DNA from: Pedobacter zeae
GTDB taxonomy: Bacteria > Bacteroidota > Bacteroidia > Sphingobacteriales > Sphingobacteriaceae
Direction: 5' to 3'
NCBI RefSeq assembly: GCF_014196715.1
Contig: NZ_JACIEF010000001.1
Span: 1,408,872 to 1,472,871, forward strand
Length of the DNA stretch: 64,000 nt
This document shows, piece by piece, positions 1 to 64,000 of the stretch. The notes beneath the pieces are model-generated. The model had not been told where the DNA came from. It did no database searches and saw nothing but the letters and a program-made list of their open reading frames with translations. Position 1 is the stretch's first letter. The number at the start of each line of letters is the position of its first letter. The position numbers and the translations under genes are program-made.

Positions 1-348
1 GCACTTTGTTCTTTGCAGTACCTGTATTTTTAGCCCCGTGCGTAGCGGCATCCCTGAAGCGCAGCGAAAGGGTATAGCGGAGAACGGGAACAAACTTTAA
101 TAGTTGCCCCCGACACTGCGCTCCATAAACATATAACATCTCCTTTTTGGAAAGCTGGTACAGTGCTATTCGGTCCGGGTAGTCCTTCTTTCCGCTTCTA
201 TCTTTTTGTGGATGTTATTGCTGGTTGTTTGGCGCTGCACCAAAAAGGATAGCCGCTGCAATAAGGTTTAGTTAACCGAGGGCAGTGCAATAAAAATGGT
301 ATAAAAAAAAGAGTTGTCATTCTGAACGTAGTGAAGAATCTTTTACAT
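1..348. repeat. Long intergenic direct repeat, copy 1
   Basis: This copy runs from the window edge and is repeated with few changes at 406-742. Shared blocks include the stretch around the core GCGTAGCGGCATCCCTGAAG, the run CTTCTTTCCGCTTCTATC, and GGCGCTGCACCAAAAAGGAT. It ends in a GTCATTCTGAACG...GAAGAATCTT box. No coding frame is evident. The left edge may lie outside the window, so the true unit could be longer. It is probably a genome-wide intergenic repeat family, but only two copies are visible here. Confidence 0.85.
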
Positions 349-405
349 GGAACACTAAGTATTGGTCGGTGAGACATTAAGCAATAAAAAAAAAAATAGC
401 ATTTT

Positions 406-742
406 GCACTTTGTTCTTTGCAATAACTGTGTTTTTAGCCCCGGGCGTAGCGGCATCCCTGAAGCGCAGCGAAAGGATATAGCGGAGAACGGGAACAAAC
501 ATTGATCGTTGTACAGGCACTGCGCTCCAAAAACAAATATAACGTCTCCTTTTTGGAAAGCAGGTACAGTACTATTCGGTCCGGGTAGCCCTTCTTTCCG
601 CTTCTATCTTTTTGTGGATGTTATTGCTGGTTGTTTGGCGCTGCACCAAAAAGGATAGCCGCTACAATAAGGTTTAGTTAAGCGGGGTCAGTGCAACAAA
701 AAATAGTTGTCATTCTGAACGCCGTGAAGAATCTTTTTACAT
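406..742. repeat. Long intergenic direct repeat, copy 2
   Basis: This is the second copy of the unit at 1-348, separated from it by about 57 bp of AT-rich sequence. The copies differ by scattered substitutions and a few short indels, so the duplication is not very recent or the copies arrived separately. The remaining non-coding part of the 1-844 gap (743-844) holds only the inverted partner of the terminal box. Confidence 0.85.
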
Positions 743-803
743 AACGTTATTGAATGGTTAGGTCCTTAGTCCTTCACTATCTGACCTGAGATTCTTCACG
801 GCG
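720..803. repeat. Inverted repeat CGCCGTGAAGAATC / GATTCTTCACGGCG
   Basis: The 14-base box at 720-733 is the exact reverse complement of 790-803, with further partial pairing outside it (TTGTCATTCTGAA against CTCAGCACAACA). The RNA could form a long-loop hairpin just beyond the 3' end of the protease gene that stops at 845. The box resembles REP-like palindromes common between genes in Bacteroidota. It has no T-tract, so I do not call it an intrinsic terminator. Confidence 0.7.
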
Positions 804-844
804 CTCAGCACAACATTTATTTTTCGGTAAGACCGGGATGATAT

Positions 845-2521
845 TTATCGTGTTGCCTTCAAAACAAAATCAACGATTGTCTTTTTGGGCACCACCACTG
901 TAGTTGTCCGGCTAAACCTGGCGATATTGATCCCGTAAAAACGACCTTCCCAGTCGAAAACGGGCGATCCGCAGGCTTTTGCTTTAATGGCGGCATCGTG
1001 CGTAAAAACAGCATTAAAGTCGTCTCTTCGTTCTGATTTTCCACCTTCAAATTTCTCTGCTGGGTGGTTAAAGACCGATTGTGCCCTTGCCTCGAGCCTG
1101 AAAGTTTTGCTCATTTTACCAGCTGCATTTGTCCACTCAAAAGTAACCTCATCATCTGCCCAGTACTTTAAGATTTCGGGAGCAAATTCACTTGCTTTAC
1201 CGATGGTTTTTCCGTTAATGCTGATCAGTTCATCGCCCACCTTTATTCCTGCTTTTTCTGCCGGGCTGCCGGCTTTAACCAAGGAAAACTGAACCGGGCT
1301 CGAGTTGTACACTACCATGGCGCCAAGATAAGGCTGGTTATTAATTTTTGGTAAATTAAATAACGTACTGCCTAAAACACTGCGCACTATTTTACCGGTT
1401 GGATTTATACTATAGAGCAGTCTGCCCATCTCTGCTTTAACGCTGGCTGTATCGGAAAAAGTTAAGTCAATCCCTCCACTTACCTGCCGTTCAAGAGCAA
1501 ATAAAACCAGGTCGTTTTCCTTGTCTTTTCCAATGAATTTGACCTTCACTGCAGTTCCATCAATATCGCATTGTGCTTCTTCTCCAACCATGGTGTTTTT
1601 GCTTAGTAAAAACTGTTTTATGGCTCCGCCTGAGGTTTTAACATTTAATAAGCAGGCAGCAATCTTTTGGTTTTGTCCTTTCATAACGCTTTTGATGGTT
1701 AAGCAACTGTTTTTAATCGTTGGCACCTCAAAATCAGGGTGCAAAGCCTTTTTTTTGCTTTCTTTCTGCATTAAGGAAAATAAGGGATCGGCTTTCACAC
1801 TATCGGTCTTTTCAGGAAAAGCGGTATAAAGTGTTTCATGGTTTAAGGCTGTCCAATAACGACGGTAAAGGTCAACAGGGACTTCGAAATTCATGTCCTC
1901 AGCAATATCAATGGCACTGTGCAAGCCAATTACACGACCATAATAATCGAACAAGGGGCCACCAGAATCGCCCGGTTCCATTTTGCAGGTGGAGCGGATA
2001 AAACCATATTCGTTCTTCACTTCAGCTATAGTGCCCAACCTTAAGGTGGGCAGACTTTGGTTCAGGCTTTCGGGATAGGAAATACTGATGCAAGGTTCAT
2101 TTTTAAGCAAACTGGCCGAATATCCCATTTCTGCAAAAGGGTAAGTGCCTTTATCGGTAATTTTCATCATGCCTACATCCGGAATACCGGGGCTTTCTTT
2201 AGTGTCTATTTTACCTAATGCCATTGCAATGCATTGCCGTCCGTCAGGGAAAAAAACCTTGTAGTTTTTACCCGGTAAAATGGTATGAGCAGCCGTTAAA
2301 ATATAACCATCGGCACTCACTACCACTCCGCTAAACTGGCCACCGGTTCTTTGGTTCTGCTGTACATCAAAACTCCACATCCGCACACTTGCAGGATATG
2401 CTTTTTTAACCGCCTGGGCAATGGTATGCTGAAATTTGGCAACCTGCTTGTTCTGCGCAGCAGCACCCAGATTAACCAGTATTATTAAGGTTACGGCTAA
2501 CGCTCTGATCGTGTTATTCAT
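845..2521 (-). CDS. HtrA-like serine protease with PDZ and a degenerate second protease lobe
   Basis: This is a predicted exported trypsin-fold endopeptidase of 558 residues with an N-terminal signal peptide (about 1-22). The first protease domain (about 30-230) carries a full triad: His79 in LTAAH, Asp115 in IPDVG and Ser186 in GDSGGP. A PDZ domain lies at about 405-475 (core AGSPAEKAGIKVGDELISI). Residues 270-390 plus 500-555 look like a second, decayed trypsin domain with the PDZ inserted: the Asp region survives (ENDLVLF, Asp337), the His motif is gone, and the serine loop reads KACGSPVFD with Cys517 where Ser is expected. It is the last gene of the minus-strand run, 3 bp after the upstream TlpA gene, so probably cotranscribed. 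A role in quality control or processing of envelope proteins is inferred from the family. Confidence 0.85.
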   Translation of the reverse strand: MNNTIRALAVTLIILVNLGAAAQNKQVAKFQHTIAQAVKKAYPASVRMWSFDVQQNQRTGGQFSGVVVSADGYILTAAHTILPGKNYKVFFPDGRQCIAMALGKIDTKESPGIPDVGMMKITDKGTYPFAEMGYSASLLKNEPCISISYPESLNQSLPTLRLGTIAEVKNEYGFIRSTCKMEPGDSGGPLFDYYGRVIGLHSAIDIAEDMNFEVPVDLYRRYWTALNHETLYTAFPEKTDSVKADPLFSLMQKESKKKALHPDFEVPTIKNSCLTIKSVMKGQNQKIAACLLNVKTSGGAIKQFLLSKNTMVGEEAQCDIDGTAVKVKFIGKDKENDLVLFALERQVSGGIDLTFSDTASVKAEMGRLLYSINPTGKIVRSVLGSTLFNLPKINNQPYLGAMVVYNSSPVQFSLVKAGSPAEKAGIKVGDELISINGKTIGKASEFAPEILKYWADDEVTFEWTNAAGKMSKTFRLEARAQSVFNHPAEKFEGGKSERRDDFNAVFTHDAAIKAKACGSPVFDWEGRFYGINIARFSRTTTVVVPKKTIVDFVLKATR

Positions 2522-2524
2522 TAT

Positions 2525-3112
2525 TTATTTACGATTTTTTGCCAATGCAATCCGCTCTGAAAGTTCTTCGAGTGCAGCGGCATCGGTTCCGGCGAAACCG
2601 GTAAGTTTAAATATAATTTTACCTGCTTTATCGATAACGAATTTCGCGGGGATGGCACTTACACCATAATTCTCAACTGTTGCATGACGCCCTTCACCGT
2701 CTTTCATGTCCATCAGTACCTGAAAATTAAAACCCGATTGCGCCATGTATTTTTTTACATCTTCAACTGGCGTTTTGCTCGTTTCCCAGGTGTGGATAAA
2801 TAAAAACTTTACCGATGGATCATTTTTATAAGCATTAACAGCAAGTTGCATCGCCGGAAAAGATTTTTTGCAGGGTACACACCAGGTCGACCAGAAATCG
2901 AGTACAATTACTTTTCCTTTTAAATCTTTTAACGAGATCTCCTTCCCGTCGAGGTCCTTTAAGGTAAAATCGGGTGCGGGTAATGCAATCCTTTCAGCCA
3001 GCAGCTGCTGGTGAAGGGAACTGGCCTGACCTGCCGGAGATTGCGCCCACAGCGAAATAACGGCCATTACATTTAGCATTGCCAACAGGCAAAGCCTTAA
3101 AAAAAGTTTCAT
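2525..3112 (-). CDS. TlpA-type thiol-disulfide oxidoreductase, exported
   Basis: This is a thioredoxin-fold protein of 195 residues. I start it at the Met at 3112 because the next residues (KLFLRLCLLAMLNVMAVISL) form a signal peptide; the longer frame upstream (to 3214) adds 34 residues without membrane character and would overlap the previous gene. The active site is WCVPC, with Cys78 and Cys81, preceded by the AhpC/TSA/ResA-like segment PAPDFTLKDLDG. A conserved cis-Pro region follows (SAIPAKFV). Family members reduce disulfides in the periplasm. The gene lies 59 bp after the DsbD-alpha fusion gene and 3 bp before the protease gene, consistent with one transcript. Confidence 0.88.
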   Translation of the reverse strand: MKLFLRLCLLAMLNVMAVISLWAQSPAGQASSLHQQLLAERIALPAPDFTLKDLDGKEISLKDLKGKVIVLDFWSTWCVPCKKSFPAMQLAVNAYKNDPSVKFLFIHTWETSKTPVEDVKKYMAQSGFNFQVLMDMKDGEGRHATVENYGVSAIPAKFVIDKAGKIIFKLTGFAGTDAAALEELSERIALAKNRK

Positions 3113-3171
3113 ATGTGTTTGGGTAAAGGCGATGAGGCCTGCAAAATGGCCCCATCGCGTGTATAAGTAGC

Positions 3172-5040
3172 TTAAATGAGTATTTCTACTATTTTCTCTT
3201 TCGGTGGATAACATTTATTTTCATCGCACACCTGGTAATACAGGCCGCATTTAATCTTAGTTCCGGCTTTTGCCTTATTATAATCGATCATGATCCTGAA
3301 GTTTGCTTTTCCTTCAAAAATAAACATGCCATCGTTGCCCGGATAAGGAACTGCTGCTGTAGTTTTCCATTCCCGGTCGGCCACTGCCCCCTCCGGAAGT
3401 TCGAGGCGGGTTTCGGTTACCACAAATGGGTTATCTTTAGGTACATAAGCATAAATGTGCCAGCCCTTTAATATTTTGGCTTCGATAAGCAGGCTGTCTT
3501 TTTTAGCTCCGTTACCCGGAATAAACTTTGCCGAAACGGCAACCGGATCGGCCGTGGTAGGTTCACCACTTATAACTGCTTTTGGCAATTGATAACTTTG
3601 CCGAGCTGTAACAGCACTACTTTTACCGTAAGTATTAACCATGAATTTAAACCCACCTGATTCGGTATAAAACAGGTTATGGCGGTTTTGGTTGAGCCAT
3701 TTTCTCCAATCGGCAGCAGTATTAAACTTTTCAGTGGTATAACGTTCAAGCAGGCGTTGCGCCATGGCTACATCTTTGTTTATTTCCAACAAATGTACAC
3801 ATTGATCTAAAAGGGCTATTTTACGGTTAGAAATACCCAACTTTTGCGCATCGCGATCGAGCTGAAGTGTGTAGGCACCTGAAGGATAGAAATATTCATA
3901 ATTTTGGCGGTAGTATTGGTGGTACAGGTTCATATTCGTACCGTAAACTGCAAACAAACTGTCGCCGGCATAACCTTTTACATAATCTTCAAAAGACTGG
4001 GTATCGTTGGTTACTGGCATTTTCAGAAACATCTCGTTACCGTGACCAATGTCTTCTCCTTTTGCCTTTTTTTCTTTTAATTCCTGCTGCATTTTCAGCA
4101 TGCGCAGATTACCTTCCTTTCGAGCAATAATGGCTTGATGGTAAAGATCCTTGTTTAACCGGTAAATCAGTTCATCTATGCCGCTACGGGTTTCGATCTG
4201 CACTTTTTTAACAATAGCCTGGAGGTGATCAAATTTTTTGATATAACAAATGGCATTTACAAAAACATCTTTGGCTTCGTCGGTCATGTAATCCGGCGAT
4301 CCTGCAAAGCCCCACATAAAAAAATTACCCTGTCGGCCCAGCGCTACTGCCTCCGCATTTTTGAGGCAAACACCACCCGAAATAGATTCTGCGTCGGGCG
4401 AATCGTTAAATCCTTCACCATGCGAAACCATACCGATCAGATAAGGTTCTTTAGCCGATCCTTCCCTTTTTACCACTTGCCACATATCCATTTGCCTGGG
4501 TGTTTTCGTACCTTCATGGCCATTAAAAAAAGAACCTGGTGTTGGCTTCTTTACTAAGGTAAGTTTTACGGCATTGGGGGTATTAAAAATAGGATGACTG
4601 GTTTTAATGTTTAAAGCTTCATCATCTAAACATTGGCAGTACCAATCGAATTTTAAGCCCAAAGGCAAGCCTACATTAGGCGCCATGGCATGCATTAAAA
4701 CCATCGGACGGTTAAAATCAGGCGGCAGCGCCACCGGCCCGGCGTCCATCAAAGTTACATCTACGCCATCCGACATTTCTGCTTTGTAATCGGCCACATC
4801 CACTACCCTAACTTCGGTAAAACGCTGTTCCAGGAAGGCTTTAAAATCTGCCATTCTGGTTTTGTATACTTTTTCGGGGATGTTGGGTGTAGTAGAATAA
4901 TACACTATGTTTTTTGGCATTGGCCGGCTGGGAGTATAACCCACGTACAAAACCTTTAATGCAATTTTATCCCGATGTTTCGCAACTCCAAATGTGTACA
5001 GTGAAACCAGCAGGAGGCATAAGGTGAAAATCTTTTTCAT
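3172..5040 (-). CDS. Exported amidotransferase-like protein with C-terminal DsbD-alpha-like redox domain
   Basis: The protein has 622 residues from the Met at 5040, chosen because KKIFTLCLLLVSLYTFGVA is a clean signal peptide. Residues about 25-265 resemble class I glutamine amidotransferase/ThuA-like folds (segments KVLYVGYT, DVTLMDAGP, FMWGFAGSPDYM), but I see no certain Cys-His-Glu triad. A helical, charged middle follows. Residues about 500-622 match the N-terminal domain of DsbD, including the loop YYQVCDENKCYPP with Cys605 and Cys610, equivalent to the CxxxxxC pair that DsbD uses to pass electrons. It sits between two TlpA genes, so a redox partnership is plausible. The N-terminal function is unknown. 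Confidence 0.75.
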   Translation of the reverse strand: MKKIFTLCLLLVSLYTFGVAKHRDKIALKVLYVGYTPSRPMPKNIVYYSTTPNIPEKVYKTRMADFKAFLEQRFTEVRVVDVADYKAEMSDGVDVTLMDAGPVALPPDFNRPMVLMHAMAPNVGLPLGLKFDWYCQCLDDEALNIKTSHPIFNTPNAVKLTLVKKPTPGSFFNGHEGTKTPRQMDMWQVVKREGSAKEPYLIGMVSHGEGFNDSPDAESISGGVCLKNAEAVALGRQGNFFMWGFAGSPDYMTDEAKDVFVNAICYIKKFDHLQAIVKKVQIETRSGIDELIYRLNKDLYHQAIIARKEGNLRMLKMQQELKEKKAKGEDIGHGNEMFLKMPVTNDTQSFEDYVKGYAGDSLFAVYGTNMNLYHQYYRQNYEYFYPSGAYTLQLDRDAQKLGISNRKIALLDQCVHLLEINKDVAMAQRLLERYTTEKFNTAADWRKWLNQNRHNLFYTESGGFKFMVNTYGKSSAVTARQSYQLPKAVISGEPTTADPVAVSAKFIPGNGAKKDSLLIEAKILKGWHIYAYVPKDNPFVVTETRLELPEGAVADREWKTTAAVPYPGNDGMFIFEGKANFRIMIDYNKAKAGTKIKCGLYYQVCDENKCYPPKEKIVEILI

Positions 5041-5064
5041 TATCCAGATCAGTTTAGCCAATAA

Positions 5065-6198
5065 TTAATTGAAAATTTCAGCGAGCTTTTTGTTTAACGG
5101 TTCGCCACGGAGGCCATTTCCGATAATTTTGCCCTCTGCATCTACCAGAAAACTGGCAGGTACGGCACGCACCCCATATAAACGGCCCACTTCGTTATTC
5201 CAGCCTTTCAGGTCAGATACATGAATCCAGTCTAAACCATCTTTTTCTATCGCCTCTAACCAGTTTTCTTTTACATGATCCAGTGAAACCGAAATAATTT
5301 CGAAGCCTTTATCCTTATACGTTTGATACTGTTTTACCAGGTTAGGGTTCTCTGCCCTGCATGGGCCGCACCAGCTTGCCCAAAACTCAACCAGCACCAC
5401 TTTTCCCCTTAAACTGGCTAATGAAACCGGTTTGCCCACCACGTTGTTCTGGGTAAAAAGGGGTGCAGCTTTTCCTACTGCGGTAATACGGCTTGCTGCC
5501 ATACGCTGTGCCAGTTCTTTGCCCATATCGGTTTCGCGGTATGCTTGGCTTAACGCGTTAAAAATAGGCTCTACCCTGCTTACATCTACTTTACTTCCGG
5601 CAGCTTCTGAAAGTGCCACCAAAGCGAAATAGGAAGTTGGGTGTTCTTTGGTAAATTGAAACTGCTTATCCGTTCTGTCCTGTAGTTTTTTTCTGAAGCG
5701 CAGATCTACTGCTTTCACATAGGCCGTATCTTTTTGCTGCTCGGGTGTTCCCTTGTTAAAATCGATATTTACGGCTTTGGTAAGGGCCATAATGGTACCG
5801 CCAATGGCTTTATTATAGGCTTCGTATTCCTGATACACCTTTGATCCCGTAAAAACAGCATTCTGTAAAGAATCTTTTGAGCTAATGGTAACCTGCTCTT
5901 TGCCGAAATAAAAGTAAATCACATCGCCGGTATAAACGGCCTTGCCTTTACCTCCACCGGTATGGTCGAGGGCCATGCGGGCATAGGTATAGCCGGAAAT
6001 ATGCCCGGTAAATTTAAAATTTCCGTTAACCAGGGCTATCGAATCTTCATGGCCTACACCGTTATCCATATAATCGATATAAGCCATAGCTGGTGCACCC
6101 AGCGAACCTATTTTACCAGTTAAACTAAAGTTTGGTGCCTGAGCCCGGATTAAGACCGGGATTAGAAGTATCAATATGGCCACTTTTATGATTTTCAT
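5065..6198 (-). CDS. Thioredoxin-family protein with N-terminal DUF4369
   Basis: This is a 377-residue exported protein. It has a signal peptide (KIIKVAILILLIPVLIRAQ), then a DUF4369-like beta-rich domain (about 22-130, starting FSLTGKIGS), a helical linker, and a C-terminal AhpC/TSA-Redoxin domain (about 240-377) with WASWCGPC, active-site Cys277 and Cys280. This arrangement is common in Bacteroidota beside SusC/SusD loci. It probably reduces disulfides at the outer face of the inner membrane. It lies 24 bp upstream of the DsbD-alpha fusion gene and 55 bp after the PKD-like lipoprotein gene. The electron donor is not encoded nearby unless it is the neighbouring fusion protein. Confidence 0.88.
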   Translation of the reverse strand: MKIIKVAILILLIPVLIRAQAPNFSLTGKIGSLGAPAMAYIDYMDNGVGHEDSIALVNGNFKFTGHISGYTYARMALDHTGGGKGKAVYTGDVIYFYFGKEQVTISSKDSLQNAVFTGSKVYQEYEAYNKAIGGTIMALTKAVNIDFNKGTPEQQKDTAYVKAVDLRFRKKLQDRTDKQFQFTKEHPTSYFALVALSEAAGSKVDVSRVEPIFNALSQAYRETDMGKELAQRMAASRITAVGKAAPLFTQNNVVGKPVSLASLRGKVVLVEFWASWCGPCRAENPNLVKQYQTYKDKGFEIISVSLDHVKENWLEAIEKDGLDWIHVSDLKGWNNEVGRLYGVRAVPASFLVDAEGKIIGNGLRGEPLNKKLAEIFN

Positions 6199-6253
6199 TT
6201 GTATGTTTTTTAAGGTTAAATTATTAAGCTAATATGAATACAGTTTCGGGGGA

Positions 6254-7672
6254 TCAGTTTCTGATGGCGATATCGACAGGGGCACCTGGTATACCTTCAA
6301 TCTTTTTAATCAGTACGCCGTTCATTCCCGTAGCTATATTTAAAAAAGAAACGGTTTCTTCTGTTCCTACCATCAGGGTTTCTTCGTCTTCGCTAAGTTT
6401 TAGCATAGAAATTGTTTTTCCGCTAAAGCTGGTGGCCAGCTCCCTCAGCTCTTCATTTACAGGGTTGTAACGGTAAACTTTACTGCCATTGGCAATATAG
6501 ATTACCCCATTTTTAGCACCGCTCCACTTGGTGTTTTCATTAATTAAGTCCTGGCGCACAAACAGCCGTTTATGCTGAGGTGTAAAGGTGAATGGCCCGT
6601 TAAACTGAACATTGAACTTGAGTTCATAAACCTTACCGTCGGTTCCTTTACAATAAGCAAAGCAATCTGCATTATTAAGCTGCTCTAAATGAATAAGATC
6701 CATGCCAACACTTAAAGGATCAAAAGCATTGTTGGTAACCGAATACTGCGTGCCAAAATAAACAGGGGTTCCATAAACATTAATCCTTACAAACTGCTTC
6801 CGGTTTCGGTCGAATCCGATAAAATAAGTAGCCGACTGTGTAAAACTCATTACAAAAGATGGGGCCAGTTCATAATCACCATCGGCCGGCAAACCAAACA
6901 TGCCGTAAGTAGCAGCCTGATCCCAGGTACTTGTGGTGCCTCCGTAAAATTTGCCGTTAACAATACCCATCATTACTCCTTGCGGATGCGCAACAAAAGA
7001 ACCCACTTCCAAACCATCGGGGGGTGTAAAAAAGTTATCTTTCAGTGTATTGGGATATTTAGGGTCTTCCTGCATGGTATTGGGTTCGAGCCTGATGCCG
7101 CCATTTTTGGTAATAATCCAGTAGCCCAATAAGGTACCCCCGGTAAATGTATTCCGTAACAAGAATAAATTGGTAGGGTTGGCTGGCAGGTCTTTCCCTT
7201 GCATGGCCCGGTATAAACGGGCCTGTACGCTACCATCCGGCTTTACAAACGAAAACTGTGTTACTCCATTTTCAACGCTTAATACGGTTGTGCCTTTCGC
7301 AAATTCGGTTCCGCCATCAATATAAAATTTATGGAAGTATTTCATCCCGTTCGCTTTGTTATAAACGGTAAGGCGTGCGGCATATCTTTTAGCCTGTAAG
7401 CCAAAAATGATCCTTAATGCAGGGCCGTTATATAAAACATCATTCCCTTCTATTACACTGATTCTCCACTGAAGTTCGATATTGGCTGCATCTGCTCCCT
7501 CAATTTTTGGTTTGATGATCAAACTATCGCCAACACTTGCGGTATAAACAGAATCGAGGTTAACCAATTTAGGTTCTACCGGCATATCGATATCGTAATT
7601 ACCCAAGTCTTTATGGCATGCGGCTAAAGCAACCACACCCATTATTAATAAGATATATTTTTTAATATTCAT
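6254..7672 (-). CDS. PKD-like family surface lipoprotein
   Basis: This 472-residue lipoprotein has the lipobox VVALAAC (Cys19) followed by HKDLGNYD. Residues about 35-125 form a PKD-like immunoglobulin fold (EPKLVNLDSVYTASVGDSLI), matching the Bacteroidota PKD-like family found next to SusD. The rest looks like a beta-propeller of repeated strands (GKFYGGTTSTW, GKVYELKFNVQ, NGSKVYRYNP), suggesting binding of an extracellular ligand. It lies 10 bp after the DUF4843 gene and in the SusE/F position of the locus, so it is probably an accessory ligand-binding protein at the cell surface. The substrate cannot be told from sequence. Confidence 0.8.
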   Translation of the reverse strand: MNIKKYILLIMGVVALAACHKDLGNYDIDMPVEPKLVNLDSVYTASVGDSLIIKPKIEGADAANIELQWRISVIEGNDVLYNGPALRIIFGLQAKRYAARLTVYNKANGMKYFHKFYIDGGTEFAKGTTVLSVENGVTQFSFVKPDGSVQARLYRAMQGKDLPANPTNLFLLRNTFTGGTLLGYWIITKNGGIRLEPNTMQEDPKYPNTLKDNFFTPPDGLEVGSFVAHPQGVMMGIVNGKFYGGTTSTWDQAATYGMFGLPADGDYELAPSFVMSFTQSATYFIGFDRNRKQFVRINVYGTPVYFGTQYSVTNNAFDPLSVGMDLIHLEQLNNADCFAYCKGTDGKVYELKFNVQFNGPFTFTPQHKRLFVRQDLINENTKWSGAKNGVIYIANGSKVYRYNPVNEELRELATSFSGKTISMLKLSEDEETLMVGTEETVSFLNIATGMNGVLIKKIEGIPGAPVDIAIRN

Positions 7673-7682
7673 ATTCTTTTAT

Positions 7683-8492
7683 TTAAATAACCTCATTGCC
7701 ATTTTCGTCTATGAAATAATATTTACCGTTCTGCATGTTTTTTCTCAAAAGCGTTTTTTTAGACGGGTTGCTTTTGTTGTAGAAATAATAGCTATCGGTA
7801 TTGCCTGCAGTAACTTCTTCTATAACATAACCTTTTGCAGCATTTTTCGTCACCCAATTAAACGGATTGTTTAACATCGTGGTTAATAAACCTATATAAT
7901 AGAGGTTTTTTGGGGCATCAAGTCCGTCGGTACTAAGAGAGGTCTGAGCAGTTACCAGGATAAACAGCTCATGTTTGGTTCTGGAGTAAGGCGGCAGCGG
8001 CCAGGTATCCCACCAACCCGGTTTTTCCAGTTTGGCTGAGAATACCACCTTTGCCCTGATCAGGTAAGGGTTTTCGATGCCCAGATCGGGTGTCGCGGTT
8101 AATTTGATCAGTATCGAAACCGACCTGTTTTCCAGTTGCCGGTCTTTATTATAGATAACCACCGGGATGTAGCCTATTCCCCTGTTCGGAAGAATGGAAT
8201 ATTGGGGTTTTAATGCCTCATAATGCAGGCCGGGTGTGGCCGTTGAAGAATCGGCATCTACACGTGCACTGAATTTCCGCTCTGCATCAGTTCTGATCCC
8301 GGATAAACGTACCGGCAGCCATACCGTATCCTGAGCCAGTGTCGGATTATAGGCGAAGGTTCTTACTATGCTGTCTTTATCCCCGTTGTAAATGTCGAAA
8401 TAAACATTTGCGCTGTGGTTAAAACGCATTTCTTCTGCTTTCTTACAAGAAACAAGGCAGATGATGGCGAACATTAATATATATATTTTCAT
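7683..8492 (-). CDS. DUF4843 lipoprotein
   Basis: This 269-residue lipoprotein has signal and lipobox IICLVSC (Cys16) then KKAEEMRF. The body matches DUF4843: NVYFDIYNGDKDS near the N terminus, then a Calx-beta-like strand-rich region (SARVDADSSTATPGLHYEAL, GYIPVVIYNKDRQLE) and a C-terminal region ending in DENGNEVI. It sits between the susD-type gene (30 bp) and the PKD-like lipoprotein gene (10 bp), an order common in Bacteroidota nutrient-uptake loci. It is likely a surface-exposed accessory of the SusCD pair. No catalytic residues are evident. Confidence 0.8.
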   Translation of the reverse strand: MKIYILMFAIICLVSCKKAEEMRFNHSANVYFDIYNGDKDSIVRTFAYNPTLAQDTVWLPVRLSGIRTDAERKFSARVDADSSTATPGLHYEALKPQYSILPNRGIGYIPVVIYNKDRQLENRSVSILIKLTATPDLGIENPYLIRAKVVFSAKLEKPGWWDTWPLPPYSRTKHELFILVTAQTSLSTDGLDAPKNLYYIGLLTTMLNNPFNWVTKNAAKGYVIEEVTAGNTDSYYFYNKSNPSKKTLLRKNMQNGKYYFIDENGNEVI

Positions 8493-8522
8493 AATTTGCT
8501 GTTACTAAAATTTCAGATTATT

Positions 8523-10013
8523 TTACCGCCCCCCATACACCACCTCATCATTAGGAAGAGGAAGTACGAAAATGTTATCAGAAGCCGGAATGATTACCCC
8601 GGTTTGCCCTACAATGCCCCTGTTTAGCCTTTTGTACATATAGAACAGCTGGCCTTCGGCCAACCACTCCTTGCGTGCATCTTTAAGTAGCTCTTTTAAT
8701 AGGTCTTCTTCATTATTGATGGATAAAGGATCGCCTATTTGCCTCGCTTCGCGTACCTGTTTAAGGTAGTTTACCGCCTCTGTTGGATTACTTGCATAGG
8801 TACATTCTGCAGCGATATAATACAGCTCACTAAGCCTGATGGCCGGAGCCATTAAATAATGTAAGTTTGCATTGGCCTCAGCGCTTAAAGGGTTTCTGCG
8901 GTATTTCACAATGTCGTAAGACCTTGACGATTGATTGGAAGTAGCCGATAACCAGTACTTATAACGGGAATCGCTAGCCCCGGCGGTTGCCTTTTCATAA
9001 ATATAATCGGCAGCATCCTCTATCAGGTAAAAGCCCCGGGTACCACTTTGAAACCAATTGTCTTTGATCTCTTTAGCTGCACCAGGTATGTACCATCCAA
9101 AAACAAGTTCTTTATACAGGATACGGTCTTTCTTGGCATCTTCAAACGCTTCAAAATCACTTTTGGCTGTCCACGGGAATTTTTTGGAGTCGATTACCTC
9201 TTTTGCATTTGCCAGGGCCTTAACTTTATCATTTTTATACAGATATACCCGTGCAAGTGTACCACACACCGCATAATAATTTAAACGGTGCCTCCTGTTT
9301 TGTAAAAAAAGGCTGGGGTTCTTCTCTTCTGTATTTTTAAGCGTATCGGTAACCACAGGGTAGTTTACAATATAACCGGCACTGCGGATCGGATCTGCCA
9401 TTAATAATTGCTTCGATTGCTCCAGGTCTTTAATAATGAGGTCTATCGTTTCGGATACGCTCGAAACCGGCGTAACCTCTTTGGTATAGCGGTTTGCATA
9501 GGGAATTCCTTTTGCCGTGGCGTTTCTCAGGTAAGAAGGGGCAAAAAGCCGTAATAAATCGAAATGAAAGTAGGCCCTTAATGCAAGCGCTTCTCCTTTA
9601 ACGATTGCATAATTACTGCCGCTAAAAATATTCTTTTTGGCATCTACATTCTCCAGAATCAGGTTACAGTTTACAATGGCATTGTATAAACCTGCCCATA
9701 TTTTATCCTTCCTTTTGATAAACTCGCCATGTTTATAATTATACAATGAGGTTTGCCGGTAATCCTGTCCGTCATCACGCATCGAAAAATTTTGCGCCAG
9801 AACTTCCGTTGTACCGAATGTAAGCTCTTTGCCATACAGGTCTGATTCTGTACTGCGGTTGTACACGCCGTTTATAGCTTCCATAAAGCCGCTTTCAGTA
9901 CTGAATAAAATCGGGGCCGCTATTTCCGATTCAGGCTCAACTTCCAGCCACTTCTTGCAGGAAGAACACAATCCCGTTAGTACAAAAAGGCAGATCAACA
10001 CTCTAATCTTCAT
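8523..10013 (-). CDS. SusD/RagB-family nutrient-binding lipoprotein
   Basis: This 496-residue protein has lipobox VLTGLCSSC and the start KKWLEVEPESE typical of SusD. TPR-like helices follow (LILENVDAKKNIF, GEALALRAYFHFDLLRLFAP), and the C terminus carries the SusD signature region LLKDARKEWLAEGQLFYMYK. Such proteins form the lid over a SusC channel and capture ligand outside the cell. It lies 34 bp downstream of its cognate SusC gene. The ligand is unknown; with no glycoside hydrolase in this operon but a protease and redox proteins, a peptide or metal-chelate substrate is as likely as a glycan. Confidence 0.93.
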   Translation of the reverse strand: MKIRVLICLFVLTGLCSSCKKWLEVEPESEIAAPILFSTESGFMEAINGVYNRSTESDLYGKELTFGTTEVLAQNFSMRDDGQDYRQTSLYNYKHGEFIKRKDKIWAGLYNAIVNCNLILENVDAKKNIFSGSNYAIVKGEALALRAYFHFDLLRLFAPSYLRNATAKGIPYANRYTKEVTPVSSVSETIDLIIKDLEQSKQLLMADPIRSAGYIVNYPVVTDTLKNTEEKNPSLFLQNRRHRLNYYAVCGTLARVYLYKNDKVKALANAKEVIDSKKFPWTAKSDFEAFEDAKKDRILYKELVFGWYIPGAAKEIKDNWFQSGTRGFYLIEDAADYIYEKATAGASDSRYKYWLSATSNQSSRSYDIVKYRRNPLSAEANANLHYLMAPAIRLSELYYIAAECTYASNPTEAVNYLKQVREARQIGDPLSINNEEDLLKELLKDARKEWLAEGQLFYMYKRLNRGIVGQTGVIIPASDNIFVLPLPNDEVVYGGR

Positions 10014-10047
10014 ATTTTTATATTTTAAATCCGTTAATTAATCCAGC

Positions 10048-13000
10048 TTAGAAAGCTGCTCTGATTGAAAAGGTTAAACTCCTGGTAAATGGATAATTGA
10101 TACCCCTTTCTTCTTTTACCGACGACCACCGCACCACATCATTCGCCGTTACCTGGAACATGAGGCTCGACATCGACAGTTTGGATGCGATTTTTTTATT
10201 CATATCGTAAGAAAGGTTCACTGATTGGAGGTTGATCAGGTTATCTGGCTGGATAAATCTCGAGCTTACATCCGTCTCTCCATTATCTGCTATATTTTTA
10301 TAAAAAGACAGGTCGCCGGGTTGCTTCCATTTTTCCTCGAACACCCGTTTATCAACGTTATATCTTGGATCGGCATTTTCAACACGTTCTACCAGGGTGA
10401 GGTTGTATTTATCACCACCGAAAAAGGTTTGAAACTGTACATACAGGCTAAACCTTTTATAGTTAACGGTGCCGCCAAAGTAGCCGCTTACCTTAGGATT
10501 AGGATCGCCAATTACCACATAATCTCTCTTATCGTAATCATAGGTCAGTGTACCATCTTTTTTAACGTATAGCTCACGCCCGTTTTCCGGATCTATGCCT
10601 AAGGAGCGCACGCCATAAATGGCATTAAATGGTTGCCCTTCGCTAAACCTGAGCAGTGGGATCCCCCGGTAGCCGCCATCGCCCGGTTTTACCGATTGCA
10701 GTTCGTCTGCCCTGTCGTTGTACCGCTTTAATGCATTAGAGATCCTTACTACCTTGTTTTTGTTTGAAACCATATTGGCATTAAGATTTACCGACCAGTC
10801 TTTGCTCCTTACTGCCTCTACATTGATCCCCAGCTCGGCCCCTTTGTTTTCCATGTCTCCGAGGTTTTCTTTATAAGATAAAAACCCTGTCGATGGAGGT
10901 AAAGTAATATCCGCCAGAATATCTTTGGTAAACTTTTTATAGACCCTAGGCATAATCATTACACGGTCTTTAAAAAGCCCAATATCTACACCTATATCGG
11001 TCATCCTTGTTTTTTGCCATCCGAGGTTTTCATTTCCGTAACTGTTTACACCGGCGCCAATACCCGATGAATACCAGTTGCCCGTATTGTACCTGTAAAT
11101 GGTTTTTGACAAGTAAGGATCAAATTCTACAGAACCGGTAAGACCTGTTGATGCTTTTATCCTGAGCTGGCTGATCACCGGGTTATCTTTCAGAAATGCT
11201 TCCTGGTGCACATTCCAACCCAAACCGAACGACCAGAAAGGGGCCAATTTATTGTTCACACCGAATTTCGAAGAACCATCAATACGGACCGTACCATCCA
11301 TCAGATACCGGTTTTTGTACGAATAGTTTACCGTAAAGAAAGAACCAAATAAACGGGCTTTTTCGAGCTTGCTTTGTGGTTTTCCATCTTCGGCATAACC
11401 CTTGGCAAATCCTATGCTGGTAAAACGGTCGTTGGCAAAGCCAATGGCCGTAAATTCTTTCTGATCGCGCAGCTCTGTGCGGGCGTTTACCCCCACCAAG
11501 GCATTAAAGTAATTGCCTCCAATCTGCTTTAACCAGGTTAACCTCATGTTACCGTCCCAATAGGTCTCTTTCATTTCGCGGTTTGTATATTCCCCTTTCT
11601 CATCAATTTTATCGGTGGTATACAGGTAATATTTATTGGCCTGCGGAGAGGTGAACACATCGTCAGAATTTGCCCGTGTGGTTACACTCATCTGCGCCCT
11701 TAACCTCAGGTCTTTCGCCACTTCTAAATCGGCAGAAAGGTTATCGATAATTTCGGTATACTTCGATTTATTAAAACTGCTTAGATTGGCATCGAATAAC
11801 GGATTAAAAACATATTCTTTTGACCGGTCCTGTTTTTCATATACGTCAGAAATCCTCATGGCCATGCCATTGGCATCTTTCAACGGGTAATAAGGGTTCA
11901 TCCTTACGTAGTTGGAAAAATCGCCATAAGGAGATTCGGTAGCGCCTACCTGTGTAATGGATAATTCATTTCTGAACTGAAGTTTCTTCACATTGTACTG
12001 AAAACTCATTCCACCCGAGTACTGGTCTCTTTCTGAGCCCTTCATTGCTCCGGGCCGGGTTTGGTAGCGCAGGTTTACATTATAGCGGAAGGCCTGCGAG
12101 CCTCCATCCAGGTTAATCGCGTGTTTATGGCCTATGGTATTACGTAAGGGTTGTGATAACCAATAACTGTTCACCCCACCAATAACATTGGCTTTTTTGT
12201 GATAATAAATTTCATCGAGCTGATCTTGCGGTACCTGTTGTTTCGCCGAGTTGTATAATCCTGCCAAAACCTCGTAATCCAGTTTTTGCGCGGCATCTAA
12301 AACCTGGTAGTCACTCAGGTCGGCAGCAGTAAGATTCAGTTCGTAGTTATACTCTACCCGCAATTTCCCTTCTAAAGGTGTTTTAGTGGTAATCACAATT
12401 ACACCATTGGCCGCGCGCGAACCATAAATTGCTGTGGCCGCTGCGTCTTTTAATGAAGTAACTGAAGCAATCCGGTTTACATCCAGGTCAAATACCTTTT
12501 CTACACTCACCTCGTAGCCATCGAGCATGAAAACAGGCATATTTGCTTTCCCCTGAATTTCATCCCTTCGCAATACCTGTCCGTCGCCGCTGGGCAATGC
12601 AGAAGCTCCCCTAACGTTGATAGAGGGGATCCGGTTAGGGTTTGAGCCAGCAAGGTTATTATCGATGAGTTTAAATGAAGGATCGAATGTGCCGATGCTT
12701 TGCAGCAAATTCTGTGGATTTACCCTTCTCAGCTGTTCTCCCGATATGGTAACTGCGTTACCGGTATAATTGTCTTTTTTAATGGTTTGGTAACCGGTAA
12801 CCACCACATCGTTCATTTGTGTCATTTTAGAAATCAGCTCAATTCTCAATGCTTTCGGGCCGGTAACCTTACTTTCCTGCAACTCATAGCCCACATAACT
12901 GAAAACTAAGATGCTGCCTTCATCTACATTGACCTTAAACTCACCTTTCTCGTTGGTAATGCCTATACTGGCACCATTTTTAAGGGAAACATTAACGCCG

Positions 13001-13449
13001 GGAAGGGTTTCGCCTGTAGCTTTATCCATCACTACACCTTTTACCTCTATTTTTACCGCCGCACGTGTTACAACAAGCGGTACATTTTCCCTCCGGTTAA
13101 TCACAATGGTTTTGTTAACAATAGTATAGCTCAGGTTTTGATCTTTTAAAGCAGCATTTAAAGCTTCTGTAAGCGATGCATTATTGAACTCGACGGTTAC
13201 CTCAGGTTTATCCTGCAGCAACTGGCCTTTGTAAAAGAAAAAATAGCCGGTTTGCTTTTTTATCTCCTTAAAAACCTGTTTAAGCGAGGCTTTTCTGCGG
13301 GAGAGCGTTACGGTTTGAGAAAAGGTGGCTGCCGACAAATGTAAAGCACCGACCAATAATAAGATTGCAGTCAATTTCATGACCAATAAAAATTTAATCT
13401 TTACCCTCCGTGGGTCGCACACGGGGTTGTAAAGGGTAGTTAATTTCAT
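10048..13449 (-). CDS. SusC/RagA TonB-dependent transporter with STN domain
   Basis: This is an 1133-residue outer-membrane transporter. After a signal region (about 20-45) come an STN secretin/TonB short domain (about 47-118; LKQVFKEIKKQTGYFFFYKG), a carboxypeptidase-regulatory-like domain (about 133-210; GVVMDKATGETLPGVNVSLK), a plug (about 220-355; NVRGASALPS, TSLKDAAATAIYGSRAANGV) and a C-terminal 22-strand barrel ending in SLTFSIRAAF. The STN domain is the part that talks to FecR-type anti-sigma factors, and a FecR/sigma pair lies directly upstream. This supports induction through substrate occupancy. The chosen Met precedes a basic stretch (PRRVKIKFLLVMK); a start at the later Met at about residue 24 (VMKLTAILLL) is also possible. 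Confidence 0.93.
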   Translation of the reverse strand: MKLTTLYNPVCDPRRVKIKFLLVMKLTAILLLVGALHLSAATFSQTVTLSRRKASLKQVFKEIKKQTGYFFFYKGQLLQDKPEVTVEFNNASLTEALNAALKDQNLSYTIVNKTIVINRRENVPLVVTRAAVKIEVKGVVMDKATGETLPGVNVSLKNGASIGITNEKGEFKVNVDEGSILVFSYVGYELQESKVTGPKALRIELISKMTQMNDVVVTGYQTIKKDNYTGNAVTISGEQLRRVNPQNLLQSIGTFDPSFKLIDNNLAGSNPNRIPSINVRGASALPSGDGQVLRRDEIQGKANMPVFMLDGYEVSVEKVFDLDVNRIASVTSLKDAAATAIYGSRAANGVIVITTKTPLEGKLRVEYNYELNLTAADLSDYQVLDAAQKLDYEVLAGLYNSAKQQVPQDQLDEIYYHKKANVIGGVNSYWLSQPLRNTIGHKHAINLDGGSQAFRYNVNLRYQTRPGAMKGSERDQYSGGMSFQYNVKKLQFRNELSITQVGATESPYGDFSNYVRMNPYYPLKDANGMAMRISDVYEKQDRSKEYVFNPLFDANLSSFNKSKYTEIIDNLSADLEVAKDLRLRAQMSVTTRANSDDVFTSPQANKYYLYTTDKIDEKGEYTNREMKETYWDGNMRLTWLKQIGGNYFNALVGVNARTELRDQKEFTAIGFANDRFTSIGFAKGYAEDGKPQSKLEKARLFGSFFTVNYSYKNRYLMDGTVRIDGSSKFGVNNKLAPFWSFGLGWNVHQEAFLKDNPVISQLRIKASTGLTGSVEFDPYLSKTIYRYNTGNWYSSGIGAGVNSYGNENLGWQKTRMTDIGVDIGLFKDRVMIMPRVYKKFTKDILADITLPPSTGFLSYKENLGDMENKGAELGINVEAVRSKDWSVNLNANMVSNKNKVVRISNALKRYNDRADELQSVKPGDGGYRGIPLLRFSEGQPFNAIYGVRSLGIDPENGRELYVKKDGTLTYDYDKRDYVVIGDPNPKVSGYFGGTVNYKRFSLYVQFQTFFGGDKYNLTLVERVENADPRYNVDKRVFEEKWKQPGDLSFYKNIADNGETDVSSRFIQPDNLINLQSVNLSYDMNKKIASKLSMSSLMFQVTANDVVRWSSVKEERGINYPFTRSLTFSIRAAF

Positions 13450-13661
13450 ACCTTTGTAATGAATGAGGTTAAAAAATAGCAGCTGGGTTTCGAAGCAAGC
13501 TGCTTGTCCAGATTTCTACCGGAAGCGTTGTCGCGCTTTCGGTTTTTTTTTAAAAAAAGGTACGTTGCTAAATTTCTGGTAATTTTTTCATCATAAAGTT
13601 TAGTTAGTTGGTTAATGGTTTGGTTGATTTTTGTGGCTGTTTACAGAAAAGCCGTTTTGTT

Positions 13662-14780
13662 TTAATTTCCTGTTACGGTTAATACTTTGCCCCTGGCATC
13701 GATATGAACATGGTTAAGTTCCAATATTTTAAAAACCTCTTCCAGGTTGCTGTTTCTTGGTATTTCCCCTATATACTTTTCGGATGTAATTTTGCCCTGG
13801 TAAACTACATCTACATCGTACCAGCGCGAAATCTGGCGCATAATGCTCTGCAGATCATCGTTGTCGAAAGAGAAAATATTGTTTTTCCAGGCCATTTCCT
13901 TATCTGTATCTACCTGTTCATTGAGCGATAACCTGGCATTGTTGGCATTGAACTGCGATTGCTCGCCCGGGTGCAGATTTACCGAACCCGATTGGGTACT
14001 TACCTTTACGGCACCTTCTAAAAGTGTAGTTTTAACCATCGCTTCGTCCCTGTAGGCATTAATATTAAAATGTGTTCCTAAAACCTCAACCGTTTGCGCT
14101 CCGGTTTTTACCCTAAAGGGACGGGTATGATCTTTAGCAACTTCGAAATAAGCTTCACCACTCAACTCCACCTGCCTTTCCTTTTTTGCAAATGCGTAAG
14201 GATAGGTTAAAGTGGTGGCTGCATTAAGCCAAACTTTTGTTCCATCGGGCAGGTTTACCTGGTATTGCCCCCCACGGGGTGTGGCAATTGTATTCGAGCC
14301 CCTTACTGCTGCATTCGCAAGTTCTGTAACGATATACTCGAGCTGGCCATTTTTTGCCTTCCGGATAACCACCCCGCTTTGATTGGCTATTTGCCCGTTT
14401 TTGGCATCGTCCAGATTAACAACCGTTCCATCGGCCAGGGTAAGGACCGCTTTATGCCCGCCGGGAAGGATATTTTTCAGTTCGGTTTTGGCCGTTAACG
14501 GCGTAGCATCACGCTGTGCAACAAAATACAGTCCAACGCCCAGGCATAACACAATACTTGCTGCCATGGTAAACCGTTTTACCGTAAGTCGTTTTAAAGT
14601 TGTTGTGCGGAGGCTTAACCGGTTCCAAACTTCCTGTTTACTGGATTCTATCCGTGAATGTGGGGGCGCCTGTTGATCAACAGGTAAGTGCAGGTACCAC
14701 TCTTCAATAACAGCCATCTCCTCGGGCGTACAATTACCCGCGATGTATTTGTTTAAAAGCTTTTTCGCATTTTTCTCCAT
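13662..14780 (-). CDS. FecR-family anti-sigma factor
   Basis: This inner-membrane anti-sigma factor has 372 residues. I start at the Met at 14780 (EKNAKKLLNKYIAGNCTPEE), which begins the cytosolic anti-sigma helix region; an upstream Met would add 14 residues of no family character. One transmembrane helix (about 80-100, AASIVLCLGVGLYFVAQ) is followed by the periplasmic FecR domain (IATPRGGQYQVNLPDGTKVW, HFNINAYRDE) and the C-terminal STN-interacting region (RWYDVDVVYQGKI). It lies between the ECF sigma gene and the STN-type SusC gene, as in Fec-type signalling. It should hold the sigma factor inactive until the transporter signals. Confidence 0.93.
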   Translation of the reverse strand: MEKNAKKLLNKYIAGNCTPEEMAVIEEWYLHLPVDQQAPPHSRIESSKQEVWNRLSLRTTTLKRLTVKRFTMAASIVLCLGVGLYFVAQRDATPLTAKTELKNILPGGHKAVLTLADGTVVNLDDAKNGQIANQSGVVIRKAKNGQLEYIVTELANAAVRGSNTIATPRGGQYQVNLPDGTKVWLNAATTLTYPYAFAKKERQVELSGEAYFEVAKDHTRPFRVKTGAQTVEVLGTHFNINAYRDEAMVKTTLLEGAVKVSTQSGSVNLHPGEQSQFNANNARLSLNEQVDTDKEMAWKNNIFSFDNDDLQSIMRQISRWYDVDVVYQGKITSEKYIGEIPRNSNLEEVFKILELNHVHIDARGKVLTVTGN

Positions 14781-14818
14781 TAAAAGAAGTTTGTTTGGGT
14801 TAGTTAATGTATATACGG

Positions 14819-14835
14819 CCAAGGTATAGCCTTGG
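14819..14835 (-). promoter_or_regulatory. Hairpin in the leader of the FecR gene
   Basis: CCAAGG-TATAG-CCTTGG is a perfect 6-bp stem about 39 nt upstream of the FecR start. On the minus strand it is followed by CCGTATATAC, without a T-run, so it is not a typical terminator. It could tune FecR expression relative to the sigma factor; this is inference. Confidence 0.4.
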
Positions 14836-14926
14836 GGGTATCAGGAAAATCATTTTTTTTTTTTAAAAAATCCCAATACTGTTTATTGATAGCTAATAAG
14901 CTTTAGCTAAGCGCAGCAACAAGGGT

Positions 14927-15511
14927 TTAGCGGTAATTTTTAAATAGGAAAACCACATAAATAACCAAACCCAGCCGCGATTTAAGAATTCGCAGGGCTT
15001 TTTTAACCTGGGTTTTAACCGTTAACTCAGATAGGCCTAATGCTACCGCAATTTCTTTGTGCGATTTATTCTCCCTGCGGCTTAAAATAAAAATTTCGCG
15101 CATTTTGGGCGGCAAAGCATCAATTTCCTGTTCAATTAAACGCGCCATCTGCTTTTCGCGTACCCGATAATCCGTTAGTACGTGGTCCTGATCGATATAA
15201 TCCTGCAAAGAATCCACGTAACGGCTCTCTACTTTTTGATGCGCAAACACATCAAGCACACGATTACGTACCGCCGTATACAAATAGGCAGATAAGTTAC
15301 CATCAGGTGCTACCTGTAAACGTTTAACCCAAAGCGATTCGAACAATTGGTGTAATACGTCTTTCGCTTCCTCCTCATCGTTTAGGCGTTTGCTGGCATG
15401 AACAAAAAGCAATCCGTAAAAGCGGTTGTAAATTTCGGTAAAAGCCAACTCATCACCTTGAGTTAACAAGTATGCTAATTCGCTGTCAGAATATGAACCG
15501 TAAACACGCAT
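14927..15511 (-). CDS. ECF RNA polymerase sigma factor, SusC/FecR-associated type
   Basis: This 194-residue sigma-70 family extracytoplasmic-function factor has region 2 at about 15-80 (DELAFTEIYNRFYGLLFVHA, HQLFESLWVKR) and region 4 at about 120-180 (LPPKMREIFILSRRENKSHK, AVALGLSELTVKTQVKKAL). I start at the Met at 15511 (RVYGSYSDSELA) because a Bacteroidota -7 box lies 10 bp upstream; the alternative Met 30 bp earlier would lie before that box. It is followed after 146 bp by the FecR gene and probably activates the SusC operon downstream. No other sigma gene is in the window. Confidence 0.94.
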   Translation of the reverse strand: MRVYGSYSDSELAYLLTQGDELAFTEIYNRFYGLLFVHASKRLNDEEEAKDVLHQLFESLWVKRLQVAPDGNLSAYLYTAVRNRVLDVFAHQKVESRYVDSLQDYIDQDHVLTDYRVREKQMARLIEQEIDALPPKMREIFILSRRENKSHKEIAVALGLSELTVKTQVKKALRILKSRLGLVIYVVFLFKNYR

Positions 15512-15521
15512 AGAGATCACA

Positions 15522-15529
15522 CAAAGATA
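15522..15529 (-). promoter_or_regulatory. -7 box TATCTTTG before the ECF sigma gene
   Basis: The octamer fits the Bacteroidota TAnnTTTG element exactly and lies 10 nt before the chosen ATG, implying a very short leader. I see no good -33 TTTG at 19-21 nt spacing. This box decides the choice of start at 15511. Confidence 0.6.
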
Positions 15530-15829
15530 ATACAAATACAACCGGTTTCATGGCTCTACCCCGGCAGTTATCTTACTAATATTTTAGAATTTGTAACTTT
15601 TTTGCATCAAATTGCTATATTTTATACTATAAAACAGAAAGCACTCCACTTTTACGGTTTTTTTGATCAAAAAAAATCTGCAAATCAACCACCTGAGTTG
15701 GCTACCAAACCACCTGTTAAGCGAAAGTGCCTCTTTTTACGTAAAAACAAATAAATGATGCTGGATGGTATAGGTTGATTGGATACCCTACCGGGCATCA
15801 AAACGGCTTGCCGGGTATAAGAAATGAGT
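15530..15829. other. Intergenic region without a gene
   Basis: This AT-rich gap lies between the sigma gene promoter and the end of the DUF1772 gene. No reading frame with family features, RNA gene or repeat shared elsewhere in the window was seen. Confidence 0.6.
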
Positions 15830-16321
15830 TTAGGTATTGCGGCTCAATATTGCAGCATAGGCTACCAGTATTATGCAAATAAAAGAAGCTATGGTTCTGA
15901 TCCGATGGTATAAATTCCAGCCTGGCTCAAATTTTTCGCGTAATGAACGGAGCCCGCTTTCATCAAGTTTACCCAGATCTGCCCCATCCAGCAGGTTATT
16001 AAGGGGTACATTACCCATTAGGGTAACCAGAAACACTGCGCCGAAGTATACTAAGCATGCCGCCAAAAGCAGGTAAAACACCGCAGGTTGCTCTTTAAAA
16101 AACCAAACGCTTATGGGTAATATAATCAGTGTGCCCATAAAAGAAATAAAAAAAAGCGGATTTAAAATAGCCCGGTTGATTGATTGCATGGCTTGCAAAA
16201 AAGAAAGATCAGAAAGGCGCGCAAGGCCCGGCATCACAGAACAGGAATAAGCATAAAAGAGTCCGCTAATCAGTGCAGTAGAAACTGTACCCAACAAAAG
16301 CACCAACGTTTTGAGATTCAT
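15830..16321 (-). CDS. DUF1772 (anthrone oxygenase-like) membrane protein
   Basis: This 163-residue integral membrane protein has four hydrophobic helices (about 5-27, 53-75, 80-103, 140-160). The first helix and next segment (ALISGLFYAYSCSVMPGLAR) match DUF1772, whose fungal relatives are anthrone oxygenases; bacterial members have no known function. The conserved segment GNVPLNNLL lies between helices 3 and 4. It is a single gene with its own upstream space, facing the same way as the Hc1 gene but separated from it by a terminator. Function is not inferred further. Confidence 0.8.
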   Translation of the reverse strand: MNLKTLVLLLGTVSTALISGLFYAYSCSVMPGLARLSDLSFLQAMQSINRAILNPLFFISFMGTLIILPISVWFFKEQPAVFYLLLAACLVYFGAVFLVTLMGNVPLNNLLDGADLGKLDESGLRSLREKFEPGWNLYHRIRTIASFICIILVAYAAILSRNT

Positions 16322-16464
16322 AACTAATTACTTTAACCGTATCTGTAGCCCTAAAGCCTGTTACGAATGTAAGCAAAAAGCTTAACCGAAAAAAATTAGC
16401 TTAGGGTACCGAAAGCAAGATCATTAAGCAGCCAAAGGTGAACAGATGTGTTGCCCCAAACAAA

Positions 16465-16493
16465 AGAAGGCCCACATCACCTGCGGGCCTTCT
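16465..16493 (-). terminator. Hairpin terminator after the Hc1 gene
   Basis: AGAAGGCCC and GGGCCTTCT form a perfect 9-bp stem with an 11-nt loop. On the minus strand TTTG follows. It lies 20 nt beyond the Hc1 stop codon and separates it from the DUF1772 gene. Confidence 0.7.
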
Positions 16494-16512
16494 GGTTTAA
16501 AGCGAAAACAAA

Positions 16513-16692
16513 TTATTTAGCGCTGTTTTTTTTATCGGTTATTTCCGCTCTGATTTCCTGAGCCAAAACTTTCAGGTCTTGCATGGCTTTACGTACACGT
16601 GTACCTGCAGCAGCATTACCGCCTTCATAAAATTTAGTTACGTCTGCTTCAACAGAAGCGATCACATCTTGCACTTTTTTAAATTTGTCCAT
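16513..16692 (-). CDS. Histone H1-like protein Hc1 (small, Bacteroidota type)
   Basis: This is a 59-residue basic, helical protein: it begins MDKFKKVQDVIASVEADV, carries the core GNAAAGTRVRKAMQDLKVLA, and ends in TDKKNSAK. It matches the short Hc1-family proteins found in nearly all Bacteroidota, related to chlamydial histone H1-like proteins. It should bind DNA and compact the nucleoid or modulate transcription. It is monocistronic: a consensus promoter lies 74 bp upstream and a hairpin terminator 20 bp downstream. The combination of promoter, start, length and terminator makes it a confident gene despite its size. Confidence 0.92.
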   Translation of the reverse strand: MDKFKKVQDVIASVEADVTKFYEGGNAAAGTRVRKAMQDLKVLAQEIRAEITDKKNSAK

Positions 16693-16765
16693 AATTTTTC
16701 TTTTATAGGATGTTAAACATCCATTAATTAAATAATATTCCTTTCCGTTAGCAATAAACGGGCCG

Positions 16766-16796
16766 CAAAACTATTGCTTTTTATAAATTAAACAAA
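16766..16796 (-). promoter_or_regulatory. Consensus Bacteroidota promoter of the Hc1 gene
   Basis: On the minus strand TTTG, 19 nt, TAGTTTTG fits the TTTG-N19-21-TAnnTTTG housekeeping promoter exactly. The predicted leader is about 65 nt and ends in AAAAGAAAAATT before the ATG. The -33 box lies inside CAAACGTTTA, half of a LacI-like palindrome, which may be chance. Confidence 0.8.
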
Positions 16797-16988
16797 CGTT
16801 TAAGGCAAATCATTAGTGCAGATAGTATAAAAAGCCAATAAAATATAAGGGCAGCCACCTGCAGTACTAATCTTATTTTTGATAAGCTACCTCACTTTTA
16901 ACATTTTGCAAATGGCACATTTTATAATAAAATATTTTAAAGTGAAGGGAATTTAATTTAACAATTATATTTTATCTTGGTTGGAAAT

Positions 16989-18203
16989 ATGCAGTCTTTG
17001 AACCTTCTTGTTAGCACCAGTTGTTTATTCTTACTTTTATTTTCTATGCATCTTTTTTTTGCAAAAAGAGGGAATAAACTGCTTAACATTCTGCTTTCGG
17101 TTATATTTTTTGCCCGTTTTGGCCAGATTTTAACATCATTGCTATTTAAATCGGGTCAACCTTATGCTTTAGCCTTTTTTAATCAAACTTTTACTCCGTT
17201 TTATTATGCTACTCCAGCCTGCTTTTACCTCTACATAACAGGTTTTCTTCAAGATCGTAAAAATTTGCAAAAAATAGAATGGCTTCATTTTGTACCTGCC
17301 CTGTTAGCCATTATCCACGTTATACCATGGCATTTCTCTACAACACTCGATTGGAATTTAATAGGAAGCCAATTAGCCGAAAACGGTTACTTCTCGCTAA
17401 AAGCAAAAAGTGGCCTGTTTCCTCCGTATTTTCATTATTTATTTAGGCCAGTGCTTGTATTTGGATATTTATGCCTTACCTGGCTTGCCGTACTCCGTCT
17501 AAAAAAAAAGCCACAACAGATACTTGATAGTGAAGGCAGAAAATGGATCATCTTTTTTCTTCGCATTGCCACCTTTTTCCAGTTATTTAGTTTGATGCCT
17601 ATTATTTTAAGAAGCTTACACATTCCATATATAAACGCTTCGTTTATTGTGCTTAACTGTTTAGCGTTATTAGTCATTTTATTGTATGCACTCCATAAGC
17701 CTTATATTTTTTATGGCTATTTGCTGGTCGCTGTAGACTGGACTAAAAGGCCTGTAACTAAGAAATTAGAAACCAAGCAACCGGAAACTGATGCCCACTT
17801 ACTTTCCTTATCAGAAAAAGATCCAAAACCTGCAATTACAGCAGTCAAAAAAATTAATCTTTTAGATGCACAACTGTCTGACTATGCCTTTGCGATGAAA
17901 GAAATAATGGAACGGGAACAACTTTATCTGCTTCACAACTTTCAGATTATCGATCTGGCAGCAAAGCTCAACATCCCTATACACCATTGCTCCTTCGTCA
18001 TTAACAAACATATCGGCAAAAATTTCCGCGATTGGATAAACAGTTACCGGATTGATCATTTTTTAAAACAATACCCCCTAAAATCAGATAAAATAACCAT
18101 CGAAGCCATGGCCTCCGAAGCTGGCTTTAAAAACCTCGCTACATTTTATAATGCATTTAAAAAAGAAACAGGCCTAATGCCAACCGCCTATTTTGCAGAA
18201 TAA
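16989..18203 (+). CDS. Membrane-integral AraC-family transcription regulator
   Basis: This protein has 404 residues. The start is the ATG at 16989 (QSLNLLVSTSCLFLLLF); the frame is open to a TTG four codons earlier, but ATG is preferred. Seven hydrophobic segments occupy about 5-240, followed by a charged linker and a C-terminal AraC helix-turn-helix domain (about 305-404; IDLAAKLNIPIHHCSFVINK, EAMASEAGFKNLATFYNAFK). The build is the 7TM-AraC type common in Bacteroidota, in which a membrane sensor is joined directly to a DNA-binding domain. Target genes are unknown; neighbours do not form an obvious pathway with it. Confidence 0.88.
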   Translation: MQSLNLLVSTSCLFLLLFSMHLFFAKRGNKLLNILLSVIFFARFGQILTSLLFKSGQPYALAFFNQTFTPFYYATPACFYLYITGFLQDRKNLQKIEWLHFVPALLAIIHVIPWHFSTTLDWNLIGSQLAENGYFSLKAKSGLFPPYFHYLFRPVLVFGYLCLTWLAVLRLKKKPQQILDSEGRKWIIFFLRIATFFQLFSLMPIILRSLHIPYINASFIVLNCLALLVILLYALHKPYIFYGYLLVAVDWTKRPVTKKLETKQPETDAHLLSLSEKDPKPAITAVKKINLLDAQLSDYAFAMKEIMEREQLYLLHNFQIIDLAAKLNIPIHHCSFVINKHIGKNFRDWINSYRIDHFLKQYPLKSDKITIEAMASEAGFKNLATFYNAFKKETGLMPTAYFAE

Positions 18204-18238
18204 TTAAGCCGTTAACCTGTTTATAGCCATTTTTTAGT

Positions 18239-18257
18239 CTAACGATCGTATCGTTAG
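18239..18257. promoter_or_regulatory. Perfect palindrome CTAACGAT-CGT-ATCGTTAG
   Basis: An 8+8 bp inverted repeat with a 3-bp centre lies in the gap between the AraC-type gene and the Crp/Fnr-type gene, 45 bp upstream of the latter's -7 box. Spacing and symmetry fit an operator for a dimeric repressor. No T-tract follows, so a terminator is less likely. Confidence 0.5.
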
Positions 18258-18276
18258 AGGTCACAACTGCTCTGTA

Positions 18277-18309
18277 TTTCATCAAATACTGAAATACCAG
18301 GTACTTTTG
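18277..18309 (+). promoter_or_regulatory. Promoter of the Crp/Fnr-family gene
   Basis: TTTC, 21 nt, TACTTTTG matches the Bacteroidota consensus with one change in the -33 box. The transcript would start near 18316 and give a leader of about 75 nt to the ATG at 18391. This argues against a start at the TTG at 18307 or other codons inside the promoter. Confidence 0.6.
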
Positions 18310-18390
18310 GTTTCAGATCATCATATGATTATGGTGTTTCCAAATGAGTATGCTTTAATCCATTTTCAAAAATCTAAACAAGCTTTAATT

Positions 18391-19002
18391 ATGTCTTATT
18401 CAACATCATTTTTGCGCCCGCTTTTTGATTATATTGCGCAATTCTATCCATTATCTGAAGCCTTCAAGGCCGAATTTGAAAAATCCTGTAAGCTCATCCA
18501 CGTTAAAAAGAATAAACATATTCTTTCACCAATAGACAGTAATTCATCGCAGTATTTTTTAGTAAACGGTCTCGTACGTGGTTTTGTGCGCGATGGTAAA
18601 AAAGACATCAGTACCTGGTTTAGCTTTGGAAATGAATTAATAGGCGCCATACGTCATCCCGATCAGCAGCATAGTAGTTCTATAGAGTATCTTCAGGCCC
18701 TGGAAGAATGCCAACTCATCTGCATTCCATATACCTTTATCGATTTAATGTATACCAACTATCCGGAGGCTAACTTCATTGGCAGAAAGTTGTTGGCACT
18801 TCATTATTATGCAGCATCAGAAAGATCAATCCTGGCCAGGATACCCAAAGCAATGAGCAGGTACCGTAAATTACAGGAAAGCGGCTTGGATATTACCAGA
18901 ATACCGCAACGATACCTGGCCAGCTACCTTGGTATGCGCCTGGAAACCCTGAGTAGAATCAGAAATAAAGTTTTAGCACTCGATTACCGGTTATGCTCTT
19001 AA
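18391..19002 (+). CDS. Crp/Fnr-family cyclic-nucleotide-binding-fold regulator
   Basis: This protein has 203 residues. The start at 18391 (SYSTSFLRPLFDYIAQFYPL) fits family length and lies downstream of a promoter-like site. Residues about 25-120 form the cupin-like effector domain (ILSPIDSNSSQYFLVNGLVR, DISTWFSFGNELIG). The C-terminal winged helix is short (ITRIPQRYLASYLGMRLETL SRIR) and is the typical Bacteroidota Crp-like form. It lacks the FeS cysteines of Fnr and the classic cAMP-binding arginine motif, so the ligand is unknown. It ends 83 bp before map, but map has its own -7 box. Confidence 0.85.
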   Translation: MSYSTSFLRPLFDYIAQFYPLSEAFKAEFEKSCKLIHVKKNKHILSPIDSNSSQYFLVNGLVRGFVRDGKKDISTWFSFGNELIGAIRHPDQQHSSSIEYLQALEECQLICIPYTFIDLMYTNYPEANFIGRKLLALHYYAASERSILARIPKAMSRYRKLQESGLDITRIPQRYLASYLGMRLETLSRIRNKVLALDYRLCS

Positions 19003-19071
19003 TTTAGCCACAAACATTCAGTTGTTCTATTATTCAATTCCGTCGTCTTTTTCCACTTTCGCTTCTTTTGC

Positions 19072-19079
19072 TACCTTTG
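19072..19079 (+). promoter_or_regulatory. -7 box TACCTTTG before map
   Basis: This exact TAnnTTTG element lies 5 nt before the ATG at 19085. The transcript would be nearly leaderless. A TTTT at 19049-19052 is a poor -33 box. The box supports the start at 19085 rather than earlier in-frame codons. Confidence 0.55.
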
Positions 19080-19084
19080 CAGTA

Positions 19085-19885
19085 ATGATTTTATACAAAA
19101 CCAACGAAGAAGTAGAACTGATGCAGATCAGTGCCCTGCTGGTGAGCAATACCCTTGCCGAAGTAGCTAAAGTATTAAAGCCGGGCATTACCACCCTCGA
19201 GATTGATAAACTAGCCAACGAATTTATACTCGATAACGGCGCCGTACCTTCTTTTTACCAATACAATGGCTTTCCGTTTCATATTATTACCTCGGTAAAC
19301 GATGTGGTGGTGCATGGCTTCCCTTCTAAAGACGAATTGAAAGATGGCGACATTATCTCGGTAGATGTGGGTACGATTAAAAATGGTTTCCATGGCGATC
19401 ATGCCTATACCTTTGTTATAGGCGAGGTACCGCCAGCGGTATTAAACCTGGTAAAAACCACTAAAGAATCGCTTTTTCTTGGAATTAAAGAAGCTGTTGT
19501 GGGTAAACGCATAGGCGATATCGGTGCAGCTATCCAAAATCATAACGAGAAACAGGGTTATGGCGTAGTGAGAGACCTCGTAGGCCATGGTTTAGGTAAA
19601 GAGATGCACGAGGATCCGCAGGTGCCAAATTATGGAAGAAAAGGGAATGGTTTACTGTTAAGGGAAAACCTGGTGCTGGCCATAGAACCCATGATCAACA
19701 TGGGTAAAAAAGATGTTTTTCTGGATGATGACGGGTGGGCGATCAGAACCGCCGATGGCAGCTTGTCCGTACATTTCGAACATGATGTATGCGTTAAAAA
19801 AGGAGAAGCGCTTATCCTGTCTGATTATGCTCCTATTGAGGCAGCAGAAAAGCAGAACAGCAACCTCAATACTTCTTACTATTAA
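19085..19885 (+). CDS. map: Type I methionine aminopeptidase
   Basis: This 266-residue cytosolic metalloprotease removes the initiator methionine from new proteins. The pita-bread fold residues are present: FHIITSVNDVVVHGFP (substrate His), VDVGTIKNGFHGDHAYTF (two Asp metal ligands), GHGLGKEMHEDP (His ligand), AIEPMINMG and VHFEHDV (Glu ligands). The N-terminal part is short, as in type Ia enzymes. The gene is followed 73 bp later by a KOW-domain microprotein in the same direction, possibly on the same transcript. Confidence 0.95.
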   Translation: MILYKTNEEVELMQISALLVSNTLAEVAKVLKPGITTLEIDKLANEFILDNGAVPSFYQYNGFPFHIITSVNDVVVHGFPSKDELKDGDIISVDVGTIKNGFHGDHAYTFVIGEVPPAVLNLVKTTKESLFLGIKEAVVGKRIGDIGAAIQNHNEKQGYGVVRDLVGHGLGKEMHEDPQVPNYGRKGNGLLLRENLVLAIEPMINMGKKDVFLDDDGWAIRTADGSLSVHFEHDVCVKKGEALILSDYAPIEAAEKQNSNLNTSYY

Positions 19886-19958
19886 ACACCGTTTAAATCA
19901 GTTGATATTAAATCAGTTACGTTATTCCAAAATACATCCTTACTAACATGTAATTAAA

Positions 19959-20150
19959 ATGGAAACAACAAATTTAAAAGATGGCGATTACTGTCTGGTG
20001 GTTAAAGGAACACATAAAGGCAAGCAGGGTAAGGTAAGTGATATACACATGAGTAAAACAGGCCATATCACCATCACGGTTGAACAAGATAATGGGGTTA
20101 AGTTTAAAACCCTTGGTCGAAACGTGGAACTGAAATTGCCTACCAGCTAA
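19959..20150 (+). CDS. KOW-motif microprotein
   Basis: This is a 63-residue cytosolic protein. Residues about 8-35 form a KOW motif (GDYCLVVKGTHKGKQGKVSD), the RNA/ribosome-binding element of NusG, L24 and L26. The rest (TITVEQDNGVKFKTLGRNVE) continues as a small SH3-like barrel, so the protein is little more than one KOW domain. Such stand-alone forms are scattered in bacteria without assigned role. An RNA-binding function is inferred from the fold only. The gene follows map by 73 bp and converges on the AI-2E permease gene. Confidence 0.78.
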   Translation: METTNLKDGDYCLVVKGTHKGKQGKVSDIHMSKTGHITITVEQDNGVKFKTLGRNVELKLPTS

Positions 20151-20309
20151 AATCCCTGAAAATAAGATCACCGTTCAAGCTTAAAGTACACCGGTTGCCT
20201 TAGCTCTCTCTTATTGTCTTAAAACTGCGGGGAGAACCTATACCTCAATGCTTTCCGGCAGCTATTTGCTAATTAGTGCGGAACAAGCCTCATTTTTCTT
20301 CCTCAATAC

Positions 20310-21434
20310 CTATTTCTGTTGTATTCCCGACCGGGTAGCCACCGGTTTTTTTTTCCTAAAAGTGGGAAAAGTCATGGGGCTTTTAGCCGGGCGTTCGTCA
20401 CCAAGTAATACCCCCCATTGCTTAAATGATTCGGTACGGTCGAAAATAATTTTTAATACCGCCACAATAGGCAGCGCCAGGAACATGCCCGAAACCCCAG
20501 CTATGCTACCGCCAATAAATACCCCAAGAATGGCAAATAAGGCATTAATTTTAACCTTAGAACCCACAATACGCGGCATCAGGATGTTATTATCCAAAAA
20601 CTGAACAAATGCAATTACCCCTAAAACGGTAATAACTGGCCATAATTCCTGCGAAGAGGTAAGCGTAAGCAACACCCCTATCACGTTACCGATTAAGGCA
20701 CCCACGTAAGGAATCAGGTTTAAGATGGCAAAAATTACCCCGATCAAAAGGGCATGTTTTATACCAACCAGCATCAATATTCCGCCGAGTAAAATGGTCA
20801 TATAAGTGATCTGGATTAACAGCCCGATCAAATAGCTTTTAATAATCGATTCGGTTTCGTAAATCGCTTCTTTCACTTTCGGGTGATCGTCTGCTTTAAA
20901 CCACATAAAAATAAAGCGCAGTAAAATGTCTTTATAAAAAAGCATCAGGTAAATGTAAATGGGCAACAAACCGATAAACACAAAAATGCCGCTCAGGGTA
21001 AGGGCAGCGCCTCCGGCAAGCGAGGTGCCCATGTTCATCAGATCGTCGCTTTTAGCCTGGATAAACGCTTTTTGCTGTTTATCGTTGTAATGCGTAATGC
21101 GGCTTATCCAATCGCTTAACGAATTAATGTGCTGGGTTACATTGGCTTTTATCTGTGGAAAATCTTTAACCAAAATGCCAATCTGGTTCGAAAAAAACCA
21201 AATAATCAACGCAACAAAAAGCGCCACCAGTAAAATGGGTAAGATAATAGCTAACGATTCGGGAACTCTTTTTCTTTTTAAAAAGCGGTACACCGGTAAC
21301 AGCATAATGCTGATGAAAAAAGCCATCAATATCGGCATGATAATGTCGCGCCCGATTACCATAACAGCCACAATGGCCAGCAGTCCCAATAACTCTATCG
21401 ATCGCTTAACGGTGAGCGGTAAATTGTTCGTCAT
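20310..21434 (-). CDS. AI-2E family transporter (YdiK/PerM-like permease)
   Basis: This is a 374-residue integral membrane protein with about eight hydrophobic helices. Family features are the N-terminal pair (IVAVMVIGRDIIMPILMAFF), the amphipathic periplasmic stretch at about 90-135, and the C-terminal cluster ILNLIPYVGALIGNVIG and QFLDNNILMPRIVGSKVKIN, which is the AI-2E family signature. Relatives include autoinducer-2 exporter TqsA and Na+/H+ antiporters, so the substrate cannot be named. It is divergent from mnmE across a repeat-rich gap and convergent with the KOW gene. Confidence 0.9.
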   Translation of the reverse strand: MTNNLPLTVKRSIELLGLLAIVAVMVIGRDIIMPILMAFFISIMLLPVYRFLKRKRVPESLAIILPILLVALFVALIIWFFSNQIGILVKDFPQIKANVTQHINSLSDWISRITHYNDKQQKAFIQAKSDDLMNMGTSLAGGAALTLSGIFVFIGLLPIYIYLMLFYKDILLRFIFMWFKADDHPKVKEAIYETESIIKSYLIGLLIQITYMTILLGGILMLVGIKHALLIGVIFAILNLIPYVGALIGNVIGVLLTLTSSQELWPVITVLGVIAFVQFLDNNILMPRIVGSKVKINALFAILGVFIGGSIAGVSGMFLALPIVAVLKIIFDRTESFKQWGVLLGDERPAKSPMTFPTFRKKKPVATRSGIQQK

Positions 21435-21681
21435 AAATAGCTTATTCTGATTTTGAAATTTAAACAGCGTTCTTGTAAAAAAGTTTTGTTTTTTTTGGTC
21501 CGGGGTCCGAAGTCAGGAGTTCAATGTCCAGCGTCTATAGTCAGGTTTCCCAGCCGTGGGTTATATCGAAGAATAATTTATTGTACAATACGAAGACATA
21601 CAGTAGCAACCCGAACAGAACAATTGATGATTAGCAACTGCAACTGGCAATCTACGCCTGACTATGGGCCACCAAACCACT

Positions 21682-21980
21682 CACTAATGAACTAATGAAC
21701 AATGAACTAATGACCGATGAACCAATAAACTAATGACCAATGAACCAATGAACTAATGACCAATGAACCAATGAACTAATGACCAATGAACCAACAAACT
21801 AATAACCAATAAACTAATAAACCAATGACTAATGACCAATGAACTAATGACCAATGAACCAACAAACTAATGACCAATAAACTAATGACCAATGAACCAA
21901 TAAACTAATGAACAATGAACTAATGACCAATAAACCAATGACTAATGACCAATGAACTAATGACCAATGAAGCAACAAAC
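21682..21980. repeat. Degenerate tandem repeat of ACTAATGA/CCAATGA units
   Basis: About 300 bp are built of 7- and 8-base units (ACTAATGA, ACCAATGA, CCAATGA, ACAAACTA) with a loose 15-bp period. Units contain overlapping ATG and TGA/TAA, so no long frame runs through in the mnmE direction. The rest of the 21435-22051 gap is plain AT-rich sequence. The array ends about 47 bp before the mnmE -7 box. Slipped-strand growth is likely. Confidence 0.9.
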
Positions 21981-22026
21981 CAGAAAAAAATTACTTCCCT
22001 TACACCATAACCCCGCATATTAGCCT

Positions 22027-22034
22027 TATTTTTG
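22027..22034 (+). promoter_or_regulatory. -7 box TATTTTTG before mnmE
   Basis: An exact TAnnTTTG element lies 17 nt before the ATG of mnmE, giving a leader of about 11 nt. No TTTG is present at 19-21 nt upstream; that position is CACCATAAC sequence just beyond the tandem repeat. Confidence 0.55.
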
Positions 22035-22051
22035 CAGCTTTAATACCGCAC

Positions 22052-23410
22052 ATGAACAATCAGGATACCATTATTGCTTTATCTACCCCTTCGGGGTCTG
22101 GCGCCATTGGCGTCATCCGTTTATCTGGCCCGGAGGCTATTTCGCTTACCAATGCCGTATTTGCAGGGAAGGATTTAGAAAAGCAGGCCTCGCATACTTT
22201 ACATTTTGGCCTCATTAAAGATGGCGATCATATTGTTGATGAAGTGGTAGCCGGTTTATTTGTTGCCCCAAAATCGTACACTAAAGAAAACGTGGTAGAA
22301 ATTTCCTGCCATGGCTCCAATTACATTATCCAGCAGATTATTAACCTGTTAATCGGCAAAGGTGCCCGTGCAGCCAAACCCGGCGAGTTTACCCTGCGTG
22401 CCTTTTTAAACGGCGCTTTCGATCTCAGCCAGGCAGAAGCCGTTGCCGATCTAATTGCCTCCAACTCCAAAGCCTCGCATGATGTGGCCATGCAACAGAT
22501 GCGCGGCGGTTTTGCCAACGAATTAAAAGGTTTACGCGAACAGTTGATCCATTTTGCCTCCATGATCGAGCTCGAACTCGATTTTGCAGAAGAAGATGTA
22601 GAGTTTGCCAACCGCGAGCAGCTCAAAAACCTGGTGAACAAGATCAATTACGTTTTACAGCGCTTAATCTCCTCTTTCGAAATGGGAAATGTAATTAAAA
22701 ACGGAGTTCCCATTGTTATTGCCGGCAAACCCAATGTGGGCAAATCTACCCTGCTAAACGCCCTCCTGAACGAAGAGAGGGCCATCGTTTCTGATATTGC
22801 CGGAACCACACGCGATACCATTGAGGATGAACTCACCATAGGTGGCGTGGTTTTTCGCTTTATTGATACAGCGGGCATACGCGATACCGCCGATATTATC
22901 GAAGCCCTGGGCGTAGAACGTACCTTAGAGAAAATGAAACAGGCTAAACTGATCATCTACATGGCCGATGCCAACCAAAGCGTGGCCGAAATTGAAGAAC
23001 AAATTAGTGGTTTAGCGCAACTGGGTATCCCTTATTTAATTTTGGTTAATAAGGCCGAACTTCTTAGCCCTGCCCAGCGCAAAGCTTTAGAAGCCTTAGC
23101 TGTGGTATTTATTTCAGCCAAAGAGAAACAGGGTATCGATGAGTTAAAAAACACTTTACTGGAGCAGGTAAACCTGCACCACATTAATACGAGCGAAACG
23201 TTGGTTACCAATATCCGCCATGTAGAGGCTTTAAAACAAACCGAGCATGCACTTCAAAGGGTTTTAGCCAATGTAGATAATCCGGTCACTTCCGATTTTT
23301 TAGCCATGGATATTAAACAGGCCCTGCATTACCTCGGCGAAATTACCGGTACCGTTACTACTGATGATTTGCTGGAGAATATATTTACGAAGTTTTGTAT
23401 CGGCAAATAA
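22052..23410 (+). CDS. mnmE: tRNA uridine-5-carboxymethylaminomethyl modification GTPase MnmE
   Basis: This 452-residue GTPase works with MnmG to modify U34 of certain tRNAs. The N-terminal tetrahydrofolate-binding domain starts NNQDTIIALSTPSGSGAIGV; the G domain carries GKPNVGKST (P-loop), the DTAGIRDT segment and NKAE (G4); the C terminus is the family hallmark FCIGK, with the Cys needed for activity. It is full length and intact. It stands alone with its own -7 box. A degraded piece resembling codons about 294-361 of this gene lies at 57173-57374. Confidence 0.97.
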   Translation: MNNQDTIIALSTPSGSGAIGVIRLSGPEAISLTNAVFAGKDLEKQASHTLHFGLIKDGDHIVDEVVAGLFVAPKSYTKENVVEISCHGSNYIIQQIINLLIGKGARAAKPGEFTLRAFLNGAFDLSQAEAVADLIASNSKASHDVAMQQMRGGFANELKGLREQLIHFASMIELELDFAEEDVEFANREQLKNLVNKINYVLQRLISSFEMGNVIKNGVPIVIAGKPNVGKSTLLNALLNEERAIVSDIAGTTRDTIEDELTIGGVVFRFIDTAGIRDTADIIEALGVERTLEKMKQAKLIIYMADANQSVAEIEEQISGLAQLGIPYLILVNKAELLSPAQRKALEALAVVFISAKEKQGIDELKNTLLEQVNLHHINTSETLVTNIRHVEALKQTEHALQRVLANVDNPVTSDFLAMDIKQALHYLGEITGTVTTDDLLENIFTKFCIGK

Positions 23411-23953
23411 AATCTTAAAAGCCTCTTCTGGCGCTACAATAAGTATTTTTGAATGATTTTATAGATGATTTCTATTAAATCAAACAGACTACTACAAAAT
23501 TCAGCAGCCATTGTCAGCTCATTTAAATACTAATCGCAGTGAAGCCGACAAATAACTAAACATCATATCCTCCCTAAATCTGACCAGCAGAGAATAGATT
23601 ATTACAGGTAGGCAATCAAAAACCATTTGAAGGGCTACCATATGTGCTTTCACTGTAGCTGCTTTGAGCTTGAAAGGTTCACGAATTGGCCACGAAGTGC
23701 CTTCTTACGTTTATAAAGCTATCTTTTACGATAGGAAGCTGTATCATTCACTTGGTACAGCTTCTCCATTTTACTTAATAATTAAATCATGAAATTACTT
23801 CGAACAAATTCTGACTTAGTTTTTTGATGTAATTGGTTCTTTATCATTTTTATTAATAACATGAATCACGCGGGGATTTGCGAAGACATAATTCTGCGAT
23901 CCTGATGCGTTGTCAATAAACGAGAAGGCGCTGACAGTAGCAATAGATTTCTC
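23411..23953. other. Intergenic region, first part of a 1 kb gap
   Basis: No coding frame with family features was seen. A perfect 9-bp inverted repeat, GAAGCTGTA (23735-23743) and TACAGCTTC (23756-23764), could form a hairpin, but only TCCATTTTA follows it. The region precedes two LacI-type operators and may contain leader or regulatory sequence of the DUF3472 gene. Confidence 0.5.
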
Positions 23954-23971
23954 CACACAAACGTTTGTGTG
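23954..23971. promoter_or_regulatory. 18-bp perfect palindrome, LacI-type operator
   Basis: CACACAAACGTTTGTGTG is fully symmetric around a central CG and has the AAACGTTT core usual for LacI/GalR-family repressors. It lies 442 bp before the DUF3472 start and shares the core CAAACGTTTG with a second site at 24142-24151. No LacI-family gene is in the window. Confidence 0.65.
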
Positions 23972-24141
23972 AGCTCAAATAACATGCTAAAAAACTCCTT
24001 AACCAACTACTAACTAGGTAGTTTGAAAAGATTATTTATACAATGGAACATTTCTACTAAAATACTTTCTATCTACAACTACAAGCCTTATAAATTTTGC
24101 ACGGCAACTACAATATAGCGCAAAAAATGCAGATTAACAGA

Positions 24142-24151
24142 CAAACGTTTG
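24142..24151. promoter_or_regulatory. Second LacI-type operator core CAAACGTTTG
   Basis: A 10-bp perfect palindrome identical to the centre of the site at 23954-23971, 180 bp downstream of it and 262 bp before the DUF3472 start. Two identical cores at this distance suggest looping or dual-site control. The remainder of the gap to 24413 shows nothing else recognisable. Confidence 0.55.
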
Positions 24152-24413
24152 CGTTGACAAACTTGATCTTTTTCTAATTGTTAGTCAGTAACTTGAAACC
24201 AGTTATCGCTAATAGATCTGTTTTATATGCGTTAATATCGAAGTTTTGGATTGGGGCTAAGTATAGCAATAAGATCAGCCAAAGTAAGGCAAGTAGTTTA
24301 CTGTTGAAGAATGAGGCCAGGTCAAAGAAAAACTATCTCTTGTTACAACAAGATGATCGGATCGTGTGCAAACAATCACTAACAACCCTAATATCAACCA
24401 AATTCCAAAAAAA

Positions 24414-25718
24414 ATGAAAAAAACAACTTCTTTCGTGGTCAGTATTTTATTGTTACTTGCCTTTTCGTCTTGTAAAAAAACAGAGACATTACAAGAAATA
24501 GAAGCCGCAAAAATTAAAAGCAGCATTGCAACTACCGAAAGCTTGGGCGGCTCTTCGCTAAATGTAGGTTTAGGTGGCAACGGCTATACCGCTGGTACCG
24601 GTGGATTAATTAACGACAGTGGTTTGCACAATTGGACATCAACAAATACCATTACCAGTGTTTGGTTCCGTTTAGGGCTTACCGGAAGTTTAACCGTTGC
24701 TGTAAAAGGCACCGTACCTTCAGGAAGCAGTAATATTAAAGTAACCATTAACGGAACTGTATTTAATAAAACAATTACAGGCACAAGCGCCACCATCACT
24801 ACAATTGGCACCGTAAACATCGCCGCAGCAGGTTATGTTAGGGTAGATATACAGGGTGTCAGCAAAACGGGAAGTTACTTTGGCGATATTTCTGATCTGG
24901 TAATCAGCGGACCAACTGTTGCTTCAGGTGTACAATATGCCAATACTGTAGCCGACTATTACTGGTCGAGAAGAGGCCCCTCGTGTCACTTAGGCTATAC
25001 TGTACCATCAAGCACAGAATGGTTTTATAGTGAACTTACTGTGCCCAGTGGACAAGATAAAATTGGTTCTTACTTTATGGCCGATGGTTTTGACGGCGGT
25101 TATTTCGGCATGCAGGTTAATTCGGCAACCGAAAGAAGAGTGCTATTCTCGGTATGGGATCCATCAACAGGCTCCACCACCCTGGTTAGAAAAGGAACCG
25201 ACATCACCAGCAATGGTTTCGGAGGCGAGGGTACCGGCGGACAATCATATCTGTTATTTAACTGGGTAGCAGGCACCACCTATAAATTCTTATTACAAGG
25301 CAAACCCGATGGTACCGGTGGCTCTGATTACACGGCATGGTTTTATGCACCAGAAAATGGCGCATGGAAAATTATAGCACAATGGAAACGCCCAAATACA
25401 ACCGCTTATTTAACGGGCATGTATTCATTTATAGAAAACTTCAACCCAGACCAAGGCTATCTGCAAAGAAGCTGCAACTATGGCAACCAATGGTATAAAA
25501 CAAGTACAGGAAGCTGGACAGAGGTTACTGGGGCTAGATTTACTTATGATGCTACCGCCTCGGCAGAACAGCGTATGGATTACCAGGGCGGCGTAACAGG
25601 CAATAATTTCTACTTAAAAAATGGCGGTTTCTTTGCTACTTACACCACTTACGGCACCACTTTTACCCGGACAGCTACCGGTACTGCACCAAGCGTTAAT
25701 TTAACCACATTACCTTAA
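24414..25718 (+). CDS. DUF3472 lipoprotein with N-terminal DUF5077-like domain
   Basis: This 434-residue exported lipoprotein has lipobox LLLAFSSC (Cys17), then KKTETLQEIEAAK. I start at the ATG at 24414 because a signal peptide begins there; the frame is open further upstream. Residues about 45-170 resemble DUF5077, a beta-sandwich found next to DUF3472 (LTVAVKGTVPSGSSNIKVTI). Residues about 180-395 match DUF3472 (SRRGPSCHLGYTVPSSTEWF, SYFMADGFDGGYFGMQVN). Neither domain has a known activity; both look carbohydrate-linked. It is probably cotranscribed with the phosphatase-like gene 75 bp downstream. Two LacI-type sites upstream suggest sugar control. Confidence 0.82.
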   Translation: MKKTTSFVVSILLLLAFSSCKKTETLQEIEAAKIKSSIATTESLGGSSLNVGLGGNGYTAGTGGLINDSGLHNWTSTNTITSVWFRLGLTGSLTVAVKGTVPSGSSNIKVTINGTVFNKTITGTSATITTIGTVNIAAAGYVRVDIQGVSKTGSYFGDISDLVISGPTVASGVQYANTVADYYWSRRGPSCHLGYTVPSSTEWFYSELTVPSGQDKIGSYFMADGFDGGYFGMQVNSATERRVLFSVWDPSTGSTTLVRKGTDITSNGFGGEGTGGQSYLLFNWVAGTTYKFLLQGKPDGTGGSDYTAWFYAPENGAWKIIAQWKRPNTTAYLTGMYSFIENFNPDQGYLQRSCNYGNQWYKTSTGSWTEVTGARFTYDATASAEQRMDYQGGVTGNNFYLKNGGFFATYTTYGTTFTRTATGTAPSVNLTTLP

Positions 25719-25739
25719 TCTAGCCATCTTATCATAATG

Positions 25740-25776
25740 ATATCCCAGGTGCCCGGCTACCGTGTTCCTGGGATAT
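25740..25776 (+). promoter_or_regulatory. Intercistronic hairpin ATATCCCAGG/CCTGGGATAT
   Basis: A perfect 10-bp stem with a 17-nt loop lies between the DUF3472 and phosphatase-like genes, followed by ATTAATCC rather than a T-run. It may stabilise the upstream message or partly terminate transcription. Confidence 0.5.
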
Positions 25777-25793
25777 ATTAATCCACAAAAATT

Positions 25794-27191
25794 ATGAAAA
25801 ATAATTATCTGGCCATTATCTTGTTCAGTTTTCTTTTTATGAGCTGCAAGAAAGATCATCCCCTAACATCATCAAACCATACCGCCTCATTTAAACCACA
25901 AACATTAGGAGTTACTAACACTTCAACCCCAATTAAGCTAAAAGTTCTACAATTAAACGTTTGGCAAGAGGGTACGAAAGTAACAGGAGGCTTTAACGGC
26001 ATTGTGGATGCCATTGTGCAATCAGGGGCTGATGTGATTACCTTAAGTGAAGTACGTAATTATAGCAATACAAATTTTAGTGCCAGGATTGTTACGGCAT
26101 TGCAAGCAAAAGGACTTACTTTTTACTCCTTTAAGGATGATAATGTGGGCATTGTATCTAAATATCCAATTGCTTCGTTCAAAGCATCTATATATGGAAA
26201 TGCATTTGATAAAATCATTATAAAGCTTAATGTGAATACTCAGGTCGCGGTTTATTCGGCACATTTAGATTATCTGAATTATGCCTGTTACCTGCCGAGG
26301 GGTTATGATGGCAACAGCTTTCAAAAGATAAGTCAACCCATAACCGACGTAAATGCCGTTTTGGCTTCCAACTTACAATCGAGCAGAGATGAGCAAATTA
26401 CTGCTTTTATTAACGATGCCAAGTTGGAAAGAGATAGCGGAAGAATTGTAATATTAGGTGGAGATTTTAATGAACCTTCTCATTTAGACTGGGTTGATGC
26501 GCAAAAAAACTTATTCGATCATCATGGTACGATTATACCTTGGCAAGGAAGTGTAGCCTTATATGCTAAAGGATTTAAAGATTCGTACCGGGTTAAAAAT
26601 CCAAATCCGGTGTTGGCTCCCGGCTTTACCTGGGCAGCTTTCAATACCAGCGCAACTTTATCATCGCTTGTTTGGGCACCCGATGCCGATGAAAGAGATC
26701 GGATTGATTATCTATATTATGCCGATAACAGCAACAGGGTAAGCGTTGATGAATCTGTTGTATTTGGGCCATCAGGTTCTATAGTACGTGGACAGGGTTA
26801 CGAAGATGCTACTTATACCAACCCTTTTATTATCCCTACAGGCACATGGCCTTCTGATCATAAAGGGCTGATTACCACCTTTTCAATTACAACAGTTGTA
26901 CCCAGTTTAACCCTAAACAAAACTACCTATTCAACCGGGGAAACCATTACGGTAAATTTTGCCAACGGCTCTACCGATTCGCAAGCTTGGGTAGGCATTT
27001 ATCAAAACGGCAAAGTACCCGGCACCAGTAATTATGCCAGCGCATGGAAATATACGAACGGACTTGCAACCGGAAGCACAACATTAACATTGCCTGCCAA
27101 TAGTCCTGCGGGTTCCTACTTTGTGGCTTATTTTAAGGATAACGCTTATGTTGAAATTGCACCAAGAGTTGCTTTTACGTATGGTAACTAA
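25794..27191 (+). CDS. Secreted endonuclease/exonuclease/phosphatase-family lipoprotein
   Basis: This 465-residue lipoprotein has lipobox FSFLFMSC (Cys18) then KKDHP. The EEP domain (about 50-365) shows the family motifs: LKVLQLNVWQ (metal Asn), DVITLSEVRNY (metal Glu), VYSAHLDYLN (His), ILGGDFNEPSHLDW (Asp-Asn), DERDRIDYLYY and PSDHKGLI (catalytic Asp-His). All catalytic residues of the DNase I/sphingomyelinase fold appear present. Residues about 375-465 form an Ig-like domain (SLTLNKTTYSTGETITVNFA). The substrate could be nucleic acid, phospholipid or inositol phosphate. Pairing with a DUF3472 protein in one putative operon suggests a common extracellular target. Confidence 0.85.
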   Translation: MKNNYLAIILFSFLFMSCKKDHPLTSSNHTASFKPQTLGVTNTSTPIKLKVLQLNVWQEGTKVTGGFNGIVDAIVQSGADVITLSEVRNYSNTNFSARIVTALQAKGLTFYSFKDDNVGIVSKYPIASFKASIYGNAFDKIIIKLNVNTQVAVYSAHLDYLNYACYLPRGYDGNSFQKISQPITDVNAVLASNLQSSRDEQITAFINDAKLERDSGRIVILGGDFNEPSHLDWVDAQKNLFDHHGTIIPWQGSVALYAKGFKDSYRVKNPNPVLAPGFTWAAFNTSATLSSLVWAPDADERDRIDYLYYADNSNRVSVDESVVFGPSGSIVRGQGYEDATYTNPFIIPTGTWPSDHKGLITTFSITTVVPSLTLNKTTYSTGETITVNFANGSTDSQAWVGIYQNGKVPGTSNYASAWKYTNGLATGSTTLTLPANSPAGSYFVAYFKDNAYVEIAPRVAFTYGN

Positions 27192-27221
27192 GGGATAAAG
27201 CGGAATATTATTACTTCAAGA

Positions 27222-27258
27222 AAAGCTGCCGTTTTCCGGCCAGGAAAACGGCAGCTTT
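27222..27258 (+). terminator. Long hairpin terminator after the phosphatase-like gene
   Basis: Sixteen base pairs (AAAGCTGCCGTTTTCC with GGAAAACGGCAGCTTT) close on a 5-nt loop 30 nt past the stop codon. The 3' T-run is short, but stem length and position support termination. Confidence 0.75.
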
Positions 27259-27323
27259 AGCAAAAACTACATGACTGAATTCCAATCCAAACAATCAAAC
27301 CAATTTTTCCCTATTTTTAAACC

Positions 27324-27950
27324 ATGAAATCCATCCACCAAATCACTCTGGTCATCCTAACGCTGCTCTTCGCCCACACCACAAGCGCCCAGACCAAGCA
27401 GGATCCCCGCATCGCCCAATTCCTCAGCCAGAAAGCAGCCCTCAAGACCAGCGCAGCCCACAACCTGTTGCAAACACTCTTCCCCGAATACAACCTCAAA
27501 CAAATGCAGCACATCTGCCTCATCGTGGGCGACTGGACCGCCGCGGACCAGCAAGACAAAAGATTCAAATACCTCTACCAGCAGCGCTTCTACCTCGCCG
27601 CCAAAGTAGACACCTTAAAAGACAGCCCCGAGACCATCGCAGAAAAAATCTCCAAAATGTGGAATATCTATCAGCAGACCGGATACACCTCATGCAACGC
27701 CAGCACCTTCGATGTCAGAGACGGAAACCTACTCAAATACGCTGTAGCCGATAAGTTTGAAGATTTTCTTCAAGACGCCATCAAATGGAAACTGGACCTG
27801 AACAAAATAGACAGCAGCGATGGGATGACCCTGCTCGATTACATTGATGACAACCTCCTGCGTGCCAAAGGATCTGCTTTTGAATCAACCTACAAAAAAT
27901 ACCACGACATGTTCAGAAAAGCCGGCGCCAAATACAAAAAAGAGCTCTAG
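27324..27950 (+). CDS. Unrecognised exported helical protein with atypical codon use
   Basis: The protein has 208 residues with a signal peptide (KSIHQITLVILTLLFAHTTSAQ). I do not recognise the family. It is helical and charged; the C-terminal part (DLNKIDSSDGMTLLDYIDDN) resembles one ankyrin-like repeat. The first half of the gene uses C-ending codons (ATC, CTC, GCC, ACC, AGC) far more than its neighbours, whereas the last third reverts to local use, which hints at transfer or mosaic origin. A related-looking broken frame follows at 28008-28125. It lies between two hairpin terminators, so it is a single transcription unit. Confidence 0.65.
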   Translation: MKSIHQITLVILTLLFAHTTSAQTKQDPRIAQFLSQKAALKTSAAHNLLQTLFPEYNLKQMQHICLIVGDWTAADQQDKRFKYLYQQRFYLAAKVDTLKDSPETIAEKISKMWNIYQQTGYTSCNASTFDVRDGNLLKYAVADKFEDFLQDAIKWKLDLNKIDSSDGMTLLDYIDDNLLRAKGSAFESTYKKYHDMFRKAGAKYKKEL

Positions 27951-28007
27951 CAGCACACCCAAAAGCACCAACCAGGAATTGACCAAAACCTTTTAAAAAG
28001 CCATCAA

Positions 28008-28125
28008 AGAGAATGACCCGGACATGCTAAAAAAGTGCTTTGAGTTTATAGAAAAGCCCCGGGGAAAGACAGACCGCAGATTTGAAAACACCCCAAGAAC
28101 CACCACCCCTGATAAAAATCAGTAA
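28008..28125 (+). pseudogene. Remnant frame following the atypical gene
   Basis: After the in-frame stop at about 27999-28001 a 38-codon open stretch reads IKENDPDMLKKCFEFIEKP and onwards to a TAA at 28123-28125. It has the style of an ankyrin-like helix pair and the same C-rich codon use as the gene before it, but no convincing start. It is probably the tail of a second, disrupted gene of the same kind. This is a weak call. Confidence 0.35.
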
Positions 28126-28157
28126 AAAGCACCACTTTAAATCAGGTGGTGCTTTTT
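28124..28157. terminator. Bidirectional terminator AAAAAGCACCAC/GTGGTGCTTTTT
   Basis: A 12-bp stem with a 10-nt loop is flanked by A-rich and T-rich arms, so it can end transcription from both the 27324 gene and the minus-strand DUF5107 gene, which converge here. Confidence 0.8.
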
Positions 28158-28245
28158 GATTTTTGAAGCCCCCGGTTAATCCTGGTATTGGCTAAAGTTA
28201 GAGGATTGCAAAGTCTGCTCTAAAAAATACTGAAAGGCTGTTCGC

Positions 28246-31200
28246 TTAACTTACCTGAGCCATTTCCAGCAGTTTTTGATGAATAACAACTCCGAGATGG
28301 CCTTTTTCCATTGTCAATACCTGCTCAAATGATTCATTGGCGTTATTGATCTGATTTAATCCCAGATGCCCAAGTCCCTTCATGTATAAACAGTGGATTT
28401 TATTGCGTTTGTCGAGATTGTCTTCCCAAATAGTTAAATCCGGTAATGAAACCGCAAAATAATCAATACTCACCTGATCGTTGAGGTGATGGATAGCATA
28501 AGCAATCAGTTTTTCAAAACGCAGATCTGCCTCGGCCTTCCTGCCTAATTTAAGAAGCGCAAGCCCCTGGTAAAAAATCTTATCGGGTTGCTGGTCATTG
28601 TAAAAAATAGCGGCAGCGGGTTCGCTTAAACCAGTAGCAGCTTTTTCCCAATAGGTTTTGGCCTTCACACTATCGCCAAGTTTTTCAAGGGCAAGCCCCA
28701 GCCAGTAAAAAATATCATTTTCCTGGGCTCCGGTTAGTTTACCTTCAGCCAGGTTATACGGATATTGCTGCGCACTGTCAAGGTAGCTTACCGCTAGCTC
28801 GTAATTTCCGTTACCTATGGCCCGTTTGGCAAGTTCTACCAAAGCACTAACGTATTGGATAGCTACTTTACCTTCACCTCCCTCCCACGGATGGAAAATC
28901 CTGTTTTTCAATAATTCAAGGGCTTCCTCATGCTTACCCTCAAGATTCAGCAGGGTGACGTACTCCAGATAAACATCATCCCTGCCGGCAACCATATTTT
29001 TGTTTTCATGAAGGAAATTAAACCTGAAACCGAGGTCTTTATTCACCCTTTTATATAACTGATCGAGCTCCATTAAAATGCGCGCATCACTTTTATCCAG
29101 TTCAAATGCGCTTTCAAGCCATGCCACTGCCTGTTCATGCTTATCTGTTTTATTGTAATAAGCTAAAGCCAGGTTTCGCTGAACGGTTGGGAAATCCGGA
29201 TCGATCGCAATCGATTTCTCCCAACAGCTGATGGCTTCGTTGTAATGTTTAAAAGCATACCAGAAATTGCCCAGGTAATAAGGTGCCTTCGCATCTTCAG
29301 GGTTTTGCAATATGGCCTGTTCTAAGGCGATAACAGCTTCGATCTGATTCGGGAAACAATAGCCTGGATGGGCAGCAGCGGCCTGGTGTAAAGTGCTTTT
29401 TGCAAGTTTTTCGTTTCCATTTTTACTGTAAAACAAAGCCAGGTAATAATAAGCCAATGGATAAACATCTTTTTGCTGCCCGATACCGGAATTTAACAAT
29501 AGAATAGCCTCATGATATAAACCTGCAGCGGCATAATCAAGTGCATATTCGATGTAAGTATGAATGTTTCCCCTGATCAAAGCATGTACCTCGGTTAAAT
29601 CGGATGGTTTCTCAGATAAAAGATATTTCTCGAAGCGGATACCAAAATTGAAGCGATCGTTTTCCAAAAATCCATCAATTGCAGCCTGTGCTTTTTGGGT
29701 TTTGCCCAGTTTGCGTAAAATCACCACCTGCAAGTGCAGTGCCTTTTCATCGTGGGTATTTTTGGAAATTGATTTTTCAATATGGGTCAAAGCGCTTTCC
29801 AGGTCACCTTTGATCACATCAAGCTGTGCAATATGGAAATAACCTTGATTTTGCTGAGCTGCATTCCAGATCGATTTATAAAAAGCATCATAAGCTTCTT
29901 CAAATTTATCCTGAAACTTTAACGATAAGCCGAGGTTAAAATAAGGTTCGCCATCATAAGGGTTCGGGTTGCGCGCAGTAAGCGTTTTAACTGCCTTTTT
30001 AAAGAAGGCTTCCGATTCGGCGAACTTAGCACTTCTTAATTTTAAAAGGCCCACAGCATTGTTGCACCTGGTATCGCCATCATCCCTACTTAAAGCTTCC
30101 AGGTAATAATCTAAAGGATTGTAAATGGCATGCCGGTATTGCTCCAGATGCAGGCCGGTTAAGAAAAGTTGCTCGTTGTTTTCGATATCTGCAGGGGCCT
30201 TTGCAGGTTTTGCTGCTTCAGGAATACCGGTTTCATTTTCGCCCTCCCATTTCCAATCCACCAAAACATTGCCTTTTTCATCGGTAACACTGATGTGCAA
30301 TGCTTCAGGATTTCCTTCAAAATCGATTTCTTTTTCATAAGATACGGTTGGTGCTGCATCGTAGCCGTCGTTTAACAATTCGCGGTCGCCATCTTTTAGT
30401 AAAATCCTGGTATTGGGATAAAGTCCGGTAGTATACACCTTTACGGTCAGTTTTCCGTCGGCCTGTTCCATATTAAGCATGGCATTTTTGGTCGCATTTT
30501 TCACCACTCCCAAATCGCGATAAGGAATATAATACTGCACAAAATCCTTATATTCGCCCGGCATGATCCAAGAAAAATCGGGTTGGTTATCGGTATAAAC
30601 ACCACACATCAGTTCGATATATGGCCCGTCCTCGTCGGTAAGGTTACGGTCCCAGGCCTGCCCGAAATCGCCATTGCCCCAGGTCCACTGCTTTTTACCC
30701 GGTGAAATGTGGTGATTCGCTACATGAAGTAATCCGCCTTTACTATCGTTTTCATATCCACCCACAAAATTGTATTTAGACGAAACCGCCATATAAGAAG
30801 TTGGCACCGGGATATTTTTATAACGCGAAATATCAGTACCGGGCGAATAATCTACTTTGTAATAGGTTCCTTTGGCAATCGGGAAAGAAGACACATCGCG
30901 TTTGCCATGATCGAAAACCGCATTCACATCAGGTGGAAAAACAGACTGGTAATCATCATTTACCTTAACCGCAGGGTTTGCCCACCATAAAAATGTTTGT
31001 GGAAAAGGTGTTCTGTTATACAGCTGCCCTTTAATTTCAAGGTAATTTTTATCGGGGTATAGCGTAAAGCCAATGGTTCCTTTTGTACGGAACATCCTTT
31101 CTACCTCGCTACACCAAACGGTTGCGCTGCCATCTTCGTTTTCTTCGAACAGGGAATCAACCGGATCGAAAGTAGAAGGACGATGGTGTTGTGGCCAGTT

Positions 31201-31548
31201 AAATTCGATACCACCTGAAATCCACGGACCGGTTAACCCCACCAAAGCCGGTTTGATTACCTGGTTATAGTAGATAAAATGCCGGTTTTTCGTCTTATCA
31301 AAAGCCATCTGAACCCTTCCGCCCAGTTCAGGCAGGATCATGATCTTCACAAAAGCATTCTCCAGGTAAACAGCCTGGTAGGATTTATCAACTTTCTCAT
31401 CGGCAATTTTCTCGATCACAGGGTAAGGATAAACAGCCCCACTGCTGCCCTGGTAAACTCTTTTTTCAATAAATACCGGATTTTTTTCCGGCAGTCCAAC
31501 TTCGTAGGTTGGGATAATAACAGCTTCTGTCCAAACTTTAACTTTCAT
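28246..31548 (-). CDS. DUF5107 protein with long tetratricopeptide-repeat array
   Basis: This 1100-residue protein has no signal peptide (starts KVKVWTEAVIIPTYEVGLPE). Residues about 40-345 match DUF5107, a galactose-mutarotase-like beta-sandwich (FVKIMILPELGGRVQMAFDK, NFVGGYENDSKGGLLHVANH). Residues about 460-1090 are tetratricopeptide repeats (EPYFNLGLSLKFQDKFEEAY, APYYLGNFWYAFKHYNEAIS). Similar proteins occur next to sugar transporters in Bacteroidota; their role is unproven, but the mutarotase-like fold suggests a carbohydrate ligand. It lies 63 bp after the MFS porter gene and shares its promoter. It is the 3' gene of that unit. Confidence 0.85.
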   Translation of the reverse strand: MKVKVWTEAVIIPTYEVGLPEKNPVFIEKRVYQGSSGAVYPYPVIEKIADEKVDKSYQAVYLENAFVKIMILPELGGRVQMAFDKTKNRHFIYYNQVIKPALVGLTGPWISGGIEFNWPQHHRPSTFDPVDSLFEENEDGSATVWCSEVERMFRTKGTIGFTLYPDKNYLEIKGQLYNRTPFPQTFLWWANPAVKVNDDYQSVFPPDVNAVFDHGKRDVSSFPIAKGTYYKVDYSPGTDISRYKNIPVPTSYMAVSSKYNFVGGYENDSKGGLLHVANHHISPGKKQWTWGNGDFGQAWDRNLTDEDGPYIELMCGVYTDNQPDFSWIMPGEYKDFVQYYIPYRDLGVVKNATKNAMLNMEQADGKLTVKVYTTGLYPNTRILLKDGDRELLNDGYDAAPTVSYEKEIDFEGNPEALHISVTDEKGNVLVDWKWEGENETGIPEAAKPAKAPADIENNEQLFLTGLHLEQYRHAIYNPLDYYLEALSRDDGDTRCNNAVGLLKLRSAKFAESEAFFKKAVKTLTARNPNPYDGEPYFNLGLSLKFQDKFEEAYDAFYKSIWNAAQQNQGYFHIAQLDVIKGDLESALTHIEKSISKNTHDEKALHLQVVILRKLGKTQKAQAAIDGFLENDRFNFGIRFEKYLLSEKPSDLTEVHALIRGNIHTYIEYALDYAAAGLYHEAILLLNSGIGQQKDVYPLAYYYLALFYSKNGNEKLAKSTLHQAAAAHPGYCFPNQIEAVIALEQAILQNPEDAKAPYYLGNFWYAFKHYNEAISCWEKSIAIDPDFPTVQRNLALAYYNKTDKHEQAVAWLESAFELDKSDARILMELDQLYKRVNKDLGFRFNFLHENKNMVAGRDDVYLEYVTLLNLEGKHEEALELLKNRIFHPWEGGEGKVAIQYVSALVELAKRAIGNGNYELAVSYLDSAQQYPYNLAEGKLTGAQENDIFYWLGLALEKLGDSVKAKTYWEKAATGLSEPAAAIFYNDQQPDKIFYQGLALLKLGRKAEADLRFEKLIAYAIHHLNDQVSIDYFAVSLPDLTIWEDNLDKRNKIHCLYMKGLGHLGLNQINNANESFEQVLTMEKGHLGVVIHQKLLEMAQVS

Positions 31549-31611
31549 ATTTTTGAATGAGCATTTTATAATGTTAATAGGTATTTATAAGGGTATTTAA
31601 TCAGGAGAGGT

Positions 31612-32961
31612 TTAATGTCCTATTAAACTGGTTTCCAGTTCTTCTAAAGTCTGCCCTTTGGTTTCTCTCACCTTGCGTTTTACAAAAAAGAATCCCGCCA
31701 AACAGATTACAGCGTACAGGTAAAAAGGGCCGAATGCACCGAGCCATTTGGCTAAAATCGGGAAGGTGAACACCAGTACGAAATAGGCACTCCACAGGGC
31801 CACAATGGCCACGGATGAAGCTTTACCCCTGATACTGTTCGGGAAAATTTCTGAGATCAATACCCAGGTAACCGGGGCCAGTGAGGTGGCATAAGTAGCA
31901 ATGGCCAGCAATACGAAAACCGAAATCAGGTTGGCCTGGGCATTACTTTGCAATAAGAAGGCTAAGATAATGTACAATACCGATAGGCCTAACGAGCCGA
32001 TGAGCATTAATGGCCTGCGGCCAAGCTTATCAACCTGCCACATGGCAATAATGGTAAATACCAGGTTCACAATGCCGATGGCTACAGTTTCGAAAAGTTG
32101 CCTGTCTAAATTTGCACCAACCGCTTCGAAAATGGTTGAAGTATAGTTAAACACCACATTGATACCGCATAATTGCTGAAAAACGGCTAAAGTAATACCC
32201 ACCACTACAGCCGGACGGATGGCTTTTGCAAAAACAGCCCGGTAACTCTGCTTTTCTTCACCACCATCCATTGAAGTACTGATTTTGGCAAAAGTTTGCG
32301 CTACAAAATATGAATTGCCGATTTTGTTCAGCACTTTTTTAGCCTGGTCTATTCTCCCTGACTTGATCAGCCAACGCGGGCTTTCTGGTAGCCATAAAAC
32401 GCCTAACAGAAACAATGCAGCCGGCACGGTACCTAAACCGAACATCCACCGCCAGGCATTTACACCATAATCGGCCAGTTTATAATTAATTAAATTGGTA
32501 ACTAAAATCCCGATAACGACGGTAAGCTGGTTAATTGCCACATTCCTGCCGCGTTTTTCGGGTGGCGAAACTTCGGCAATATACATCGGGCTTAACATAG
32601 AAGCCATACCTACACCTACACCTGCTGCAAAACGCATCAGGATAAAAACAGTGAGATGATGAGCGAGCGCCATTCCGATAGAGGATGCCGCAAATATTAA
32701 TGCGGCAAGCATTAATCCCGGTTTGCGGCCCTTACTATCTGCAATATTACCCGCTATCAGGCAGCCCACGATACATCCTAGCGCCAAAGAGCCTGTTAAG
32801 AAACCCTCCCAATAAGCATTAAGGGCAAATTCGGTTCGTAAAAAGGGTAAAGCACCAGAAATTACAGCAAAGTCGAAACCGAAAAGGTATCCACCCAATG
32901 CGGATATAAAAGATATTCCCAGGATATAAGCGTTATTGTAAGCAACTTTTTGATTGTCCAT
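31612..32961 (-). CDS. MFS sugar porter (XylE/GalP type)
   Basis: This 449-residue inner-membrane symporter has 12 predicted helices. Sugar-porter signatures are present: GYLFGFDFAVISGAL in helix 1, ADSKGRKPG between helices 2 and 3, PESPRWLIKSGR before the central loop, the helix-7 QQLCGINVVFNY (substrate-binding), DKLGRRP between helices 8 and 9, and GQTLEELE near the C terminus. It probably imports a monosaccharide such as galactose, xylose or fucose by proton symport, feeding on products of the adjacent glycosidases. It has its own promoter and is followed by the DUF5107 gene. Confidence 0.93.
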   Translation of the reverse strand: MDNQKVAYNNAYILGISFISALGGYLFGFDFAVISGALPFLRTEFALNAYWEGFLTGSLALGCIVGCLIAGNIADSKGRKPGLMLAALIFAASSIGMALAHHLTVFILMRFAAGVGVGMASMLSPMYIAEVSPPEKRGRNVAINQLTVVIGILVTNLINYKLADYGVNAWRWMFGLGTVPAALFLLGVLWLPESPRWLIKSGRIDQAKKVLNKIGNSYFVAQTFAKISTSMDGGEEKQSYRAVFAKAIRPAVVVGITLAVFQQLCGINVVFNYTSTIFEAVGANLDRQLFETVAIGIVNLVFTIIAMWQVDKLGRRPLMLIGSLGLSVLYIILAFLLQSNAQANLISVFVLLAIATYATSLAPVTWVLISEIFPNSIRGKASSVAIVALWSAYFVLVFTFPILAKWLGAFGPFYLYAVICLAGFFFVKRKVRETKGQTLEELETSLIGH

Positions 32962-33005
32962 TATTCGTTTTATTTGGTTAGCAGATTCGATATCAAGCTG
33001 ATGTT

Positions 33006-33037
33006 CAAAACTAGTTATCCGATTCTAAGCATCCAAT
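33006..33037 (-). promoter_or_regulatory. Promoter of the MFS-DUF5107 unit
   Basis: On the minus strand ATTG, 20 nt, TAGTTTTG matches the Bacteroidota promoter with one change in the -33 box. The leader would be about 38 nt. It lies downstream of the GH36 terminator, so the MFS-DUF5107 pair is a separate unit. The rest of the 32962-33528 gap shows no gene. Confidence 0.65.
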
Positions 33038-33448
33038 ATGCCAGGCAAGCTATTTAATGGATTATTAGCGCAATAAAATGGAGAATATGATCATACCATT
33101 CCGCTCAGATTTTTAACCAACCTTATCGTATTAAAAGTAAAAAAATAATGCTCCAGGTCAACAAATCCCAATGCTGTAATCGAAGAATATTTGTCCTTTA
33201 CACCTTTGTTTAATGTTTTTTCACCACATCAGTTTGCCTTCCAACACCGAGAAGAGCATAACCCTACCTATGTTCAGGCGGCTGGCGGTTATCCTTAAAA
33301 ATGGATTATTTCTACAGCTACCGCATTATAAAAGCAGATAAAACATCTTCCCGGTCGATGGCTGGAAAACATGTCATCGCAGACCTCTTATTTAAAGTAA
33401 CTGAGCGATGAGCAGGCAACGGTCGAGCTGGTGCACTTAAGCAAAAAA

Positions 33449-33475
33449 ACCTTAAGACCAACAAGGTCTTAAGGT
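33449..33475 (-). terminator. Strong intrinsic terminator of the glycosidase operon
   Basis: ACCTTAAGACC and GGTCTTAAGGT form an 11-bp stem with a 5-nt loop, followed on the minus strand by seven T residues. It lies 54 nt beyond the GH36 stop. Confidence 0.9.
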
Positions 33476-33528
33476 ACAATGTAATGATATTTCTACCTCA
33501 CCGCATGGCTGGATGCGTTAAAAACAAC

Positions 33529-35706
33529 TTACTGTGCTTCAATTTTCAGAACCACACTCGTCCTGTTCTGGTTTACATCGGGGTTAAAGCCAATTTTCAT
33601 CAGAAAATCTCCAGTATAACTTTTCGTACTGTCTATTGATGATTTAACGCCCGGATATACATTAATCTCTGATAGCTTATAATTTTTAGCGGGATCCAGG
33701 CCATTAAACCTGATCGGCAATTTACTGCCCTCACCATAGCGGTTGCTAACCAAGTAGTTGAAAACGATGCCGTTTTTTTTATCTTCACTAAGGTAAAGCA
33801 TTGAGGCTACGCTGCTTTCCCTCGGATTGGAAAGCCTATACTGGTCGCCCTGCCAGATCACCGGTTTAACCTGGTTATAGGTTTTAATAGCCTCCTGGCA
33901 AAAGGCCAAATCTCCTGCAGACAGATGACCAACCACAATATCAAAGCCCATCTTCCCCATCATGGCTACATCTGTACGGAACTTAATTGGCTGTTTGCCC
34001 CAGTCGGTAACATGGTTGGAGCTGGAGATTGCTGGATAGAAGTAAGAATACTCCCATTGCATAAAGATGCGCTCTAAAGGATCGGTATTATCGCTTGGCC
34101 AAAACTCAGTGAAGTATTGTAAGGCTCCATAATCAACCCTTCCGCCACCTCCAGAGCATAACATCATCGGCACCGCCGGGTATTTCTTTCTGATGCGCTC
34201 AAGCACTTTGTACAATCCGCGTACATATTCGATATAAAAATGCGACTGGTTTTTAAGGCTTACCGAATGCGCATTGTAAATTACCGCGTTACAGTCCCAT
34301 TTAATGTAGGCCAGCTCAGGGTTTTTGGTAAATAGATCATCTACCACGCCGAAAACAAAATCCTGTACTTTCGGGTTGGTTAAATCGAGCACCAGTTGAT
34401 TACGGAAATAAAATTCTTCCCTTTTGGCTTGTTTAACCACCCAATCAGGATGTTTTTCGTAAAGCTCACTTTTAGGATTCACCATTTCGGGTTCAATCCA
34501 GATCCCGAATTTTACATCGTTGTTTTTGGCTTCTTTCACCAATGAGGCAATCCCGTTAGGTAGTTTCTTTTTGTTTTCTTCCCAATCACCCAAGCCGGCC
34601 ACATCACCGTTACGGGGATATTTGTTTGCAAACCAGCCATCATCAAGCAAAAACATATCAACCCCGAGCTTTTTGGTATCTTTTATCAATCCGGATAGTT
34701 TATGCTCGTCGAAATCGAAATAAGTGGCTTCCCAGTTGTTCAGCAAAGTTAACCTGGTGCCTTTGCCATCCAGTAAACGGTAATTGCGTGCCCACGATTG
34801 CAGGTTTCTGCTTGCAGTACCTTTACCGCTACTTGATAAAGTGGTGAGAAAAGAAGGCGTGCGAAAGACCTCAGCTGGCTTTAAGCTATAATCAGATACA
34901 TAATTATTAATGCCTGAAATGATCCTCAAATTATCCAGCTGATCCAGCTCCAGATCGGTACGGAAGTTGCCGCTATAGGCCAGTGTGCCATAAAGTACCG
35001 TGCCCTCGTTTTCTGTGGCTGGTTTATCCATCGATACCATAAATACGGGAGGCTGGAACAGGTTTGCACGCGTACCCAATTTCGAATCGAGTGTTTTGAT
35101 CCCGTGGGTAATTTTACTTTCTTCGGGTTGCATTTCTTTCGCCCAATCGCCATGGTACTGGGTTAAGAAAAAGGATCCTCCCCTTAAATACAGGTTGGCA
35201 GAAGCAAATTTATGCAGGGTTACATTACCCTTCCCGTTATTTCTGATCTCGGTCCATTGCTCTACCACATTTTCATTGTAATAAACTTTATAGTAAAGGG
35301 TAGTTTCGAGGTTATATACCGGGTCTTTTAATACCATACTGGTGATGGCAACATTGTCAGATTCTTTTTTTACACTGTGACCAACATAATGCAGGTCAAG
35401 GGAATTATTGCCATCGGCATGGGTAACTGAAATGGCCGGTTCGAATAAATTCCTGGTACCGGAAGTGGTATAGGCCTCATCATTTACGCCGGTATAATCG
35501 CTCCCTTGTTTGTATGCGGTTAATATATTGGCATAATCGCTTTGCGAAGCAAGTTTTGGCCCATAGTACACCATTTTAACATTGGTTTTGGTATCTACCT
35601 GTAGCACCATGGCATTCTGTTTGGTTTCTATGGGAATAAGCGTTTGTGATTTTACTTCCAGCAAACATAACATCAGGCCCGAAAATAAAGTAACCGATAA
35701 TTTCAT
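33529..35706 (-). CDS. GH36 alpha-galactosidase, exported
   Basis: This 725-residue retaining alpha-galactosidase has a signal peptide (KLSVTLFSGLMLCLLEVKSQ). It has the N-terminal beta-supersandwich and a (beta/alpha)8 barrel with DMFLLDDGWF, GIWIEPEMVNP, the nucleophile segment YIKWDCN (Asp471) and the acid/base segment WPSDNTDP (Asp539). CSGGGGRVD precedes the acid/base as in the family. It should remove terminal alpha-1,6- or alpha-1,3-linked galactose in the periplasm. It is the last gene of the PUL operon, 33 bp after the GH97 gene; a second predicted alpha-galactosidase next door suggests different linkages or compartments. Confidence 0.95.
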   Translation of the reverse strand: MKLSVTLFSGLMLCLLEVKSQTLIPIETKQNAMVLQVDTKTNVKMVYYGPKLASQSDYANILTAYKQGSDYTGVNDEAYTTSGTRNLFEPAISVTHADGNNSLDLHYVGHSVKKESDNVAITSMVLKDPVYNLETTLYYKVYYNENVVEQWTEIRNNGKGNVTLHKFASANLYLRGGSFFLTQYHGDWAKEMQPEESKITHGIKTLDSKLGTRANLFQPPVFMVSMDKPATENEGTVLYGTLAYSGNFRTDLELDQLDNLRIISGINNYVSDYSLKPAEVFRTPSFLTTLSSSGKGTASRNLQSWARNYRLLDGKGTRLTLLNNWEATYFDFDEHKLSGLIKDTKKLGVDMFLLDDGWFANKYPRNGDVAGLGDWEENKKKLPNGIASLVKEAKNNDVKFGIWIEPEMVNPKSELYEKHPDWVVKQAKREEFYFRNQLVLDLTNPKVQDFVFGVVDDLFTKNPELAYIKWDCNAVIYNAHSVSLKNQSHFYIEYVRGLYKVLERIRKKYPAVPMMLCSGGGGRVDYGALQYFTEFWPSDNTDPLERIFMQWEYSYFYPAISSSNHVTDWGKQPIKFRTDVAMMGKMGFDIVVGHLSAGDLAFCQEAIKTYNQVKPVIWQGDQYRLSNPRESSVASMLYLSEDKKNGIVFNYLVSNRYGEGSKLPIRFNGLDPAKNYKLSEINVYPGVKSSIDSTKSYTGDFLMKIGFNPDVNQNRTSVVLKIEAQ

Positions 35707-35739
35707 ATCATTTAGGTTCTGTGGATAAAAAAATTTTAA

Positions 35740-37653
35740 TTAAGGATGGATAACTATTACAAAACCGCCACCCTTTGCCATATTGAGGGGCAGTACGGTT
35801 TTTGGGTTCACGGTGATGGTTTTGTAGCTGTAGGCGCTTGCATCGGTATTGGCATTTGGCGCATCACTATAAATTTCGGCCTGGAAATGTCCTGGTGGCA
35901 GGAAAGAAAAATCGACATTTACCTGATGTTCATTCCAATTGCCCATACCGCCAACATACCAGGTTTTGCCTTTCCTTTTGGCCATTACTACTTCCTCACC
36001 CAATTTAGCCGAGAGTACTTTTTCTTCGTCGTAAACTGTTGGCACTGCCGATAAATAACGCATCACGGTATCTTCTTTCATATAAGCACTTGGCGAATCG
36101 GATAACATGGCCAGGGGTTGGCGGTAGATTACATACATGGCCAGTTCGTGGCAGCGTGTGCCTTGCCCTGAAGGCAAGCCCTGATCAATGGGTTTAAAAG
36201 TTTCTTTGGTTTTGTTGCGCATTGCCCCTGGTGTATAATCAAACGGACCTGCCAGCATGCGGATAAAAGGCGTAAGCAGCTGCAGATCGGGATTAATGGT
36301 GTAATCCCATTTATCGGATTCGGCACCCCTTACGGCTTCATAATTCACAATGTTCGGATAAGTTTTTTCCAGTCCGGTGGGTTTACTGCAACCGTGAAAA
36401 TTGATCATCAGTTTCCTTTTGGCCGCTGCTTTGGCAATAATTTCAAACCATTTAATGGCTTCCTGGTCGTCGCGGTCAATAAAATCTACTTTTAAACCTG
36501 CGGCCCCCAGCGATTGCACAAAATCGAGGTTTTTATCCAGGTTTTTAAGTAAGGTAGTGGCCACACACCACAAAAACACCCCTACATTTTTCGATTTCGC
36601 ATTGGCAATAACCGCTTTAATATCATTTTTAGGATTAACCTGGGTAAGATCGTAATTGTTAGACCAACCTGCATCTACCATTAAATACTCCAGTTTGTAT
36701 TTTGCAGCAAAATCAACATAATAGTTATAAAGGGCGGTATTCCGGTTATCCATTCCCGATGGAATCGGAGCACCCGGCAATAGGGCATCGTGCCACCACT
36801 CCCAGGCGGCTTTCCCAGGTTTGATCCATTGCGTATCCTTAATTTTTGATGGCGTAGCCAGCTCAGTAACCAAACGATTGGTTAGTAGCTGTTTATCATC
36901 TGTAGCGATAATGGCAATACGCCAGGGATAACTCCGCTCACCGCTTGTTTTGGCAATAAAAGGAAAACGTTGTTTCACCACCGATACAAAATTGCCCCAG
37001 CTACCCGGTACGGTAAGCGATGGCAACTGTGCCCATTCGCCAACAAAGCCTGCTTTCTCTTTTTTCACATACATTCCCGGATAGTCGAAAAGATCTGATT
37101 CGGCCACAATAACTTTTGTACCGTCTTGATAAGCAAAAAGTGCAGGTGTAGTAGCCCTCTTTCCCACTGCAATGCTTTCAACTGCATCCGATTTAGTGTA
37201 AACACCTTCCCAGGTAGTATAATTGTCGGTTTCCTGCAGTACTGCAGCAGCATCCGGCCTTACATTAAAAGTAGCGGTTTCGTTAATTACTTTAACCGAA
37301 TCTTTTAGATGCGTAAGAAAACGGTAAGCAAACCCTTCGTTGTATAACCTGAAAACCACATCGTAACGTTTGCCAAACTTTAACGTTAAAGAATTATAAC
37401 GAGCGGTTTTTTGTTCCAATGTTTTACCCGGAATATCACCACCACCCAGCTGATCATTTTCCATTTCCATGCCTATTGGCGAAAAAGCTATAATTTCATT
37501 TTGTTTGCGCGTAATCGAATAGCCTAAAGTGTTACCACAGCTAATGTTTACGCTCATATTTCCATCAGGAGATTTCAGGACATAATTTTTCTGCGAAAAA
37601 GCGGTCTTACTGGTCAAAAACGGCATTAAGAAAATAAGTAAAAAAGGTCTCAT
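35740..37653 (-). CDS. GH97 glycoside hydrolase, probably retaining alpha-galactosidase
   Basis: This 637-residue exported enzyme has a signal peptide (RPFLLIFLMPFLTSKTAFSQ). GH97 features are the N-terminal beta-sandwich (KSPDGNMSVNISCGNTLGYS), barrel segments AWEWWHDALLPG and YLMVDAGWS, and the C-terminal domain with TWYVGGMGNWNEH. The segment GLKVDFIDRDDQ (Asp390, Asp393) fits the aspartate-nucleophile, retaining subgroup typified by BT1871; the inverting SusB type uses a glutamate base. Glu439 in NYEAVRG is a candidate acid/base. Calcium is expected at the active site. Its start overlaps the galM stop by 4 bp, showing translational coupling. Alpha-glucosidase activity is the main alternative. 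Confidence 0.88.
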   Translation of the reverse strand: MRPFLLIFLMPFLTSKTAFSQKNYVLKSPDGNMSVNISCGNTLGYSITRKQNEIIAFSPIGMEMENDQLGGGDIPGKTLEQKTARYNSLTLKFGKRYDVVFRLYNEGFAYRFLTHLKDSVKVINETATFNVRPDAAAVLQETDNYTTWEGVYTKSDAVESIAVGKRATTPALFAYQDGTKVIVAESDLFDYPGMYVKKEKAGFVGEWAQLPSLTVPGSWGNFVSVVKQRFPFIAKTSGERSYPWRIAIIATDDKQLLTNRLVTELATPSKIKDTQWIKPGKAAWEWWHDALLPGAPIPSGMDNRNTALYNYYVDFAAKYKLEYLMVDAGWSNNYDLTQVNPKNDIKAVIANAKSKNVGVFLWCVATTLLKNLDKNLDFVQSLGAAGLKVDFIDRDDQEAIKWFEIIAKAAAKRKLMINFHGCSKPTGLEKTYPNIVNYEAVRGAESDKWDYTINPDLQLLTPFIRMLAGPFDYTPGAMRNKTKETFKPIDQGLPSGQGTRCHELAMYVIYRQPLAMLSDSPSAYMKEDTVMRYLSAVPTVYDEEKVLSAKLGEEVVMAKRKGKTWYVGGMGNWNEHQVNVDFSFLPPGHFQAEIYSDAPNANTDASAYSYKTITVNPKTVLPLNMAKGGGFVIVIHP

Positions 37654-38681
37654 CGTTGTATAGTATCGAACTGGTAAATAATTTTTTGTTGGTAAACTGC
37701 TCCTTTCTCTATGGCCACGGCCGGTGCAATAGGCTGGTTTGGCGCATCAGGGTAATGCTGGCATTCCAGGCATAAGCCGTTAAATGCAACATAGGGTTTG
37801 CCATGATGGCCTATCCCTGCGGTATTTAAAAAATCGCCGGTATAAAGCAGCACTCCGGGACTATCGGTAAAAACTTTTAATCTCCGGCCTGAAATTTCAT
37901 GCAAAAGTTCTGCAGCCAGCACCAGTTCGGCCGGTACTTTCTTTGCCAAGAGATAATAATTATTCAATCCCTTGTTATCATTTTCAGCCATTACGCTGGC
38001 AACCGGTTGCCCACTAAAAGCGTTTTTGCCTACCGGGATGATCATCCCGGTAGGCAGATAATCTTTATTCATTTCAAGCATTTCTGTTGATGGAATGCTT
38101 AAGCGGTGGTCGAAAATATCAGTATGTTTACCGCTTAAATTAAAATAGGCATGATTGGTAAAACTTACTATGGTTTTCTGGTTGGAATGGGCCTTAAAAT
38201 CGATTAAAATTTCGTTTTTATCTGTTAATTCGTACGATACGGTGCAATGCAGATCGCCGGGAAAGCCACCTTCGCCTTCTTTGCTATATAATCTAAATAG
38301 CACCTTATTGCCCTTTACCTCGTAATAGAAAAGCTTATTGCTAAAACCGCTTGCCCCGCTATGATTGATATTGGCACCGTCGTTGACATCCAATTGAAAG
38401 GTTTTACCATCGAGTACAAACCTGCCCTGGGCAATGCGGTTGGCAAAACGGCCTATGGTCGCCCCAAGGTAATTCTGGTCATTAAAATAATCTTCCAACT
38501 GAGTAAAACCCAACACCACATCAGCAAACAAGCCATTTTTATCGGGCATAATTGCCGACACCAGGCTTGCTCCATAATTACTGAGCGAAATGGATGCACC
38601 GTGTTTATTGCTTATTTTAATAAGATTAGCCACACCAGGCCCTGTAACAATATTATCTTCTTTTATATGGGTAATGGTCAT
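37650..38681 (-). CDS. galM: Aldose 1-epimerase (mutarotase)
   Basis: This 343-residue enzyme interconverts alpha and beta anomers of galactose or other hexoses. It has no signal peptide, so it acts in the cytosol. Family motifs are GATIGRFANRIAQGRF, NINHSGASGFSNK, the catalytic His in VSFTNHAYFNLSG and the catalytic Glu in LECQHYPDAPNQP. Its place between GH95 and GH97 genes implies that the sugar released by the exported enzymes is a galactose-type hexose, imported and metabolised via the Leloir pathway. It overlaps the GH97 gene by 4 bp. Confidence 0.94.
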   Translation of the reverse strand: MTITHIKEDNIVTGPGVANLIKISNKHGASISLSNYGASLVSAIMPDKNGLFADVVLGFTQLEDYFNDQNYLGATIGRFANRIAQGRFVLDGKTFQLDVNDGANINHSGASGFSNKLFYYEVKGNKVLFRLYSKEGEGGFPGDLHCTVSYELTDKNEILIDFKAHSNQKTIVSFTNHAYFNLSGKHTDIFDHRLSIPSTEMLEMNKDYLPTGMIIPVGKNAFSGQPVASVMAENDNKGLNNYYLLAKKVPAELVLAAELLHEISGRRLKVFTDSPGVLLYTGDFLNTAGIGHHGKPYVAFNGLCLECQHYPDAPNQPIAPAVAIEKGAVYQQKIIYQFDTIQR

Positions 38682-38718
38682 GATCTGTTTTTGGTAGGTT
38701 GAGGGATAAACAGTTTAT

Positions 38719-41049
38719 TTAACCTGTTTTTTTTGAAGAAACCACATTGATCATTTTTCCGTTCACTTTAACCTTAACAGGATTGGCATTGGCCGAAAAA
38801 ACCTGGTATTGGGTTACCACACCATCTTTCCAGCTTACATTAACGGTATAATTGCCCCTGGCCTTTAAACCCTTAACACTGCCGTATTTTTTCCAGGCAT
38901 CGGGTATGGCAGGCAGCAGGTTAATATAACCCTCATGGCTCTGGATCAGCATTTCTGCGATGCCTGCAGTAGCACCAAAATTCCCGTCAATCTGGAAAGG
39001 AGGTCCGGCCGATAACAGGTTATCGTACAGCCCTCCGCCTGCTCCGTAATTGATATCGGTACGATGGGTAGGTTTTAACAACGCTCTGAATAGTTTAAAA
39101 GCCCTGTTCCCATCGCGCAGCCTCGCCCAGAATAAGAGTTTGTAAGCAATTGACCAGCTTGGCCCGTCATCACCCCGAACGTTAAGCGTTTTTTTAGAGG
39201 CTTCGGCCAGATCAGGGGTACCGTCAACCGTAATCAATGAGGCAGGATAAACGCCATAGAGATGCGAAATATGGCGGTGTTGCGGATCGGTTTCCTTGTA
39301 ATCTTCAATCCACTCCATTATCCGCCCATCTTTAGAAATCCTAGCTGCGGGTGGTAACAAACTCAATTGATGCTGAAGCAATTTTTGCAAAGTTTCATCT
39401 TTACCCAATTTTTTAGCTGCTTCAATTACATTGGTAAAGAGCTCCCTTACAATCTGGTTATCAATGGTTGGGCCCATCGTTACATTGGCTGTTTTTCCAT
39501 TGGGCAGGTAAAAACTATTTTCGGGCGATACTGAAGGGGAAGTCATCATCCAGCCGGTTTTAGGGTCTTTAACCAATACGCTGCTATAAAACTGCGCAGA
39601 TCCTTTAATAATCGGATATATTTTTTTCAGGTAGTTGATGTCCTTACTAAAGGCATAATGATCCCAGAGGTTATTGCAGAGCCAGCCCGAGCCGGCATTG
39701 GCAACACCCCAGGAGGCACTTTCACCCGGTTCGGTAAAGCCCCAGATATTGGTAATTACGTGTGCAATCCAGCCATCGGCCTTATAATAAGCCTTCGCTG
39801 TTTTTTGTCCGTTAGGCACCAGGTTACCTACAAGATCAACTAATGGAAGATTAAGCTCAGAGAGATTTACCACTTCCAGCGGCCAATGGTTCATTTGAAC
39901 ATTCACATCTAAATGATAGTCCCCATTCCATGGGGTATGAATTTGGTTGGCCCACAGCCCCTGTAAATTTGGGGGCAACAATCCTACACGTGTACTCGAA
40001 ATGCTCAGGTACCTTCCATATTGAAAAAACAGGGCTGGCAACTGTAAATCAGATTCAGGATCCTTATAGTATAGTGCTAAACGTTTATCGGTACTCAACA
40101 GGCTGTTTTTGCCTGTACCCAGATCAATATCCAACCGCTTAAACATCTGCTGAAAGGCCTGCCGATGTTTTAATTTTTCGACAGCATAATGCTGTTTAAT
40201 GGCCTTATCCAGCAAAAGTGCTGCATGCTGCCTGAATTGATGATCCTTATAACTGGTTTTTACCGATAAATAAATGGTAAGCATATTGGCCTTTGTGATT
40301 TCAAGTGCATTACCATCTTGATTGATTTTACCTCCCGAGATTACAGGATCCAACAATGCGAGGTACTCCATCCCTTTACCATCTATGCCATTATCAAGCT
40401 GGCCGGAAAGCGCAATCCTGTTGCCTCTTACCTGGCTCTCCCCACGTTCAGGACGGCTAAGTGAAAGTTTACAATTGATCTGTCCAGGTTTATCGGCAGT
40501 CATCCTGATTACGGCCACATCGCCGCTGAAACTGGTAAAGTATTCCCTCCTGAAATGTACATTATTCAGCGTATAATCAGTGGTAGCCATGGCATCGTTA
40601 AGCAAAAGTTCCCTTTTGTAAGTAGCAGGTGTTTTTTCCTTCCCTTCGTATTGGTATTGGATATCCAAGTTGCCCAGTACCTGAAAACAGCCCCAGTTGG
40701 CACCACCGGATCCCTTTCCGGTACACACAAAATTTTGATTAACCAGGTTTTGGGCCTCGTCATTTTTCCCTTCAAGAATGAGCTTTCTGATGTCGGGCAG
40801 GGTTTTATAGGCTTCGTAATGATTAGCATCCTGCGGTGCGCCAGACCAAAGTGTAATATCATTGAGTACAATATGCTCGCTGTTTATGCCACCATCGGGC
40901 ATCATGCCCAAACGGCCGTTGCCCAGAGGCAATGTTTCTTCCCAGCGGCTTGCAGGTTTATTGTACCAAAGTTTAAAAAGTTTACTTTGGGCAAAACTAT
41001 GCGATAGTGCAAAAAGCAAAATAAGAAAGCTACAGATTAATTTTTTCAT
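38719..41049 (-). CDS. GH95 glycosidase (alpha-L-fucosidase or alpha-L-galactosidase)
   Basis: This 776-residue exported enzyme has a signal peptide (KKLICSFLILLFALSHSFAQ). The N-terminal domain begins LWYNKPASRWEETLPLGNGR and carries the LGMMPDGG motif; the (alpha/alpha)6 barrel has the general-acid region IMEWIEDY (Glu579), the HRHISHLYGVYP segment and QIDGNFG (Asp688). The catalytic Asn region reads HLDVNVQMNHW: Asn383 is kept, but position 381 is Asp where the Bifidobacterium fucosidase, as I recall it, has Asn. GH95 enzymes invert and cleave alpha-1,2-L-fucosyl or alpha-L-galactosyl ends. It is 37 bp before galM in the operon. Confidence 0.92.
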   Translation of the reverse strand: MKKLICSFLILLFALSHSFAQSKLFKLWYNKPASRWEETLPLGNGRLGMMPDGGINSEHIVLNDITLWSGAPQDANHYEAYKTLPDIRKLILEGKNDEAQNLVNQNFVCTGKGSGGANWGCFQVLGNLDIQYQYEGKEKTPATYKRELLLNDAMATTDYTLNNVHFRREYFTSFSGDVAVIRMTADKPGQINCKLSLSRPERGESQVRGNRIALSGQLDNGIDGKGMEYLALLDPVISGGKINQDGNALEITKANMLTIYLSVKTSYKDHQFRQHAALLLDKAIKQHYAVEKLKHRQAFQQMFKRLDIDLGTGKNSLLSTDKRLALYYKDPESDLQLPALFFQYGRYLSISSTRVGLLPPNLQGLWANQIHTPWNGDYHLDVNVQMNHWPLEVVNLSELNLPLVDLVGNLVPNGQKTAKAYYKADGWIAHVITNIWGFTEPGESASWGVANAGSGWLCNNLWDHYAFSKDINYLKKIYPIIKGSAQFYSSVLVKDPKTGWMMTSPSVSPENSFYLPNGKTANVTMGPTIDNQIVRELFTNVIEAAKKLGKDETLQKLLQHQLSLLPPAARISKDGRIMEWIEDYKETDPQHRHISHLYGVYPASLITVDGTPDLAEASKKTLNVRGDDGPSWSIAYKLLFWARLRDGNRAFKLFRALLKPTHRTDINYGAGGGLYDNLLSAGPPFQIDGNFGATAGIAEMLIQSHEGYINLLPAIPDAWKKYGSVKGLKARGNYTVNVSWKDGVVTQYQVFSANANPVKVKVNGKMINVVSSKKTG

Positions 41050-41128
41050 GGAAAGTAGTGGGCAATCGGATCGGATAGATAAGCTACGCCATCTGTTGAT
41101 CGCTCAAAGATGGCGCAGCAGTATAAAA

Positions 41129-42340
41129 TTAGTTACGTTGATAAAAACTGAGCTCGCTAAAGTGGAGATAACCTTCGCCGCCCCAGGTTTCGAGTACCTT
41201 AAACCGGACATACCTGTATTTTGGAATGGAGGCAGGGAATACAAACTTCTCGCCCGCCTGCGCAAATGCCCTATCCTGATCGGTATTCTGGCCTTTAGGC
41301 AGCCCAGATGGCTTAAAGGAAGTAAAAGTCTGGAGTTTTGTCCAGCTATCCCAAGTGCCGTTTGGATTGGGATTATTGCTGGCCCAAACCTCAAATGTTT
41401 TAATGTTCCCCACGCTGTATAAAGCATTTTCGCGCTGCCAGAGCCTAAAGTTATCCAACTGCACCTGTACACCAAGGTCGATACTAAACCATTGTGGCAT
41501 ACCCGATCCTCCGGTATGGAAACCCTGGTCTTGCCCCTTAATGTTATCCCAAACATTTGGCAATACCCAACCGTATTCTGATGGGCTATCGGTGGGCAGG
41601 TTTAAATTCCTGAAAAGTGATTTATCACACTCGGTAACTTTAATTATTGTCGGAAAATCAGAAAACTGTGCGGCACTAAAAGTATCAATTGATCCGGCTT
41701 CAGGATAATATGAAGAACGGTATTGAATGGCGGTACCCGCTTTATAATTCGGAATAACAATGGCATTATCATTTGCAGGTAATTGCCTTTCCTCTATTGC
41801 GCCAAGGATATTCGTATAGCGAATCGTAGTCGACACATTCATCGTATCCCTTTTATTAAAGTTTAACTTTAAAGTACCATCTGCCTGGAACACATAGGGT
41901 TCAGTGCTATTCACTCCCCTGTTTAATAAGGTAGCAATATAGGTTGCTCCGTAAACCCTTACATTGTTGATTTCGGTTGCAATGGATTTATTGCCATCGC
42001 TATCGTACGATAGCACCGAAAAGCTGTATACATATTCGTCCAGGTTAGGAATAATGACCTTTACTACATCACTGGGATTATGCGTGGTTGCCGGCACTTC
42101 CAGCTTACTGGCTCCATTGTTCCAGGTAACCATGTATTTGGTAATACTCGGATCCGGACTCGGGTTCCATACGAGCTGTGCCCGCAGGTTACCTGTATTG
42201 TAGCCTGCGTTGGCAATTTTACCTGAATATTTGATCTCTTTGTTTTCCAGAAAGGCCTTGTAATCATCATCGTACTTTTTACAGCCAATGAAAATAACGG
42301 ACACGAAGCAGATGAAAGTGATATTAAATATAGTTTTCAT
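41129..42340 (-). CDS. Surface lipoprotein with DUF4998-like and discoidin-like domains
   Basis: This 403-residue lipoprotein has lipobox FVSVIFIGC (Cys20) then KKYDDDYKAF. Residues about 35-125 resemble DUF4998, with fibronectin-like strands (GNLRAQLVWNPSPDPSITKY). Residues about 240-400 form an F5/8 type C-like beta-sandwich (PQWFSIDLGVQVQLDNFRLW, YRYVRFKVLETWGGEGYLHF). The C-terminal domain is similar to that of the upstream neighbour, so the two look like paralogues in the SusE/F position. It probably holds glycan at the cell surface. It is 28 bp after that gene and 79 bp before the GH95 gene. Confidence 0.85.
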   Translation of the reverse strand: MKTIFNITFICFVSVIFIGCKKYDDDYKAFLENKEIKYSGKIANAGYNTGNLRAQLVWNPSPDPSITKYMVTWNNGASKLEVPATTHNPSDVVKVIIPNLDEYVYSFSVLSYDSDGNKSIATEINNVRVYGATYIATLLNRGVNSTEPYVFQADGTLKLNFNKRDTMNVSTTIRYTNILGAIEERQLPANDNAIVIPNYKAGTAIQYRSSYYPEAGSIDTFSAAQFSDFPTIIKVTECDKSLFRNLNLPTDSPSEYGWVLPNVWDNIKGQDQGFHTGGSGMPQWFSIDLGVQVQLDNFRLWQRENALYSVGNIKTFEVWASNNPNPNGTWDSWTKLQTFTSFKPSGLPKGQNTDQDRAFAQAGEKFVFPASIPKYRYVRFKVLETWGGEGYLHFSELSFYQRN

Positions 42341-42368
42341 GATCTAGTTCTTAATTGAATATTATTTA

Positions 42369-43601
42369 TTACAACGGACTTCCATACAGGCTGATTTCCA
42401 TGGCATTTACATAATCCAGTCCTCCCCAGGTTTGGGTACACTCATACCTGATGTACCGTACCTGCTGGGCAGCCCTCGGCATTCTGAAATTTACGCCCCT
42501 GGCTACAAAATCACGGTCTGCGGCATTGGCCTGGTTGGGTGCTAAACCCGAAGGCGGATTGGGGAAAACAAAATTACCGAGGTTAACCCAATCGCCTGCT
42601 ACAGTACCTTCTGCCGAGTTGCTTGGCAGGCTTACATCAGCTGGGTTTACTTTGTTAGAGCCCCATAGGGTAAATTTGCGGGTATTCTGGTAGCCATAAA
42701 AATCAGATGGTCTTTGCCAGATGATGAAACGGCTTATTTTAGCCGATACACCAAGGCTAAAAGTGCCCATACTTTTAGGTGCACTTAAGGTATGCCAACC
42801 CGGATCGCCAAGGTTACCATCAAAGAAATAGCGAAATTCCCAGCCGTAGCCAATCGGGGCATCACTGGGTAAACGGTAAGTAGCAAACTTGCTTTTGTCC
42901 AGCAGGGTCTCAAATAAAGGTGTAACAGTTTTAATCACGGTATCGGATGTATTACCGAAACGGTCTTTAGTGTACACACCCACTTTATGGGGTACGGGAT
43001 CAAGATTTCGGATGGAAACGTCTATGGTATCTGAGCTTACATACTCCGGTTCCTGCTCATCATACGATTTTGTTTTATCGTTATAAACCAAGAGGTGCAC
43101 CGAAAGCGGCGCCCTGTTTTTGTTCAGCCCGAAAAAGTTCGCCCCGCCAAAATCAGCAGTAATGTTAAACCCGGCATTAACCTTAATATAATTCGGGGTT
43201 TTGGGATGCACTTTTACCACTACCGGATCAGACATTACATTGGCGCGGCTTACCGCATATAAAGTAACCTCGTAATCCTTTTCCTTTGCAAAGCCATCCA
43301 CCATAATGGTATCGGTATAATAGCTTGATTTCGTTTCCCTGGTACGGTTATCGTTTATGGCATAACGGGCTAAAACGTATAAAAGGTTTTTCGAATTGGG
43401 CAAGGTATAGGTAATTCTTGCGGCACCATCGATGTTTTCGACCTTGGTATTGCTTACCGGACCTGGTTTTGTCATATCGTCAGAAACTGCCTCGAAACTG
43501 TTTTCTGCAGTTTTACAAGATGCAAACAGCAGCGATACCAGGGCGAGTGCCCATGTCAAAGACATCAGGCTTTTTCTGTAATTATTTTTTTTCATCATCA
43601 T
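42369..43601 (-). CDS. Surface lipoprotein, DUF4959-DUF5126-DUF5000 architecture
   Basis: This 410-residue lipoprotein has a signal peptide with lipobox LVSLLFASC (Cys29). The domain order fits the Bacteroidota DUF4959 (about 40-125, SFEAVSDDMTKPGPVSNTKV), DUF5126 (about 130-235, APLSVHLLVYNDKTKSYDEQ) and DUF5000 (about 255-405, a discoidin-like fold; YGWEFRYFFDGNLGDPGWHT). Such proteins are the third gene of many SusCD loci and are thought to bind glycans. It is 33 bp after the SusD gene. The start could also be the third Met of MMMKKNN at 43595. Confidence 0.87.
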   Translation of the reverse strand: MMMKKNNYRKSLMSLTWALALVSLLFASCKTAENSFEAVSDDMTKPGPVSNTKVENIDGAARITYTLPNSKNLLYVLARYAINDNRTRETKSSYYTDTIMVDGFAKEKDYEVTLYAVSRANVMSDPVVVKVHPKTPNYIKVNAGFNITADFGGANFFGLNKNRAPLSVHLLVYNDKTKSYDEQEPEYVSSDTIDVSIRNLDPVPHKVGVYTKDRFGNTSDTVIKTVTPLFETLLDKSKFATYRLPSDAPIGYGWEFRYFFDGNLGDPGWHTLSAPKSMGTFSLGVSAKISRFIIWQRPSDFYGYQNTRKFTLWGSNKVNPADVSLPSNSAEGTVAGDWVNLGNFVFPNPPSGLAPNQANAADRDFVARGVNFRMPRAAQQVRYIRYECTQTWGGLDYVNAMEISLYGSPL

Positions 43602-43634
43602 CTATCATTAAATGTTCATCTGCAAAATTCATTT

Positions 43635-45566
43635 CTACCAGAACGGGTTCTGTACAAGGTTCTCATTAATCACCACTTCCGAATTCTTGATCGGCCAGAA
43701 ATAATCTTTCAGGCCAAAAAACGGTACGGCAACCGTTCTTGGCCGGTAATAATTTACGGTACTTCCCTCGTTTACATTCCAGCCTTGCAAAGGTTTGCTC
43801 AATACACCTTGCAACTCTTTCCAGCGGCGTAAATCCCAGCCACTCTGGCCTTCAAAACAAAGCTCTATTCTTCTTTCCTGGTGGATGATCTCCCGGCGGC
43901 CTTCTTTGGTATCTGGTTTGGTCGGATTTTTCGAATAGTTTTGCCACGAGGTGCTTACGCCCTGTAAACCGGCCCTGCTACGTACTTTATCTACCCACGA
44001 TAGTACTTCGGCCTTAGGCGCGGTTCCCTCTTCATTCAGTGCCTCGGCATAAAGCAAATAAAGACCGCCAAGACGTACCACCGGCAAATAGAAGGTTTCG
44101 AACTGGATACCATTATTCATGATAGAAAGGTAAGGAACCAATTTTTTAGGCCAGTAACCGGTAATGTTGGTGGCAAACTGGCTTTTTGGTCCGGCTATGG
44201 CAAATGGTCCCCTGGCCTGCACATAAAATGCATCGCTTTCGTTACGCTTATCGTTCCCGAACCAGATCCCCCCGTCAAAACCTAAATCGGCATAAAACCT
44301 GGGTTCGCGGTTAAAGTTTGCTTTTGCCGTTTCGTAGCCCAGTTTGATATACGATTGATTATCGGCATCGCCAAACTGCGTGGTATTGCGGTTGGCATAA
44401 TCGAATGTACCGGTATTATCCTCGTTAATGGGTACACCATTTTTAGTATAGAACAGTTCGGTAGTGGAAAGCGGAACCGACCAGTTGGAAGGCTGTTCGT
44501 TACCAAAAGAAACCGCATCTGAAGTTAACTTGGGAAACGCATAACCCTGATATTCGAAACCATACTGCGATCCCCATATCAATTCGCGGTTCTGATCGCG
44601 CTTTTCGCCGGTTACCATCTGTATGGTCAGCACGCGTTTTAATTTATCCGAAACATTTTCGACCTTGTTGGTTGGCACCTGGTTATACAAAGCGCCTCCC
44701 TGTGCTTCAAACTCATCAATAGCGGCTTTACAGGCTTTTGCCGCCAGGCTCCATTTCTGCGGATCAACAACCGTAGAAAAAAGGTTTTTGCCATCCTTAT
44801 CTTTAAAGTTCGCAAAATCCGGATTACCGTTAAACAAAGGGCTCGCTGCCGTGGTTAATGCCTCTGCTTTTAAGGCCAACCCCATCGATTTGGTGGCACG
44901 GCCATATTCTAAAAGCGGATTCACCACCACTGATGGCAGATCAGCAACAGCTTCGTTGAGCAATTGATCTACGTAAGCAAAAGATTCATCAACAGTAGCT
45001 CGTTTAACCTTTGTGTTCTCAATCGAACCATCAATGGGGCGGTTTTCTTTGATGAGTACGATCGGCCCGTATAGCCTGATGAGGTAATAGTGATAAAAAG
45101 CCTTTAAAAATTTGATCTCGGCAATCCATCTTTTCTTTTCATCATCTTTCAGATCAAAAGGTTTATTGATGTTTTCGAGCATAATGTTACACCTTCTCAG
45201 CGCAACATAAATATTCTGCCCGCCGTTATTACCGGTCCAATGGTCGATTACCGGGTTTGATACATTCTGTACCCCACCCCTGATCAGTTTAAAACCCGGG
45301 CCCGTAATTTTATTGAAAGGATTATCGTCCAGATTTGGATAAATAATTTCAGAAGAGGTAACAAAGCCCACATTGTTTACCACCTCGCGGTTTAAGCTCT
45401 GAAAGGTGTTGTAGCAGCCAAAAAGGTAATTTTCGGCCTCATTTCTGTTCGAAAAAGCATAATCGAGCGTACCAACATTATTGGGAACAACATCCAGGTA
45501 TTTTTTGCATGATGTACCTGAAATACCAAGTACAAGCAGGCACACTATTTTATAATAGAATTTCAT
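43635..45566 (-). CDS. SusD/RagB-family glycan-binding lipoprotein
   Basis: This 643-residue SusD homologue has lipobox VLGISGTSC (Cys20) then KKYLDVVPNNVG. I start at the Met at 45566 (KFYYKIVCLLVLGISG), not 24 bp upstream where the frame would touch the SusC stop. TPR-like helices (EIKFLKAFYHYYLIRLYGPI) and the C-terminal segment ERRIELCFEGQSGWDLRRWK are typical. At 643 residues it is longer than the average SusD (about 500-550). It should capture the target oligosaccharide for the SusC partner encoded just upstream. Confidence 0.94.
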   Translation of the reverse strand: MKFYYKIVCLLVLGISGTSCKKYLDVVPNNVGTLDYAFSNRNEAENYLFGCYNTFQSLNREVVNNVGFVTSSEIIYPNLDDNPFNKITGPGFKLIRGGVQNVSNPVIDHWTGNNGGQNIYVALRRCNIMLENINKPFDLKDDEKKRWIAEIKFLKAFYHYYLIRLYGPIVLIKENRPIDGSIENTKVKRATVDESFAYVDQLLNEAVADLPSVVVNPLLEYGRATKSMGLALKAEALTTAASPLFNGNPDFANFKDKDGKNLFSTVVDPQKWSLAAKACKAAIDEFEAQGGALYNQVPTNKVENVSDKLKRVLTIQMVTGEKRDQNRELIWGSQYGFEYQGYAFPKLTSDAVSFGNEQPSNWSVPLSTTELFYTKNGVPINEDNTGTFDYANRNTTQFGDADNQSYIKLGYETAKANFNREPRFYADLGFDGGIWFGNDKRNESDAFYVQARGPFAIAGPKSQFATNITGYWPKKLVPYLSIMNNGIQFETFYLPVVRLGGLYLLYAEALNEEGTAPKAEVLSWVDKVRSRAGLQGVSTSWQNYSKNPTKPDTKEGRREIIHQERRIELCFEGQSGWDLRRWKELQGVLSKPLQGWNVNEGSTVNYYRPRTVAVPFFGLKDYFWPIKNSEVVINENLVQNPFW

Positions 45567-45589
45567 GTCATTTATTTTATAGGTAAGCA

Positions 45590-48500
45590 TTATAGATTTA
45601 CATTTAACCCGAAATTGAATACTTTCTGGATCGGGTAAGCGAATCCGTTGCCGCCCAGTTCAGGATCCCACATTTTAAATTTACTCCAGGTAACCAGGTT
45701 AAGGCCATTCAGGTAAAAGCGGCAATTGGAAAGCCTCAGGCTTTTTAAGACGTTTTTCGGAAGGGTATAACCAATTTCTATCGATTTTAACCGGATAAAA
45801 CTTCCATCCCTTAACCACCATGAACTTGGCTGCATGTTATTGGCCACTACCGCCGAGCTGGTACCCAAACGCGGATAGGTGGCAAATAAATTCTGATTTT
45901 CTTCCGACCAGTGGCTATCTGCATAAGCCTGCAATACCTGCGCCCTGCCTTCTACATAAGGTACAGTACGCTCCAGGAAGGGGCTGGTTTTTGCCGGATC
46001 GATAAAAAATGATACCCTGGCCTGTCCCTGAAAAAATGCAGACAGGTCAAATCCCTTGTAACCGGTTGAGAAACCAAATCCATATACCGTTTCCGGTGTG
46101 CTGGGATAGCCCATAAATGCCATATCGAGATCATCTATCCGGCCATCGTTATTTAAATCGCGGTATTTAATATCTCCCCCTCTCGGTACAGCACCCGTAA
46201 TCACATTCCCATAAGCATCACTGGTGTTAAATTGCTGTGTAGGAGAGTTTTTTACCTCGGCGTCATCTACGAACAAACGTTCGGCAATGTATCCATAGCC
46301 CCTGCTAATCGGCTGACCGATGAAATGCCTCCAGGTTTCAGGATAATTGGGCTCTTCTATATAGCCATACTTATTGGTAGAGTAAGTAAAGTTTCCTCTT
46401 ATCGAACTCCAAAGGCCATTATCAAAGGTTTTCTTATAATCAAGAGATAAATCGATCCCCTTCGAGTCTACTTCACCCAGGTTGGTTAACACATCCGTTT
46501 CAAAACCCTCGGTAGCGGGGATATTACGTTTACGTAGAATATCATAACGGTGATTTTTATAGATCTCGGCAATGATGTTAAAGTTTTTTAACAGCGTAAT
46601 TTCTGTCGCCAGATTGGTTTGTCTTGAGGTTTCCCAGGTAATATTGGCGTTGGCATAACTCCTGATGGATACGCCATTAAGCTGATTGCCATTATTGATA
46701 CCGAACTGGGCAAAGTTACCGCCATTCAGGTTCACATCCGAAAGGTAGAAAAAACGTTGCGAGCCAATGGCGTCATTTCCAACCAAACCATGGCTAAAGC
46801 GAACTTTTAAGCGGTTAACAATATCATTTTTAGGCCAGAAGGCTTCGTTTGATGGTACCCATGCACCGCCAATGGTAGGGAAAAAACCGTAACGGTGTTC
46901 TGATGAGAAACGTTCAGAACCGTTGAAACCAAAGTTAAATTCTGCAAAATACCGGTCTTTAAATGAATAGGTTGCCCTGCCGGCTACCCCCATGTTACGG
47001 AAAGGCAATGAGTAAGGCAGTGTAGTGGTATTGGTGCGCGGATCTTTCGCACTGGAGTATAGTGTCTGCTGCGCGGTGCCGATAATGGTCGAACTTATGG
47101 TATGATTGCCGAATTTGCGGTTATAATCCAAAGCGCCCTGAAAATAGAAAAAAGAGTTGGCATTGGGTTCGCTCCTGTTGTATACCAGGTATTCGGTAGG
47201 AACATTGTTTGCCACATTATTTTTAGGGTTAAGCCAGGTTAGGGTATAACTATTGCTTAATTTATCGTAACTGCCGGCACTGTAAAAATATGGCGAATAG
47301 GCCAATTGCGAATCGAAATAAGAATACCGGTTGGTATTGAATATGGTTCTGAGTTTAAGCCCCTCGGTAATGAATCTGAAATCCTGATTAAGCTCCAGCT
47401 GGGCCGACATTCGCGATTCTGAAGAACTTTTATGTCCTTTCAGAAGCTGCGCATAAGGGTTTCCGTTAGGATAAAGTATGCTGTTATTTTGGGTACCATC
47501 AGGCCCGCCTACATTTCCGAACAGGATGTGGTTTGCACCTGCATTTGCCGCATCGGCAGGATAATACGCGGGGAACAATACCGGGCTTGCATGAGAGGCA
47601 ATTGCATACAAGTCAGAAGCAAAGGATCCGTCTAAGGTAATTGGGCCATTATAATCGCTAAAGGTACCAGATAGCCTTACCACCAGCTCAGTTGTTTTAC
47701 TGAGGTTGATATTGATATTGGAGCGCAGCTGGTAATTTTTAAAATTAACATTGTTCTCGTTGTTGTTGCGGATATCTGTTTTTAAGATGCCGTTATCAAT
47801 ATTATACGAACCTGAAATGTAATATTTGGCAACACCGCCACCACCGCTAATACTTAAATTATTCCTTTGGGTACTGGCCCGGTCTTTAAACAGCATATCG
47901 ATCCAGTTAACGGCAGGGTATACATAAGGATTACTACCCGGACTACCGTTTATTGTTGCACGGGTATTGTCTATTTTAGTCTGGTTAAAAGGCAGTGGCA
48001 GCGATGGATTGCGTGTTAGAGACGCCTCGTTAAAGAGTTCCATATACTGGATCGGATCAACCAGGTTAAGGGTTTGGGTAGATTGTGACAAGGAATATTC
48101 ACTTCTGAAATTGATCTTCGCCTTACCTTCCCTACCTTCTTTGGTGCTCACCAAAATTACGCCGTTGGCACCGCGTGCACCATAAAGTGCGGTAGCACTG
48201 GCATCTTTTAAAATCGAAAAACTCGCAATATCATCAGGTTGTAAACGCGCCAGATCGTTTGGAGTTAACTCCACATTATCGATCAGGATCAAAGGATCTT
48301 GTTTATACCCGAATGTAGTTACCCCACGTATAAAGAAAGAAGCATTATCCTGCCCGGGCTGTCCGCTACGCTGGTAGGCAATAATACCAGCGGCCTGGCC
48401 GGCAAGTGCCGTGGTGAGGTTACTGGCCGGAATTTTTAAATCGCCGGGCTTAATGGTGGTTACAGAACCTACCACCGCTTCTTTTCGCTGTTTCTGCCCC

Positions 48501-48889
48501 ATGGCAACAATTACCACCTCATCGGCCATCTGTACCACTGCTTCTTTTAATACGATATTATATACAGTACTTTCGGTTATTACAACCCGTTTTGGTGCAT
48601 AACCTACTAAGGCTACCCGGAGTGCACCACCTTTGGCTACATCGATTACAAACCTACCGTTGTTATCGGTCTGTGTACCGGTTTTACTGTTTTCGACCGT
48701 TATGGTTACGCCGGGCAAAGCCAATCCCGTGGTATCGCGAACAGTTCCGGTAACCGTTGTCCTGGTCTGCGCAGTTCCCTGCAAACCAAGCAAAACAAAG
48801 AACAAAAACGGGATGCACTTCAGCATATTCCCAAAAACATGCTTCCAGCAGAGCCACCTCATGTCCAGGCTAGTAAAAAATAACTTCAT
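45590..48889 (-). CDS. SusC/RagA TonB-dependent transporter without STN domain
   Basis: This 1099-residue outer-membrane transporter has a carboxypeptidase-regulatory-like domain (about 45-125; TVTGTVRDTTGLALPGVTIT), a TonB plug (about 130-250; SFFIRGVTTFGYKQDPLILI, SILKDASATALYGARGANGV) and a 22-strand barrel ending KVFNFGLNVNL. Lacking STN, it should not signal to a FecR factor, in contrast to the transporter at 10048-13449. This agrees with the AraC regulator placed divergently. The signal peptide is LKCIPFLFFVLLGLQGTAQ, so the Met at 48826 may be the real start; 48889 is the longest form. Confidence 0.93.
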   Translation of the reverse strand: MKLFFTSLDMRWLCWKHVFGNMLKCIPFLFFVLLGLQGTAQTRTTVTGTVRDTTGLALPGVTITVENSKTGTQTDNNGRFVIDVAKGGALRVALVGYAPKRVVITESTVYNIVLKEAVVQMADEVVIVAMGQKQRKEAVVGSVTTIKPGDLKIPASNLTTALAGQAAGIIAYQRSGQPGQDNASFFIRGVTTFGYKQDPLILIDNVELTPNDLARLQPDDIASFSILKDASATALYGARGANGVILVSTKEGREGKAKINFRSEYSLSQSTQTLNLVDPIQYMELFNEASLTRNPSLPLPFNQTKIDNTRATINGSPGSNPYVYPAVNWIDMLFKDRASTQRNNLSISGGGGVAKYYISGSYNIDNGILKTDIRNNNENNVNFKNYQLRSNININLSKTTELVVRLSGTFSDYNGPITLDGSFASDLYAIASHASPVLFPAYYPADAANAGANHILFGNVGGPDGTQNNSILYPNGNPYAQLLKGHKSSSESRMSAQLELNQDFRFITEGLKLRTIFNTNRYSYFDSQLAYSPYFYSAGSYDKLSNSYTLTWLNPKNNVANNVPTEYLVYNRSEPNANSFFYFQGALDYNRKFGNHTISSTIIGTAQQTLYSSAKDPRTNTTTLPYSLPFRNMGVAGRATYSFKDRYFAEFNFGFNGSERFSSEHRYGFFPTIGGAWVPSNEAFWPKNDIVNRLKVRFSHGLVGNDAIGSQRFFYLSDVNLNGGNFAQFGINNGNQLNGVSIRSYANANITWETSRQTNLATEITLLKNFNIIAEIYKNHRYDILRKRNIPATEGFETDVLTNLGEVDSKGIDLSLDYKKTFDNGLWSSIRGNFTYSTNKYGYIEEPNYPETWRHFIGQPISRGYGYIAERLFVDDAEVKNSPTQQFNTSDAYGNVITGAVPRGGDIKYRDLNNDGRIDDLDMAFMGYPSTPETVYGFGFSTGYKGFDLSAFFQGQARVSFFIDPAKTSPFLERTVPYVEGRAQVLQAYADSHWSEENQNLFATYPRLGTSSAVVANNMQPSSWWLRDGSFIRLKSIEIGYTLPKNVLKSLRLSNCRFYLNGLNLVTWSKFKMWDPELGGNGFAYPIQKVFNFGLNVNL

Positions 48890-49272
48890 AAATGATTTGG
48901 TTAGGAATTTTTAATTATTGTTTATAGGTCTATTCAACTCATTTTAACCCTATTGTATCGAGCGGGTAAAACTTTTGTAGCGTTTGGGGAGATTTTGTAG
49001 GCTTGTTATCATATCAGTTATATTTGGTATGGTAAACTTATAACAGACAACTTCCTTTTAAAATGGATAAACCCCGAAAAAAGATGGACAATACGATCAT
49101 TACATCAGGATTTTTCCCTTAGAAAATAAATAGCCTATTTTATGTAAAATAAATTCGGTTTTAACCTGCAAAGGCCTATATTTATTGTCGCGTTTTAGCC
49201 ATAGGTCAATCACCTAACGTTCTATTGGCAATCGCTAAGCGCATCCCTGTATACCCATTCCTGTTAAAATTA
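48890..49272. promoter_or_regulatory. Divergent control region between SusC and AraC genes
   Basis: This 383-bp gap separates the PUL operon from its presumed regulator. A consensus plus-strand promoter lies at 48994-49026. No comparable TAnnTTTG box was found on the minus strand before SusC, as expected for an activator-dependent promoter. Imperfect dyad sequence GTTAT...ATAAC surrounds the promoter. Confidence 0.55.
48994..49026 (+). promoter_or_regulatory. Consensus promoter of the AraC regulator gene
   Basis: TTTG, 21 nt, TATATTTG fits the Bacteroidota housekeeping promoter in every fixed position. Transcription would start near 49033, leaving a leader of about 240 nt before the ATG at 49273. 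Confidence 0.7.
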
Positions 49273-50172
49273 ATGGAGCAAAAAATCATCGAGCCTCGTA
49301 AAAAAATTAAAGAGGGTTTTATCGGCCAGAAACGGATTGTACTTCCGCCCAATATCAGAAAGAAGGTGGTGAACAACCCCATTATCAAAACTTTTTACTT
49401 AACGGCCATAGGTCATTATCCGAAGGCGGCAAATCATGATATTGAACGCAAACTGGGCAGTAAAGATTACATTTTCATCTATTGCACAGAAGGTTTTGGC
49501 TATATCCACATTCTGGGCAAAAAATTGCTGTTAAGTCCAAACGCTTATTATATCATTCCCAAAAATGTAAGCCACCGTTACCAAAGTCATGAAACAAACC
49601 CATGGAGTATTTTTTGGGCACATTTTAGCGGTGAAATTGCAGAAAGCATTTTTAACCGTTTTGCAGAAGGGAACCTTACACAGGTTCAGGAAGTTCCGTT
49701 TGTAGAGAGCCGCATCAGGCAGTTTAACTTAATTTATACTTTGCTCGAACAAAGTGTAGCTGAAAAAGACATGGAAATCATCAACATTAAGCTGCTCAAT
49801 TTCTTGTCTTCGTTCATCTATTATAAAGAAGTAAACCCCGATGTTTACAATACCAGTTCCATCAGCAAATCCATCCTCTATATGAAGAAAAACCTGAAGG
49901 AAAAGTTTACCGTCGAAGACCTGGCCATGCAGCAGAACTTATCGGCATCACATTACCTCAGGTCATTCAAACAGAAAACAGGCAGCTCGCCTATCAACTA
50001 TTTTAACCAGCTTAAAATACAGGAATCCTGTCAATACCTCTATTTTAGCGACATGAGCATTAAAGAAATCTGTGCCGAGTTGGGTTTTTCCGATCAATAT
50101 TATTTCTCCCGTTTATTTAAACTCATTACCGGCATATCACCATCCCGCTATAAAAAACTACACAAACGCTAA
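49273..50172 (+). CDS. AraC-family regulator with cupin sensor domain
   Basis: This 299-residue regulator starts at the ATG at 49273 (EQKIIEPRKKIKEGFIGQ); a TTG 48 bp earlier is possible but less likely. Residues about 50-185 form the AraC-type cupin ligand-binding domain (FIYCTEGFGYIHILGKKLLL, IPKNVSHRYQSHETNPWSIF). Residues about 205-299 hold two helix-turn-helices (VEDLAMQQNLSASHYLRSFK, IKEICAELGFSDQYYFSRLF). It is divergent from the GH95/GH97/GH36 locus and is the best candidate for its sugar-responsive activator. It is soluble, so it would sense an imported mono- or disaccharide. Confidence 0.92.
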   Translation: MEQKIIEPRKKIKEGFIGQKRIVLPPNIRKKVVNNPIIKTFYLTAIGHYPKAANHDIERKLGSKDYIFIYCTEGFGYIHILGKKLLLSPNAYYIIPKNVSHRYQSHETNPWSIFWAHFSGEIAESIFNRFAEGNLTQVQEVPFVESRIRQFNLIYTLLEQSVAEKDMEIINIKLLNFLSSFIYYKEVNPDVYNTSSISKSILYMKKNLKEKFTVEDLAMQQNLSASHYLRSFKQKTGSSPINYFNQLKIQESCQYLYFSDMSIKEICAELGFSDQYYFSRLFKLITGISPSRYKKLHKR

Positions 50173-50443
50173 CCGTTGTTTTTTTTTTTGACAAAGTATT
50201 AGCGTTAACGCAGATGCAGCCCATCCTATAAAGGCATCAATCCCCTATTGATGTTTTCTTGCTTTCAGCGCCTGTTCAGGTGTGCAGGAAATACTCTATT
50301 ATTTAACTGGCCGGCATCCGGGCACCTGCGATCATTAATCCAAAATAAATTATATTTAAAGTATTAAAAATCGAAATGTAACTGGCTCAAATTAGTCGTT
50401 AACCCTATGCCTTACGCTAACCTTAAAAAACATAATCTATAAA

Positions 50444-51442
50444 ATGAACAGAAGAACACTTTTAAAAAGCGGTTGTTTCGTCGCAGCCGCATCCTTAATT
50501 CCACCAACTATCTTGGGTAAAACCCTTGCTAAAAAAGAAATTTCTGCCGGCAGACAACCTGCAGGTTTTAGGAAACTTAAGCTGGGCGAATTGGATTTAT
50601 TTGTCCTCTCAGATGGCTATATCAGGGATACAAATGTAGCCGATTATTCGCCAAGGGCTGATGTGGCCCGTTTGAAATCTATCCTCAAAAACAATTTCCG
50701 GCCGGTTGAATATATTGATATGGCCATGAATATTTTACTGGTAAAAACCAATGATAAACTTATCCTGTTCGATAGCGGAATGGGCATTTTCGCAGATGCA
50801 AACACAGGCAAAATTTTAAAGAGCCTGGCAGAAGCAGGTTTCAGCCCCAGCGAAATTACCGATATCTTTATTTCTCACGCCCATCCGGATCACATTGGGG
50901 GTTTAATCGGGAAAAATGGAACGCTTATTTACCCCAATGCAAAGCACCATCTCTCAAAAACCGAATTCGATTTTTGGATGCGCGCAACAGAAAAAGATTT
51001 CCAAAACAGCGGGTTGATCAAACAGTTGGATTTTTTAAAAACACTGTTGCCGGCCATCAGAAATATTTTAACCAAAATTCAGTCGAAAATTAGCTATTAC
51101 GATTACCAAAAGCCTTTGTATGGTAATTTCAGTTTTATTTCCGCACCAGGCCATACCCCTGGAATGACTTTGGTTAAAATAACATCGGGTAACGATGAGC
51201 TTTTAGTCGTTGCCGATTTGGTGCATAATGACCTTATCCTTTTTCCACATCCGGAATGGGGATTCAGTGGTGATACCGATCTGGACATCGCCATTGCCTC
51301 ACGAAAAAAAATCTTAAATCAGCTGGCCGAAACCAAAACCAGAATAATTGGCTACCACTTACCATGGCCAGGCCTGGGTTATGTTAAAAAAACAGGTGAT
51401 GGATTGGCGTGGGTACAAGAGGTGTTTTATACCCCTACATAG
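50444..51442 (+). CDS. Exported MBL-fold metallo-hydrolase
   Basis: This 332-residue protein has an N-terminal twin-arginine-like signal (NRRTLLKSGCFVAAASLIP), suggesting folded export. The metallo-beta-lactamase fold is clear: SHAHPDHIGG with His145, His147, Asp149 and His150; further ligands in APGHTPGMTLVKI (His) and VVADLVHNDL (Asp). The C terminus has IIGYHLPWPGLGYV, giving the last His. Relatives hydrolyse lactones, including acyl-homoserine lactones, organophosphates or beta-lactams; nothing in the neighbourhood decides. It lies 271 bp after the AraC gene and appears to be a single-gene unit. Confidence 0.88.
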   Translation: MNRRTLLKSGCFVAAASLIPPTILGKTLAKKEISAGRQPAGFRKLKLGELDLFVLSDGYIRDTNVADYSPRADVARLKSILKNNFRPVEYIDMAMNILLVKTNDKLILFDSGMGIFADANTGKILKSLAEAGFSPSEITDIFISHAHPDHIGGLIGKNGTLIYPNAKHHLSKTEFDFWMRATEKDFQNSGLIKQLDFLKTLLPAIRNILTKIQSKISYYDYQKPLYGNFSFISAPGHTPGMTLVKITSGNDELLVVADLVHNDLILFPHPEWGFSGDTDLDIAIASRKKILNQLAETKTRIIGYHLPWPGLGYVKKTGDGLAWVQEVFYTPT

Positions 51443-51554
51443 AAATTTCGCTTTTTTTTTGATTCTGTTGTTTCTGTAGTCGCTTATACCTGATGCATGG
51501 GATAAAAGATGTTTTAAGGTGATGCTGTTTGTATTATGGCCGGGTTAGCTTATA
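51443..51554. other. Intergenic AT-rich region after the MBL gene
   Basis: The gap 51443-51847 starts with TTTCGCTTTTTTTTTGATTC beyond the stop, but no clear stem precedes the T-run. It contains repeat copy A (51555-51613) and no gene. The stretch 51614-51847 before the methyltransferase gene is AT-rich without recognised signals. Confidence 0.5.
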
Positions 51555-51613
51555 CCTGACCACTAAATTTCAACACTGCCCGATCTGGTCAGTAAGAAAT
51601 TTTTAGAATAAGC
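51555..51613. repeat. Direct repeat copy A upstream of the methyltransferase gene
   Basis: CCTGACCACTAAATTTCAAC...CTGGTCAG...AGAAATTTTTAGAATAAGC recurs with small indels at 52859-52919. CTGACC and GGTCAG inside it are inverted. The two copies flank the methyltransferase gene. Confidence 0.8.
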
Positions 51614-51847
51614 AAATGCGAAACGCATGTACACTTTTGCCGAAATACCCTCATTGATATGGTCTAACTCTCGATTGCTCAAGTTTGTTATGTTTTAAGT
51701 TAAACATAAGATATAGAATTTTTATGAACTTGCAATTTTAGAAATCTGAACTATATTTGATTTTATCAATGATGACTAGTGTAAAGTAATATATCATTGC
51801 CTTCAACAATTATTAATTTGTGCGAAACTGCACGCTAATCAGCCCCT

Positions 51848-52612
51848 ATGCCCTGGAATCCAGAAACATACGACAAATTCAAAAACCTGCGTTATCAGCC
51901 ATTTTTTGATTTAGCTAACTTCATCCAGCCTACTGAGAAAATGAAAGCCATCGATCTGGGCTGTGGAACGGGAGAGCAGACGGCGATTCTTGCCGAAAAA
52001 TTCGAAAACGCGATATTTCTTGGCGTTGATACCTCTATTGAAATGCTCGAACAGTCTAAAAAACTAGAAAGCGATCGGCTACATTTTCGACGATCGTCAA
52101 CTGAAGCGGTCATCGATAGTAATGAGAAATGGGACTTGATTTTTAGTAATGCAGCCCTACAATGGTCAAAGGACCATAAAGAACTGTTCCCTAGCCTAAT
52201 TCGCATGTTGAATCCCGGAGGACAGTTTGCCGTGCAAATACCGGTTCAAAAAGAGAATGTACTGAACAAGATCCTTTTCGAATTGGTTCAGGAAGAACCT
52301 TTCGCTAACTTCCTGAATGGATGGAACCGTCCCTCCCCGGTCTTAAGCATGGACGAATATACGCAGTTACTTTTTGACCAGAGACTCAAGGATATCCAGG
52401 TCATACAAAAGGTTTATCCACTTATAGCCCAGGACCACCAGACATTATACAACTTCATTTCCGGTTCATCATTAATCCCCTATCTGGAACGTCTTGAAGG
52501 CGAACAACAGGATTTTTTTATAAAAACCTATCAACAAAGGATAGCGGAACATTTTCCAAAGCTACCTGCTATTTATGCATTCAAAAGATTACTTTTATTC
52601 GGTCGGCTATGA
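51848..52612 (+). CDS. tam: Trans-aconitate 2-methyltransferase-like SAM-dependent methyltransferase
   Basis: This 254-residue cytosolic enzyme has SAM motif I in AIDLGCGTGEQTAIL, an acidic motif II in FLGVDTSIEMLEQSKK, and motif IV in DLIFSNAALQWSKDHKELFP, which closely follows the E. coli Tam sequence as I remember it. The C-terminal half also matches (LERLEGEQQDFFIKTYQQRI). Tam methylates trans-aconitate to protect aconitase. No aconitase gene is nearby. The gene is flanked by two copies of a ~60-bp repeat and lies alone, which hints that it arrived as a cassette. Other class I methyltransferase substrates cannot be excluded. Confidence 0.8.
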   Translation: MPWNPETYDKFKNLRYQPFFDLANFIQPTEKMKAIDLGCGTGEQTAILAEKFENAIFLGVDTSIEMLEQSKKLESDRLHFRRSSTEAVIDSNEKWDLIFSNAALQWSKDHKELFPSLIRMLNPGGQFAVQIPVQKENVLNKILFELVQEEPFANFLNGWNRPSPVLSMDEYTQLLFDQRLKDIQVIQKVYPLIAQDHQTLYNFISGSSLIPYLERLEGEQQDFFIKTYQQRIAEHFPKLPAIYAFKRLLLFGRL

Positions 52613-52858
52613 CTGGCGACCGAGGATCATAAATAAATATAAAGAGAATGTTGAGCTACCTAGGGCCTCATCGTTAATAATCAAGTTTTTTGTTGAAAAG
52701 ATAATTTGAAAGCTATCATAACCGCTTCAATTAAAAGCATGCGTATAGACAGCTTAATGCTAGTTAATGCTAGGTATGAATGGCAAAGGAACCACTAGCT
52801 GTGCAACTACGAGTTACAAATTGCTGCTTTTTACCTAAAAATTGATTTACAAATTGTG
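52613..52858. other. Intergenic region between methyltransferase gene and repeat copy B
   Basis: No gene, RNA or terminator was recognised. The methyltransferase and dehydrogenase genes converge across 52613-53051; the second half holds repeat copy B and then AT-rich sequence. Confidence 0.5.
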
Positions 52859-52919
52859 CCTGACTAAATTTCAAAACTGCTCTGTCTGGTCAGCATCAAA
52901 AGAAATTTTTAGAATAAGC
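52859..52919. repeat. Direct repeat copy B downstream of the methyltransferase gene
   Basis: This copy matches 51555-51613 except for a 3-bp gap near the start, a 5-bp insertion after CTGGTCAG and a few substitutions. It is preceded by GATTTACAAATTGTG, which recurs at 58962-58978 next to a shorter related sequence (CTGATAAACT). Confidence 0.8.
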
Positions 52920-53051
52920 CATTTTGAACAATAATGGAAGAGGCAATTTCTGTTTCCAAAAATTGCCGCTCCACCTAAAAATAACGACTTCTTAAAAACA
53001 TGTTCAACTTCTATCAGTTGGTAAGGGGCTTACCATTTGATCCTATAAAAT

Positions 53052-55745
53052 TTACCGGGGAACCATATTTATAGCCTTAACCTCTACCCCTGCCTGTAAA
53101 AAAACAAGATAGATATCGAATACACCTTTGCTATTTTCGATGTCAGCAAGCGCTTTATTTCCAATGGCATGGCCTGTGCGGCCGATTAGCTTTCCGTTAG
53201 GTGAGCCCAGGTGAACCTCAACCTGACCCGGTGCTGATTTCTCGCCAATTATTTCAATCGCTTTTAGATCGGTAAGGTCTGTTTTCGGAAACACCAGATA
53301 AGCACCTTTCGCTGAAACGGTAACCACCGACCTGTCTTTACTGAAGTTAAAGTCTTTATGGTTATCCCATTCGTTAACCGGATAGTAAGGGCTCCTGAGT
53401 ACCACAACATCTTCAGCCAACTGTGAGGGTAAATTTTTAGCACCTTTATCTCTGTATGCCGCCCTAAATATAAAATTCCCGTGGTTGGTCTGGCCAGGCG
53501 GAATAGTAGTGGTATAGGCACCCTTCACCGGAAGACGCTCCTGGGCAGTCTGTTTATCGTCCAGACTGAGGATGTATTTTACGATGGCATCAACCTCTGC
53601 CACCGGCAATGAAGAATGTGCCGGCATCATCGCGTCTCCCCAAACACCCGAACCGCCATTGATTACTTTTTTGACCAAACGATCCTGGGCTGTTTTATCG
53701 CCTTTGTATTTTTGGGCAACAAGGGTAAAAGCAGGTCCTAATGATTTAGCGGTGAGGTCATGACAGGCTTTACAGGTACTTTTTTTCATGAGCGCCTTCC
53801 CAATCTCAAATTGTGCAGATGCATCAAAGCGCTGCTGATTCTGGGCAATGGTGGTCATATCATAACCTTCAGAAAGATAATTGATCGACACCGAAACCTG
53901 CGATGGCTTAATTCTTTTATCTGCTAAACTTCCGTCTTCCTTATCATTTACCTTTACGCTATAAGTAATGGTCTTGCCCGGAAAGTAAAAGCTCGAATTC
54001 CCCCTGATAAAATCGAATTTTACCACCGGAGATGCATTACCTGCTGATACCTCAACTGCTTTACTGTTTTTTGCACCCGATGGATCGGTAACAGTAAGTG
54101 TTGCTTTGTAAATCCCGGGGGCAGATAACAGCATTTCAGGATTTGGCACCCTGTAAACCCACTTGAGCATCTTGTCTTTGGTAATGCGCCATTCATATTT
54201 TAATTGATCACCATCATAATCCATTGTTCCAACGGATGACAATTTCACTTTTAAAGGCAGTGCTCCCGAAACTTTATCTGCGCTGACCTGCACGATGGGT
54301 TTCCTGTTTCCTCCATTATATTCTATTTTAATGAGTTCTGCTTCGGGGTTATCCTTAAAATAGCCGTTACCATATTCGAGTACATATAAGCTTCCGTCCG
54401 GACCAAATTTCATATCAATGGGTCCCCTTAAGGTGAGATCTGGCATAAAGCGTTCCATAGATTTATAGTTCCCTTCCTCATCCATTTCTACAGTGAGTAT
54501 CCATCCCCGTACCCAATCTGTAATAAACCACCTGCCTTCATAATAGGCAGGAAAAACGTGTGGACCAGCAGAAAAGTCAGATTGATGAAATATCGGTCCG
54601 CCAACGGCACTTCTTCCTCCACTCCCCATCAATGGGAAATATTCACTTGCCCCATAAGGATACCATATCAATGAGGTTTCAGCAGGTGGCAGTACATTTA
54701 AACCGGTGTTGTTCGGGGAGTTATTAACCGGACGGAGCGGATCGTAAAGTTCGCCTGATTTTTTTGTATTAAAATCGTAATAGCGGTAAGCAAGGTTGTT
54801 CCCGATAAAATAGGGCCAGCCAAAGTTTCCGGCTTTTTTGGCCCGGTTAAATTCATCGTATGAGGCCGGCCCTCTCGATTCTGATGCATTGGAGCCATCC
54901 GGACCAACTTCGCCCCAATATAACCAGTTGGTTTTGCTATCAATGCTCATCCGCCAGGGATTTCTGTTGCCTATGGTATAAATCTCGGGCCTGGTTTTGG
55001 CGGTGCCTTTTGGAAAAAGGTTACCTTCAGGGATGGTATATGTCCCATCCGGCTCCGGATGGATCCGCAGAATTTTGCCTCTCAGATCATTCGTGTTTGA
55101 AGAAGATTTCTGTGCATCGCGTGCACTTTCGCCGGCACGTTCATCTATTGGTGTAAAACCGTCAGATGACCTCGAAAAGGTATTATCGCCTGTACTCAGC
55201 AATAAATTTTTATCCTTGTCGAACAACATTCCCCCTCCCACATGGCAGCATTCTTCACGCTGTACCGGCACTTTCAACAATACTTTTGCAGAAAGCTGGT
55301 CAACTTTGGCCCCTTTCCAGGTATACCTTACCAAACTGTTAACAGCCTCACTCCCCTTAACAGAGTAATAAGTATAGATCCAATGGTTCTTTTCAAAATC
55401 CGGATCCAAGATCACGCCCTGAAGGCCATCTTCACCTTCTTCCCTTTTCCCATTCTTATCAACATATTCGGTACTCACAGGAATTTCTGCAATAATATCA
55501 AGGTGCTTAGTAACCGGGTTGTATACCTTTAGCCTTCCTTTTCGCTCAGCATAAAGAACCTTTCCATCTTTCAAAATCTGAAACTGCATCGGCTCTTCTA
55601 ACTTTTGTGCCAGCACGATTTTCGTAAACCTGTCTGTCTCCGGTTTATTCCCTGCCTGGGCGTTCACAATGCTTCGAAGAAACAAGCTTAAAAAAAACAA
55701 AAGGAGCATTCTTCTGAAAAAAAATATGGTCATGCGATATAACAT
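53052..55745 (-). CDS. Secreted PQQ-type sugar dehydrogenase fused to PKD, cytochrome c and C-terminal carbohydrate-binding-like domain
   Basis: This 897-residue exported protein has a signal peptide (about 10-30). Residues about 35-480 form the glucose/sorbosone dehydrogenase propeller (EDGLQGVILDPDFEKNHWIY, HVGGGMLFDKDKNLLLSTGD). A PKD domain follows (about 490-575; GALPLKVKLSSVGTMDYDGD), then a c-type cytochrome with CKACH at 658-662 and a Met in GDAMMPAHSS. The last 120 residues resemble a CBM6-like beta-sandwich. It should oxidise a sugar or other alcohol in the periplasm and pass electrons to its own heme. The start at 55745 overlaps the preceding stop (TAATG); a Met 12 bp later also works. 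Confidence 0.87.
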   Translation of the reverse strand: MLYRMTIFFFRRMLLLFFLSLFLRSIVNAQAGNKPETDRFTKIVLAQKLEEPMQFQILKDGKVLYAERKGRLKVYNPVTKHLDIIAEIPVSTEYVDKNGKREEGEDGLQGVILDPDFEKNHWIYTYYSVKGSEAVNSLVRYTWKGAKVDQLSAKVLLKVPVQREECCHVGGGMLFDKDKNLLLSTGDNTFSRSSDGFTPIDERAGESARDAQKSSSNTNDLRGKILRIHPEPDGTYTIPEGNLFPKGTAKTRPEIYTIGNRNPWRMSIDSKTNWLYWGEVGPDGSNASESRGPASYDEFNRAKKAGNFGWPYFIGNNLAYRYYDFNTKKSGELYDPLRPVNNSPNNTGLNVLPPAETSLIWYPYGASEYFPLMGSGGRSAVGGPIFHQSDFSAGPHVFPAYYEGRWFITDWVRGWILTVEMDEEGNYKSMERFMPDLTLRGPIDMKFGPDGSLYVLEYGNGYFKDNPEAELIKIEYNGGNRKPIVQVSADKVSGALPLKVKLSSVGTMDYDGDQLKYEWRITKDKMLKWVYRVPNPEMLLSAPGIYKATLTVTDPSGAKNSKAVEVSAGNASPVVKFDFIRGNSSFYFPGKTITYSVKVNDKEDGSLADKRIKPSQVSVSINYLSEGYDMTTIAQNQQRFDASAQFEIGKALMKKSTCKACHDLTAKSLGPAFTLVAQKYKGDKTAQDRLVKKVINGGSGVWGDAMMPAHSSLPVAEVDAIVKYILSLDDKQTAQERLPVKGAYTTTIPPGQTNHGNFIFRAAYRDKGAKNLPSQLAEDVVVLRSPYYPVNEWDNHKDFNFSKDRSVVTVSAKGAYLVFPKTDLTDLKAIEIIGEKSAPGQVEVHLGSPNGKLIGRTGHAIGNKALADIENSKGVFDIYLVFLQAGVEVKAINMVPR

Positions 55746-56626
55746 TAAGGTTTTTGAATAGATTCGCGGAAATAGGCAACGCTTTTTGCAACATCTGCGG
55801 TATTATTATCCCAATTATACTCATATTCTGCAGATATGATCCCTTTAAATTTCTGCCTTTTTAATTCTTTAACAATTGCGTCGACATTGGTGGCGCCAGT
55901 GCCCCAGTGTACATCGTGTGCATTTTCGTCCTTTCCGTTCATATCTTTCATATGCAGGTGGAGCACATGGCCTTCAGCCTTTTTTAAACAATCAAGCGGA
56001 TCAAGGCCCGAATGAACCCAATGCCCGAGGTCTGCACACAGTCCCAGCTTTTTACTTTTTCCTTTAATGGCATTCAGAATAATATCAGGGTTCCAATACC
56101 TGGAAGGTTTAGCATGATTGTGGATCGCAACCTTTATGTTATATTGCTCACAAAGGTCTGAGAGCAGTTGCATATCCTTTTCTTCCGGCTCTGCGGTGAT
56201 CGTCTCTAGCCCCATGGCCTTGCCAAATTCAAATATTTTAATCCAATCGGCTTCATTGTCCGCCCCGATTACACCAAAGGCAACCATTTTTACATGGTGT
56301 TTCTTAAGCTCTTCAAGAATAAGGTTCCGCTTGGCCGGCTCCATATGGTAGTCCATTTTCCCAGGAATCCCGCCGCCTATTTCCTGTCCGGGAAAGGCTT
56401 CGATATAGCGCAATTTACAGCTATCGGTCTTGGCCGCGGCCTCCATAAAACTGAATCTGTTAAAAGTAAAGGCCTGTGTTCCCAATTTCCAGCCCCGGCG
56501 TTCTTCCTGGTAACCGGTTGTAGAGGTACCGGTAAGCCCTGTGCTTCTGCAACCGGCGGCAACTGTAATCAATAAAAGGCCCATACCATAAATCAGGTGG
56601 GAAAGTTGGTGTTTGTGAAAATTCAT
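55745..56626 (-). CDS. Exported TIM-barrel sugar isomerase/epimerase-like lipoprotein
   Basis: This protein has 293 residues from the Met at 56626, chosen because a lipoprotein signal follows (LLITVAAGC, Cys25). The body is an AP-endonuclease-2/xylose isomerase-like TIM barrel: GTQAFTFNRFSFMEAAAKTD, KVAIHNHAKPSRYWN, LCADLGHWVHSGLD, HVLHLHMKDMNGKD and ISAEYEYNWDNN carry the metal-binding Glu/Asp/His pattern. Cytosolic relatives isomerise sugars or inosose; exported ones in Bacteroidota appear beside oxidoreductases acting on keto-glycosides. It overlaps the dehydrogenase gene by 1 bp, so the two are translationally coupled and probably sequential steps. Confidence 0.85.
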   Translation of the reverse strand: MNFHKHQLSHLIYGMGLLLITVAAGCRSTGLTGTSTTGYQEERRGWKLGTQAFTFNRFSFMEAAAKTDSCKLRYIEAFPGQEIGGGIPGKMDYHMEPAKRNLILEELKKHHVKMVAFGVIGADNEADWIKIFEFGKAMGLETITAEPEEKDMQLLSDLCEQYNIKVAIHNHAKPSRYWNPDIILNAIKGKSKKLGLCADLGHWVHSGLDPLDCLKKAEGHVLHLHMKDMNGKDENAHDVHWGTGATNVDAIVKELKRQKFKGIISAEYEYNWDNNTADVAKSVAYFRESIQKP

Positions 56627-57172
56627 ATTGTATACTGCATTATTTATAACAGGCTGCACGATAGCGTTTACCGATTTTAATTAGGAGCCACTGCATACCT
56701 GTGTTTTTTGTGAACGGAAGGTTATGGAGTTAGTGTAGCGGAATGCCCCAGGTGTTGATCTGCTTCGGATATTGCATTATTCTGTTTAATTTCTATTGCA
56801 GAACCGGGTAACGATTGAGGAAAAGCCAGACCGGGCCATTCTCTTTTTCCATTGGCCATGGGTTTTTACTAAATCTGCAAGCTCTTACGCAATAGTAATT
56901 GGATCCGAGCCCTATTGCACGGACTTATTCCTGCGCACCTTAATGGATAAAATGCCACCGGCATTAAGGTTAGAAACATGAGTAAAGGCCCTATATTGAG
57001 CAAGGATTTTACAATATCATTCAACATACCACAGCTATTTGATTAGTGCGGTAAATCTACAATGAAAATAAAACAGGATAAATGGATGATCACGGCCAAA
57101 ACATGGACAATATTACCACAGCAATCCGGGTATAAAATATGGCTGCATCATCATTAGGGTTCTGCCTTACAG
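56627..57172. other. Intergenic region without an intact gene
   Basis: No convincing gene was seen. CCTTAATG (56938-56945) and CATTAAGG (56963-56970) form a perfect 8-bp inverted repeat. A 61-codon plus-strand frame at 56796-56981 spans it but shows no family features. The gap continues with the mnmE-like fragment. Confidence 0.5.
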
Positions 57173-57374
57173 CAAATGAAACCAGCTAAACCGATCATCT
57201 ATATGGCCGAAGCCAACCAACATGCCGGCGAAATTAAAGAGCAGATCGGCAATTTAGCGCAACCAGGCATCCCCTATTAAACTTTAGTTAAGGTTAAATA
57301 GATCCGAACTCCTCAGCCCTGCCCGGCGCAAAGCTTTAGCTGTGGCATTTGTTTCAGCGAAGGAGAAATAGGGT
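57173..57374 (+). pseudogene. Degenerate internal fragment of an mnmE gene
   Basis: This stretch aligns with 22932-23134 inside the intact mnmE gene; 77 of the first 100 aligned bases agree by hand count. The frame opens as MKPAKPIIYMAEANQHAGEI and keeps frame for 34 codons, then meets a stop where MnmE reads GIPYLILVNKAE. Beyond it are an insertion of about 8 bases, another stop and a 9-base deletion. It covers part of the G domain only, with neither start nor end of the gene. Divergence is too high for a recent copy; it may derive from a foreign mnmE. Confidence 0.85.
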
Positions 57375-57508
57375 GGAAAATTTTATCATATTGTAAACAA
57401 AATAAACAGCTAACCATTATTTTACCTAATCCTAATGCTTAAGACAATACGTAGATGGGACTCCTGACCAGTTATTACCTGCGGCATCCTAATTTAACTA
57501 TTAGGATT

Positions 57509-57820
57509 TTAAATTGAAATACGCTTTTTATTTCTTAAGTATAGGATTAAGTTCGCACCACTGAGCAAAAACACAGCCACTGTTGATAGTTCAAGTAACT
57601 CACATTTTTCGAACGTTTTTTTCCATTCCACTACCTGGAGCTCCCAATTTCGATAATATTCTTCTGTGGTGATAGAGTGGCTTTTTAATTTGGCAAACAA
57701 TTGTAACTTGTATGCATCGATTTCTCTATTCTTTTTATAATAATGATAATAACATCCACCTAGCGATATACCTATTGCAACAAGGAGTAATTGTATTTTA
57801 TGATAGATTGATTTTATCAT
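57509..57820 (-). CDS. Small two-helix membrane protein, unknown
   Basis: This is a 103-residue protein from the Met at 57820 (IKSIYHKIQLLLVAIGISLG). Two hydrophobic segments lie at about 8-25 and 75-92 and flank a charged helical stretch (LQLFAKLKSHSITTEEYYRN). I do not recognise a family. A -7 box 18 nt upstream (TAGCTTTG) supports expression and this start. The first helix contains GGCYYHYY, which could be a lipobox but is poorly shaped for one. It lies in a decay zone between two pseudogenes. Confidence 0.6.
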   Translation of the reverse strand: MIKSIYHKIQLLLVAIGISLGGCYYHYYKKNREIDAYKLQLFAKLKSHSITTEEYYRNWELQVVEWKKTFEKCELLELSTVAVFLLSGANLILYLRNKKRISI

Positions 57821-57838
57821 TGAGACCGTTGAACTTTG

Positions 57839-57870
57839 CAAAGCTAAGTCATTTAGTCAACTGTCGCAAC
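57839..57870 (-). promoter_or_regulatory. Promoter of the small membrane-protein gene
   Basis: On the minus strand GTTG, 20 nt, TAGCTTTG matches the Bacteroidota promoter with one -33 change. The leader is about 12 nt. Confidence 0.55.
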
Positions 57871-58006
57871 AACTAACAATTATCAGTACTTCATTGCCGA
57901 TTTAATTGCTCCATATGGTCTTAGTCTAAATATCGGATGCAACTATTTTCCTGAAATATCTAAATAAAATGAAGAAACTATCATTTATTTCAGTCTTCAA
58001 TATCTT

Positions 58007-58810
58007 TTACTGTTGTACTTTCCCCGGAATAATGCCTTTCAATAAGGTTCCGATTGTTATGCCCAACCAAGGACTTTTGCGGTATACCCATGCCCTTCGT
58101 GCCTCTCCTGTTAGAATATCCATGCCTCCAAGTAGACCAAACTCAATACCTTCATATCGGACTTTGAAGCCGAACACTGGCGAGATTGCAACGGCTTGTG
58201 CTTTGGTTGTGTAAACTCCAGGCACTGTCTTTTCGTCTACGCCTACACTGGTCGCATTTAAGCCTAACACCAAATCAGCACTCTTGTTATCGAGCATTCC
58301 CCATTTATCTAACCTGTAATTGTAGGCAAAACCGATGGTAACAGCCTGCGTTACATCAAAGTTGCCTCCCTGGTGATTGGAAAACCGAATCTTCATCGGG
58401 ATCACTAGCCCATCCAATCCAACTATACGCGGCTCTGTAAATCCTGTAACTGCATATTTTGAAAGATCATTTTCTGTGATATAGAAGAAGTCATTATTGT
58501 CAGCTTTATCTACATAATGTACTTTAACCGGAATTGATTTTGTACTATCTACAGATGGATCAGTAACATCGCTCTTTGAAGGCAGTATCTTGTATATCCA
58601 ATTATTCCCTTCTTTGTAACGCAGCTGGAATTTGAGCAGCTTTGTGGAATGGTCGATCTGCCCAGCGATTCTTTTCTCCGTCTTTGTGCCACCATCCCAG
58701 CGTTTCATTTCTATATCGGCATACTTGAACGCATAAATCTGATCTTCTTTCTGTGCTTTAGCAGCATAGACAAAACCTAGCAAGAAGCATAATGTAATTA
58801 TTTTTTTCAT
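58007..58810 (-). CDS. Unrecognised exported protein, possible outer-membrane beta-structure
   Basis: This 267-residue protein has a signal peptide (KKIITLCFLLGFVYAAKAQ). The middle is strand-rich and soluble-looking (DNNDFFYITENDLSKYAVTG). The C-terminal half has alternating amphipathic segments with glycines (VTIGFAYNYRLDKWGMLDNK, VFGFKVRYEGIEFGLLGGMD) as in small outer-membrane barrels, but no terminal aromatic signature. I do not recognise a family. It stands alone in a region rich in gene remnants. Confidence 0.65.
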   Translation of the reverse strand: MKKIITLCFLLGFVYAAKAQKEDQIYAFKYADIEMKRWDGGTKTEKRIAGQIDHSTKLLKFQLRYKEGNNWIYKILPSKSDVTDPSVDSTKSIPVKVHYVDKADNNDFFYITENDLSKYAVTGFTEPRIVGLDGLVIPMKIRFSNHQGGNFDVTQAVTIGFAYNYRLDKWGMLDNKSADLVLGLNATSVGVDEKTVPGVYTTKAQAVAISPVFGFKVRYEGIEFGLLGGMDILTGEARRAWVYRKSPWLGITIGTLLKGIIPGKVQQ

Positions 58811-59059
58811 GAGATTTGTGTTTGGTTTAGGTATGATTCTGCCACGAATTTATTCCTAAAAGTGCTAACAGAAAATACCCAGTAATAGGTATATTAACCT
58901 AAGCAGGTAGCTAAAAATATCAGAACTTAATTAATGAAATTATATTATGCAGCACCAACCCATCATTTACAAATTGTGACTGATAAACTACTGATATTTT
59001 TTTTGCCTCTGAATTCTAATTCTTCAACGACATTTGGTTATCTGAATTTTAATTTCTAT
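58811..59059. other. Intergenic region with a partial repeat
   Basis: CATTTACAAATTGTGACTGATAAACTACTGAT (58961-58992, given here only by position beyond its first 20 bases) resembles the sequence leading into repeat copy B at 52844-52866. No gene or terminator was seen. Confidence 0.4.
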
Positions 59060-59459
59060 TTATACAACATACATCCTCAAAATATCATAAGCAAATCTTA
59101 AAATCGTTCCAAAAACAACGATCAGGAAAAATACACGTACAAATTTGTTTCCTTTAAGCAAAGTCAGTTTGCTACCGAAAAAAGCACCATGGGCTGAGCA
59201 TATTGAAATAAGATATGCCGGTAGTATTGAATGAGATAATGGAGGCTAAATTAGTGGCCAGGTTTACAATTTTGGCATGTGCACAGGCAGCAAGCAGCAG
59301 GTAATTGAACTTAACCTGCCTGGCATAGTTATAAGCGGCAAGCGAGCTACCTGCCATGGAGGAGATTTGGGTAGTGCCCAAAGGGCTAGCCACCGGGTAG
59401 TGTGGCAGATTACGTAAAATGGTAGGAGTTTGGCATAAACCACCGCCATCTACCAGCAT
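59060..59459 (-). pseudogene. Truncated, frameshifted TauE/SafE (TSUP) permease
   Basis: The minus strand reads DGGGLCQTPTILRNLPHYPV, then SPLGTTQISSMAGSSLAAYN and AKIVNLATNLASIISF, all matching sulfite-exporter-like TSUP permeases (compare GGGGLIQ-P and the second-half SK-NLATN motif). The first transmembrane helix is missing, about 60 residues are deleted before AKIVNLATN, and near 59180 the frame shifts: the tail GAFFGSKLTLLKGNKFVRVF to a stop at 59060 is in another frame. The gene is therefore non-functional. Confidence 0.85.
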
Positions 59460-59556
59460 CTATACATCCGGTTGCGAAAGTAACTGCATTTCAGAAACAG
59501 TTCGACATATGGCCGGACGACCACCAGCAATGAACCGCATTAATGTACCCCACTCA

Positions 59557-61500
59557 TTATTTCTTTCCTACCCCTTCGCTCGACATGATTATTCTTTTAA
59601 GCGTTCCGTTTTTGTTATAAAAAATTTCATCTACACAGACCGATCTATGCGTGCTCCCGCCGCCGGGCTGTATGGCCCCATTGTGATAAAAGAAATACCA
59701 TTTGTTTTTAAAAGCCACGATAGCCTGGTGGTTGGTATCGCTATTCCCGGCAATTTCATTCAGGATACCCTGATATTTCCATGGGCCATCAAGGGACTGA
59801 CTTGTGGCGTAAGCGATTTTTTCAGGGAAACCAGTGGCATAAGACAGGTAATAGGTTCCCTTCTCCTCATGTATCCATGGAGCTTCTGTAAAATTAAAAC
59901 CTTTAAAATTGACCCTTTTTACCGCCCCATCAATTTCGATCATATTTTCTTTTAATTTCGCATAATAACATTCACTATTGCCCCAAAATATCCAGGCCTG
60001 CCCTTTTTTATCGAGAAAAACAGTTGGATCAATACATGCCCAATAGTTTTTAGAATCAAAACAATCTTTATTGGTAAGAAGGGGTTTGCCGAGCGCATCC
60101 TTATACGGACCTTCTGGTTTATCAGCAACGGCAACACCTATGCCCAGCGCGTTGGTGCTGATGTACCAATAATATTTGCCATGGCGTTTAATTACCTGGC
60201 CGGCATAAGCATCGCCACCCTTTGCCCACGAAAAATCGGAGAGCTTAAGTGGAACAGGGTATTGTGTCCAGCTTTTCATATCAGTAGTAGAAAAAACCGA
60301 CCAATCTTCCATTTTAAAACTTTGCTTTCCAGCCCCTGCATCATGCCCGGTAAATAACCATAGTTTTCCCTGATCAACAATTGCTGCCGGATCTGCGGTA
60401 TACTGGTGCGTGATAATCGGGTTTCCATCTGCTACGAATTGAAACCGATCGGCGGGAAGCTTAGGAATAAGCAACTCACCCGGAACACCTTTCCAGATCG
60501 CGTTCAGGTGCCGGGCCTCCTGGCCGGTAAGCCCGATAACGCTTCCATGTCTGGGAAAAAAATTCTTTGTAAATGACAATGGGCTATCACTAAAGTTAAA
60601 CAGATCAGTACTTTTCTGATATTCGTATCTACCTTTTGTATACAGATCGTACATCAGTACATAATCAGGAGAATTGTTTAGCTTAAAAATGCCCGACCCT
60701 TCTACAGGTGTAGTGGTTCCGGCATAAACATCCAGGTATTTAAAATCTTCTACCCAGGGGCCTTGTAACGACCTCGAAGTGGCCTGCTGGATACCATTTT
60801 TCACTTCCTTGCCCTCTATTTTGGTATTTCCTTTATAAAAAAAGTGGTATATGCCATCCTTAAACACAATATCGCCATCGATACCGCCGAATTTTGGACT
60901 GAACATTAAAGTGGGTTCCTTTTCAAAACCGGTGAAATCCTGATTGGCATAGGCACAATAAAAATCAAGCTTATCATTGTCTTCAAACCTGATGGTAAAA
61001 TACACCAGGTATTTTTTTGCTATTGGATCATAAATGGTTTGTGGTGCCCATACCCATTTCACCCTTGCAAAAGTTGCAGGATACTGCTTGGCCAAATCGA
61101 TTGCGCTATGGGTCCATCGGGTTAAATCCGTCGACTTTAACATTACAATCCCGGTATTCTTGGCCCAGCCGTTTTGATCGGTGTTCATATCTGTAGCCGT
61201 AATAAAAAATCCGCTGGCATCTGCCTTCCTGATGATATGCGGATCGCGTATGCCTCCGGAGTGAGCAATGGTATCAGATTTTATTACCGGATTATTGAAG
61301 TTAAGTGCAGACCAGTTTATCCCATCGGCGCTGGCCGCAAAACGCAGGTGCTCTTGCCCGGCACCCGGCCCCGACCCTTCAAAATAGGCAAAAAGATACC
61401 CATCAAATTGATTTGGATGGTTTACCTCCTGTGAAAAACCGCTAAAACAAACCATTATCAGAGCGGCAAGCCCTATGCTACATTTCGTATAAAACTTCAT
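59557..61500 (-). CDS. Exported protein with two tandem GH43 domains
   Basis: This 647-residue protein has a signal peptide (KFYTKCSIGLAALIMVCFSG). The N-terminal five-blade propeller (about 25-335) shows GIRDPHIIRK (Asp base), VWAPQTIYDP and VEGSGIFKL (Glu acid). The C-terminal half (about 350-640) is a second GH43 propeller with YTADPAAIVDQGKLWLFTGH, ACIDPTVFLDKKGQAWIFWG and NFTEAPWIHEEKGTYYLSYA; its Asp, Asp and Glu are all present. GH43 enzymes act on arabinosyl, xylosyl or galactosyl bonds with inversion. Two complete sites suggest two activities on one branched glycan. It stands alone, away from the PUL. Confidence 0.9.
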   Translation of the reverse strand: MKFYTKCSIGLAALIMVCFSGFSQEVNHPNQFDGYLFAYFEGSGPGAGQEHLRFAASADGINWSALNFNNPVIKSDTIAHSGGIRDPHIIRKADASGFFITATDMNTDQNGWAKNTGIVMLKSTDLTRWTHSAIDLAKQYPATFARVKWVWAPQTIYDPIAKKYLVYFTIRFEDNDKLDFYCAYANQDFTGFEKEPTLMFSPKFGGIDGDIVFKDGIYHFFYKGNTKIEGKEVKNGIQQATSRSLQGPWVEDFKYLDVYAGTTTPVEGSGIFKLNNSPDYVLMYDLYTKGRYEYQKSTDLFNFSDSPLSFTKNFFPRHGSVIGLTGQEARHLNAIWKGVPGELLIPKLPADRFQFVADGNPIITHQYTADPAAIVDQGKLWLFTGHDAGAGKQSFKMEDWSVFSTTDMKSWTQYPVPLKLSDFSWAKGGDAYAGQVIKRHGKYYWYISTNALGIGVAVADKPEGPYKDALGKPLLTNKDCFDSKNYWACIDPTVFLDKKGQAWIFWGNSECYYAKLKENMIEIDGAVKRVNFKGFNFTEAPWIHEEKGTYYLSYATGFPEKIAYATSQSLDGPWKYQGILNEIAGNSDTNHQAIVAFKNKWYFFYHNGAIQPGGGSTHRSVCVDEIFYNKNGTLKRIIMSSEGVGKK

Positions 61501-61861
61501 AAGTTCAGATTAAATTACAACCAATAAGACGTTTAAAAAATAGGCCCATGATCAGATCCTGATTAAGCCATACCAGGTGCGAATGTAATTACTTATTGCA
61601 CTTTGTTCCTTAACTTAAGGCAAAATGGTTGATTTCACCCCCATAATCGGTTGATTTACATCCCCACCTGAAATTTATTGGCTACTATTTTTGAACTGCA
61701 AGCGCCATTATTACAATTTCCTTGTATTACCTAACCCAATATAATTATGAGTCAAAAATGTTTACAAACACCACCAGCAAGGCAGCGGCTACACCGGCTA
61801 AAAATTATTGCCCGTTAAAGCGGTTTGCCTGGGGCCATCTATCACCCGCTAATACCCGGAG
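61501..61861. other. Intergenic region between divergent genes
   Basis: This gap separates the GH43 gene from the metalloprotease gene. A 74-codon plus-strand frame at 61722-61946 shows no family features and runs through the two palindromes, so I do not call it. No TAnnTTTG box was found. Confidence 0.5.
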
Positions 61862-61883
61862 ATTTTTTTGCATGCAAAAAAAT
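61862..61883. promoter_or_regulatory. 22-bp perfect palindrome centred on TGCA
   Basis: ATTTTTTTGCA and TGCAAAAAAAT are exact reverse complements without a spacer. It lies 73 bp before the metalloprotease ATG. Without a loop it suits a protein-binding site better than an RNA hairpin. Confidence 0.55.
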
Positions 61884-61912
61884 ATTTACGCCTTTGGGAA
61901 ATATAAAACCCT

Positions 61913-61933
61913 TGGCAGTTGCGTAAACTGCCA
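61913..61933 (+). promoter_or_regulatory. Leader hairpin TGGCAGTT-GCGTA-AACTGCCA
   Basis: A perfect 8-bp stem with a 5-nt loop ends 23 nt before the ATG at 61957. It would sit in the leader close to the ribosome-binding region. Confidence 0.5.
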
Positions 61934-61956
61934 TATAAAACCTTAACATAATAAAT

Positions 61957-63039
61957 ATGAAAAACCAAATGCTTTTTTTAAAGTTCGCAAGTGTGATTTT
62001 GCTTACGGCTTTATGTATGACCAGTTGCAAGAAAATTGCCGAGGTGAATTCCAAAGAGGAAGAAACGTTTAATTCGGCCATAACCAAACGGAAAATCCAA
62101 GCCATACAGGCTATTGAAATTCCGCAAACACTTGCAAATGGCACCTTTTATATCATGAGTAGAACCAGTAGCAAGGTAATAGATGTGCCCGGAGGTCAAA
62201 ATGGCAACAATACCAGTGTATGGCAATGGGGAGGAACAGGCGGAACGAACCAGCAGTGGAAACTTACCGCCTTAGCTGGTGGATACTATAGCATAATCGG
62301 CGTGGAAAGCAACCGGGCACTGACTGCTGCCGACAATACAGATGGGGGTAATATTCAGATAAACGACTATACCGGGGCTAATAACCAGCAATGGCAGTTT
62401 GTAGCCTTAGGAAGTGGCTATTACCGCATCGTAAACAGGGCAAGCGGAAAGGTACTGGATTTATGGGGATCTTCATTAGATGATGGCGGCGATATCAACC
62501 AATATTCCTCGCATGGTGGCGAAAACCAGCAATGGGTTTTGGTGAAGATAAAATATAACGGACAGGTTGGCTGGACATGGACATCAACAAACGGTGTTCC
62601 TGCTGATGTGATTACCAGGATAACAAATGCCATGAACGATGCCTGTGCACGATACAATGCTGGTGCAGACTGGGCACCAAGAACACTTAATGTAAGTTAC
62701 AATACCGGTGTGCCTACTGCAGAAGCCAACGTAAACGGCGATATCCGTTTCGGAGGAAATACAAGTTACCAGAACGTGCGTACGGCCATGCACGAGATGG
62801 GACATTGCTATGGCGTAGGACAAACCGGGGGTTGGTATGACCTGACCAATGGAGGAACATACACTGGTGCGAATGGTATTGCAACCATCAGGGCGCTTGA
62901 AACACCCACCAGTAATATCAGTGCCGGAGGTGGCCACTTTTGGCCTTATGGATTGAATTATGACTCGGAATGGTCGGAAACAAATGCATTCAGACACGTT
63001 AAAGTTGTACGTGCCATGGATTTAGACGGCGTTTATTAG
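61957..63039 (+). CDS. Lipoprotein with ricin-type lectin and zinc metalloprotease domains
   Basis: This 360-residue lipoprotein has lipobox TALCMTSC (Cys24) then KKIAEVNSKEEE. Residues about 60-200 form a ricin-B beta-trefoil with three QxW motifs (NQQWKL, NQQWQF, NQQWVL). Residues about 205-360 are a metzincin-like protease: TAMHEMGHCYGVGQ supplies His279, Glu280 and His283, and a nearby tail with GGGHFWPYGLNYDSEWS may hold the third ligand. The lectin probably anchors the protease to glycan. It follows two palindromic elements and precedes a hairpin; the partner gene is unknown. Confidence 0.87.
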   Translation: MKNQMLFLKFASVILLTALCMTSCKKIAEVNSKEEETFNSAITKRKIQAIQAIEIPQTLANGTFYIMSRTSSKVIDVPGGQNGNNTSVWQWGGTGGTNQQWKLTALAGGYYSIIGVESNRALTAADNTDGGNIQINDYTGANNQQWQFVALGSGYYRIVNRASGKVLDLWGSSLDDGGDINQYSSHGGENQQWVLVKIKYNGQVGWTWTSTNGVPADVITRITNAMNDACARYNAGADWAPRTLNVSYNTGVPTAEANVNGDIRFGGNTSYQNVRTAMHEMGHCYGVGQTGGWYDLTNGGTYTGANGIATIRALETPTSNISAGGGHFWPYGLNYDSEWSETNAFRHVKVVRAMDLDGVY

Positions 63040-63628
63040 TTAGTTAGATAGATGAATGGCTTATGGGAGCGTTAGTGGAATAACCCAGGTTATACATTGA
63101 TGCTCCCAAGCTATTTTCCTCAAGGAATATAGCTTGGCCATCTTAAGAGAACGCATTGATTGTATAAAAATCAAATAGGAATGGCGCATCATTAATTTCC
63201 TTTCTTTACTCGTCTGTCTTACTTCGGCTTGCTGCCGCCAATGGGCTTCTCCTTTGGTACCAACAAGACCAGCAACCAAGCTAAATCTTTCTGGAAGCTA
63301 TCAACCTGAACTTGTTTCAGGTTTTTTTATGCGATCAGATTTTTACCTCCCCTTTCAGGTGGGCGTTTCGCTGTTTCTCAGTTGAAATGCCGATGCTGTT
63401 ACCGGAATATCGCTTGGTATCTTTTACCATGAATACGGCCACGAACAGCGCGTTGATTTCTCAACATAAATGAAAGAAAAAATAAATTAAACGTTACCAT
63501 AACATTTAACTTAAAATAACTAATTTAGAGGTAACAATGCAGAGCTTATGGCCCATCATTGCTGCTAACCAAATTCATAAGTCTAACCGGGATAGGATCA
63601 TGGATTCTTCAAAAAAAACTGATTAAGT
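63040..63628. other. Intergenic region with two hairpins
   Basis: This gap of about 590 bp contains CCAAGCTAT (63106-63114) paired with ATAGCTTGG (63129-63137), a stem without a T-run, and the terminator at 63303-63328. No gene with recognisable features was seen; a minus-strand 72-codon frame at 63061-63279 is unsupported. Confidence 0.5.
63303..63328 (+). terminator. Intrinsic terminator AACCTGAA/TTCAGGTT
   Basis: An 8-bp stem with a 5-nt loop ends in a run of seven T residues. It lies 264 bp beyond the metalloprotease stop, so it may end that transcript or one from an unseen unit. Confidence 0.75.
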
Positions 63629-64000
63629 ATGCCAAGATGCCTGCCATTATTATTATGCTGCCTGTTATTTATCACCGGGAATATTACGGCCGATCCATAC
63701 GAAACGCGCCTTTTTGGTATAAATGAAGGACTCTCCAATAATTCGGTAAGATGTATTTTTCAGGATCATTATGGTTATATGTGGTTTGGTACTTACGATG
63801 GACTGAACCGCTATGATGGGAGTGTTGTGAAGGTGTTCCGCAACCGGCTTAAAGATGATTATTCACTTCCGCATAACTATATTTATTGTATTGCCGAAGA
63901 TGCAGAAAACAACCTCTGGGTTGGCACGGGGCAAGGTTTAACCCTATACAATGCGCTAAGTGGAAAATTTGCGCCGGTATATTATTCATCCCTGCGAGGC
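63629..64000 (+). CDS. N-terminal part of a propeller-type sensor, probably hybrid two-component regulator (partial)
   Basis: The frame opens at the ATG at 63629 and runs off the window end after 124 codons. A signal peptide (PRCLPLLLCCLLFITGNITA) is followed by FGINEGLSNNSVRCIFQDHY and MWFGTYDGLNRYDGS, then IYCIAEDAENNLWVGTGQGL: these are two-component-regulator propeller repeats. Most Bacteroidota proteins starting this way are hybrid two-component sensors with kinase, receiver and AraC output, around 1300-1400 residues. They sense glycan fragments in the periplasm. The rest of the gene, and any PUL it controls, lies beyond the window. Confidence 0.85.
   Translation, partial: MPRCLPLLLCCLLFITGNITADPYETRLFGINEGLSNNSVRCIFQDHYGYMWFGTYDGLNRYDGSVVKVFRNRLKDDYSLPHNYIYCIAEDAENNLWVGTGQGLTLYNALSGKFAPVYYSSLRG

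Follow-up and report, generated by a model that had tools for sequence, protein, structure and literature searches.

Three adjacent thiol-redox genes at the end of a SusCD operon in Pedobacter zeae: a possible pathway for reducing imported peptides or proteins before digestion

The Fus systems pair a TonB-dependent receptor, FusA, with an M16 protease, FusC, and in the parts of the two reports considered here their authors raise the possibility that cytochrome c peroxidase, a redox enzyme, acts on an imported substrate by reducing it (PMC6793856, PMC6071955). The terms thioredoxin, TlpA and disulfide are absent from the main text of PMC6793856. RagAB of Porphyromonas gingivalis is a SusCD-type barrel and lid. 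RagA occurs in allele types and has a highly conserved N-terminus, the ligand described for the complex is a peptide, and the portion of the source considered mentions no thiol-redox genes beside RagAB (PMC11817032). The levan and dextran SusCD utilisomes are described, in the excerpt considered, as having four outer-membrane components, namely SusC, SusD and two lipoproteins (PMC7618045). A reduction step before digestion in SusCD import was not found among the listed matches of a literature search, which were judged mostly by title and the opening of the abstract.

The locus described here shares features with each of these systems. Like the Fus systems, it encodes a TonB-dependent receptor alongside a periplasmic protease, which is labelled M16 in 22 of 65 related loci. 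However, it has a SusCD receptor, a sigma/FecR pair, TlpA proteins and a DsbD-alpha fusion, and often HtrA in place of M16. The locus may be Fus-like in its working, but it is not classed as Fus, the receptor being SusC/RagA by family cut-off alone. The predicted barrel and lid recall RagAB, and the four outer-membrane components recall the utilisomes. Unlike the utilisomes, the locus has no surface glycosidase, and periplasmic redox and protease genes come after the outer-membrane genes. The C-terminal domain of the fusion has the predicted fold of DsbD-alpha and its cysteine pair, as in DsbD and ScsB, but its partner in the protein is a predicted ThuA/GATase-like domain with a CxC rather than a membrane domain.

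The window, a 64,000-nucleotide stretch of Pedobacter zeae DNA, contains a run of ten genes on the minus strand. The first encode an ECF sigma factor of the Sig70_bacteroi1 type (14927..15541; TIGR02985 139.7 bits, cut-off 126.4; Sigma70_r2/r4_2) and a FecR-type anti-sigma regulator (13662..14822; PF04773 and PF16344 above cut-off). They are followed by genes for a SusC with STN and CarbopepD_reg_2 domains (10048..13449; TIGR04056 595 bits; PF07660, PF13715, PF07715), a SusD lipoprotein (8523..10013; PF14322 and PF07980), a DUF4843 lipoprotein (7683..8492; PF16132 123.5 bits) and a PKD_2 family lipoprotein (6254..7672; PF16407 53.3 bits); the lipobox Cys is present in 16 of 16 sequences for each of the last two. 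The three redox genes encode a TlpA-like thiol-disulfide oxidoreductase with an N-terminal DUF4369 domain (5065..6198; PF14289, PF00578, PF08534), a fusion protein of 622 amino acids with a predicted ThuA/GATase-like N-domain, a helical middle and a C-terminal DsbD-alpha domain (3172..5040), and a short TlpA-like oxidoreductase (2525..3112; PF00578, PF08534). The run ends with a periplasmic HtrA-like protease (845..2521; PF13365 in two stretches, and PDZ). Pfam matches and coordinates confirm the description in the first-pass annotation of three adjacent thiol-redox genes at the end of a SusCD run, with lipoproteins on one side and a protease on the other. The listed ORF of the short TlpA (2525-3214) overlaps the fusion gene by 43 bases; the ATG at 3112 is a likelier start, and the stretch after it resembles a signal peptide by eye. 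For the fusion, the ATG at 5040 is likelier than the TTG at 5061 (listed ORF 3172-5061).

From SusC to the protease, the corrected starts leave gaps of 3 to 59 nt and the listed starts gaps of -43 to 55 nt, and every terminator-like site found on the minus strand between 600 and 16000 lies inside a gene. The short gaps and the lack of intergenic terminator-like sites on this strand favour one transcript, which would carry the redox genes together with the others. Separate transcription of the redox genes, which had been named as counting against their proposed role, is therefore not upheld, as far as sequence can show. Sigma-70 and terminator scans for a promoter belonging to the redox genes gave no clear excess over shuffled sequences. 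A Bacteroidota promoter motif (TTG, 17-23 nt, TAnnTTTG) has no match on the minus strand. These scans speak neither for nor against such a promoter. The ECF sigma factor, the FecR regulator and a receptor whose N-terminal region contains an STN domain are together the features of an ECF sigma/FecR-regulated receptor operon (PF04773, PF16344, PF07660, TIGR02985). Gene order and the STN domain make it plausible that the sigma/FecR pair controls all ten genes.

The fusion protein matches DsbD_N at residues 518-627 of the listed ORF (36.9 bits, cut-off 25), and no Pfam family reaches its cut-off in the approximately 500 residues N-terminal to this match. The transmembrane DsbD family (PF02683) is absent, and the protein does not combine the DsbD-beta and gamma domains by which a DsbD protein is recognized. 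Its structure was modelled with AlphaFold2 from 63 sequences (pLDDT 90.5); this model supersedes one from 14 sequences (pLDDT 72.6) that was too weak for the N-domain. The modelled C-terminal domain matches 1vrs_C (Z 10.6, rmsd 2.5, 105 aligned), and C605 and C610 are present in all 44 proteins that have the domain, as expected of a DsbD-alpha fold with its cysteine pair. The N-domain is predicted to fold like ThuA and class-I glutaminases, with matches to the ThuA-like 4jqs_A (Z 12.7, rmsd 4.0, 194 aligned) and to GMP synthetase glutaminases (Z about 11). In class I glutaminases, the nucleophilic Cys sits at a strand-helix elbow. When this elbow is positioned from the secondary structure of the model, no Cys occurs at positions 116 and 117, covered in all rows, or at 118, covered in 60 of 63 rows, and because the nucleophile is missing, a glutaminase role for the N-domain was rejected.

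Among the 63 proteins, the CxC of the N-domain (C135, C137) and H149 show no variation wherever they align; in a 72-row alignment, one row lacks C135. The patterns used to search for related loci included LK[FL]DWYC[QL], so CxC conservation is inflated in that set; the motif is present in 14 of 14 fusion proteins from a search run without this pattern. The CxC may have a catalytic role.

The larger TlpA protein has a DUF4369 match of 41.2 bits (cut-off 25) and an AhpC-TSA/Redoxin domain with the motif WCGPC, whose cysteines (C277/C280) are kept in 16 of 16 sequences. The short TlpA consists of an AhpC-TSA/Redoxin domain with the motif WCVPC (C112/C115 in listed-ORF numbering, kept in 12 of 12), and CxxC is found in 106 of the 109 TlpA-labelled genes of fusion loci. 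Both proteins score below the NCBIfam ResA cut-off (97.3 and 94.4 versus 170 bits), and so are TlpA-like, not ResA proper. DsbD-alpha is an electron donor, and a reductive direction fits its presence. Two places in the Pedobacter zeae genome encode DsbD_TM, each with an adjoining DsbD-alpha gene and both away from this locus; a DsbD transmembrane protein is encoded in 12 of the 65 fusion loci.

The protease has a Trypsin_2 domain with H79/D115/S186, a PDZ domain and a degenerate second trypsin-like part. The triad is present in 16 of 16 HtrA-like proteins, including two paralogues in the same genome. Its score for the Do family (TIGR02037) is 108.5 bits, below the cut-off of 416.2, and it is consequently HtrA-like and not DegP proper. 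The place after the redox genes is taken by proteases of unrelated families, either HtrA or M16.

SusC, SusD and TlpA genes occur together in 59 of 65 fusion loci with sufficient flank, a count that includes as SusD four hand-listed SusD-like proteins, one of them (in L114) checked with Pfam, and that draws mostly on Sphingobacteriaceae and Flavobacteriaceae, so the loci are not independent. HtrA or M16 is found in 38 of the 65, and neither lies within 9 kb in the other 27. The neighbourhood survey called for by the first-pass annotation therefore finds the arrangement conserved. Five loci with less than 7 kb upstream (L067, L081, L099, L102 and L113) and ten duplicating named records were left out of the count, and L108 was read by hand because an antisense ORF overlaps its fusion gene. 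Gene labels come from custom profiles, with Pfam run on examples. DsbD-alpha is present in 64 of the 65 loci and exists in 19 of them solely as a gene of its own, and in L070 and L089 the TlpA-DUF4369 protein is joined in frame to the fusion. The fusion also occurs with a TonB-dependent receptor in two Opitutaceae metagenome-assembled genomes (MAGs). In L078, the fusion gene has no SusC, SusD or TlpA gene nearby.

The Pedobacter zeae genome itself has 57 places with a SusD match at E up to 0.001, of which 55 are above cut-off, and 32 AhpC-TSA places. On the same strand as SusD, an AhpC-TSA-type gene follows within 8 kb at 6 of the 57; one lies upstream at 4, nearly as often, and one is on the opposite strand at 1. 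For the downstream genes, random placement gives p 0.0028, an approximate value that assumes the sizes of two contigs (C4 and C5). HtrA-type or M16 genes lie downstream of three SusD loci, all of them among the six that have TlpA downstream (Fisher p 0.0007). A comparison of 62 of 65 fusion loci with these 6 of 57 uses differing definitions and related loci, and its p carries no weight. TlpA genes also occur with SusCD where there is no fusion, so the arrangement does not depend on the fusion.

Within Pedobacter, the window and L053 share 71-87% identity in the shell of the locus and 38-58% in the outer-membrane cassette, with 90% for the sigma factor (compared in L039, which is the same locus as L053). 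Trees of shell and cassette conflict (AU p 1e-49, with group B of the test defined after these identities were seen). Between cassette types, the N-terminal part of SusC is the more conserved, whereas within one type it is the barrel. At the level of sequence, these comparisons show that Pedobacter has swapped the outer-membrane cassette and has retained the sigma/FecR genes, the SusC N-terminal domains, the redox genes and the protease.

A SusC/RagA barrel above its family cut-off, followed by SusD, marks the outer-membrane genes as a predicted SusCD uptake system. The best solved match to SusC is 8aa4, the SusC of the dextran utilisome, and the match to RagA (2.4e-49) is poorer. Among the matches to the SusD profile, a putative sugar-binding protein ranks first, with RagB again poorer. 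With RagA/RagB on one side and sugar-type matches on the other, homology leaves the ligand unsettled. BT2261-2264 of B. theta, a peptide-associated SusCD with two lipoproteins, was considered as a guide to a peptide ligand but gave no support to one; BT_2264 ranks ninth of nine SusC matches. A profile search gave no solved relatives of the PKD_2 and DUF4843 lipoproteins.

We propose, with a probability of roughly 0.45, that the operon encodes a module with interchangeable receptors that imports, reduces and then proteolyses its ligand, the three redox genes being its reductive part. The ligand would be captured at the surface by SusC/SusD and the DUF4843 and PKD_2 lipoproteins, and loading would be signalled through the STN domain of SusC to FecR and the ECF sigma factor. 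Electrons from inner-membrane DsbD would pass to the tethered DsbD-alpha domain in the periplasm, and from there to the CxC of the ThuA/GATase-like domain, to the two TlpA proteins, or to both. These would break disulfide bonds in the peptide or protein brought in, and the opened chain would be digested by HtrA here and by M16 in relatives. The earlier suggestion of an import-and-unfold pathway is partly supported by the conserved gene set, the protease-TlpA link (p 0.0007) and the direction of DsbD-alpha; its peptide or protein ligand is inferred. A disulfide-bonded peptide or protein would suit these data, and a metal or a glycan stands as an alternative. More doubtfully, the fusion might be a new type of disulfide reductase without a thioredoxin fold, in which the CxC does the work and DsbD-alpha recharges it. 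It would act with TlpA and a protease behind the interchangeable SusCD receptors, so that a cassette swap would change which disulfide-bonded peptide or protein a lineage lives on. If the proposal is true, SusCD serves Bacteroidota for taking up peptides and proteins that are folded or cross-linked, with a reduction step ahead of digestion, and a constant shell for signalling and processing can receive different outer-membrane cassettes. It would also give testable functions to the TlpA-DUF4369 proteins, to the DUF4843 and PKD_2 lipoproteins, and to an unnamed fusion family that extends from Pedobacter to Opitutaceae.

An unlikely alternative is metal handling, in which a metal chelate or a peptide carrying a metal enters through SusCD, the fusion binds the metal with its CxC and His, and TlpA and DsbD-alpha keep cysteines reduced. 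The invariant C135, C137 and H149 might form a metal site, iron transport is the classic setting of FecR/ECF sigma control, and relatives of DsbD and TlpA serve in metal-site assembly. However, the HtrA or M16 proteases of 38 of the 65 loci point to polypeptides, as does the FKBP-type isomerase of one fusion locus, and Pfam finds no metal permease among the ten genes of the window operon.

It is quite improbable that this is a glycan uptake operon in which the redox genes and the protease play a side role in maintaining the envelope. The closest PDB SusC is from the dextran utilisome, and GH29 is found in L059 and (by like sequence) L060, with GH92 in L059. The fusion directons hold 57 unlabelled ORFs, of which some were scanned with Pfam and the others judged by eye; no glycosidase was recognized among them beyond these two loci, and Pfam finds none in the window operon.

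A shade less probable still is that the redox genes form or repair disulfides of the operon's own surface proteins, or act as a redox switch on the protease. Three HtrA cysteines (C144, C179 and C517) are invariant in 16 of 16 sequences, and, of 16 SusD sequences, 12 have C250 and 10 have C116. However, the only cysteines commonly conserved in SusC, DUF4843 and PKD_2 are those of the leader and lipobox, which makes these three unlikely substrates (SusD has some, partly conserved), and the 22 M16 proteases, each longer than 850 amino acids, hold 0-4 cysteines. DsbD-alpha supplies electrons, which is the wrong direction for disulfide formation. Neutral accretion of common Bacteroidota genes by chance is very unlikely: 32 AhpC-TSA and 57 SusD places in one genome would give it room, but it is already hard to hold against the 59 of 65 co-occurrences, the retention of the redox genes through cassette exchange, the in-frame joining of TlpA-DUF4369 to the fusion and the two Opitutaceae MAGs with a TonB-dependent receptor.

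The leader between FecR and SusC (13450..13661, minus strand) contains an eight-codon ORF that reads MMKKLPEI*, together with a hairpin and a further stem that has a T run behind it. Its fold has a z of -2.48 (161 nt), and Rfam gave a sub-threshold match only, with no family above its gathering score. The mini-ORF was rejected as a general SusC leader; the sole other copy found, ATGATGAAAAA in L134, begins a longer ORF. Within the Pedobacter shell clade, it is present in 10 of 10 loci.

The operon in the window runs on the minus strand in the order ECF sigma, FecR, SusC with an STN domain, SusD, DUF4843 lipoprotein, PKD_2 lipoprotein, TlpA-DUF4369, the DsbD-alpha fusion (3172-5040), TlpA and an HtrA-like protease. 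This order confirms that three adjacent thiol-redox genes (TlpA-DUF4369, fusion and TlpA) lie between surface lipoproteins and a protease, as the first-pass annotation had stated. With corrected gene starts, neighbouring genes between SusC and the protease are 3 to 59 nt apart, and the only longer gaps in the run separate sigma from FecR (104 nt) and FecR from SusC (212 nt). The genome is 5.44 Mb, with the window in contig C1, and among the best-matching loci is that of Pedobacter sp. AK013, whose fusion protein is 90% identical.

The fusion query matches somewhere in 124 of 201 family genomes, its own included. Among the matches listed, most or the whole of the protein is found in 14 of these genomes, again counting its own, and the weaker matches are nearly all to the DsbD-alpha part only. 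A scan of 84,980 species, one genome each, yielded 67 fusion loci, mostly from Bacteroidota; the others include two Opitutaceae metagenome-assembled genomes and one Aquisphaera. Once duplicates had been discarded and the window plus three further loci included, the set comprised 71 loci, 70 of them with a called fusion gene, and the 65 of these with at least 7 kb upstream were used for counting same-strand neighbours within 9 kb of the fusion.

The survey shows that the gene set is conserved. SusC and SusD are each upstream of the fusion in 62/65 loci, TlpA (separate or fused) also occurs in 62, and all three are present in 59. A protease is encoded near the fusion in 38/65 loci (HtrA in 16, M16 in 22), and in 36 of the 59 that have at least 4 kb downstream. 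FecR is upstream in 49/65, several loci stopping short of its position. DsbD-alpha is present in 64/65 (in 19 solely as a separate gene), DUF4843 with PKD_2 in 28, and a DsbD transmembrane protein in 12. The exceptions are as follows: L078 has none of SusC, SusD and TlpA near the fusion, L087 and L097 lack TlpA, L103 is missing SusD, and L109 and L115 have no SusC in range, L115 also lacking SusD. In the Opitutaceae loci L081 (not among the 65) and L103, a FecR-like gene accompanies one for a TonB-dependent receptor; TlpA is present as well in L103, and SusD was found in neither.

The P. zeae genome as a whole provides a control. An AhpC-TSA-type gene lies within 8 kb downstream of 6/57 SusD places, where random placement gives a mean of 1.3 (contig sizes being approximate). 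Because four places have such a gene upstream on the same strand and one has it on the other strand, the downstream preference is slight. HtrA-type or M16 genes are downstream of 3/57 SusD places, and all three are within the six with an AhpC-TSA-type gene (Fisher p 0.0007). A paralogous operon at C1:1562000-1581500 (L122), which lacks the fusion, comprises SusC, SusD, DUF4843, PKD_2, TlpA, HtrA, HtrA and TlpA-DUF4369. The three-of-three overlap and the order in this paralogue therefore indicate that the association of redox genes with protease genes downstream of SusCD does not depend on the fusion. It is very likely (about 0.95) that redox genes, SusCD and protease form a conserved functional unit.

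In the fusion, the only Pfam match over the cut-off covers the last 110 residues (DsbD_N), which is also the sole widely recurring family over 63 relatives (44 members); two other families have two members each, with weak E-values. An AlphaFold2 model built from these relatives has a mean pLDDT of 90.5. In this predicted model, residues 1-250 align with ThuA-like 4jqs (Z 12.7, rmsd 4.0 over 194 residues) and with class-I glutaminase domains (Z about 11), and the last 130 residues with DsbD-alpha (Z 10.6, 2.5 Å over 105 residues). The glutaminase nucleophile position is occupied by a residue other than Cys. The best 50 Foldseek matches comprise DsbD-alpha plus adaptin-ear and other appendage domains, with ThuA absent among them. 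Relatives with a residue at the position share an invariant C135-x-C137 (61/61 and 63/63) and H149 (63/63), and in a 72-row alignment C135 is kept in 69/70 and C137 in 72/72. Part of the set was retrieved by a pattern containing DWYC; all 14 proteins retrieved without that pattern have the CxC. The planctomycete homologue from Aquisphaera (L108, 9953-11767) retains CxC (DWHCLCL) and has a cysteine pair at its DsbD-alpha end.

DsbD-alpha can also be encoded separately, with a signal-like start of its own, for example in L049 and L097. TlpA-DUF4369 and the fusion form a single 983-aa open frame in L070, and share one frame as far as the contig end in L089. Because of these shared frames, TlpA, the CxC domain and DsbD-alpha appear linked as partners, although L070 and L089 are both metagenome assemblies, which calls for caution.

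Cysteine conservation over 16 loci bears on the redox substrate. The number of cysteines in SusC ranges from one to three, the sole commonly shared one being in its leader, and the lipobox Cys is the only one shared in DUF4843 and PKD_2; these proteins are therefore unlikely substrates. SusD, with C250 in 12/16 and C116 in 10/16, might be one. HtrA has three invariant cysteines (16/16), and M16 proteases have 0-4. The imported ligand would then be the remaining obvious substrate. It had been proposed that the redox proteins could reduce disulfides in peptides or proteins after import and ahead of proteolysis. This is partly supported: the conserved unit is very likely, and reduction before digestion is plausible at somewhat less than even odds. 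Closest in concept is the Fus family of protease-associated import systems, for which PMC6793856 suggests that a redox enzyme might reduce an imported protein. The operon may work like Fus, yet it is not classed as a member, since it differs in both its receptor family and its redox chemistry. Among the matches listed, mostly non-subscription literature, no title or abstract opening concerned SusCD operons with TlpA/DsbD redox genes.

The outward- and inward-facing parts of the operon have different histories in Pedobacter. Compared with Pedobacter sp. Leaf216 (L053), identities are high for FecR (76%), TlpA-DUF4369 (87%), fusion (86%), TlpA (71%) and HtrA (74%), and lower for the outward-facing cassette of SusC (58%), SusD (46%), DUF4843 (38%) and PKD_2 (38%); the L053 cassette is 82-93% identical to those of L054 and L040. 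A tree of TlpA-DUF4369, fusion and HtrA unites nine Pedobacter loci of both cassette types (100/100). The cassette tree separates them, and a constraint uniting them is rejected (AU p 1.3e-49); in the former tree a constraint uniting four type-B loci, a group picked after identities were known, is rejected with p 2.5e-5. In blocks of 40 columns, SusC identity between types (L052 versus L053) is 52, 95, 80, 72, 85, 68 and 72% in the first seven blocks; further on it is mostly 30-75%, except for a short stretch of full identity at the end. Within one type (L052 versus L051) the pattern is reversed: blocks one to five share 60-100% and the later ones 90-100%. So the N-terminal signalling part goes with the inward-facing genes and the barrel with the cassette, the changeover lying at approximately residues 200-280. 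Identity rises again at the PKD_2/TlpA border. Thus, the tree conflict and identity breaks indicate that the outward part was exchanged and that signalling, redox and protease genes were kept. A conserved N-terminus is also described for RagA alleles in a passage of PMC11817032.

Some loci carry additional genes. The Parapedobacter locus L104 has an FKBP-type peptidyl-prolyl isomerase (12965-13618), a further polypeptide-handling gene. In the Flavobacterium loci L091, L092, L093, L094, L095 and L098, DsbD-alpha is encoded separately by one or two genes, alongside a DsbD transmembrane protein and an M16-labelled gene. A class-V aminotransferase is encoded as well in L098; L082 and L100 contain relatives of it. 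In L059, genes for a GH29 fucosidase (Pfam run on this one) and a GH92 mannosidase lie in or beside the operon (11887-17345), and in L060 a GH29 fucosidase gene, assigned by its similarity to that of L059, is placed likewise (11887-13296); these enzymes would fit a glycoprotein ligand. In L058, L062, L063, L066, L059, L076 and L045, one to three copies of lipoprotein-like proteins of about 300-340 aa precede the redox genes; most contain a W-x-E-H-W motif, and the two scanned (L058 and L045) match no Pfam family.

In the HtrA protein (845-2521, minus strand), PDZ interrupts a second trypsin-like part, in which K308, D337 and C517, invariant in 16/16, occupy the apparent His, Asp and Ser positions. 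This part is a candidate conserved pseudo-protease half or odd Cys site.

The FecR-SusC leader (13450-13661, minus strand) is strongly conserved in ten Pedobacter loci, and its sole good match in the genome is the locus itself. Besides a hairpin, it contains an 8-codon ORF (MMKKLPEI*) and a further stem with TTTTTT after it, and could be an attenuator or a remnant of an older gene start. Read on the plus strand, the hairpin forms a terminator-like site with eight T (13518-13543), such as would be required for an antisense RNA to the susC leader. Window positions 1-840 contain two non-coding copies, about 405 nt apart, of 166- and 106-nt stretches (95 and 92% alike). Directly past the protease gene there is also an inverted repeat of 36 nt.
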